From positions 1 through 35,280 of the IMG/VR virus record IMGVR_UViG_3300027771_000043: a DNA stretch of 35,280 nt; one strand, 5' to 3'. The notes beneath the pieces were generated by a model, which was not told the origin of the DNA, did no database searches, and saw only the letters and a program-made list of their open reading frames with translations. A program made the position numbers and the translations under genes. Each line of letters begins with the position of its first letter. Position 1 is the first letter of the stretch. This DNA comes from a virus. Positions 1-35,280 of this stretch are shown here, piece after piece.

Positions 1-735
1 TGTAATCTTAACTGTTTGATAACCAATAGATGAGTTACCTAAACGTACTGAGTCACCAACTGAGAATACTGTTTGTGCAGTAGTCATAGATAGGTTAGCA
101 CCAACTCTAATAACATGAGTTGCTTGACTAGTACTATTAGTGTCTTCTTCAACACCTGATTGACTGAATAGTAATGTTGTACTACCTACAGCAATAGATG
201 CTACAAAACCAGTATTGGATGCATTAACATTCATTGAACTGTTTGTTACACCATTAAATGTACTTTCAAATGCTAGTGCACTATCACATACACTGACTTT
301 TAAACTATTACCTAATGCACCTGGATACTTTGCTATGAAAGATGACAGTGCTGCAGTAGATGATAATGTTAGACCATCGTGGTGTTCTGAGTTTTTAATT
401 AAATCTGTTTGAGCTGCTACTTGATTGTTTGCAACTGTTGATTGGTTTTGCAATACAGTTGAATTAATTGCATCATCTGGTATTGCTCTTGCTACAAATA
501 ACTTATTACCATAAGATAAAAAGTTTGCAGCAGTGAAAAATGTATTAAAGTTGGTTGAATCTGGCTCACCAAAGGCACTAACTAACTCTTCTTCAGAAGA
601 TATTAGGTTGCGTTCTTCAGCAGCTCCCCATCTAAACCAACCAGCTAGGGCGCCTTCTGTGGTAGAAACTGCAGGTATAATGCCTGTCAGATCTATCTCG
701 GAGACGTTTACGCCTGGACTAACTTGAAATCCCAT
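1..735 (-). CDS. 18: Tail sheath protein gp18, N-terminal 245 codons (cut by window start)
   Basis: Translating the minus strand from the ATG at 735 gives an open frame to the window edge, beginning MGFQVSPGVNVSEIDLTGII. This N-terminus, followed by the AGWFRWGAAEE stretch and a region about a gap in sequence data (FGEPDSTNFNTFFTAANFL), is typical of the contractile tail sheath subunit of T4-like marine phages. The sheath surrounds the tail tube and contracts on infection. The start is well supported: AAGGAGA lies 8 bases upstream of the ATG, and a TATAAATA late-promoter motif lies at 798-791. The gene follows gp17 and an oxygenase gene, matching the usual gp17-gp18 order of this group. The C-terminal part is outside the window. 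Confidence 0.9.
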   Translation of the reverse strand, partial: MGFQVSPGVNVSEIDLTGIIPAVSTTEGALAGWFRWGAAEERNLISSEEELVSAFGEPDSTNFNTFFTAANFLSYGNKLFVARAIPDDAINSTVLQNQSTVANNQVAAQTDLIKNSEHHDGLTLSSTAALSSFIAKYPGALGNSLKVSVCDSALAFESTFNGVTNSSMNVNASNTGFVASIAVGSTTLLFSQSGVEEDTNSTSQATHVIRVGANLSMTTAQTVFSVGDSVRLGNSSIGYQTVKIT

Positions 736-776
736 ATCTTGTTTCTCCTTATATGACCTTTAGTGGTGCTTGTAAT

Positions 777-1424
777 TTAGGGCTTGTATTTATTTATAAA
801 AACTGCAGGCTCGCAAATTAAATGATCATATGATAAAATAAATTTTTCCATACTAATTTCCGATACTGGCATAAGAGTTAGTACTACTCTCCTACTTATT
901 ATGTTTTCTACAGAGTGAACTCGTTGTGTATCAAACACATACCATCCACTATTAAGATCATATTCACCAATACTATTAACTTTATCTCTATCAATAAATA
1001 AAACATCTTCAGTATTTTTTGTTCTAGCCTTATCATATAGTACTGTTGTACAATTGTCTCCACCAGATTCTATAACAAAATTAACACTAGCTCCTTTAAC
1101 CTTATCTAAATGTGGTGGGATGCAAGCTGGTTTAGTTGTAACATTTCTCATAATACCTAGGATTGGAACTATACTTTCACCAAATATCTCTTCATATTCT
1201 TTCATATATGGATTCATTTGTTCTGCTTCTGGTCCAACAGTATACGGTACAAAGTCATGTGCAGCACTATTACTGTTAGTTAAATTGTTTAAGTATTTCC
1301 TTTGCTGCGTTTGTCTTTGCCCATATCCCCAACTATTAGAAAACAATTTTACTAATGTTTGAAGTTCTTTTGATGGTGTTGGTAGTTTTAATTTATATGG
1401 TTTAGAATATTCCTTGTGTATCAT
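777..1424 (-). CDS. 2OG-Fe(II) oxygenase-like protein
   Basis: The 215-residue protein carries the core of a 2-oxoglutarate/Fe(II) dioxygenase: His105-x-Asp107 in the segment CIPPHLDKVKG, a distal His170 in FDTQRVHSVE, and arginines 178-179 in SRRVVLTL where the 2-oxoglutarate carboxylate is normally bound. The complete facial triad suggests an active enzyme. The substrate cannot be read from sequence; related small oxygenases in marine T4-like phages are mostly uncharacterised. Its start overlaps the end of gp17 by 23 bases, so it is translated from the packaging operon. It ends 41 bases before gp18. Alternatives within the double-stranded beta-helix superfamily, such as an aspartyl/asparaginyl hydroxylase-like protein, are possible. 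Confidence 0.7.
   Translation of the reverse strand: MIHKEYSKPYKLKLPTPSKELQTLVKLFSNSWGYGQRQTQQRKYLNNLTNSNSAAHDFVPYTVGPEAEQMNPYMKEYEEIFGESIVPILGIMRNVTTKPACIPPHLDKVKGASVNFVIESGGDNCTTVLYDKARTKNTEDVLFIDRDKVNSIGEYDLNSGWYVFDTQRVHSVENIISRRVVLTLMPVSEISMEKFILSYDHLICEPAVFINKYKP
791..798 (-). promoter_or_regulatory. T4-type late promoter for gp18
   Basis: The minus strand reads TATAAATA here, the exact consensus of T4-like late promoters recognised by the gp55/gp33/gp45 system. It lies inside the 3' end of the oxygenase gene, about 55 bases upstream of the gp18 start codon, so transcription would begin just before the gp18 leader and its strong AAGGAGA site. Separate late initiation fits the high copy number needed for the sheath protein. 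Confidence 0.75.
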
Positions 1425-3060
1425 CTATGTCCCACTCCGCATGTGTTAGTAATGTGTCTGCACCAAACTCATCATTCTCTGCTACACTACCACCTGTACC
1501 ATCATTAATAAATCCAAATGGTAATACATCATCCTCAATTGCTTGTTCATTTTTACTAAATAAATTCTTTCTTATATCAATATCTGTTAGTTCTTTAAAG
1601 TATTCTTGATTAGATAACCAAGCAAATAATACTAAACACATTACTAAATCATCATTATAACCTTCTTCTGCTTCAAAGCTAGTACCTTTTACAGAGAAAG
1701 CTGTAAGCTCTTGCAGTATATCAAAGTCATTAATTATTAACTTATCGTTCTCTATGATAGTTTTTAATGTAGAACAACCTACTCTTTTTAATTGTTTGGT
1801 AGTTCTTACACCCATCTGTTGGGATCCACCACCAAAGCCAGCATTAACTATTTGTCCTGCTCTGCCTCTCCATTGTGCTGTCATTATAAATTCATACTCA
1901 AGATCATGATGTAGTATGTCTGCTACTTGCTGTCCTATGTCATTTATTTCTACAAGACAGTATGCATTATTATATTTTTTACCAGCTGCATATATTACAT
2001 TAGGATATATCATAGGTGCTATAATATTACTTCTGAATGTAGCTACTACCTCATAAGGAAGCACACTACAATCAATAACAATGAAAGCGGAATAATCATT
2101 ACCAACACCTCTTGATGTATCAACACATATAGTATATACATGATTGGGTTGAGGTTCTTTAAATACTTTCATATTCTCTGATTTAGATAATGGCTCATGA
2201 AAGACTAACTCTCCTAACTTAGTAGGATGTATAAGTGTATTAGATGAACCTAAGAACTCACATTCAAACTCTACTCTGAATTGTTCTTCACTTGTATTTT
2301 GTATGGTTTGTTTTTTCCAAGCCTCATCTCTACCTGGTACATCAGACCAATGAACTTCGATAGCTTCATACTCACTTCTTTGTTCAACAGCATCTGTCCA
2401 TATTTTATAGAAAAGATTCATACCTCTAGGAGTAGACGTTATCATAACTCTTGTTGTATTACCAGAAGAAATTGTAGGATAAGTTGATGCAAAAAATTCT
2501 TCTTGCTGATGCGGTGGTACAAATGCAAACTCATCTAAGTATATTAAGTTAAAAGAACCACCACGAACAGAACCTGATGATGTTGCACCAGCTAATATCT
2601 TAGAACCATTCTCTAGCTCTACATTACCTTTGTTCCACTCTACTATACCTTGTTGCATCCAATGTGGTAAGTATTCAAAACCTAATTGTATTCTATGTAA
2701 GATCTCTCTAGCAGTTGCAGCCTTATTAGCTAGCACAGCTACATTAAATGATTCATTGAATAAAGCAAAATGTAATATAAGAGCAGTCATAACAGTAGTC
2801 TTACCAGACTGTCTAGGCATCTTACATATAGTAAAACGATTACCTTGTACACTTTTTATTATTCTGTCTTGGAAATCAAATGTATTAAAGTTAATTAAAC
2901 CTTCATCCACATTTACAATCTTCATATACTTATTACAAAAATATAAAATATCTTTTGAGCATCTTGCTAGTTCTTTAATCTGCTCTTTTGTGTATTCAAT
3001 TTTTACATTAGCTTTTTTTAGTCTAGGATTACCAAGATATATTTGATCTTTACGTAACAA
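1402..3060 (-). CDS. 17: Terminase large subunit gp17
   Basis: This is the ATPase-nuclease motor that packages phage DNA at the portal. In the 552-residue protein the ATPase half has a Walker A motif PRQSGKTT (about residues 82-89), a Walker B LIYLDE (about 172-177) and the coupling motif ITSTPRG (207-213). The nuclease half has the RNase H-like acidic set: Asp314 in ICVDTSRG, Glu371 in LVEINDIG and Asp470/471 in YNDDLVMC. It is somewhat shorter than T4 gp17 (610 residues). The start is a TTG at 3060, overlapping the nuclease gene by 11 bases; no ATG occurs between it and the in-frame stop upstream, and GGAAGCAGG sits just ahead. gp16 lies three genes upstream in the same operon. Confidence 0.95.
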   Translation of the reverse strand: MLRKDQIYLGNPRLKKANVKIEYTKEQIKELARCSKDILYFCNKYMKIVNVDEGLINFNTFDFQDRIIKSVQGNRFTICKMPRQSGKTTVMTALILHFALFNESFNVAVLANKAATAREILHRIQLGFEYLPHWMQQGIVEWNKGNVELENGSKILAGATSSGSVRGGSFNLIYLDEFAFVPPHQQEEFFASTYPTISSGNTTRVMITSTPRGMNLFYKIWTDAVEQRSEYEAIEVHWSDVPGRDEAWKKQTIQNTSEEQFRVEFECEFLGSSNTLIHPTKLGELVFHEPLSKSENMKVFKEPQPNHVYTICVDTSRGVGNDYSAFIVIDCSVLPYEVVATFRSNIIAPMIYPNVIYAAGKKYNNAYCLVEINDIGQQVADILHHDLEYEFIMTAQWRGRAGQIVNAGFGGGSQQMGVRTTKQLKRVGCSTLKTIIENDKLIINDFDILQELTAFSVKGTSFEAEEGYNDDLVMCLVLFAWLSNQEYFKELTDIDIRKNLFSKNEQAIEDDVLPFGFINDGTGGSVAENDEFGADTLLTHAEWDIDDTQGIF

Positions 3061-3514
3061 TACCTGCTTCCAATAATTTAGTTCTATTTTTCATATGCTC
3101 TACCTGGATATCTTCTTTACTTTGACCATGATATGCTACAGCGTGTCCTTCTAACATTAATATTTCACAAGCAGTTCTTTCTGGCATAGGGTGCCAATTG
3201 TGTTCATCTTCTTTAGTTTCATACTGTGCTACAAAGTCACCTAAGATTCTACCAAACTTTCCTTTCATATCTTCTCCACCTCTACCAACCATGGTACGAA
3301 GATATACATCATGTTTTAATAATTCTTTTAATCTTGCTTTAGCAGCTAAGCCAAATTTCTTTTCTACTAAATCTCTAGTACGACTTTCTGGAGTATCAAT
3401 ACCATGTAGTCTTACTCTTTCATTTTTTAACCATACACCAAACCCTAGATCTATGTCAACATCAACGGTGTCACCATCCACTACTTTTATTACTTCTACT
3501 TTATACTCATACAT
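3050..3514 (-). CDS. Thermonuclease (staphylococcal nuclease-like) family protein
   Basis: The 154-residue protein matches the staphylococcal nuclease fold. VVDGDTVDVDIDLGFG (residues 11-26) supplies the first calcium-binding aspartates. RVRLHGIDTPES (33-44) contains Arg35, Asp40, Thr41 and Glu43, and KGKFGR (84-89) gives the second catalytic arginine, Arg89. All key residues are present, so calcium-dependent cleavage of DNA or RNA is expected. There is no signal peptide, so it should act in the infected cell. It overlaps the upstream membrane-protein gene by one base and gp17 by 11, hence is translated with the terminase. A role in host DNA degradation or in trimming packaging substrates is possible but inferred from position only. 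Confidence 0.85.
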   Translation of the reverse strand: MYEYKVEVIKVVDGDTVDVDIDLGFGVWLKNERVRLHGIDTPESRTRDLVEKKFGLAAKARLKELLKHDVYLRTMVGRGGEDMKGKFGRILGDFVAQYETKEDEHNWHPMPERTACEILMLEGHAVAYHGQSKEDIQVEHMKNRTKLLEAGIVT

Positions 3515-3936
3515 TATTTGTTCAACCTTTCTATGGCTTTGGCATTCTCATTTATTTTATCATTCTGACCTACGTCTATTAGGTCCTGTAACTTGCGAGC
3601 TTTTTCTTGAGGTGAATCAAGATGTAGTTCTCTATTAATTATCTTTTCTAATTTTAAATTTTCTATTTTAGTATTAGGAACATATCTCCATGTGTACCCA
3701 GCATCTGAGTATACACCAAAGACTGTTTCTGTTATTCCTACTTTAACTATAACAGCAGGCTTACCATCTAATATTACATGGTCACTTTCATTGAATGCTT
3801 TGTTCATTCTAAACTTCATACCTTTAACTAAAGATGTCACCCATTCTTTTAACCACAGTGTAGCTATAAGTGATATTAGTAAAGCTATCCACGGTACTAA
3901 GAATAGCGTAAAGTCCATTGATGCTTCATCTATCAT
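3514..3936 (-). CDS. Small membrane protein with MscS-like beta domain
   Basis: The 140-residue protein has one hydrophobic segment (about residues 8-28, LFLVPWIALLISLIATLW). A short basic stretch follows, then FNESDHVILDGKPAVIVKVG and, after TETVFGVYSDAGYTWRY, VPNTKIENL (about 86-94). The pattern of Asp-Gly turn, Val-x-x-Val-Gly, Thr, and a final Pro-Asn-x-x-Ile resembles the Sm-like beta domain of small mechanosensitive channels, which follows the pore helix. The C-terminus is hydrophilic and helix-like. No multi-helix channel portion is visible, so calling it a channel would be overreach. It overlaps gp16 by 4 bases and the nuclease by 1. An internal ATG at 3918 is an alternative start. 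Function unknown; family resemblance is from pattern only. Confidence 0.55.
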   Translation of the reverse strand: MIDEASMDFTLFLVPWIALLISLIATLWLKEWVTSLVKGMKFRMNKAFNESDHVILDGKPAVIVKVGITETVFGVYSDAGYTWRYVPNTKIENLKLEKIINRELHLDSPQEKARKLQDLIDVGQNDKINENAKAIERLNK

Positions 3937-4415
3937 AACTTACTTTTCCCTGACGGTACATCTCTTGCTGTACCTCCTAATAATTTTGTTAGCTCAGATG
4001 TGTTACCTACAAATAAATTATTGTTAATTGTTTTAGGATCTACATTGTCATCTCTAAATAAATCTTTTGCTTTCTTTTGTAGATCAATTAAATCTCTGTT
4101 AGTATCTGTTACTGTTTTAATTAACTGGCCAGCTACTTCATATGCTCTAGGTGATTGACTTTGTTGTGCTAAATCTAATATACCTTCTAAAGCATCTCTA
4201 CCTCTTTCAACTAAGTGGTATAAATTTTCTCTGGAGTAATCTAAATCTCTTTGTGTTTGATCTTCTTTAGGAGGCTCCACAACTGTAACCTCTTTCTTTT
4301 CATTTACAATTGGAGTTAAATCTAAAGAGTCTGCTATTTTATCTTCCTTAGGCTGATGTGTTTGCACTGAACCATTCCTCAAAATTTTGTATGTATCCAT
4401 AATCATCATCTTCAT
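3933..4415 (-). CDS. 16: Terminase small subunit gp16
   Basis: The 160-residue length is close to T4 gp16 (164). The central segment, about residues 58-118, is a helical block with the gp16-like signature SRENLYHLVERGRDALEGIL then SQSPRAYEVAGQLIKT, followed by NRDLIDLQKKAKDL, consistent with the coiled-coil oligomerisation core of the small terminase. This protein regulates gp17 and initiates packaging. The gene lies directly after gp15, as expected. The first ATG at 4415 overlaps gp15 by 68 bases and has no good ribosome site; the ATG at 4400 (MDTYKILRNG) is an equally good start. The C-terminal tail is basic and probably flexible. Confidence 0.85.
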   Translation of the reverse strand: MKMMIMDTYKILRNGSVQTHQPKEDKIADSLDLTPIVNEKKEVTVVEPPKEDQTQRDLDYSRENLYHLVERGRDALEGILDLAQQSQSPRAYEVAGQLIKTVTDTNRDLIDLQKKAKDLFRDDNVDPKTINNNLFVGNTSELTKLLGGTARDVPSGKSKL

Positions 4416-5241
4416 CTATGTTGTCTATACTAACAGTAGCTGATGCATTAGATGTTGGACTTCCATTTGCCAATAAACCTGGCGTAGTTGTTGTTCTACT
4501 ATGTATATAGTACCCTGGTTGAGAAGAGTCTGTTACGTTTACATTTGCAAATACCGTATTAGCTGGATGTGCATTTGCATATACCTTGGACGTATCTACG
4601 TGAGTCATAACATTAGTGGTTTTAATAATTCCAGTTTTCCTAAGTGGTCCCCAGAAGTAACCTTTCATTGTAAAATTTAATGTATGTATTAAAGCTCTTC
4701 TTGTTTCAAAATCTGCTTCGTATGTATCTGATGTACTTACACTATTAAGTACTACCGGTATGTCTTGTTTCCAATTCATCTCTGGAATTAGATTCATAGT
4801 TATAGACCACTCTGGTGTAAAGAATGGTAGTATCTGTTCTAGTAATTGTGTGGCATCTTCAGCATACTTTGTCATAATGTTTAACTCAAAACCTATATCA
4901 TATGGTACAGGAGTATAAGCTGCATACATTTTTTTCTTATCATCTGTAAGTGCTGAAACATTTCTATGAATTTTGTTTAGTTTTCTTTCAGGAGCATATG
5001 AGAAAGATTGCATTTCAAATGTTAAACGTGGTAATGATATAGCAGTCTTTCTGTTTAGATTTGGATCTTGTTCTAATCTAGCTAATGCTTTTTCTCTTGG
5101 ACCATAAGCTAACGGTGCTTTTATATCTTGTACTACATTGTTGGCAGCATCTTTTCTTTGAATAATAAGATCATTAAACAATGTTCCAAACACAATTACA
5201 TACTTACGTAAGTGTTGATGATAATAGGTATGTCCTAACAT
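4348..5241 (-). CDS. 15: Tail completion / sheath stabiliser protein gp15
   Basis: The N-terminus MLGHTYYHQHLRKYVIVFGT followed by LFNDLIIQR is highly characteristic of gp15 of T4-like phages, the hexameric protein that caps the tail tube and sheath and joins the tail to the neck. The 297-residue length fits, with a family-typical middle (PRLTFEMQSFSYAPERKLNK, then YTPVPYDIGFELNIM). The C-terminal 60 residues are Ser/Thr/Asn-rich and end in an acidic tail (DEDDDYGYIQNFEEWF). GGGAG lies 7 bases before the ATG, and the start overlaps the gp14 stop by one base. Confidence 0.92.
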   Translation of the reverse strand: MLGHTYYHQHLRKYVIVFGTLFNDLIIQRKDAANNVVQDIKAPLAYGPREKALARLEQDPNLNRKTAISLPRLTFEMQSFSYAPERKLNKIHRNVSALTDDKKKMYAAYTPVPYDIGFELNIMTKYAEDATQLLEQILPFFTPEWSITMNLIPEMNWKQDIPVVLNSVSTSDTYEADFETRRALIHTLNFTMKGYFWGPLRKTGIIKTTNVMTHVDTSKVYANAHPANTVFANVNVTDSSQPGYYIHSRTTTTPGLLANGSPTSNASATVSIDNIDEDDDYGYIQNFEEWFSANTSA

Positions 5242-6008
5242 TAGAAGCTCCCGCCCTCACTAAATGGATCTACATCACTAAAGTCTATGATTGCATCCGC
5301 ATCTGTTTCAATTTGTATATTGTCAGCATTAGTTACTGTATCATAATCTAATGATGAGTTTGCACTAGCATCTGATCTATCTTCTGCTTCTGTTAATAGT
5401 CTTTCTTGATTCTCATCAAATAAAGGTTCAATACCATCTTCTATTACCAGCATAGTATCTAAGTATATATCAGTACTAAATGTAGTTTCGATATTATCTA
5501 CTTCAGCAAAGCCAGTGTTAATTCTTTCTCCACTGTACTCCCAAAGTTCACAAGTTACATCATAGAATTGTAATGTACCCATTTGATAAAATATTGGCTC
5601 ATGTTCTACAAATGTTACTTTAAATGTTTTATTATTAAGAGGTAAGTAAATTAAATCACCTTCTCTAGGTCTTGTAATATTTTGTTCTGACTCTACACTT
5701 TCTGAGAATGTACGACGTGCAACAGAGAATGTAATTTGATCTCTAATCTCTACACCAAACTTACTTAGGAAGTCTCCTTCACCTTGGAAGCCATCTACAT
5801 TTTTAATGTACATTTCTATTTGAGTGAATTGATTGTAGTATGCTTTTCTACTTTCATTTAAGATATCATCTGTATCATCTAATGTTCTGGCCATGTACCC
5901 AACATCAATCCCATAAATCTTGATTGACTCGTATACGAGATCATTAATTAAATTCTGTTCGTCTCTATTTGTAAAGTTATTAAAATAAAGATTGGTACCC
6001 TTAGCCAT
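5241..6008 (-). CDS. 14: Neck protein gp14
   Basis: The 255-residue protein opens with MAKGTNLYFNNFTNRDEQNL and continues with YESIKIYGIDVGYMARTL, both typical of gp14 of marine T4-like phages. With gp13 it forms the head-completion neck that closes the filled capsid and receives the tail. Later segments FGVEIRDQITFSVARRTF and FYDVTCELWEYSGERINT are also characteristic. The C-terminus is acidic and low-complexity. It sits 4 bases after gp13 and overlaps gp15 by one base, giving the canonical gp13-gp14-gp15 order. Confidence 0.93.
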   Translation of the reverse strand: MAKGTNLYFNNFTNRDEQNLINDLVYESIKIYGIDVGYMARTLDDTDDILNESRKAYYNQFTQIEMYIKNVDGFQGEGDFLSKFGVEIRDQITFSVARRTFSESVESEQNITRPREGDLIYLPLNNKTFKVTFVEHEPIFYQMGTLQFYDVTCELWEYSGERINTGFAEVDNIETTFSTDIYLDTMLVIEDGIEPLFDENQERLLTEAEDRSDASANSSLDYDTVTNADNIQIETDADAIIDFSDVDPFSEGGSF

Positions 6009-6012
6009 TTAA

Positions 6013-6756
6013 TTATCCAGTCATATCATGAACAGGAAGGGAGTAACTAGAGATCATTTCTTCTTCCAGTTTATTTTTCTCTTCCATTCCTTGTTGTAGA
6101 ATTTGTTCTCCATTAAATTGAACACCACCAGGTAATTGCATACCTGTAAATTTAGTTAGATTTTTACCCCATTGAACTTGGAACAAAGCAGTTACATATC
6201 TTTGTAACCATCTGTCACCCCATACGTCTGTATTTGTATCAGGATCTATTTTGTTATAAACTTTAGCTACAATGTAACCACCTGGAGAAACTTTTTCCCA
6301 ATCCATATCTACATATAATCTATTTACATGTCTATTGTATCTAATTGGTTGTTTACCTACCAGCAACTCTTCTATAAATCTAATGTTCATAAAATTCATA
6401 AAGTAAGGTACAAGATTCATTCTTGATATATCGTACATATCATTTAATGCTATTTGATATCTAACATTAAACAAATTGTTTGTGGCCATAGTATCGCCTA
6501 CATCAAATATGTCTACTATAGCTATAGTCTTAGAATCTGTAATTGGTATGTACTTATTGTTTATATCTGTCTGTGTAACTTCATGCTTAAGCCATGTTTG
6601 CTCAGTGCCATCAAAATGATAGTCCTGATAATACAACAGGGCTTCATCTATGCGATCATCCATTTGATCGTCATCTACATTAATTTCAATAACTGGTTTG
6701 CCTAATCTTCGTAAGCAAAATTCTTTCATTGTTGTTCTACTGTTAGGTGTTGCCAT
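6013..6756 (-). CDS. 13: Neck protein gp13
   Basis: The 247-residue protein begins MATPNSRTTMKEFCLRRLGK and continues PVIEINVDDDQMDDRIDEAL, the hallmark N-terminus of gp13 in T4-like phages. gp13 binds below the portal after DNA filling and works with gp14 to seal the head. Further family features are LYYQDYHFDGTEQTWLKHEV and the DMDWEKVSPGGYIVAKVY segment. GGGGATAAG lies shortly upstream of the ATG. The gene is 3 bases after the structural protein upstream and 4 bases before gp14. Confidence 0.93.
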   Translation of the reverse strand: MATPNSRTTMKEFCLRRLGKPVIEINVDDDQMDDRIDEALLYYQDYHFDGTEQTWLKHEVTQTDINNKYIPITDSKTIAIVDIFDVGDTMATNNLFNVRYQIALNDMYDISRMNLVPYFMNFMNIRFIEELLVGKQPIRYNRHVNRLYVDMDWEKVSPGGYIVAKVYNKIDPDTNTDVWGDRWLQRYVTALFQVQWGKNLTKFTGMQLPGGVQFNGEQILQQGMEEKNKLEEEMISSYSLPVHDMTG

Positions 6757-6759
6757 ATC

Positions 6760-7161
6760 TTATCCCCATGCTACGTCTCCATTAGCGTATAGTATCTGTA
6801 GTTTATTTCCGTTTTCATCTTTTAGGTCACCACGAAAGTGTACATTGTAGAGATTAGCTGTAGCACTAGTTGTCATTGTTACGTTCGCTTCTAAGTTTGC
6901 AGTACTTTTTAAAGTACCAATATGAAGGTTAGCTGCTTTAACTTCATTAATAAAAGAAGTACTATTAGCTACTAATGCTTGATTAGCTGTTAATGTACCA
7001 GGAGTTCTTATACCACCTATAGCAACTAGGTTGGCTGTGTCACCATCTTCTCTACCAATGCTTATTGTTTGGCTATTAGAAGACCAAGCTAGCTCACCAA
7101 AGTCTAAAGCGCTTGGTGTAGCAGTACTTGCTGATCTTTTGATTTGAATTGTACCAGCCAT
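6760..7161 (-). CDS. Small fibre-like structural protein with Mtd-type N-terminal motif
   Basis: The 133-residue protein begins with a tropism-determinant-like prelude: IQIKRSASTATPSALDFGEL then AWSSNSQTISIGREDG. This follows the pattern of a basic strand, a short loop, Pro-x-x-Leu-x-x-Gly-Glu-Leu, and Ile-x-Ile-Gly found at the head of many phage fibre and receptor-binding proteins (Mtd_N-like). The rest is Ala/Asn/Thr-rich with repeated ANL motifs, compatible with short beta repeats, and ends in a strand-like LQILYANGDVAWG. It probably is a minor virion protein of the neck or tail. GGAGG precedes the ATG. Its exact place in the particle is unknown. Confidence 0.55.
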   Translation of the reverse strand: MAGTIQIKRSASTATPSALDFGELAWSSNSQTISIGREDGDTANLVAIGGIRTPGTLTANQALVANSTSFINEVKAANLHIGTLKSTANLEANVTMTTSATANLYNVHFRGDLKDENGNKLQILYANGDVAWG

Positions 7162-7364
7162 TAAAAAGTTCCTCCGTCTAATTTTCTTGGTGTTATTACA
7201 TATGTGTCGTTTGCTTTATTATATCTTAATACATCATCAGCAGCTTTGTTGGTTAACACCACATCACCTAGCTCTGATAAAAAGTCTGCTCTACGACTTA
7301 AAACTTTTGTTTTAACATTTGTTTGTGTTACAAGTGAAACTGTTCCTAAATCTTCTGTTGCCAT
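7161..7364 (-). CDS. Small structural-type protein, paralogue of the next upstream gene
   Basis: A 67-residue protein with LGDVVLTNKAADDVLRYNKA then NDTYVITP and a terminal DGGTF. The second half aligns with the product of 7365-7577, which also has a DV turn, a KAN step, a Leu-x-Tyr, a hydrophobic xFxL strand and the same DGGTF end. The pattern resembles a short fibre beta motif (a property that is tied to a coordinate, then a value). It is coupled to its neighbours: no gap to the upstream gene and a one-base overlap with the downstream one. Probably a minor virion component; no function assigned. Confidence 0.5.
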   Translation of the reverse strand: MATEDLGTVSLVTQTNVKTKVLSRRADFLSELGDVVLTNKAADDVLRYNKANDTYVITPRKLDGGTF

Positions 7365-7577
7365 CTAAAATGTACCACCATCAGAATCAGGAGCTTTCAA
7401 TATAAATAAATCTAATGTTTCATCATAAACTAATATATTGTTATTAGCTTTAGATACTTCTCTAACATCTTCCAGCTTATCTAATCTGGCTGCAGTTCCA
7501 CCTGCAGTACTCTGTGTTGTCTTAATAGCCAGAGCTGTTGTGTTTAATAGTACACCGGATTGTCCTTGTATTGCCAT
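7365..7577 (-). CDS. Small structural-type protein, paralogue of the next downstream gene
   Basis: A 70-residue protein, MAIQGQSGVLLNTTALAIKT at the start and LEDVREVSKANNNILVYDET before LDLFILKAPDSDGGTF. The last 35 residues align with the product of 7161-7364, including the shared DGGTF terminus, so the two look like an old tandem duplication. AAGGT lies 8 bases before the ATG. It falls between two other likely minor structural genes upstream of gp13. The specific role is unknown. Confidence 0.5.
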   Translation of the reverse strand: MAIQGQSGVLLNTTALAIKTTQSTAGGTAARLDKLEDVREVSKANNNILVYDETLDLFILKAPDSDGGTF

Positions 7578-7582
7578 TTATT

Positions 7583-7915
7583 CTACCTTGTTATTTCTGG
7601 AGTTACTGTAACAATACCTTCCACTACTCTTGATCTAACATTAGCACCTGATGTTACTTCTACATCATACACATACCTACCTGCTGTAATGGCAGATGTA
7701 TTTGCGTGTGCTAATGATAATGTTAGTTGACCATTAGTACCACCATTACTTATACCAAATGTAGCTGTAGCACCACTAGATGTAGCGTGCTTTCTTATTT
7801 GTGAATTAGCAGTATAGCCAGTTAGATTAACAACTGACCCATCTGTGTCCGTAACAGTGACAACTGTAGAAAATGTACTTCCTTGATCTATGATCATATC
7901 TGATCTTGTTGCCAT
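7583..7915 (-). CDS. Minor virion structural protein, Ig-like/baseplate-type beta domain
   Basis: The 110-residue protein is predicted all-beta: IIDQGSTFSTVVTVTDTDGS, VVNLTGYTANSQIRK, then GQLTLSLAHANTSAI and GRYVYDVEVTSG, ending RVVEGIVTVTPEITR. The combination of a strand with DxDG, LTGYTAxxQIRK, a T-SAI-AGRYVYDVE edge and a terminal VTPEITR is familiar from small structural proteins of cyanophage-like T4 relatives and resembles the N-terminal domain of upper baseplate proteins. It is the first gene after the late promoter at 7954-7947, with AAGGAG 8 bases ahead of the ATG. The position in the virion is not known. Confidence 0.6.
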   Translation of the reverse strand: MATRSDMIIDQGSTFSTVVTVTDTDGSVVNLTGYTANSQIRKHATSSGATATFGISNGGTNGQLTLSLAHANTSAITAGRYVYDVEVTSGANVRSRVVEGIVTVTPEITR

Positions 7916-7990
7916 TAAAATAACTCCTTAATTTATTAGATATATATATTTATAAGAAACAATTAGACTATTATTAAAGGTGAATGTATA
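7916..7990. promoter_or_regulatory. Divergent intergenic region between late operon and accessory island
   Basis: This 75-base AT-rich gap separates the minus-strand neck/packaging operon from the plus-strand island and is the longest non-coding stretch in the window. On the minus strand it contains a perfect late promoter and AAGGAG. On the plus strand AAAGGTGA lies 7 bases before the ATG at 7991. TATTAT at 7969-7974 could be a -10 element for the plus strand, but I see no convincing -35, so the promoter of the island is not identified. Confidence 0.5.
7947..7954 (-). promoter_or_regulatory. T4-type late promoter for the neck/packaging operon
   Basis: TATAAATA on the minus strand, about 32 bases upstream of the ATG at 7915. 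It is the only perfect match I found ahead of the twelve closely packed genes running from 7915 down to 777, so it probably drives the four small structural genes, gp13-gp17 and the oxygenase gene as one late transcript. Confidence 0.8.
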
Positions 7991-8416
7991 ATGAAAAAAA
8001 ATTCTCAAAAGCAAGAAGTTCCTGATTATTTTAAGCCAGCTCGTGGTACTATAATGGATTACTATAGATTAGTAACCAATAAGCACAAGTGGCCAAACTA
8101 TTTAGTAACTACTTATCATAATACTTATGAAGGTTTTGATGATTTATTTAAATTTAGACAAGCCTTAGATAAAAGAATACCATTTGATTATAATGCTAGG
8201 TTAAGAGAACATGTAGTTAAAAAATCTAATCAGAAATTTGTTAATCATGGACGTGATGGATTAGAAGAAAATTTCTTTTTAGAAGATCATCATACTTTAT
8301 TACATATAATAGTTAGTAAACGTGTTGACACATTACACTTAATGTATGATACTATAAAATTCAAAGAAGAAATAGATCCTTATTTAACAATAACCAGAGA
8401 CTTTTATTATGAATAA
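7991..8416 (+). CDS. Protein of unknown function, first gene of accessory island
   Basis: A 141-residue soluble protein that I do not recognise. It starts MKKNSQKQEVPDYFKPARGT and contains a charged central part (FDDLFKFRQALDKRIPFDYN) and a His-rich loop (FLEDHHTLLHIIVSKR). No signal peptide or membrane segment is visible. AAAGGTGA is placed 7 bases before the ATG, supporting this start. Its 3' end overlaps the first glycosyltransferase-like gene by 8 bases, so it is likely part of the same transcript and possibly of the same modification pathway; that is inference from position. Confidence 0.7.
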   Translation: MKKNSQKQEVPDYFKPARGTIMDYYRLVTNKHKWPNYLVTTYHNTYEGFDDLFKFRQALDKRIPFDYNARLREHVVKKSNQKFVNHGRDGLEENFFLEDHHTLLHIIVSKRVDTLHLMYDTIKFKEEIDPYLTITRDFYYE

Positions 8417-9119
8417 TATATTCTGTGTTAAGACAACACCAGAAGATCCTACCATAAGAGACAAATATAGAGATAGTCATGTCTATGATTTGTTTTGGCA
8501 AGCAAAGAAGCGTTACAAAAAGAAATTCAATTTCTATTTACTAACTAATCTTACTACTGTAATACATCCTGAGATAAAAATTATAGATGTATCTAAATGG
8601 AAGTTAGATGGTTGGTGGAATAAAATGTTATTGTTTCATCCACAGGTAGATAAAGAAGGTACAAATTTATATTTTGATTTAGATGTAACTATTGATAGAG
8701 ATATAACTGATATAGATAAATTTATTGTACCTAACAAATTAACAACTGTATATTGTTATTGGAAACCAATTGATTGGTTAGACCTTAGTAAGCAACCTAA
8801 AAAGTTACAAGATGATCCAGATATGAAATATCCATCATTTTTTAATACATCTTTTATGGCATGGCAAGGTGGAACACTTACAGACATATGGAAAGACTTT
8901 GAAAAAGATCCTGAATTTATAATGACAATGTACAGAGGTAATGATGATTATCTAGGACACCAATGGTTAACACATCTTAAACCATTACCAAGAGGCATTG
9001 CATATTCACATTACTATGGTGCTGATGTTGGTTCAGAATTCTTTCCTAGAGATAAAGACTCCATGAGAAAAAGAGATGGATATTATATAAGGTTATTAAA
9101 TGGTCCAGGAAAAAATTAA
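8409..9119 (+). CDS. Glycosyltransferase-like protein (DxD), island copy 1
   Basis: The 236-residue protein looks like a small GT-A nucleotide-sugar transferase. A first strand IFCVKTTPED is followed by a helical segment, YLLTNLTT, the motif DGWWNKMLLF (67-76) and YFDLDVTI with the metal-binding Asp90-x-Asp92. The C-terminal part has FFNTSFMAWQGG and GIAYSHYYG, as in related phage transferases that place an acceptor site there. The two following genes repeat the WWxK...DLD layout, so this is one of three paralogues. It overlaps the previous gene by 8 bases and the next by 20. Donor and acceptor are unknown; phage or host glycan decoration is plausible. Confidence 0.65.
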   Translation: MNNIFCVKTTPEDPTIRDKYRDSHVYDLFWQAKKRYKKKFNFYLLTNLTTVIHPEIKIIDVSKWKLDGWWNKMLLFHPQVDKEGTNLYFDLDVTIDRDITDIDKFIVPNKLTTVYCYWKPIDWLDLSKQPKKLQDDPDMKYPSFFNTSFMAWQGGTLTDIWKDFEKDPEFIMTMYRGNDDYLGHQWLTHLKPLPRGIAYSHYYGADVGSEFFPRDKDSMRKRDGYYIRLLNGPGKN

Positions 9120-9846
9120 CTTAATGACAATTAAGTGGGGTGATAAGTTTGCAGCTGAATATCCTAACTTAATTCATAGAATGGCTAAACGTCACATGCC
9201 TTGTGAGTTTAATTCTTATTGTATGACTGATAACCCTGCAGGGTTAGATAAAGATATTATTCCTGTAGAGTGTACAGAGAAATGGTTATGGGATGATATA
9301 TTAAATATGAAGCAGTGGTGGTTTTGGGATGCAATTAAAATGTCTTTGTTTGCTCCTAAGCTATGCGGTATAGAAGGTAAGATATTATTCTCTGATTTAG
9401 ATAATTTATTTTTAGGTGATCTAGGTAGAGTTATACAAACTAAACCTCCAGCAATTATTGGAACTGATTGGAACCCTAAGTGGCATGTTCCTATGCATGG
9501 TGGTAACTATTTTCTTACTATGAGTTTTAATGCTAGTTTAATTTATGTTGATAATACTGCTCCTGTAACAAATGAAATATGGGAACACTTTTTAAAACAT
9601 TACAAAGCAGCTAAAGGTTCTTTGTATAGTAGTGATGCATATCTATGGAGATGTCATAGAGATAAGATTAATACATATCCAGAAGGTACAATATATTCAC
9701 ATAGCAGAGGTGCTAAGTATCCAGATAAACAAAAAGCAAAGTATAGACCTGATCATGCTGTATGTGTTTTTATGGAAGACCATGAACCAGATCCATTAGA
9801 TATAAAAGAAGGTTGGGAGGCAGACATATGCAAGCAGTATCTTTAA
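9100..9846 (+). CDS. Glycosyltransferase-like protein (DxD), island copy 2
   Basis: The 248-residue protein follows the same plan as its neighbours: an N-terminal strand INLMTIKWGDKFAAEYPNLI, a YCMTDN strand, the QWWFWDAIKMSLF motif (72-84) and LFSDLDNLFLGDL with Asp99-x-Asp101. A later SFNASLIYVDN and GTIYSHSRGAKYP match the acceptor-side region of the family. The ATG at 9100 has AAGG upstream and keeps the first strand; an ATG at 9124 would shorten it. It is the longest of the three copies and has an acidic C-terminal tail (MEDHEPDPLDIKEGWEADIC) that overlaps the next gene start. Confidence 0.65.
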   Translation: MVQEKINLMTIKWGDKFAAEYPNLIHRMAKRHMPCEFNSYCMTDNPAGLDKDIIPVECTEKWLWDDILNMKQWWFWDAIKMSLFAPKLCGIEGKILFSDLDNLFLGDLGRVIQTKPPAIIGTDWNPKWHVPMHGGNYFLTMSFNASLIYVDNTAPVTNEIWEHFLKHYKAAKGSLYSSDAYLWRCHRDKINTYPEGTIYSHSRGAKYPDKQKAKYRPDHAVCVFMEDHEPDPLDIKEGWEADICKQYL

Positions 9847-10505
9847 AAGTTGGTACAACATATAATGCAAGATATGTTAATCAATTATATAAACAATTAA
9901 AACATGCAGATCAAAGAATTGAGTTTACATGCTTAACAGATGATTCACATGGTTTAAAAAAAGAAATAAATGTAATACCAATTACAGATGATTATAAAGA
10001 TCGTAAGTGGTGGAATAAAACTAAATTATTTGAACCAGGTTTGTTTAAAGAACCAACTATGTACTTAGATCTTGATTGTTATGTACATCAAAAATTTATG
10101 GATGATAAAAAACCTTGGGGACTAGAACCTTTTTTTGATTGTTCTGTAAAAGATAAATTAAATATATTAAAGACATATTGGTTTAGTGATGATATGGCAA
10201 TGAAGATACATCAATGTAATGTTAATAGTTCCATTATGGTTATTGATGAAAGTAATTGTGAACTAATATGGAAAGACTTTGTAGATAATAAAGAGATGCT
10301 ATTCAAAAGTTTTTATGGATTAGATCCATGGCTATATAGAAGGCATAGTAATAACTTAAACTTTTTTAAACCTGGACTAGCTTATTCATATAAACATGGA
10401 TGTGTATTTCCAGAGGATACAAAAGCTAATACATTTAGACAAATACCAATATGTGTATTAGATGACGTTAATGATAGAGGTGAAATATTAGATGGATTGT
10501 GGTGA
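9828..10505 (+). CDS. Glycosyltransferase-like protein (DxD), island copy 3
   Basis: The 225-residue product has the same architecture: MQAVSLKVGTTYNARYVNQL, FTCLTDDS, the KWWNKTKLF motif (60-68) and MYLDLDCYV with Asp81-x-Asp83. The C-terminal half includes NVNSSIMVIDESNCELIW and GLAYSYKHG. A TTG at 9813 would add five residues, but the ATG at 9828 has GGGAGG seven bases upstream, so I chose it. It overlaps copy 2 by 19 bases and the methyltransferase-like gene by 14. Presence of all three DxD motifs suggests all copies are intact. Confidence 0.65.
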   Translation: MQAVSLKVGTTYNARYVNQLYKQLKHADQRIEFTCLTDDSHGLKKEINVIPITDDYKDRKWWNKTKLFEPGLFKEPTMYLDLDCYVHQKFMDDKKPWGLEPFFDCSVKDKLNILKTYWFSDDMAMKIHQCNVNSSIMVIDESNCELIWKDFVDNKEMLFKSFYGLDPWLYRRHSNNLNFFKPGLAYSYKHGCVFPEDTKANTFRQIPICVLDDVNDRGEILDGLW

Positions 10506-11091
10506 AGTACAAAGACTATGGGTTAAGGGTTTAGGATACGTTTCAGATAAACACGTTTATAAATTTAAAGATTTTTCTGAATGTGTATTTGATACTCAGA
10601 TACAAAGTAAAGAATGGTTATGTCATGAGTTAAAAAAAGTTGCACCTGACAACTTTAATCATATATCTATTCTTGCTGGCTGGTATGGTATTGTATTAAT
10701 ACCTTTTCTTTATGAAACATTTGGTGAAATAAATGTTGACCTTTATGATGTGGATGAGTATACCACAGACATAGCTGCACATATGTTTAACGATTATCCT
10801 AAAGTAAATGTTTATACTAAAGATGTAGTCTTTGATGATATAGATTACAAAGGTCAAGTTATAGTTAATACTTCTTGTGAACATATGATGGACATGAGTA
10901 TCATTACAGAAAAGTTTCCTGATAAAATGTTTGTTCTACAAAGTAATGATAATGATAATGTTAAATGGTTACATATTAATTGTGCTAAAGATACAGATCA
11001 ATTAATTAAACAATCAGGTTTAAAAAATATATTATATAGAGGTGGTAAAACAATATACCATCACAAAAGAATGATGGTGATTGGAACATGA
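10492..11091 (+). CDS. SAM-dependent methyltransferase-like protein
   Basis: The 199-residue protein has a class I methyltransferase core: HISILAGWYG (57-66), a glycine-bearing motif I at the end of strand 1; LYDVDEY (84-90), the acidic end of strand 2 that binds the SAM ribose; and VIVNTSCEHM (123-132) in the position of motif IV. Later strands are FVLQSND and IYHHKRMMVIGT. GAGGTGA eight bases before the ATG supports the start. It is coupled to the third glycosyltransferase, suggesting action on the same product, for example O-methylation of a sugar, but DNA, protein or small-molecule targets are not excluded. Confidence 0.6.
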   Translation: MDCGEVQRLWVKGLGYVSDKHVYKFKDFSECVFDTQIQSKEWLCHELKKVAPDNFNHISILAGWYGIVLIPFLYETFGEINVDLYDVDEYTTDIAAHMFNDYPKVNVYTKDVVFDDIDYKGQVIVNTSCEHMMDMSIITEKFPDKMFVLQSNDNDNVKWLHINCAKDTDQLIKQSGLKNILYRGGKTIYHHKRMMVIGT

Positions 11092-11471
11092 AGTTTGAAG
11101 TAAATGAAAAAGTATTTGCATTCACTATGCTGTTGTATGGACAACAGCTATTCATTCAATTGTTTAATGAAGAAGAGAATCAAGAATGGAAATTAATACA
11201 ACCTATACTAAAACAACTTTATGAAGGTCTAACAGAAGATCATAAAGAAAAAGGTTATCAGAGAGCACTAAACTATAGTGGCTCTAAACCTCCTGTACTC
11301 TCTAGCTTTTCAGATGTATGGTATATTCTTTATTGTATCTCTAACTATAGAATCTTTTGGATAGATTTAGATTCAGATAAAAAAGAGTTAGAGATACTAA
11401 AGTATGCTTTGAATAATGTTGCTAAGAAATCTCATAGAACATTTAGTGAATATAAATCAAGGCATATATGA
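11088..11471 (+). CDS. Protein of unknown function, last gene of the accessory island
   Basis: The 127-residue protein is not one I recognise. It is acidic in the middle and probably helical (FIQLFNEEENQEWKLIQPIL, KQLYEGLTEDHKEKGYQR), with a hydrophobic segment VWYILYCISNYRIFWIDL (77-94) that is too mixed to call a membrane span. It overlaps the methyltransferase-like gene by 4 bases, and its 3' end overlaps the convergent oxygenase gene by 15 bases, leaving no room for an intergenic terminator. Confidence 0.65.
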   Translation: MKFEVNEKVFAFTMLLYGQQLFIQLFNEEENQEWKLIQPILKQLYEGLTEDHKEKGYQRALNYSGSKPPVLSSFSDVWYILYCISNYRIFWIDLDSDKKELEILKYALNNVAKKSHRTFSEYKSRHI

Positions 11472-12221
11472 TGGACTATCCTTAGGTAACATAGATGGGT
11501 CAAAAGGTGCTAGGGGCCACACTAATGCTTTACCAGCAATCTCTTCAACCATATTTTTCCATAGGTCTTCATTATGTACAACATACCCTAAAGTCATTCT
11601 TGGTTCACCACCATAAGCACTGTGCCACATAATCTTATCTTCTTCTTCTTTCTTACCATAATAGCCAGTCTTCATATGCCATCCTGGTACATCAGGTATG
11701 TGTACTAAGTTCTTTTCAAGTGGTTTATTAATTTTACCTTTTGATCCTTCAGGATTAATATGTCTCCAAAATCCATTACCAGTTTCTGTATAAGTGAATA
11801 GAACATTATAGCCTGGTACGTTCCAGTTGTTGTGCCATGCAATGTAACCATCTTTTGGATAGTACATTTTTAATGCACAGAACCTTATACCAAGTAATGA
11901 TCCTAATTCATTATCTAGCCATTGGCTTTTATCTTGTATGGCTTTTGCATGCTCTCCAGAATATTTATTTAAGTCGTCATGCTTTACCCATGTTGCTATT
12001 TGATTAAAATCATATCCATGTGAGTCAGGTGGAAAGCCATCATGAGTATCATGCTCCATTGTATTCAAGCATTCTATACTTGTTGCATACAAAGATCTAT
12101 TTTCTCTAAAGAACTTTCCTTTTCTCTTCATAAGCTGAGACATATCTAGTCCCCAGACAAATGTTTTCCACTCATCTAATAATTTCAAAATCTCCGATTG
12201 TATTCCGTATACCGGGGTCAT
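11457..12221 (-). CDS. 2OG-Fe(II) oxygenase-like protein downstream of fibre genes
   Basis: The 254-residue protein has the shape of a 2OG-Fe(II) dioxygenase: MYYPKDGYIAWHNNWNVPGY (119-138) carries His130, LFTYTETGNGFWRHINPEG a second strand pair, IMWHSA (197-202) the distal His200, and EPRMTLGYVV (206-215) Arg208 for 2-oxoglutarate. The normal HxD position is Asn132, which is unusual. TAGGAG lies about eight bases before the ATG, supporting the start even though it overlaps the glycosyltransferase gene by 50 bases. As the last gene of the fibre operon it may modify fibre proteins or sugars; this is inferred from context. Substrate unknown. Confidence 0.65.
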   Translation of the reverse strand: MTPVYGIQSEILKLLDEWKTFVWGLDMSQLMKRKGKFFRENRSLYATSIECLNTMEHDTHDGFPPDSHGYDFNQIATWVKHDDLNKYSGEHAKAIQDKSQWLDNELGSLLGIRFCALKMYYPKDGYIAWHNNWNVPGYNVLFTYTETGNGFWRHINPEGSKGKINKPLEKNLVHIPDVPGWHMKTGYYGKKEEEDKIMWHSAYGGEPRMTLGYVVHNEDLWKNMVEEIAGKALVWPLAPFDPSMLPKDSPSYMP

Positions 12222-13032
12222 CTATCGTGCTCCTATCTACCAAGTCATTTGGTATTGTGTAATGCCAAAATATTGGTTCTTCATTATTTTTTAATTCACG
12301 CTCAGGTCTATATCCTTTAACATAGTTCCACTTAGCATGTATCTCTTTTATCTTCACCCCATAGTTTACATTATAGTTTGTATTAAAGAAAGCAAATGTA
12401 TCCCAATACCATAGTGAGCTTGGCCAATTATATGGCCAGTTCTTTCTAGGGTTAGATTCTATTTGCGTCTTATAATTTTTATACCACATATCTAACATTT
12501 TAAATGTACGTTCATTTTTTCTATAAACAAACATTCCACAATGCCATTTCATACGCCAGCAACCTGCAGGACCTTCAAAGTCCCATTCATGAACTTTAGC
12601 TGTCTTAATAAGTTCTTTATGTTCTGGCTTATAATGAGTTAATTCTTCTTCTCGACTTATATAAACTACTTTTGCATTATAGGGTCTATTGCATGTCATT
12701 GCCATGTCATGTTCATCATCTAATTCATCAAACATATACTTAACGTCTTCATGCTGACAATATATATCTGCATCAATATACGCTGTTATATCGTAAGGTG
12801 TTTTTGTAAGTGCCCATAACTTTGCTCGTACATGAGCTGGTACTTCTAGATGTACATGATCAAATAAATGTCTGTGCTTTTCTTCAAACCAATCCTTATG
12901 AGTGTATAGTGCTATCTTAGCTTCTGGGTAGAAGTCTTTGATTGAATCAGCACACATAACAGCTGCATCATAATAAGGTTTAGAAAATGAAGCAACTAAC
13001 ATAAATCCTTTAGTCGGTTGCTTTTGTTCCAT
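12172..13032 (-). CDS. Glycosyltransferase-like protein in fibre operon
   Basis: The 286-residue protein begins with strand GFMLVASFSKPYYDAAVMCA and has IALYTHKDW, then AYIDADIYC with Asp87-x-Asp89 as the nucleotide-sugar metal site. GPAGCWRMKWHCGMFVYRKN (153-172) and NWPSSLWYWDTFAFF resemble acceptor-side loops of GT-A enzymes, and EEPIFWHYTIPND is near the C-terminus. It is clearly different from the three island transferases, being longer and lacking the WWNK motif. GGAG lies nine bases ahead of the ATG. It overlaps both neighbours (23 and 50 bases), tying its expression to the fibre gene upstream and the oxygenase downstream. Confidence 0.65.
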   Translation of the reverse strand: MEQKQPTKGFMLVASFSKPYYDAAVMCADSIKDFYPEAKIALYTHKDWFEEKHRHLFDHVHLEVPAHVRAKLWALTKTPYDITAYIDADIYCQHEDVKYMFDELDDEHDMAMTCNRPYNAKVVYISREEELTHYKPEHKELIKTAKVHEWDFEGPAGCWRMKWHCGMFVYRKNERTFKMLDMWYKNYKTQIESNPRKNWPYNWPSSLWYWDTFAFFNTNYNVNYGVKIKEIHAKWNYVKGYRPERELKNNEEPIFWHYTIPNDLVDRSTIDDPGIRNTIGDFEIIR

Positions 13033-13858
13033 TCAAAGTCTCCATTGCTATAATTGCGCCTACGTAGGCAGTCAATTCCATAATACTTTTTGATCTTCTT
13101 ATCTTAGATTTTAACTCTCGCTGTGATGTAGTTCTTACTACATCCATTTCAAAAGCAGATATCTTAGCTTGGAATAGTTCTTCTTGGTTAGCTTTGTGCT
13201 TATGATCTTTTTCAGCCACTTCTTGTTTTTTACGAATAGAAGTTAAACGATCAATCTCTTTACTTGTATTTTTATTAATAGTTTCTTGACCTACTAATTT
13301 GTGTACCCAATACCACGCTGCTCTATGTTCAGGAGTATCATATATTTGATGTGGTTCAAATCCTCCTGGTTGGCCTGATGGGCCATCTTCATGTCTTAAT
13401 ACAAAATGTAGTAAGGATTTTTTATCGTTACCATAATAAGCAAACACAGGGTCTGCATGAGGAAAAGGATTCTTAGGAGCTTGTTGCTCTTGCTTCTTCT
13501 CTTCTTTCTTACCATGTGGAGGATTATTCTTATCCTCTGGTAAAGAAGCTACTATAGTATCAATTTGTTTTTTATCTGGATTTTTAGGATCTATAATGCT
13601 ACCAGGTTTTTGTACACGTCTATCTTGACTCATTCTATCCATGTAGAATACTTCATTAGGTGCCACTGCATCATGCATTACTTTTTGGTCTCTCTCCCAA
13701 GAAGTTTCTTGTGGAGGTTGTTTAGTAATGTTTAATTTATCTTGTTTAACTTGTGCTTCTTGAAAACCTTCTTCTCTAGCATCTACTGTTCTGTTAGCAG
13801 CTTCTGCTTCAGATGATTCGGGTTGTACTGCTTGCACAACTTCTATTTCGTCTGCCAT
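13010..13858 (-). CDS. Hydrophilic coiled-coil protein downstream of giant fibre gene, function unknown
   Basis: The 282-residue protein is very charged. Residues 1-60 are acidic and Gln-rich (EIEVVQAVQPESSEAEAANR), 90-130 are Lys/Pro-rich (DKNNPPHGKKEEKKQEQQAP). A more ordered middle follows (PVFAYYGNDKKSLLHFVLRH; YDTPEHRAAWYWVHKLVG), then a long basic helix (about 190-265) likely to form a coiled coil. GAGGA is placed about seven bases before the ATG, 15 bases after the giant fibre gene. Position right after a fibre gene is where T4-like phages often keep fibre assembly factors, so a chaperone role is possible, but no known chaperone motif is visible. Confidence 0.6.
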   Translation of the reverse strand: MADEIEVVQAVQPESSEAEAANRTVDAREEGFQEAQVKQDKLNITKQPPQETSWERDQKVMHDAVAPNEVFYMDRMSQDRRVQKPGSIIDPKNPDKKQIDTIVASLPEDKNNPPHGKKEEKKQEQQAPKNPFPHADPVFAYYGNDKKSLLHFVLRHEDGPSGQPGGFEPHQIYDTPEHRAAWYWVHKLVGQETINKNTSKEIDRLTSIRKKQEVAEKDHKHKANQEELFQAKISAFEMDVVRTTSQRELKSKIRRSKSIMELTAYVGAIIAMETLNGTKATD

Positions 13859-13873
13859 GATCTATCCTCATAA

Positions 13874-16800
13874 TTATGCTGTTCTAACCCACAAACTCAC
13901 TGTTGTCACTGCTTCAGTTTCATTGTTGATGTTAGTACCAACGTATGTTTTATTATAATCTTTGCTGTATGTTTTGCTCCATACCTTATTATATAGCTTG
14001 GTCCAATTCTTAGTATAAACCTTCACATATGATCCACCATATTCTTTAGTGTAATCTTTTGAGAAGTCTCCGCTAAAGGTTCTTGTGTAAACTTTTTGCC
14101 ATACTTTAGAATAAGATGTCTCCCATAGTCTAGTATAATTCTTATTGTATTGTCCCACATAAACCTTGTTGTAGTCAACACTATAATTTTCTGTTCCTGT
14201 ATATTGTTTAGTATATACCTTTTCAAAATTACCTTCATACAACTTAACATAGTTTCTATCAAAAGTACCTTCGTAATTTGTATTATAATCTTTTGTATAT
14301 ATTTTAGTATAGTCTTTACTATAATCTTTATCATATATTTTTGTATATAGTTTGGTCCATATTTTTGTATATGTAGCTGAGAAATCTTTACCATAAGATC
14401 TATCACCAAGATATGTTCTAGTATATGCTTTAGTATACTCTGCTTCGTATTCTTTTTGATACGTTTTAGTATATGTTACAGCACTTGTATATGCACCTAC
14501 CCAAGCCTTAGTCCATGTACCTGACCATATTTTTGTAAACTGACCTGTGAATGCAACTAGTGACCAATTAGTACCTTCGTAGTTTACATCAGATGCCCAT
14601 TGCTTCACATAATTTACTGCACCTACATATGAACCAGTCCATACTTTTGTATAGTCACCTTGATAGATTTTTGTATAATCTTTTGTATATGTTTTAGTAT
14701 AAAGTCTAACATATTCTTTAGTCCATGTTACTTGATACTCTTTATTATAATCTACAGTATAAGTTTTTGTCCAGTTATGTGTGTAATCTTTTTCCCATAC
14801 TTTAGTATACTCTTTTGTAAATTGTTGTTGCCATAATCCTTCATAGTGTGCTACATAATGCTTTAACCAAAGTTTGTCATAATTTTTTATGTAGTCAGTA
14901 TCAAAGGTACCAGTATATGTATCTAAGTAATCTTTCTCCCAAATCTTAGTATAGAAAGTTTCCCATTCTCTTGACCAATCTGTATGCCAATCTCTGTCAT
15001 AGTTCTTTTCCCATAGAGTTGAATATACTGTAGTATAAGTTTTAACATAGTCTTTATTATAATTAGTTTCCCATTCATGAGTCCAATTTGCATGCCAGAT
15101 CTTAGTATAATCTTTTTCCCATATCTTCTGATAAGTTGTTGTATAATCTTTTTCATATTGACCTAACCATTGTTTAGCATATACAGCATCATAATCTTTT
15201 TCCCAAATCTTTGTATAAGTCTTCACATAATTTTTTATATAATCTTTATTGTAATCAGTTGTATATGTTTTAACCCAGATCTTAGTATAGATAGCATCAT
15301 AATCTTTTTCCCATATCTTAGTATACGTTTTAACATAATCTTTAACATAATCTTTTGACCAAATTTTTGTATATGTTTTCACGTAATTTTTTAGATAGTC
15401 AGTTGTATATGTTTTAGTCCAGATCTTAGTATAGTTAGCATCAAATGAGCCTTCGTATACATCTACAAAATCTTTATTATATAATTTCTGATAATTTTTT
15501 TCCCATATTTTAGTATACTCACCAGTGTATGTTTTAACATAATCTTTATTGTAGATTGTTGTATAGGTTTTTACATAATTTTTAAGATAGTCTTTATTAT
15601 AATCTTTAACCCAGATCTTAGTATACTCTCCTACCCATACCTTAGACCAAATCTTTGTATAGTCTTTGTTCCATACCTTAGTATAAATTTTTGTATAAGT
15701 TTTAACATAATCTTTAGACCAAGTAGCATGATAATCTTTATTCCAGATCTTAGTATATACTTTATCCCATACCTTAGTATAAATTTTTGTATAGTTAGTC
15801 TCATCAGAACCTGATGCATAGCCACCATAGTAAGTTGGACCTACCCATATCTTTGTATATTCTTTATCCCATGCTTTTGTATAGGTTGTAGTATAGGTTT
15901 TAGTCCATGATTGTTGATAGGCTTTGACGTAATTTTTTAGATAGTCAGTACTATAATCCTTAGCCCAGACCTTAGTATAGTTTGCATCAAATGCTCCTTC
16001 ATATGTTTTAACATAATTCTTAGACCAAATTTTTGTATATACTTTATCATAATCTTTTACGTAATCTTTATTGTACTCTCCTACATAAGAACCAACCCAT
16101 ACCTTAGCATATATTTTTGTATAGTTAGTCTCATCAGAACCTGATGCATAACCACCATAGTATGTTGGCCCAACCCAGATCTTAGTATAGTTAGCATCAA
16201 AGGATCCATCAAAAGAACCTTCATATGCTTTTACATAATTTTTAGACCAGATCTTAGTATAAATTTTAGTATAGTCTTTTACATAATCTTTATCATATGT
16301 TCCTACCCATACTTTTGCATAAATTTTAGTATAGTCTTTGGTCCAGATCTTTGTATAAGTCTTAACATAGTCTTTATGCCAATGTTGTTCCCATATTTTA
16401 GTATATGTCTTTTCCCATATTTTAGTATAGTCTGTTGTATAAGTCTTAACATATACTTTAGTATAGTCAGCATCAAATGAACCTTCGTATACAGCATCAT
16501 AATCTTTACTATATGTCTTTACGTAATTTTTAACATAATCTTTATTCCAGATCTTAGTATAGGCTTTAACAAAAGCAGTATCAAACGTACCCTCATAAGT
16601 TGTGGTATATGTTTTTACATAATCTTTAACATAACCTTTGACCCAACCTTTAGTATACTCACCTAGCCATACCTTAGCATATATTTTAGTATAGTCTTTA
16701 TTCCAAATTTTAGTATAAGTTTTAACATAGTCTTTATTATAGTCGGTTGTATAATCTTTGACATAGTTTTTTAAATAATTTTTTAGATAGTCAGTTGTAT

Positions 16801-19800
16801 ATGTTTTAGTCCAGATCTTAGTATAGGTTGTAGTATAATCTTTTTCCCAAATCTTTGTATAAGTCTTCACATAATTTTTTACATAATCTTTATCGTAATT
16901 TGTTGTGTAGGTCTTAACCCATATTTTAGTATAGTCAGCATCAAAGGCACCTTCATATGCTTTAGTCCATATTTTTGTATATAAAGTTGTATAGGTTTTT
17001 ACATATACTGCAGTCCATGAATCTTGATATGCAGCTTCATAATCTTTAAGATAATTTTTAGACCATAACTTTGTATAGATTTTTACATAATCTTTTTCCC
17101 AGATCTTTGTATACTCTCCTGCCCATACCTTATTATAAATTTTAGTATAGTCAGCACCATAACCTTTTACATAATTTTTATTCCATATCTTAGTATAGTC
17201 AGCGCCATAGTCTTTTACATAATTTTTAAGATAGTCAGTAGTATATGTCTTAGTCCATATCTTTGTATAGTCTGTTGTATAAGTCTTAACATATATTTTA
17301 GTATAGTCTGCATCAAAGGATCCCTCATATACATCAACATAATCTTTTGTATATAATTTTTCCCATAGCTTAGTATATTCACCCACCCATACTTTGGACC
17401 AAATTTTTGTGTAATCTTTTTCCCATATCTTAGTATACGTTTTAACATAATCTTTATTATAATCTTTATTCCATATCTTTGTATACTCACCAACAAAAGC
17501 ACCTACATAAATCTTAGTATAATCTTTAGTCCATATTTTAGTATAAGCCTTAACGTAATCTTTTAGATAGTCTTTATTCCATACCTTGGTATACTCTCCT
17601 ACCCATACTTTAGCATAATCTTTATTATAATCTTTAGCCCATATTTTTGTATACTCTCCTACCCATACTTTAGAATATACTTTATCATATGCTTTGGTCC
17701 AAACTTTAGCCCAAACTTTAGTATATTCTCCTACCCATACTTTGGCATAAATTTTAGTATAGTTAGTTTCATCTGATCCAGATGCATAACCACCATAGTA
17801 AGTAGGACCTACCCATATCTTAGTATAGTTAGCATCAAATGATCCCTCATATATTTTAGTATAGTCTTTACCATAGTCCTTGGCCCATATCTTTGTATAG
17901 TCAGCATCAAAGCTACCTTCGTATACTTTGTCATAAGCCTTTGTATATGTTTTAGTATACGTAGCATCAAATGATCCTTCGTATATTTTAGTATATGTCT
18001 TTACATAATTTTTAATCCAATTTTTAGTATAGATGGCATCATAGTCTTTACTCCATATTTTTGTAAAGCTGCCATCAAAAGAACCTTCGTATACTTTATC
18101 ATAAGCCTTAGTATAAGTTTTAACATAGTTCTTATTATAATCTGTAGTATAAGTCTTAACATATATTTTAGTATAGTCTGCATCAAAGGATCCCTCATAT
18201 ACTTTATCGTAAGCCTTAACATATCCTTTAACCCAACCTTTAGTATATTCTCCTAACCAAACTTTAGACCAAATTTTAGTATAATCTTTTTCCCAAATCT
18301 TAGTATAGATTTTAGTATAATCTTTTTCCCATATCTTTGTATAGGTCTTAACATAATCTTTAGCCCACAACTTACTATAGATTGCAGTATATGTTTTAAC
18401 GTAATCTTTGGACCAAATTTTAGACCATATTTTTGTATACGCAGCATCAAATGAACCTTCATATATTTTTGTATATGTCTTAGTCCATATTTTAGTATAG
18501 TCAGCTGAATAATCTTCTACATAATCTTTAGTCCATAACCTATGCCATTCTTTAGCATACTCAGCTTCCCATACTTTTACATAGGTCTTAACATAATTCT
18601 TTTCCCATATCTTAGTATAGTCACCTTCATAATGTTTTAAGTATCTGGCAGTGAATGATTGATGGTAGGCTTTCTCATATGTTGTTTCATAATCTTTAGC
18701 CCATATCTTATCATAATTTTTTACATAGTTCTTTACATAATCCTTAGACCAAATTTTAGTATATGTTTTAAGATAGTCCGTACTATAATCAGCATCATAC
18801 CCTTTAACATAATTTTTTAAATAGTCAGTAGTATATGTCTTAGTCCATATCTTAGTATAGTCTGCATCAAATGAACCTTCATACACATCTACGTAATCTT
18901 TAGTGTATAGCTTTAGATAATTTTTAAGGTAATCTTTATCCCAAAGTTTAGTCCATATCTTAGTATAGGTCTTAACATAATTTTTTACATAGTCTTTATT
19001 CCAGATCTTAGTATAAACACCTACATAATTCTTAGTCCAGATCTTAGTATAGGTTGCATCATAATCTTTTACGTAATTCTTTTCCCAGATCTTTGTATAG
19101 TTAGCATCAAAAGATCCTTCGTATACATCAACATAATCTTTTGTATATAATTTTTCCCATAGCTTTGTATACTCACCAACAAAGGCACCTACATAAATCT
19201 TAGTATAATCTTTAGTCCAGAGTTTTGTATAAACTTTATCATAGTCTTTGTTATAATCTTTTTCCCAAAGTTTAGTATACTCTCCAACCCATACCTTTGC
19301 ATATACTTTATCATATGCCTTAGTCCAAACTTTAGTATACTCTCCAACAAAAGATCCTACGTATACTTTAGTCCATACCTTAGTATAAATTTTAGTGTAG
19401 TTAGTTTCATCTGAACCAGATGCATAACCACCATAGTAAGTAGGACCTACCCATATTTTTGTATATATTTTGTCCCATACTTTTGTAAAGTTACCATCAA
19501 ATGATCCTTCATATATTTTAGTATAATCTTTATTCCAGACCTTTGTATAGTTAGCATCAAATGATCCTTCATATACTTTGTCATAGGCTTTAGTATATGT
19601 CTTAACCCATATCTTAGTATAGTCAGCAGCATAATCCTTTTGCCAAACTTTTGTAAAGCTGCCATCAAATGATCCTTCGTATACTTTATCATAGGCCTTG
19701 ACGTATCCTTTGACCCAACCTTTAGTATACTCACCTAGCCATACCTTAGCATATATTTTAGTATATGTTTTAACATAATCCTTAGACCAAATCTTAGTAT

Positions 19801-22000
19801 AGATTTTAGTATAGTCTGTTGTGAATGTACCTTCATATGTTGTAGTGTATGTTTTAACATAATTTTTTAGATAGTCTTTATTGTAGTCAGTACTGTAATC
19901 AGCTGACCAAACTTTAGTATAAGTTTTTACATAGTCCTTTGTATAACCTTTAACCCATCCTTTTGTATATTCCCCAAGCCATACTTTTGAATATACTTTA
20001 GTATAATCTTTCTCCCAGATCTTAGTATAGGCTTTGACATAATCTTTATCCCATATCTTAGTCCAGATCTTTGTATAGGCTTTAACATAATCAGCATCAT
20101 AACCTTTAACATAGTTTTTAAGATAGTCTTTATTATATCTGCCTACATAATTCTTTGTCCATATCTTAGTATAGAGCTTGTGCCATTCTTTGGCATACAA
20201 TGCCTCCCAGTCTTTTTGATACTGTGTAGTATATGTCTTAACCCAATTCTTAGTATAGTTACCTGTATATGTTTTAGTAAAGTTTTTAGTATATGTGGCT
20301 GCATACACTTCAGTCCAATCACCAGCAAATGCACCACCAGCAAAATGTCCTTCATATATTTTTGTATAGACTGTGGTAAATCCACCAGTATAACTTGCTT
20401 CATAATCTTTATTGTAATCAACAGAATAAGATTTACTATAATTACCAATATAATCTTTTGACCATATTTTATGATATGGTGTAGTATAATCTACTGAATA
20501 ATTTTTAACCCAATTCTTAATATAGCTAACTTCAAATGTACCTTCAAAAGAAGTCTCTTGTACATAGACTTTTTCAAAATTAGTAAGACCAGCATATACT
20601 CCTGTGTAAATTTGTGCTCCTGTATAGACACCAGTATATAATTTAGTGTACTCGTCTGTATATGTTCTTACAGAGGTTCCTTCAAAAGATGTGTCTCCAA
20701 CATAGGCCTTCTCATATATTTTTAACCAGTCGTGTGTATAAATTTTTTCCCAATTACGATCAAAGCCTTCTTCTCCTACAAATAACTTAGCCCATATTTT
20801 AGTATAGTCTTTATTATAATCTACTGAATAAGATTTAGTATAATTTTTAGTATAGGTATTAACATAAACAGCTGTATAATTTTTAGACCAAACTTTTGTA
20901 TATGTACCAGTATAGGTTTTAACATATATTCTTTCATAGTTACCTAGATATAATTTTGTATAATTTTTACTATAGGCTACTTCTGCAGACCATATTTTAG
21001 TCCACGTTTTTGCATAGTCTCCCTCATACAATTTTGTATACGAGGCTTCCCAAACTTTCCTATAATTAGCGCTATAGTCCTTCGTAAACGCTCCTTCAAA
21101 GGAGTTACCATATGCTTTGGTGTAGGTCTTCGAGTACTCCCCACCATAGGCTTTTTCATAGGTTGTTGTATAGTCTTTACTATAGTCAGCGGAGTAATCT
21201 TTATTGTAATCTTTAATGTAGGCTTTAACGTAATTGCCCTCGTTAGAGAAAGTATTTCTTGCATCTATAAAGGCTGTACCTTGTCTTACCCAAGTACCTG
21301 ATGCAGGAGCATTTTGTTGCAGTGCATACTTACCTATACCAGTAGATACTAATTGGTTTCTAAATCTACTAATTAAATAAGATATCTCTGTATCACTAAA
21401 CTCTTGGGATTGACCAGCTACGTCAGTAAGTTTTAAAGGACGAACAGTTGTAGGCGCAGTAGGACCAGTAGTCCTTCTCCATATCTGTGTAGTGTTACCT
21501 GATGCGGAACCATTAGATGCCACTGAATTTGTTAATGTAAGTATGGATGTATATTGACTATTTGGTTGTGAAGGTGTCATAACATATGAACCTAAACCAT
21601 TAGCTACTAAATTAGATAAGGCTCTGTTTATTAAAGAGGCATTTAAATTTGTATCAGATTGTTGTACCATTGGTTGAGCAGTATTGTTATACTCAATTGG
21701 TCTAACCATAAGTGACTCATCACTATTAGCAGTTTGAATTTGATATAAAGATGTTGTGCTGACTGTGGTTATTGAACCACCGGGAGTTGTTTGACCTACT
21801 GCTTCCGCTCTTTTAGTATCTACAAAAGAACCAATGCTGGTAGTTCCTGAACTACTTGTACTAAGTATACCGGGACCACTGTTAGATACAAATGAACTAA
21901 GTATCTGGTGGACAGAATAATCCATATCTTCATTGGACATAACTTGAAGACTTGTATATTCACCACTTCCATTGGTTTGTATTTTTAACGGATTTGCCAT
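13874..22000 (-). CDS. Giant repetitive fibre protein A (2708 residues, proximal candidate)
   Basis: Residues 1 to about 255 are a non-repeat domain (MANPLKIQTNGSGEYTSLQV, DMDYSVHQILSSFVSNSG) of the kind that heads structural proteins of cyanophage-like T4 relatives, with a TQIWRRTTG segment and an internally similar helix pair (NRALSNLVANGLGSYVM; SRFRNQLVSTGIGKYAL). From there to about residue 2690 the protein is aromatic-x-Lys-x repeats (YTKIWTKDY, YVKTYTKIW) mixed with YEGSFDA units and four Gly/Tyr cassettes. A short unique tail ends TVSLWVRTA. In one 100-residue sample I counted 6 Trp and about 16 Tyr. No signal peptide. AGGAAAGAGG precedes the ATG and TATAAATA is at 22028-22021. Likely an elongated virion appendage; function inferred. 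Confidence 0.8.
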   Translation of the reverse strand: MANPLKIQTNGSGEYTSLQVMSNEDMDYSVHQILSSFVSNSGPGILSTSSSGTTSIGSFVDTKRAEAVGQTTPGGSITTVSTTSLYQIQTANSDESLMVRPIEYNNTAQPMVQQSDTNLNASLINRALSNLVANGLGSYVMTPSQPNSQYTSILTLTNSVASNGSASGNTTQIWRRTTGPTAPTTVRPLKLTDVAGQSQEFSDTEISYLISRFRNQLVSTGIGKYALQQNAPASGTWVRQGTAFIDARNTFSNEGNYVKAYIKDYNKDYSADYSKDYTTTYEKAYGGEYSKTYTKAYGNSFEGAFTKDYSANYRKVWEASYTKLYEGDYAKTWTKIWSAEVAYSKNYTKLYLGNYERIYVKTYTGTYTKVWSKNYTAVYVNTYTKNYTKSYSVDYNKDYTKIWAKLFVGEEGFDRNWEKIYTHDWLKIYEKAYVGDTSFEGTSVRTYTDEYTKLYTGVYTGAQIYTGVYAGLTNFEKVYVQETSFEGTFEVSYIKNWVKNYSVDYTTPYHKIWSKDYIGNYSKSYSVDYNKDYEASYTGGFTTVYTKIYEGHFAGGAFAGDWTEVYAATYTKNFTKTYTGNYTKNWVKTYTTQYQKDWEALYAKEWHKLYTKIWTKNYVGRYNKDYLKNYVKGYDADYVKAYTKIWTKIWDKDYVKAYTKIWEKDYTKVYSKVWLGEYTKGWVKGYTKDYVKTYTKVWSADYSTDYNKDYLKNYVKTYTTTYEGTFTTDYTKIYTKIWSKDYVKTYTKIYAKVWLGEYTKGWVKGYVKAYDKVYEGSFDGSFTKVWQKDYAADYTKIWVKTYTKAYDKVYEGSFDANYTKVWNKDYTKIYEGSFDGNFTKVWDKIYTKIWVGPTYYGGYASGSDETNYTKIYTKVWTKVYVGSFVGEYTKVWTKAYDKVYAKVWVGEYTKLWEKDYNKDYDKVYTKLWTKDYTKIYVGAFVGEYTKLWEKLYTKDYVDVYEGSFDANYTKIWEKNYVKDYDATYTKIWTKNYVGVYTKIWNKDYVKNYVKTYTKIWTKLWDKDYLKNYLKLYTKDYVDVYEGSFDADYTKIWTKTYTTDYLKNYVKGYDADYSTDYLKTYTKIWSKDYVKNYVKNYDKIWAKDYETTYEKAYHQSFTARYLKHYEGDYTKIWEKNYVKTYVKVWEAEYAKEWHRLWTKDYVEDYSADYTKIWTKTYTKIYEGSFDAAYTKIWSKIWSKDYVKTYTAIYSKLWAKDYVKTYTKIWEKDYTKIYTKIWEKDYTKIWSKVWLGEYTKGWVKGYVKAYDKVYEGSFDADYTKIYVKTYTTDYNKNYVKTYTKAYDKVYEGSFDGSFTKIWSKDYDAIYTKNWIKNYVKTYTKIYEGSFDATYTKTYTKAYDKVYEGSFDADYTKIWAKDYGKDYTKIYEGSFDANYTKIWVGPTYYGGYASGSDETNYTKIYAKVWVGEYTKVWAKVWTKAYDKVYSKVWVGEYTKIWAKDYNKDYAKVWVGEYTKVWNKDYLKDYVKAYTKIWTKDYTKIYVGAFVGEYTKIWNKDYNKDYVKTYTKIWEKDYTKIWSKVWVGEYTKLWEKLYTKDYVDVYEGSFDADYTKIYVKTYTTDYTKIWTKTYTTDYLKNYVKDYGADYTKIWNKNYVKGYGADYTKIYNKVWAGEYTKIWEKDYVKIYTKLWSKNYLKDYEAAYQDSWTAVYVKTYTTLYTKIWTKAYEGAFDADYTKIWVKTYTTNYDKDYVKNYVKTYTKIWEKDYTTTYTKIWTKTYTTDYLKNYLKNYVKDYTTDYNKDYVKTYTKIWNKDYTKIYAKVWLGEYTKGWVKGYVKDYVKTYTTTYEGTFDTAFVKAYTKIWNKDYVKNYVKTYSKDYDAVYEGSFDADYTKVYVKTYTTDYTKIWEKTYTKIWEQHWHKDYVKTYTKIWTKDYTKIYAKVWVGTYDKDYVKDYTKIYTKIWSKNYVKAYEGSFDGSFDANYTKIWVGPTYYGGYASGSDETNYTKIYAKVWVGSYVGEYNKDYVKDYDKVYTKIWSKNYVKTYEGAFDANYTKVWAKDYSTDYLKNYVKAYQQSWTKTYTTTYTKAWDKEYTKIWVGPTYYGGYASGSDETNYTKIYTKVWDKVYTKIWNKDYHATWSKDYVKTYTKIYTKVWNKDYTKIWSKVWVGEYTKIWVKDYNKDYLKNYVKTYTTIYNKDYVKTYTGEYTKIWEKNYQKLYNKDFVDVYEGSFDANYTKIWTKTYTTDYLKNYVKTYTKIWSKDYVKDYVKTYTKIWEKDYDAIYTKIWVKTYTTDYNKDYIKNYVKTYTKIWEKDYDAVYAKQWLGQYEKDYTTTYQKIWEKDYTKIWHANWTHEWETNYNKDYVKTYTTVYSTLWEKNYDRDWHTDWSREWETFYTKIWEKDYLDTYTGTFDTDYIKNYDKLWLKHYVAHYEGLWQQQFTKEYTKVWEKDYTHNWTKTYTVDYNKEYQVTWTKEYVRLYTKTYTKDYTKIYQGDYTKVWTGSYVGAVNYVKQWASDVNYEGTNWSLVAFTGQFTKIWSGTWTKAWVGAYTSAVTYTKTYQKEYEAEYTKAYTRTYLGDRSYGKDFSATYTKIWTKLYTKIYDKDYSKDYTKIYTKDYNTNYEGTFDRNYVKLYEGNFEKVYTKQYTGTENYSVDYNKVYVGQYNKNYTRLWETSYSKVWQKVYTRTFSGDFSKDYTKEYGGSYVKVYTKNWTKLYNKVWSKTYSKDYNKTYVGTNINNETEAVTTVSLWVRTA
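15794..15844 (-). repeat. Gly/Tyr hinge cassette, fibre A copy 4
   Basis: Encodes VGPTYYGGYASGSDETN, the last copy along protein A. It is followed by YTKIYTKVWDKVY and preceded by WDKEYTKIW, the same flanks as the third copy of fibre B (24424-24474). Confidence 0.9.
16124..16174 (-). repeat. Gly/Tyr hinge cassette, fibre A copy 3
   Basis: VGPTYYGGYASGSDETN preceded by EGSFDGSFDANYTKIW and followed by YTKIYAKVWVGSYVG. It lies inside the segment that is collinear with fibre B; its partner is 24754-24804. Confidence 0.9.
17762..17812 (-). repeat. Gly/Tyr hinge cassette, fibre A copy 2
   Basis: The same 17 residues, here after YTKIYEGSFDANYTKIW and before YTKIYAKVWVGEYTKVW. It belongs to the second of two long higher-order repeats in protein A. 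Confidence 0.9.
19400..19450 (-). repeat. Gly/Tyr hinge cassette, fibre A copy 1
   Basis: First copy along protein A, preceded by FTKVWDKIYTKIW and followed by YTKIYTKVWTKVYVGSF. It heads the first of the long higher-order repeats. Confidence 0.9.
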
Positions 22001-22020
22001 AGGCGCGCCTCTTTCCTATG
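22001..22020 (-). promoter_or_regulatory. Ribosome-binding leader with GC palindrome before fibre A
   Basis: Directly upstream of the ATG the minus strand reads CATAGGAAAGAGGCGCGCCT. AGGAAAGAGG gives a purine-rich ribosome site, and the last ten bases, AGGCGCGCCT, are a perfect palindrome that is very GC-rich compared with the surrounding sequence. Confidence 0.6.
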
Positions 22021-22028
22021 TATTTATA
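22021..22028 (-). promoter_or_regulatory. T4-type late promoter for fibre A and downstream genes
   Basis: TATAAATA on the minus strand, 20 bases upstream of the fibre A ATG and overlapping the stop codon of fibre B (TAA, 22026-22024). The leader would be very short. It can drive fibre A, the coiled-coil protein, the glycosyltransferase and the oxygenase gene, which have at most 15 bases between them. Confidence 0.75.
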
Positions 22029-25000
22029 GTAACTTAAATGTTTCATCTCCAGCGATTAATCCTCGCCCTGAGCCTCCAGGTCCTACAAACAATACTCTTG
22101 ACGCGTCATATCCTTGTATAGCAGATCCTGGTGTACCACCATCTCCACTCATAGCCCATTTAGTTCTTGTAGATGCTCCTGTTACTATAGTGTCCATATT
22201 TGCTCCATAACCTATTGCTCCAAGGTCACCACCTTTACCGCCTGGTACTCTTGAATTGTGTGTTGTTATTATATTTGGTACTGCTCCTGCACCACCTTTT
22301 ATTATAGAACCAGCAACAGAGGCTGTTAATACTGCACTTGCAGTTGTTCCTGCTGCTCCACCTAATGAACCAGAACCACCACCGCCACCTGAACCTGATT
22401 GTGCAGCAAACTCAGTTGACTTAGCACCAGTAGCAGGATTAGTTAACATGGTAAGACCACCTGCACCACCACCGCCACCACCACCGCCAATGGTACCATA
22501 ATTTTCTATAAACAATGTAACAGCTGCGTCTGTCTTAATAGCTGTACCACCATTTGCTCCATCAGCACCTGCAGTATCTGTAGCTGCATTACCGCCTGCT
22601 CCACCACAACCAGTTATGTAACCATTATGATGAACTAAAATTCTTACTAAGTGAGGGAAGTTTTGAGCACTGCCACCATCAACTTGGTTAACTGATATAG
22701 CAGAGAACCCTGTTAAATCTATAGCTGGTTTAGCTGTAGTATTAGAACCTATAGAATAATATGTATCTTGATCATCTGGATTACCCACATGGATAGTAGT
22801 CATTGTTGGATTAGATCCACTAGCTCTACCTTTATGATCTAAAAATTCTTTCAAATTAAAGTTGTTAACAAACAGAGAAGATTTGCTTCCATTATGTCCT
22901 GCAATTGTTGCTGAACCTTTAGATGAGAATTCTCCTAATGTATCTGGTGTACCTGTTGTATCGTTTTCACCTCTCATATAGAATGCATCTGCTGTATTAG
23001 CAAGAGGACCTGCAGTAGTATTATTTAAATAAACGTCTGTATGTTTGTGTCCTATGTGTGATAATTTCCAATTAGATCCATCTTTAGTATGTTGATACGG
23101 TACTTCTTTCCACTCACCCTCTTCTCTTACCCATAACTTTTTAGCTTGTTCCCATATATCTTCTTTCTTCAAGAACAATCTAGGTTTAGTATTTGATAGT
23201 GCACCACTATGTACTCCTACAAAATTTGTATTACCAACAAATGTATTATGTGATGTTCTTGTACCACTCCATTGAGTTTCAAAATATTGATCTCCAGTAT
23301 AAGTTGGATTCCAAGCACGAAGATAATTTTCATTACCTAACCATATTTTAGTATAGTCTGTACTGTAATCATCTAATCCATCAAATGAACCTCTATAGTT
23401 TACAATACCATCTCCAAAATATAAACCATCAGCTTGATAAGATCTTGCAGATGTATATACAACTGTAGTTATTAAGTTTATAAATCCAACATCTGCAGTA
23501 AAGTTTCTTACACCTTCGTATCCACCAATATATTCTTTTACGTATGTACCTTGATATGTTGTAGTGTAAGTCTTAACATAATTTTTAAGATAATCTTTAG
23601 ACCAAATTTTAGTATAAACCTTATCCCACGCTTTGGAATAATCTTTTGAATATGCTTTTTCCCAAATCTTAGTATATATTTTTTGGTATATTGTTGTGTC
23701 AGCACCTGATGCAAAGCCACCATAGTAGGTTGGACCAACCCAATCTTTTTGATAATTAGCATCATATGATTTTTCATAATCTTTTGTATATATTTTATTC
23801 CATGCTTTTGTATAATCAGCACTATATTCTTTGGCATAGGCCTTAACATAATCTTTATTCCATACCTTTGTATATACTGCACCATCATATGCTTTTTCAT
23901 AAGCAGTACCAGCGTACACACCGTCATAAGATAATTGACCAGCGTATGTAGCAGTCCATGCCTTAGGTGATGTATATGTTACTGTACCAGAGAAGTATGC
24001 TATCCATACAGTCCATATTCTTTCATATGCTTTTACATAATTCTTAGACCATACCTTAGTATAAGTTGTAGTGTAATCTTTATTGTATATTCTGCCATAT
24101 GCTTTAGTATAGATTTTAGTATAGTCTGTACTATAATCTTTATTATATGTTTTTGTATAAGTTTTAACATAATTTTTTTCATAGCTGGCATCAAAAGATC
24201 CCTCATATACATCTACATAATCTTTTGTATATAATTTTTCCCAAAGTTTAGTATACTCACCAACCCAAACTTTTGCATAGTCTTTATTATAAGTTTTATC
24301 ATAGGCTTTAGTATAAATTTTAGTCCAAATTTTAGTATATTCTGCTGTCCAATCAGCATGATAATCTTTAGACCAAGTTTTTGTATATACAGCGGTCCAT
24401 ACTTTAGTATATATTTTTGTATAGTTAGTCTCATCAGAGCCTGAAGCGTATCCACCATAGTATGTTGGACCTACCCAAATTTTAGTATATTCTTTATCCC
24501 AAAGTTTTGTATAAGTTGTTTCCCAAAGTTTAGTAAACGATTGTTGGTATGCTGCTATGTAAGTTTTATTGTAATCAGTTGTATATGTTTTAACCCAAGC
24601 CTTAGTATAGTTTGCATCAAATGCTCCTTCATATGCTTTAACATAATTCTTTTCCCAGATCTTAGTATAGATTGCATCATAATCTTTTACGTAATCTTTA
24701 TTGTACACTCCTACATAAGAACCAACCCACACCTTAGCATAAATTTTAGTATAGTTAGTTTCATCTGATCCAGATGCATAGCCACCATAGTAAGTAGGAC
24801 CTACCCATATCTTAGTATAGTTAGCATCAAACGATCCATCAAAGGAACCTTCATATGCTTTAACATAATTTTTAGACCAGATCTTAGTATAAATTTTAGT
24901 GTATGTTTTTACATAATCTTTATTGTAAACGCCTACCCATACTTTAGCATATACTTTTTCATAAGCTTTTTCCCATACCTTAGTATATGTTTTTACCCAA

Positions 25001-28000
25001 TTTTTAAACCAATGTTGAGACCAATCTTTTGCATATATCTTAGTATAGTCTTTACTATAATCTTTTTCCCATATCTTAGTATATGTTTTAACATACGTTG
25101 CATCAAATGATCCTTCGTATATTTTATCATATCCCTTAACATATCCTTTGACCCAGCCTTTAGTATATTCACCAACCCAAGCCTTAGCGTAGGCTTTTAC
25201 ATAATCTTTATCGTAGCCTTTGTCATATGCTTTAGTCCAAATCTTAGTCCATATTTTAGTATAGTCTTTTTCCCAAAGTTTTGTATAGGCTTTAGTCCAA
25301 ATTTTAGTATAGATGGCATCATAGCCTTTTACATAATCTTTTTCATATAACTTAGCATACCCAGCAACACCATAGTTACCTATGCCTGTATATGTTTGTG
25401 CATAATTTACATCACCTACCCAAGGATGTATACCTGTAAAGGATCTGTTACCAACATACGTTGCTGTATAGGCTTTTGTAAAATTGATATCTCCTGTGTA
25501 AGTAATTGCTACACGATAGGCTTTTACATAATCTTCAAGACCAACATAAACTTTTGTATAGTTTGCTGTGTAACTTATAGCACCAGTATAAGTAGCTCTA
25601 CCTTCATAAACTTTTGTAAAGTCAACCGAACCATCCCAGATTCTACTAAACTCAGTACTTGTCCATGCTTTAGTATATACTTTAGTATAATCAGCACTAT
25701 AATCTTTTGTATAACTTTTAGTATAAACACCAGACCATATTGTTGTATAGTCTGCTTGGTAATCTTTAGTATAAGTTTTTACATAGTTGTCACCTAAGCC
25801 ATCTACATAATCTTTATTATAATCTTTGGACCATAATTTAGTATATACAGTAGTGTAATCTCCTGTGTAATCTTTATCATAATTTTTGGCATAAGCCTTA
25901 GTCCAAATTTTAGTATAGTCTTTGCTATAAGGAGTTGCTGTTAAACCTTCCCACACTTTATTATATTCTACTACACCTAAATAATGTTTAGTCCAAGCTC
26001 CAGTACCAACATACACACCAATATAATCTTTACTATAACTTTGTACACCAGTATAGTATATTAAACCTACATAATTTTTATTATAGTTTAATAATCCTAC
26101 ATAGACTTTGTTATAATCTGTGCCACCAGTATTGGTATATGTTTTTGTGTAGGAAGCATTACCTTCATAGGCTTTCGTATAAGGTTTTGTTGTTCCAAGA
26201 TAGTTAGTATCAAATGCTTCTGCACCAGTAAAGTTAGCTTCTGTTTGATAAACTTTTGTATATGTTCCTTCATAAGGTACTGTACCTGTGTAATCTTTTG
26301 CGTAACCTAATTCAGGACCAGCATAAACACCTTGCCATACTTTAGTATATACTTTTTCATAAGAGTTCCAAGCCTTAATATACTCAGCTGTATAGTCTCC
26401 AGTAAAGTTAATATCTCCAGCATAGGTTGTTGCATAGTCTGTAAGACCTTGATATATTTTAACAAAGTTAACTGACCCAACATAAATTTTAGTATAATTT
26501 TGTACATCTTTTACATATGCATGTGACCACTCTGTGCTGTAAACAGCTGTGTATTCTGTAGTGTATCCTTTAATATAAACTGTGGAGTAATCTTTATCAT
26601 AATTTTTTGCATAAGCCTTAGTCCAAATTTTAGTATAGTCAGCACCATACGCTTTAGCATAAGCTTTTTCATATGTACCAGTCCACGCACCCTCATATAT
26701 TTTGTCATAAGCTTTTGTATATGTTTTATCATATACTTTAGTATAATCTTTAACATAATTTTTATACCACGTTTTAAGATAATCTACACTATAATCTTTG
26801 TTCCAAATTTTAGTATATTGTGCTGTCCAACCACCAACATATAATATAGTATAGTCTCTAGCATAATTAGCACCACCGTATACTTTTGTATATACTTTTG
26901 TAAATGCTCCTTGCCATACTTTTGTATATACAGCAGTATAGGATTTAGTCCAAACTTTTGTATATAATTTATTATATTCTTTTACATAATCTTTTGACCA
27001 AACTTTGGTATATGATTTAACATAATCTTTTTCCCATATTTTTGTATAGTCTTTAGCATATGCTGTACCATCATAAGCCTTAGTATAATCTTTAGTCCAG
27101 AGTTTTGTATAAATTTTTGTATAATCTTTATTGTAATCTTTAGTATAAGATTTAGTCCAAATTTTTGTATAATCTTTTGACCATACTTTAGTCCATATTT
27201 TTGTATAGTCTGCACCAAAGTTAAGAATAGTACCTGACATAAAATTAACAATTGCATTATAATCCACAGACCATATTTTAGTATAGTTTGCATTACCTTC
27301 ATATGCTTTGTTATAATTAATAAATGTTGCTACGTAATCTACTGAATAATCTTTATCATAATTTTTTGTATATATTTTAGTGTAGTCTATACTATATGCT
27401 TTTGTATATGTTTTAACATAATCAGTTTCATATGCTTTAGTCCATATCTTAGTCCAAATTTTTGTAAAGTTTTTAGCATAAGAAGGTGACCATGCGCCAA
27501 CATATATTTTTGTATATGCTTTACTATAATCTTTTTCATAGTTTGCTGTGAAAGATCCTTCATAATTTACTGCGTAATCTTTAGTCCAGATCTTAGTATA
27601 TGCTTTTGTATAATCTTTTGAATATATTTTAGTCCATTCACTTGTGTAATCTTTTTCCCATATTTTAGAATAAACTTTATCCCAATTCTTAGACCAAATT
27701 TTTGTGTATACTTTAGCATAATCTTTACTATAATCTTTTGCAAAGTCCCCAACATATATCTTAGTGTAATCTTTAGTATAGGTTTTAACGTAAACTTTTT
27801 CATATGTAACAGTAAACACATCACCGTTACCATCAGCATATGCTTTTGTATATCCTTTTGTATAATCTTTGTTGTAATCTTTTGACCATATTTTAGTATA
27901 GTCTGCACCAGTATAAACTTTAGTCCATATCTTAGTATAGACTTTTGTATAATCTACAGTGTAATCTGTAGCCCATATTTTAGTATAGTCCGCTGTGTAT

Positions 28001-29730
28001 GTTTTAGTATAGACACCTGTCCATACTTTAGTATAATCTTTTGCATATATTTTTTCATAATCAGTAGAATAATCTTTAGACCAGATCTTTGTATAGTCAC
28101 CTAACCAGGCTTTAGCATAATTTTTAACATAACCTTTAGACCATACCTTTGTATAGTCAGATGCATAAGCAGTTGAACTTTCATACTCTTTAGTATAAGT
28201 TGCTGTGTACTCTGTGCTGTAATCTTTTTCCCATATCTTAGTATATGTTTTATTATAATCTTCAGCATATAACTTAGTCCATATTTTTGTGTAATCTTTC
28301 TCATAAGATTTAGTCCATATTTTAGTATATGTTCCTTCACCAGAAAAATCTATGGCTCTTGTATATATTTTAGTATAGGTATCTCCAGTAAAGAAGCCTT
28401 CACTAACGTATGCTACTGCACCTAAGAATGTTACAGCACCAGCATAAACTTTATTATAATCTACTAGACCTATACCATAATCACCACCAGCACCTGAGAA
28501 TGCACCACTAGTCCATGGTTGAATAAATGTTTGATAACTTTTAACATAAGTCTTAACATAAATTTTTGTATAGTCAGCATCATAATCTTTAACATAATTT
28601 TTTAGATACGTAGCATCAAAGCCACCTTCGTATATTTTATCATAACTCTTAACGTAATTTTTTTCCCACAACTTAGTATAGTCTTTACTATATGCTTTAA
28701 CATAATTTTTATCATAAGTTGTTGTGTAATCTTTTACGTAATCTTTTTCCCATACTTTTGTATAGGTAGTAGTATAAGTCTTAACATAATTTCTTAGGAA
28801 GTTTTGATCAAAAGAACCTTCATATATTTTATCATAAGCCTTAGTCCATATTTTAGTATATTCTTTATCATAAGCTCTATCATAATTTTTTGTATATACA
28901 CCAACAAAAGCTCCTACATAAACTTTAACATAGATTTTAGTATAGCCTGTTGTATCAGATCCAGATGCAAACCCACCATAGTAAGTTGGGCCTACCCAAA
29001 TTTTAGTCCAGTCTTTACTAAAGCTTCCATCAAAAGAACCTTCATAATCTTTGTCATAATTTTTAACCCATACCTTAGTATAGATTTTAGTATAATCTTT
29101 TTCCCATATCTTAGTATACTCACCTACAAAAGAACCAGTATAATCTTTTATATAATCTTTTTGCCAAATTTTAGTATACTCAGTACTGTATGTTTTAACA
29201 TAGTTCTTAGACCAAATTTTTGTATAAGTCTTAACATAATCTTTTTCCCAAAGTTTTGTATATACTTTGTCATAGCCTTTAACATAATCTTTATTCCAGA
29301 TCTTAGTATACTCACCTAACCAAACTTTAGCATAAGCCTTAACATAATCTTTAGACCAAATTTTAGTCCATATCTTGGTATAGTCTTTATTATATTCTTT
29401 TTCGTATATTGTTTCAAATTGAGCTAGGTACTCAGCCACATCAGTAAATCCAGTATTACCTACCCAATGTTTTGTAAAATTAGCTGTAGTAGGACCGGAC
29501 CATACTTTAGTATAAATTTTTACATATGGTACTTCAGAAGTATACGCTTTAGTAAATGAGTGATCGATAACAGAAGTGTCTTTAAGATAATTGCCTGTGT
29601 AGCCACCAAAGGTACCTTCGTATGCTCTACTAAAAGATACTTGTGGGGTATGCGCAGTGGCGCTCAAGTAGGACCTGGTAAAGGTACTAAAAGCTCCTAA
29701 AAATGATCTTGCATACTGTCTAGTGGCCAT
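22024..29730 (-). CDS. Giant repetitive fibre protein B (2568 residues) with glycine-rich tip
   Basis: The repeats begin almost at the start (MATRQYARSFLGAFSTFTRS), so there is no separate head domain. Residues to about 2160 are mainly aromatic-x-Lys-x repeats with four Gly/Tyr cassettes, plus blocks of a longer Gly-type repeat. Residues about 2181-2568 are a different, non-repeat tip: FLKKEDIWEQAKKLWVREEG, HTKDGSNWKLSHIGHKH, then a domain with VRILVHHNGYITGCGGAGG, an eight-glycine run near residue 2411, and GGGGGSGSLGG before a PGGSGRGLIAGDETFKLL end. Such Gly-rich domains occur at receptor-binding tips of phage fibres. The start has only a weak site (GGGA, 12 bases away). A distal fibre half that joins protein A is plausible. 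Confidence 0.8.
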   Translation of the reverse strand: MATRQYARSFLGAFSTFTRSYLSATAHTPQVSFSRAYEGTFGGYTGNYLKDTSVIDHSFTKAYTSEVPYVKIYTKVWSGPTTANFTKHWVGNTGFTDVAEYLAQFETIYEKEYNKDYTKIWTKIWSKDYVKAYAKVWLGEYTKIWNKDYVKGYDKVYTKLWEKDYVKTYTKIWSKNYVKTYSTEYTKIWQKDYIKDYTGSFVGEYTKIWEKDYTKIYTKVWVKNYDKDYEGSFDGSFSKDWTKIWVGPTYYGGFASGSDTTGYTKIYVKVYVGAFVGVYTKNYDRAYDKEYTKIWTKAYDKIYEGSFDQNFLRNYVKTYTTTYTKVWEKDYVKDYTTTYDKNYVKAYSKDYTKLWEKNYVKSYDKIYEGGFDATYLKNYVKDYDADYTKIYVKTYVKSYQTFIQPWTSGAFSGAGGDYGIGLVDYNKVYAGAVTFLGAVAYVSEGFFTGDTYTKIYTRAIDFSGEGTYTKIWTKSYEKDYTKIWTKLYAEDYNKTYTKIWEKDYSTEYTATYTKEYESSTAYASDYTKVWSKGYVKNYAKAWLGDYTKIWSKDYSTDYEKIYAKDYTKVWTGVYTKTYTADYTKIWATDYTVDYTKVYTKIWTKVYTGADYTKIWSKDYNKDYTKGYTKAYADGNGDVFTVTYEKVYVKTYTKDYTKIYVGDFAKDYSKDYAKVYTKIWSKNWDKVYSKIWEKDYTSEWTKIYSKDYTKAYTKIWTKDYAVNYEGSFTANYEKDYSKAYTKIYVGAWSPSYAKNFTKIWTKIWTKAYETDYVKTYTKAYSIDYTKIYTKNYDKDYSVDYVATFINYNKAYEGNANYTKIWSVDYNAIVNFMSGTILNFGADYTKIWTKVWSKDYTKIWTKSYTKDYNKDYTKIYTKLWTKDYTKAYDGTAYAKDYTKIWEKDYVKSYTKVWSKDYVKEYNKLYTKVWTKSYTAVYTKVWQGAFTKVYTKVYGGANYARDYTILYVGGWTAQYTKIWNKDYSVDYLKTWYKNYVKDYTKVYDKTYTKAYDKIYEGAWTGTYEKAYAKAYGADYTKIWTKAYAKNYDKDYSTVYIKGYTTEYTAVYSTEWSHAYVKDVQNYTKIYVGSVNFVKIYQGLTDYATTYAGDINFTGDYTAEYIKAWNSYEKVYTKVWQGVYAGPELGYAKDYTGTVPYEGTYTKVYQTEANFTGAEAFDTNYLGTTKPYTKAYEGNASYTKTYTNTGGTDYNKVYVGLLNYNKNYVGLIYYTGVQSYSKDYIGVYVGTGAWTKHYLGVVEYNKVWEGLTATPYSKDYTKIWTKAYAKNYDKDYTGDYTTVYTKLWSKDYNKDYVDGLGDNYVKTYTKDYQADYTTIWSGVYTKSYTKDYSADYTKVYTKAWTSTEFSRIWDGSVDFTKVYEGRATYTGAISYTANYTKVYVGLEDYVKAYRVAITYTGDINFTKAYTATYVGNRSFTGIHPWVGDVNYAQTYTGIGNYGVAGYAKLYEKDYVKGYDAIYTKIWTKAYTKLWEKDYTKIWTKIWTKAYDKGYDKDYVKAYAKAWVGEYTKGWVKGYVKGYDKIYEGSFDATYVKTYTKIWEKDYSKDYTKIYAKDWSQHWFKNWVKTYTKVWEKAYEKVYAKVWVGVYNKDYVKTYTKIYTKIWSKNYVKAYEGSFDGSFDANYTKIWVGPTYYGGYASGSDETNYTKIYAKVWVGSYVGVYNKDYVKDYDAIYTKIWEKNYVKAYEGAFDANYTKAWVKTYTTDYNKTYIAAYQQSFTKLWETTYTKLWDKEYTKIWVGPTYYGGYASGSDETNYTKIYTKVWTAVYTKTWSKDYHADWTAEYTKIWTKIYTKAYDKTYNKDYAKVWVGEYTKLWEKLYTKDYVDVYEGSFDASYEKNYVKTYTKTYNKDYSTDYTKIYTKAYGRIYNKDYTTTYTKVWSKNYVKAYERIWTVWIAYFSGTVTYTSPKAWTATYAGQLSYDGVYAGTAYEKAYDGAVYTKVWNKDYVKAYAKEYSADYTKAWNKIYTKDYEKSYDANYQKDWVGPTYYGGFASGADTTIYQKIYTKIWEKAYSKDYSKAWDKVYTKIWSKDYLKNYVKTYTTTYQGTYVKEYIGGYEGVRNFTADVGFINLITTVVYTSARSYQADGLYFGDGIVNYRGSFDGLDDYSTDYTKIWLGNENYLRAWNPTYTGDQYFETQWSGTRTSHNTFVGNTNFVGVHSGALSNTKPRLFLKKEDIWEQAKKLWVREEGEWKEVPYQHTKDGSNWKLSHIGHKHTDVYLNNTTAGPLANTADAFYMRGENDTTGTPDTLGEFSSKGSATIAGHNGSKSSLFVNNFNLKEFLDHKGRASGSNPTMTTIHVGNPDDQDTYYSIGSNTTAKPAIDLTGFSAISVNQVDGGSAQNFPHLVRILVHHNGYITGCGGAGGNAATDTAGADGANGGTAIKTDAAVTLFIENYGTIGGGGGGGGAGGLTMLTNPATGAKSTEFAAQSGSGGGGGSGSLGGAAGTTASAVLTASVAGSIIKGGAGAVPNIITTHNSRVPGGKGGDLGAIGYGANMDTIVTGASTRTKWAMSGDGGTPGSAIQGYDASRVLFVGPGGSGRGLIAGDETFKLL
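22027..23190 (-). other. Glycine-rich adhesin-like C-terminal domain of fibre B
   Basis: About 388 codons with no aromatic repeat. A linker (EWKEVPYQHTKDGSNWKLSH) leads to a beta-rich region (LVRILVHHNGYITG; AVTLFIENYGTIGG) separated by Gly-rich runs. The pattern of Gly-rich loops between FIENYGTIGG-like strands is known from phage tail-fibre tips and from polyglycine-helix adhesins such as phage S16 gp38. Receptor recognition is the expected role. Confidence 0.65.
23689..23739 (-). repeat. Gly/Tyr hinge cassette, fibre B copy 4 (divergent)
   Basis: VGPTYYGGFASGADTTI, with Phe, Ala and Thr replacing Tyr, Ser and Glu. Preceded by YDANYQKDW and followed by YQKIYTKIW. Confidence 0.88.
24424..24474 (-). 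repeat. Gly/Tyr hinge cassette, fibre B copy 3
   Basis: VGPTYYGGYASGSDETN, preceded by LWDKEYTKIW and followed by YTKIYTKVWTAVYTKTW; partner of the 15794-15844 copy. Confidence 0.9.
24754..24804 (-). repeat. Gly/Tyr hinge cassette, fibre B copy 2
   Basis: VGPTYYGGYASGSDETN, preceded by EGSFDGSFDANYTKIW and followed by YTKIYAKVWVGSYVGVY; partner of the 16124-16174 copy, with synonymous differences. Confidence 0.9.
28945..28995 (-). repeat. Gly/Tyr hinge cassette, fibre B copy 1 (divergent)
   Basis: VGPTYYGGFASGSDTTG, preceded by FSKDWTKIW and followed by YTKIYVKVYVGAFVG. With the 23689-23739 copy it forms a Phe/Thr-containing subtype that is found only in fibre B. Confidence 0.88.
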
Positions 29731-29746
29731 TGTCTAATTTATCCCA

Positions 29747-30043
29747 CTAACTATATGTTTGGTAGTGTATGTCCCCGTCAGCTCCACCGGATGGTGCACC
29801 TGTACTGATAGTAACAGAATATGCTGCATCTTGTGAACCATCAAAAGTTCTTTTTGTGAATTGTGTGGTAAGATCATTGTTAGCTGATACAGTAGCCAAA
29901 CCTTTGGTATCTACAGTAAGTGTAACACCATTAGCACCAGAACCATAAGTTCCTGTTACTCCTGATATTGTTGGTAGAACTGCTGATTGTATGTTTGCTG
30001 TACTGTTAACAATCTGTACATTATTTACCTTGAGTGCGCCCAT
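29747..30043 (-). CDS. Short fibre-like protein
   Basis: The 98-residue protein begins MGALKVNNVQIVNSTANIQS and contains a beta-rich GVTGTYGSGANGVTLTVDTK GLATV segment and an end, TGAPSGGADGDIHYQTY, that resembles the terminal strands of many phage fibre proteins (PSGGxDGDIWY). It overlaps the S74-domain gene by 23 bases and lies 16 bases before fibre B. It may be a small fibre subunit or connector. No catalytic motif is visible. Confidence 0.6.
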   Translation of the reverse strand: MGALKVNNVQIVNSTANIQSAVLPTISGVTGTYGSGANGVTLTVDTKGLATVSANNDLTTQFTKRTFDGSQDAAYSVTISTGAPSGGADGDIHYQTYS

Positions 30044-30704
30044 CTACTATCTCCCTTAAATCGTCGACTTCTTGTTTTAAATTTTTGACTGCATCTATAA
30101 GCAAAGGAATTAGAGATTGATATTTAACAGATAGCTTTCCGTCATCTCTTTCATTTACTAGATAAGGAAGTACCTGTTGCACTTCTTGAGCAATAACACC
30201 AATATCAGTTTGACCGTCTCTATGATCGTTTGCATCCCATTCAAATAAATAACCATTTATTTGTTGAATTATTTCCCATGTATCAGGAATAGTTCTTACA
30301 TTAATTTTTAAAGTTTGATCAGATGTATAACTGGCTTCAACGTCACCAAAAGCTCTTAGGTTATTTGCATATACATTACCCCATGCTTTTGTTGTTGTAC
30401 CCAAATCTAATGTTAGGTTGGCACTAGGATGTGTTGCTGAACCAATAATTAAATTAGCTGAGGCTGATGTAGTACCACCTCTTAATTGTGTGTTAGCTAC
30501 TAGATAGTTACTTGAGAAGTATCCATTAACATGACCATTACCTGTTGTTTCTGCATGATTAGTTCCACTTGGTTGAGCTACAGCTGCAGTAGTTATAACA
30601 ACAGTACTCAAATCATATGTAATACGGTTTGTTAAATCTACCCACTCAGTAAACGTATCAGTTGTTGGTGCTACGTTTGCTCCTGTATATGTTGTTTTAG
30701 CCAT
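30021..30704 (-). CDS. Peptidase S74 (intramolecular chaperone) fibre protein
   Basis: The C-terminal half of this 227-residue protein is an endosialidase-type chaperone domain. It starts SYTSDQTLKINVRTI with the Ser128-Asp129 pair and Lys133 of the self-cleavage site, continues IIQQINGYLFEWDAND, then TDIGVIAQEVQQVLPYLVNE (167-186) and VKYQSLIPLLIDAVKNLKQE, and ends in a coiled coil. Such domains trimerise fibre proteins and then cut themselves off. The N-terminal 127 residues are Thr/Asn/Ser-rich beta sequence ending LGTTTKAWGNVYANNLRA, a normal lead-in to S74. It overlaps the coiled-coil gene upstream by 8 bases. Confidence 0.85.
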   Translation of the reverse strand: MAKTTYTGANVAPTTDTFTEWVDLTNRITYDLSTVVITTAAVAQPSGTNHAETTGNGHVNGYFSSNYLVANTQLRGGTTSASANLIIGSATHPSANLTLDLGTTTKAWGNVYANNLRAFGDVEASYTSDQTLKINVRTIPDTWEIIQQINGYLFEWDANDHRDGQTDIGVIAQEVQQVLPYLVNERDDGKLSVKYQSLIPLLIDAVKNLKQEVDDLREIVDGRTQGK

Positions 30705-30912
30705 TGGACCCTCTTATGATACTATGTAGCATCTGTTTAATTTCATGCATGTCTTGTTTTAAATTACTTACGTCTTGTACTAAATCATTAGCTTTTTTAT
30801 CTTGTTCTCTTTTTGCTTTGTACATATTGAATGCATTCTTGTCAGTATTTATAACTGCACGAGAATTAGTATCTCTGACAAGATGTTTTTCTTCTGTTGC
30901 TACTCTTGCCAT
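30697..30912 (-). CDS. Small conserved-type coiled-coil protein
   Basis: A 71-residue protein: MARVATEEKHLVRDTNSRAV then INTDKNAFNMYKAKREQDKK and a helical C-terminus (LKQDMHEIKQMLHSIIRGS) with hydrophobic residues in heptad-like positions. The RDTNSxAVINTDxxAFxxYKAKR pattern is familiar from small proteins next to structural genes in cyanophage-like T4 relatives, but no function is known to me. It begins one base after the large structural gene ends, so it is translated from the same late message. Confidence 0.65.
   Translation of the reverse strand: MARVATEEKHLVRDTNSRAVINTDKNAFNMYKAKREQDKKANDLVQDVSNLKQDMHEIKQMLHSIIRGSNG
30846..30853 (-). promoter_or_regulatory. Possible late promoter inside the small coiled-coil gene
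   Basis: TATAAATA on the minus strand within the coding region, about 140 bases upstream of the S74 protein start. It could add late transcription of the S74, small fibre and fibre B genes, which have no other perfect motif nearby. As the motif also encodes INTD, chance is possible. Confidence 0.45.
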
Positions 30913-30913
30913 A

Positions 30914-33900
30914 TTATATACTCAATGCTATTGCTCTGAAATCTTTGATAGCTGGTGCTGTTGCAGAACTATCAGATAATAAAACTATTTTAATTGCAAA
31001 CACTTTGTAAGTATTAAATTTAGATCCTTCAGCATTAAAGTATGTTACTACTGAACCATTTTGAGGATCTTTAAATGCTGTCTGTGGAAGTGTAACTGTT
31101 GATACATCTGCTCCAACATTATTTGCAAATTGTATTGCTTCATCTAATATAATTGTTGTAGTACTTGCAGATTTTACTGTAGCTATTTGATAGTTAGTAT
31201 CAGGATCACCGTTTGTTACTTTAACTAATGTACCTGCTGTTAATGTACTTGCTTTATTACTTGCTGTAGTAATGGTTGTATTACCAAATGTTTTAGCTTT
31301 CTCAACAAATACTGAAGCAGGTGTTCTAGGTATTTGATATTGATACTCTCTGTAGTCTAATCTATTATCATCATTACTAAAATGATCAGGTCCTATTAAA
31401 TCTAACTCAGTCCAATGTCTGTCATAGAATGTATTGTTATCTTCCTCATTTAATATTTTACCATACACTTTAATTTGACAATTATCTTTACCAGGTTTAA
31501 ATGCTGTTACATATACTCTAAGGTCTTCAGCATCTAATCCATCATCTAATGTTACAGTCTTAGAAACATAACTACATGTGGCATTACCTTGACCTGTAAT
31601 GTGTTCATTAGTAGCATCATTGTTAATTTGATTCTCGTATATGTTAAATCCTAATGTTTGTGAATCTATTACAGGAGAGATTCTTGTATTATTAGTACTC
31701 ATTTTAAAGTAAGTTTTAAAGTTACCAGTTAAATCATTACTCTTACTTTTAATAACTGCCACCTCTTTCATGTGGAATCTATCATTAGTTTTAATTTGTG
31801 TATTACCAGTATCACCAGATGCTGTGTTAGCATGTATAAACATTTGTACATCTGTGGAAGATGGGTTGGACTTGTATAATACAGGTTCTAAATAATTTAC
31901 TGTTTTATTATCAATAGTTTGTATTGTAGCATTGGCTCCTGACTCTGCACCTATTATATTTGCAGCTGCTGCAAATTTAAATGTTGAGCTTGATGCTGTT
32001 GAATCTTCTATATGCATATCTCTAGTTGAGCTATCATAATGATACACTACACCTGTTGGTGTTTTACTAACAGCTATACCAGTTGTATTAGCTATTAATG
32101 GAAATCCTTTTAAAATAATTTGTGAGGAGTTTGTTACACTATTAATTTCTACTATATCTTGAGCAGTTGTATTTGAAAATGTAAGGAAGTCCCCTGCTGC
32201 ATATTCAGTATTAAATGCTGTACCAGTACCTGTTACTATTGTATTAGATGTAGACATGGTAGCTGTACCAGTTGTTTGTGCTGTAGCATTAACTTGGAAT
32301 ACCATCTCTCCTTGTTTGAAGTTACCATTAATACCTGTAAGTGATAAATATTCATTGGCTTTATTAAAGAATGTTACAAAACCTGAATTTGCAGTAGTAA
32401 ATCCTGCTCTGTATAAAGTAAACTTAATATCTTCATCAATCATTGGTACCCAAGCACGATTGTTTGTTGACATAAACATGCTACCATTAAATTGATCAGA
32501 GTAGACAGGTTGGCTTGTGGCCACATCTGATCCACCAGTTTTAGATAACCATAATTGATAATCAGGACTATTACCATCAGGTATTATTGCAAAACAATAT
32601 TCCTCAGTAGTAGAAAGGAATACAGGTCCATCAAAAACTATTACTGTTGCTGTTGAACCATCTGTACTTGTATTAACTTCAGAAGATCTTAAATGTTTTC
32701 TACCAAAAGTTACTAGGTCTGGCGCTGGAACACCGTTAACAGTTTTTCTAATTTCTATTGTTACACCAAGTGAAGGATCTTTAGCTGCAAAAAATAAATC
32801 CATTGATGTCATTTGAACACCAGCTGTCTGTTCAAGATCAGGATTACCTATTGTGAATGTCTGAGCCATTGGATCAATATTCCATGATCTTGACCATCTA
32901 GTTAGTACTGTTCTAGTTGAAACTTCTTGTACTGTGTTCAATGATACAGTAGGAGCTCGAGTACTCATGTTTATGCTACCTGTTTCTACACCAAAGTTAT
33001 ATGCATTAAAAGGTTCATCTGCTATTGATACTGCATTATTGGCTAGCTCTGAATAGGTGGCATTATCAGCTAATACTACATGTCTTTCCCCAACATAAAA
33101 TTCTCCTTGAGGTATATGCAGAACACCAAACAACTCTCCACTTTCATCAGTGGTAAGACTAGAGCCATAACTACCAGCAGCATAAATTGTACTTCTACTA
33201 TGGGATGTTGTATTTGTTGATAAAGCTGGTCTTGTATTAGCATCCATGTTTACACCATCAAAATATAAATAATGTCTTGTGTTTGGTCTTAGACCCCATG
33301 CATGGAAATGAACCATCTGTTCTCTTATGAATGGTCTCATTCTTACATCTGTTACAAACTCTCCAACTCTTGTTGTTGTAGTAGTACTATCGTTTCTAAA
33401 AAGACGTCTTGTTAATTGTTCAGTTATATCAATAGAGTCTGTTCCAGTTTGATTAACATTTCTCCCATTGGAAGTTGTAACTACATCAAATTGCCTTGCG
33501 TTTGTTTCACTTATTAATGTCCTATCAATTTCTGTTAATGCTTCAATTGAATTCAAACCCTCTATAAGTGCATCAAACGGTGTAGCCAGATCTATATCTA
33601 AAGTTAATGCTAAATCAGGATTGTTTCTTGTTTCTGTAAAGCCATCATAATTAGGGAGCAGTGCTAACCTACCATTAAATTGCCAATTACCTTGAGTTAC
33701 TGAACGAGCAACTGTGGCAAATCTTTGGCTGATAAATGGTACAGCGGTATAAGGATGTGTAATAACATCACCTGTAATTGCTGTATTACTATGACCAACA
33801 ATAGTTAGGTTTAAAGCGTTCTGTGTAAATTTTGGAATAATAGTTTGCTCTGTTTTATTTCTACCAGCGTTCCAGTCTTCGTCAGCTGTACTTGCAATGT

Positions 33901-35280
33901 TTAAGTCTACAAAATTATCTACTAAGAAACCTTGTTTAAATCTATCCACAGCATTATTAGATTCAGCAGGGATAGTTAAATCTTTTGTTTGTTTTTCTAA
34001 TAAGTTTAATGAAGTATAATATTCAAGACGATTGACTCTTTGATCAAGTTGTCCTATATCTTTCATTGTGTAATTACGAGGTTGCTTACCTGAAGCTATA
34101 ACTGCGTAATCTAATCTCTTTGCTACACGAGCTTCTTTAGTTGATAGTGAAGGATATACTGGTATCGTTACAGTAGCCAATGTTAAAGAGTCGTCTTTGT
34201 CTTTTGGTGTAAGTGGAGAAACACTAGGTGTGCCACTCTCTATTTCCATTGATCCTTGTGCATTTAAATATACTTTATCTATTCTTTGTAAATAGTATTG
34301 GTAATCAAATACAAAGTTTTTATTAGGAGCAGCTATTGATTGTTCACTTGCAGCAAACGAAACTGCTACATTTGGATTAATAGTTGCTGCACCTACTGTT
34401 GCAGCTTGTACTGCTGTGTTAGACGCTACTGGTCTAAAGTCTACAGCATTTCTTAAATCAATTGCTCCACCAGTTATTTCAGATACAAATACTGGTATCT
34501 CTTCTGTCTTAACATATTCATTTGAACCATTAGCAGTAGTATCATCAACTGGATATGAATCTACAGTGAAGAAACCTTTACCACCACCTGTCGTATCTTT
34601 CTTAAAATGTCTTACTTTTGCTACAAAGAAATCATTTGCTACAAATGCTTGTGCATTAGAATAATTTTTATATAATTTACCTAAACTATAGAAGGCATCT
34701 TTTTGACCTGTATCTAATCTAAAGCTATCTGTGTAATCCAATACTGTACTATTAGCTGCAGTTGTTCCATCCCAGTATGCTTGGTTAGCAACAAAGACCG
34801 ATTGTACATCTAATACATCTGTTAAACCTAAAGACCATGGGCCATTTATTCCACCAGCATTATTACTACATACTATTTTTACAAAGGATGTTGCTAATGT
34901 TTTATCTACCTGTGGTGCACTTGTTTTTTTAACATTATGATATACATGCACTGGTAAAGTTTGAGAACCATGAAGTGCTTTACCTCTTGTAGCATTAATT
35001 GTTACAGTGTTAGAATTTGTACCAACAAATACATTAGATGTTGATCCATCCATATTAATTGCAACATCCACAGGGAAGTAACGTGCATGTGTTTTACCTG
35101 ATACACTTGCACCAAAGTTATTTGATGTTACCATTAATGTGTTACTAACTACTGATGTAATTCTATGAGTGTTAGCATCTGCTACTGTTATAAAGTCGCC
35201 TGTTTTAAATTCAGTTGTAAATAATGTACTTGTTCCTGTTACATTACCAGCTCCACTAGTTACTGCTACTGTACCAGTTA
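30914..35280 (-). CDS. Very large virion structural protein, DUF4815-like (5' end beyond window)
   Basis: The frame is open to the window edge: codons upstream of the ATG at 35134 read VTGTSTLFTTEFKTGDFITV then ADANTHRITSVVSNT, a clear protein domain, so that ATG is internal. More than 1450 residues are visible. Features include EIPVFVSEITGGAIDLRNAV with DFRP (a DUF4815 hallmark), YLQRIDKVYLNAQGSMEIES, FTIGNPDLEQTAGVQMTSMD and a second copy of the TGTGTAFNTEYAAGDFLTF domain near 32160-32240. It is mostly beta sequence with Asn/Thr-rich loops. Such proteins are large baseplate- or fibre-associated virion proteins in cyanophage-like T4 relatives. It leads the fibre cluster, consistent with connecting fibres to the baseplate; that role is inferred. 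Confidence 0.75.
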   Translation of the reverse strand, partial: TGTVAVTSGAGNVTGTSTLFTTEFKTGDFITVADANTHRITSVVSNTLMVTSNNFGASVSGKTHARYFPVDVAINMDGSTSNVFVGTNSNTVTINATRGKALHGSQTLPVHVYHNVKKTSAPQVDKTLATSFVKIVCSNNAGGINGPWSLGLTDVLDVQSVFVANQAYWDGTTAANSTVLDYTDSFRLDTGQKDAFYSLGKLYKNYSNAQAFVANDFFVAKVRHFKKDTTGGGKGFFTVDSYPVDDTTANGSNEYVKTEEIPVFVSEITGGAIDLRNAVDFRPVASNTAVQAATVGAATINPNVAVSFAASEQSIAAPNKNFVFDYQYYLQRIDKVYLNAQGSMEIESGTPSVSPLTPKDKDDSLTLATVTIPVYPSLSTKEARVAKRLDYAVIASGKQPRNYTMKDIGQLDQRVNRLEYYTSLNLLEKQTKDLTIPAESNNAVDRFKQGFLVDNFVDLNIASTADEDWNAGRNKTEQTIIPKFTQNALNLTIVGHSNTAITGDVITHPYTAVPFISQRFATVARSVTQGNWQFNGRLALLPNYDGFTETRNNPDLALTLDIDLATPFDALIEGLNSIEALTEIDRTLISETNARQFDVVTTSNGRNVNQTGTDSIDITEQLTRRLFRNDSTTTTTRVGEFVTDVRMRPFIREQMVHFHAWGLRPNTRHYLYFDGVNMDANTRPALSTNTTSHSRSTIYAAGSYGSSLTTDESGELFGVLHIPQGEFYVGERHVVLADNATYSELANNAVSIADEPFNAYNFGVETGSINMSTRAPTVSLNTVQEVSTRTVLTRWSRSWNIDPMAQTFTIGNPDLEQTAGVQMTSMDLFFAAKDPSLGVTIEIRKTVNGVPAPDLVTFGRKHLRSSEVNTSTDGSTATVIVFDGPVFLSTTEEYCFAIIPDGNSPDYQLWLSKTGGSDVATSQPVYSDQFNGSMFMSTNNRAWVPMIDEDIKFTLYRAGFTTANSGFVTFFNKANEYLSLTGINGNFKQGEMVFQVNATAQTTGTATMSTSNTIVTGTGTAFNTEYAAGDFLTFSNTTAQDIVEINSVTNSSQIILKGFPLIANTTGIAVSKTPTGVVYHYDSSTRDMHIEDSTASSSTFKFAAAANIIGAESGANATIQTIDNKTVNYLEPVLYKSNPSSTDVQMFIHANTASGDTGNTQIKTNDRFHMKEVAVIKSKSNDLTGNFKTYFKMSTNNTRISPVIDSQTLGFNIYENQINNDATNEHITGQGNATCSYVSKTVTLDDGLDAEDLRVYVTAFKPGKDNCQIKVYGKILNEEDNNTFYDRHWTELDLIGPDHFSNDDNRLDYREYQYQIPRTPASVFVEKAKTFGNTTITTASNKASTLTAGTLVKVTNGDPDTNYQIATVKSASTTTIILDEAIQFANNVGADVSTVTLPQTAFKDPQNGSVVTYFNAEGSKFNTYKVFAIKIVLLSDSSATAPAIKDFRAIALSI

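Follow-up and report, generated by a model that had tools for sequence, protein, structure and literature searches.

Sequence signs of antiparallel self-pairing in the aromatic-x-Lys-x arrays of two giant putative appendage proteins of a T4-like marine phage

Two giant array genes at a tail locus

The DNA analyzed here (the window, 35,280 bases) is the whole of its IMG/VR virus record. Two adjoining genes on the minus strand, P0001 and P0002, encode giant proteins dominated by a tetrapeptide array (Table 1). In P0001, the array of 2430 aa is preceded by a 256-aa N-terminal domain and followed by a 22-aa C-terminal strand; in P0002 it spans about residues 101–2170, and an adhesin region of about 390 aa lies outside it. 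An earlier sequence-only reading of this DNA had described an aromatic residue at every fourth position with Lys two residues later, and this was borne out. The aromatic autocorrelation at lag 4 reached 0.925 for P0001 and 0.778 for P0002 (aromatic fractions 0.23 and 0.21), 566 and 407 successive aromatics were spaced exactly four apart, and the longest unbroken aromatic runs comprised 133 and 42 units, compared to 8 and 7 in 200 shuffles. The +2 position was occupied by Lys in 67–69% and by Gly in 10–13% of cases, the remainder being mostly Ala or Thr, and the two arrays carry net charges of +97 and +67. Where the spacing departs from four, the gap is often six, so that the aromatics stay on one face of the strand. 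The strict beta-type alternation agrees with the same reading's placement of aromatic and Lys/Gly residues on one face. The period of the array is four, without a strong longer period; a solenoid with fixed units per turn was rejected, as no more than a weak three-unit (12-residue) tendency appeared in some arrays.

Table 1. Features of the array locus; stems, arms and loops are predictions, and residue numbers refer to the protein named
Feature	Window position	Strand	Basis or content
P0001 (gene B)	13874..22000	minus	2708 aa; N-terminal domain, array, C-terminal strand
P0001 1–256, three tandem units of ~85 aa (u1, u2, u3)	21233..22000	minus	hhalign, family alignment, homologue model
P0001 257–2686, aromatic-x-Lys/Gly-x array inserted in u3	13943..21232	minus	spacing, unit comparison
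P0001 2687–2708, conserved C-terminal strand (..TTVSLWVRTA) completing u3	13877..13942	minus	unit match, homologue model
P0001 closing stem, N arm, 257–485 (may extend to ~550)	20546..21232	minus	mirror spacing, Gly-Gly
P0001 closing stem, C arm, 2458–2686	13943..14629	minus	mirror spacing, Gly-Gly
P0001 hairpin I, arm 1, 669–850	19451..19996	minus	stem score, Gly-Gly
P0001 hairpin I, apical loop VGPTYYGGYASGSDETN, 851–867	19400..19450	minus	motif axis
P0001 hairpin I, arm 2, 868–1049	18854..19399	minus	stem score, Gly-Gly
P0001 hairpin II, arm 1, 1052–1396	17813..18847	minus	stem score, Gly-Gly
P0001 hairpin II, apical loop, 1397–1413	17762..17812	minus	motif axis
P0001 hairpin II, arm 2, 1414–1758	16727..17761	minus	stem score, Gly-Gly
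P0001 stem III, arm 1, 1760–1894	16319..16723	minus	score 77.1
P0001 stem III, arm 2, 2070–2204	15389..15793	minus	stem score, Gly-Gly
P0001 hairpin IIIa, 1896–1942/loop 1943–1959/1960–2006, nested in stem III	15983..16315	minus	score 33.1
P0002 (gene A)	22024..29730	minus	2568 aa; array, then gp38-like adhesin
P0002 2361–2540, phage tail-fibre adhesin Gp38-like glycine-rich domain	22111..22650	minus	PF05268, PHROG 2056
P0002 hairpin, 113–245/loop 246–262/263–395	28546..29394	minus	score 42.1 vs shuffle maximum 11.0
P0002 stem, 522–604:665–747	27490..28167	minus	score 18.6
P0002 stem, 1462–1574:1790–1902, with nested motif-loop hairpin 1578–1642:1660–1724	24025..25347	minus	scores 34.2 and 30.9
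Short fibre/baseplate-type protein, peptidase S74 (endosialidase chaperone) domain	30021..30704	minus	upstream of P0002; profile matches

The two genes belong to a minus-strand series that runs from a DUF4815/PHROG 358 structural protein through the S74-domain short fibre to P0002 and P0001, with matches to a head-tail adaptor, head closure, tail sheath stabilizer, the small and large terminase subunits and the tail sheath further downstream. By these profile matches, the locus is a T4-like baseplate/neck operon. The nearest relatives of the terminase are those of Methylophilales phage Melnitz, cyanophages and marine single-cell viruses, at about 56–58% identity. The locus recurs in an independent IMG/VR contig, L173, which differs from it at 3 of 10,915 bases; it is thus not an assembly artefact. 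Given the baseplate/fibre and neck/terminase neighbours and a gene order conserved in relatives, P0001 and P0002 would be virion proteins, and the fibre context proposed from the letters alone gains support from the neighbouring tail genes and an adhesin match. A block of small genes on the opposite strand (window 7991–11471, plus strand) is likewise kept next to the array genes of relatives, in an orientation that varies among contigs, and one of its genes weakly matches a glycosyltransferase PHROG (E 5e-4). In one relative (L162, G004), the block beside gene B holds what appears by eye to be a PstS-type phosphate-binding protein (~27173–28159, joined coordinates). A protein with a CNMTCxNCY motif, by eye a radical-SAM enzyme, is encoded near the array genes of the same contig (31533–32459) and of L163 (G009; 4882–5808).

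No family in Pfam, PHROGs, NCBIfam or PDB covers the array, and these libraries offered nothing useful for the N-terminal domain either. Among the Pfam repeat families none reached its cutoff on the array, the only hit being Hexapep (15.5 bits vs cutoff 27), in keeping with the claim that the repeat is neither heptad, pentapeptide nor collagen. Foldseek, run with the model of the N-terminal domain on PDB and BFVD, gave no match at E 0.001 or better, and searches of open-access papers turned up no account of such an array. A tblastn match of the array to S-RIM2 was rejected, as Gly spacing alone matches. The S-RIM2 structural protein AGH07198 exemplifies the GNVTGN-type Gly repeats of cyanophage fibres, which share the tetrapeptide spacing with Gly, but carry Val/Leu in place of the aromatic and form a short stretch.

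The array within folded domains

The N-terminal domain of P0001 consists of three related units (hhalign u2–u3 E 1.9e-9, u1–u3 2e-7, u1–u2 3.4e-5). The first closes with the strand TTSLYQ and the second with TTQIWRRT, while u3 stays open until TTVSLWVRTA at the C-terminus of the protein. Because u3 is interrupted and completed only by this C-terminal strand, both ends of the P0001 array lie in one domain. Natural short homologues of 330–430 aa show the identical plan. In the AlphaFold model of a short gene-B homologue, the three-unit domain reached a pLDDT of ~70–95 and the C-terminal strand ~90, while the array between them remained at about 25–50.

Searching with a profile built on the N-terminal domain of gene B revealed 51 related loci. 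The two-gene order recurs in relatives between the same neighbours, with gene A comprising array and adhesin and gene B the three-unit domain, array and C-terminal strand. In complete gene-B homologues the array varies from 5 to 635 aromatic steps around a constant scaffold and C-terminal strand (..LWVRTA or ..YTLYVRVA); three-unit domain, array and C-terminal strand thus constitute a family with conserved scaffold and variable array. The +2 residue across these relatives is mostly Gly, Lys, Arg or mixed. A scan of IMG/VR proteins with P0002 patterns, which were too specific, gave no match. The back-translated DNA pattern of Y.K.W.K (Tyr/Trp-x-Lys-x) located contigs with giant Lys-type genes, its other matches being mostly simple repeats, and P0002 matched 9 of the 9 records examined among the contigs from this search. 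In 50,697 phage records, a gene-B relative was found in Phage C48C1 only (OQ984149, Kyanoviridae). Its 3347-aa hypothetical protein WJE88074 has the three-unit N-domain and C-terminal strand of P0001 and, placed likewise between baseplate/fibre genes, an array with an aromatic at every fourth residue; it differs in being a single gene and in carrying Gly and Arg, not Lys, at +2. Gly-type arrays were found in C48C1 and in many IMG/VR contigs, in support of the sequence-only reading's statement that cyanophage-type phages carry relatives of the Gly type.

The C-terminus of P0002 matches the family of T-even Gp38 adhesins (PF05268 with 36.6 bits vs cutoff 25, E 5.5e-9; PHROG 2056, E 1.1e-10). With regard to the polyglycine-II helix fold of Gp38 adhesins, the matching region contains glycine-rich stretches, and a PDB sequence search at E 0.1 returned nothing. 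The gp38 of T-even phages is a stand-alone protein at the tip of a gp37-type fibre. In P0002, the module forms the C-terminal end of a protein of 2568 aa and is fused to an array of ~2000 aa, so that by its sequence P0002 contains a gp38-like module, but is not itself a gp38. The adhesin of the window is unsplit, whereas in gene A of four relatives (G004, G009, G001, G006) the adhesin matches it in two parts, the HMM breaking at 266/267, and the array, 819, 1060, 1060 and 1290 aa long, lies inside the split domain. Because the array splits this adhesin at one point, its ends adjoin at a second, unrelated site. Three of these gene-A arrays additionally contain a Laminin_G_3 lectin domain at residues 829–1038 (G004, L161/L162; E 5.3e-17), 779–987 (G009) and 770–991 (G001), in each case at the inner end, or apex, of the paired stem.

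The tail-gene context, the adhesin at the C-terminus of P0002 and the strict beta-type alternation would also fit a shaft that extends in one direction, either as a trimer or as a lone long strand carrying its aromatic residues and Lys on one face, in the manner of classical long tail fibres. Such a shaft is hard to reconcile with array ends that are adjacent at two unrelated insertion sites, with a gp38 module fused to the array, unlike the separate T-even gp38, and with the mirror spacing and exact-register pairing described below; we consider it very improbable. The strand running one way over hundreds of nanometres, as first envisaged, hence gives way to array ends that return to one domain and to antiparallel self-pairing.

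Mirror spacing and residue pairing

The irregular gaps of six residues mark positions along the array. Counted from the first array aromatic of P0001 (Y257), they occur at 80, 150, 176, 202, 212 and 222 residues; counted inwards from the last aromatic (Y2686), they occur at 80, 150, 176, 212 and 222, with a 5+5 pair at 202. The steps (70, 26, 26, 10, 10) are thus aperiodic and mirrored. The best mirror axis gave 5 exact pairs compared to a maximum of 2 in 1000 shuffles. The same distances were observed in L174 and L175, although their arrays measure ~1420 and ~2254 residues. In L191, whose domain is 31% identical and whose axis is fixed by its conserved ends, 9 pairs were found (shuffle maximum 4), including a matching irregular step of 30, and the mirror score of 142 exceeded the best direct repeat (67). 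The mirror agrees to within one unit in L192, L194 and L205 and partly in L183 and L188. Since some arrays are periodic, the mirror case rests on P0001 and L191; a token-palindrome search was not relied on, being inflated by periodic arrays. The mirror is broken in gene B of L186, where 89 aa are inserted solely on the N-side of the array; this insertion could be an extra side hairpin.

Mirror symmetry might also be a by-product of the duplication of array segments: about one third of the array 14-mers recur in direct orientation, and some arrays are strongly periodic. Yet copies arise in direct, not mirrored, order, and the end spacing of P0001 is aperiodic while mirrored. A search for DNA inverted repeats found none, so that the mirror symmetry is not a DNA palindrome. 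Together with the register control and arm-swap test given below, this leaves duplication without pairing a barely conceivable source of the symmetry.

If the two arms of a mirror pair face each other, residues at opposed +2 positions should match. With the arms aligned antiparallel, we counted +2 positions as both Gly/single/single/neither. The ends of the array gave 5/1/2/37 in P0001 (P = 1e-4) and 12/5/3/52 in L191 (P = 1.4e-7). An unbiased stem search in P0001 returned two best stems that enclose exactly the 17-aa motif VGPTYYGGYASGSDETN, and this result defined a prespecified test on the motif-loop axis. Across 44 motif rows from the window and its relatives, the counts were 75/23/24/707 with an odds ratio of 96 (the rows are related, and a P value would not be literal), while 30 other offsets of the same rows yielded odds ratios of 0.2 to 4.3. 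When right arms were swapped between hairpins, the own arms gave 62 Gly-Gly pairs against a mean of 11.8 and a maximum of 26 in 2000 swaps, and 22 mismatches against a minimum of 88; the signal was present separately in both divergent groups. Lys-Gly, acid-acid, V-V, V-I and Trp-Trp combinations were depleted at opposed positions. Comparison of P0001 with L175 at equal distance from the apex revealed 17 in-stem pairs that differ in Gly state, 15 of them on both sides and 2 on one side; five further one-sided Gly changes all lie beyond the stem of hairpin I. Taken as statistics of the sequence, these results show that the array pairs with itself in antiparallel register. In the Gly/Arg-type arrays, including that of C48C1, the only isolate, direct repeats outscore mirror pairing, and no clear hairpin signal emerged.

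Structure prediction added little, as AlphaFold, by its own confidence measures, cannot confidently model the array fold. A Gly-type array reached a pLDDT of 25–40. A Lys-type block with 21 rows gave a pLDDT of 35.5 and a pTM of 0.21; in this low-confidence model, long strands flank the loop motif on both sides. The sequence-only reading had held that predictions giving only disorder would speak against a structured repeat. In a technical sense this is what was obtained, with pLDDT values of 25–45 for the array, but the pairing covariation speaks against disorder. A disordered polymer, in which aromatics and Lys act as stickers of a flexible mussel-foot- or FG-repeat-like brush, would be compatible with the low confidence, the low-complexity composition and the net positive charge. 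Neither a strict four-residue phase over hundreds of units nor exact-register pairing with matched Gly changes is expected of such a brush, and we regard it as hardly plausible.

Proposed branched stem-loops and candidate host-binding arms

The pairing was used to derive a topology of stems and loops (Table 1). The stem scores were trained on motif hairpins and reward Gly-Gly pairs, and the unbiased tests remain those on the prespecified motif axis and on the array ends. Hairpin I of P0001 scored 82.0 (shuffle maximum 22.4) with Gly-Gly counts of 8/0/0/37, and hairpin II scored 103.4 with 9/0/0/77; stem III pooled with the nested hairpin IIIa gave 6/0/0/40. Hairpins I–III thus contain 23 Gly-Gly pairs and 0 mismatches, under a score that rewards such pairs. 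The closing stem of P0001 scored within the shuffle maximum, whereas those of L174 and L175 exceeded it. The P0001 arms measure 47–345 residues (47, 135, 182 and 345 in the internal hairpins), corresponding to ~15 to 115 nm if fully extended at 3.3 Å per residue. In P0002, significant stems cover the array only in part, the hairpin nearest to the N-terminus showing counts of 4/1/0/28. The array of L191 resembles a single giant hairpin with arms of ~1270 residues. Two motif copies, P0001 2053–2069 and P0002 1753–1769, are unsymmetric (0 Gly-Gly, 5 mismatches) and each follow another copy by 110 residues; they are perhaps junction corners rather than hairpin tips.

Covariation by itself cannot separate intrachain pairing from pairing between identical chains, and the Lys rows that face each other point to an additional layer of packing or to an anionic partner. 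The antiparallel pairing could accordingly join two chains by domain swap, or ribbons could stack into sheets or bundles. The return of the array bases to one folded domain and the short 17-aa loops favour an intrachain hairpin, and we judge these intermolecular variants unlikely.

We consider it quite probable, on the basis of sequence, that P0001 and P0002 form appendages on the virion of a T4-like phage from the sea and that their array pairs with itself in antiparallel register, giving branched stem-loops, comparable to those of RNA, as host-binding arms. The P0001 array would form a closing stem beside its anchoring domain and, inside it, further hairpins, several of them capped by the fixed 17-aa loop. 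The anchor would be the three-unit N-terminal domain, closed round the array base with the C-terminal strand. Each pair of arms may form a two-stranded beta-ribbon, one face of which would alternate aromatic pairs with Lys-Lys or Gly-Gly pairs, the other placing Thr/Val/Ile opposite Asp/Asn/Ser. As the mirrored pairs are aromatic-aromatic and Lys-Lys, the cation-pi ladders envisaged in the sequence-only reading would have to arise from contacts that run diagonally or lengthwise on a strand. Lys opposite Lys is unusual on electrostatic grounds and points to a partner or a mode of packing beyond the present data.

Designed hairpins with Lys at alternate positions, MAX1 among them, form stable ribbons that self-assemble (PMC12940918). 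MAX1 (VKVKVKVK-turn-KVKVKVKV) likewise combines an alternating hydrophobic/Lys strand, a turn and an antiparallel return. The likeness is one of principle only: MAX1 is a synthetic 20-mer, while the arrays of P0001 and P0002 are natural and branched, with arms of up to 345 residues and a four-residue aromatic code.

Cationic aromatic ribbons of this kind may extend from the tail and touch host-surface sugars and phosphates through contacts that are weak but multivalent. They would also present specific binders, namely the gp38-like adhesin in P0002 and, in relatives, a lectin at the ribbon tip. The arrays probably serve to tether the phage to the envelope of its host and to place binders at reach. 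On the evidence of the libraries and open-access papers that were searched, we lean towards regarding this as a natural architecture without described precedent, in which chains of thousands of residues form branched stem-loops by a four-residue code and serve as an expandable scaffold for host-binding arms of marine phages. The same reading would include the fixed 17-aa apical loops, lectin domains at stem tips and insertion in unrelated domains. We know of no long-range pairing in proteins this large that is readable from sequence through register and covariation, as in RNA.

The pairing yields a fold open to testing for a protein family that is beyond the reach of AlphaFold and absent by name from family libraries. 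Occurring in at least two unrelated domains and ranging from 5 to over 600 units, the arrays appear to be an extensible module from which appendages of a given length could be assembled. For T4-like phages of the sea, the pairing of the array supplies concrete candidates for host-binding arms.
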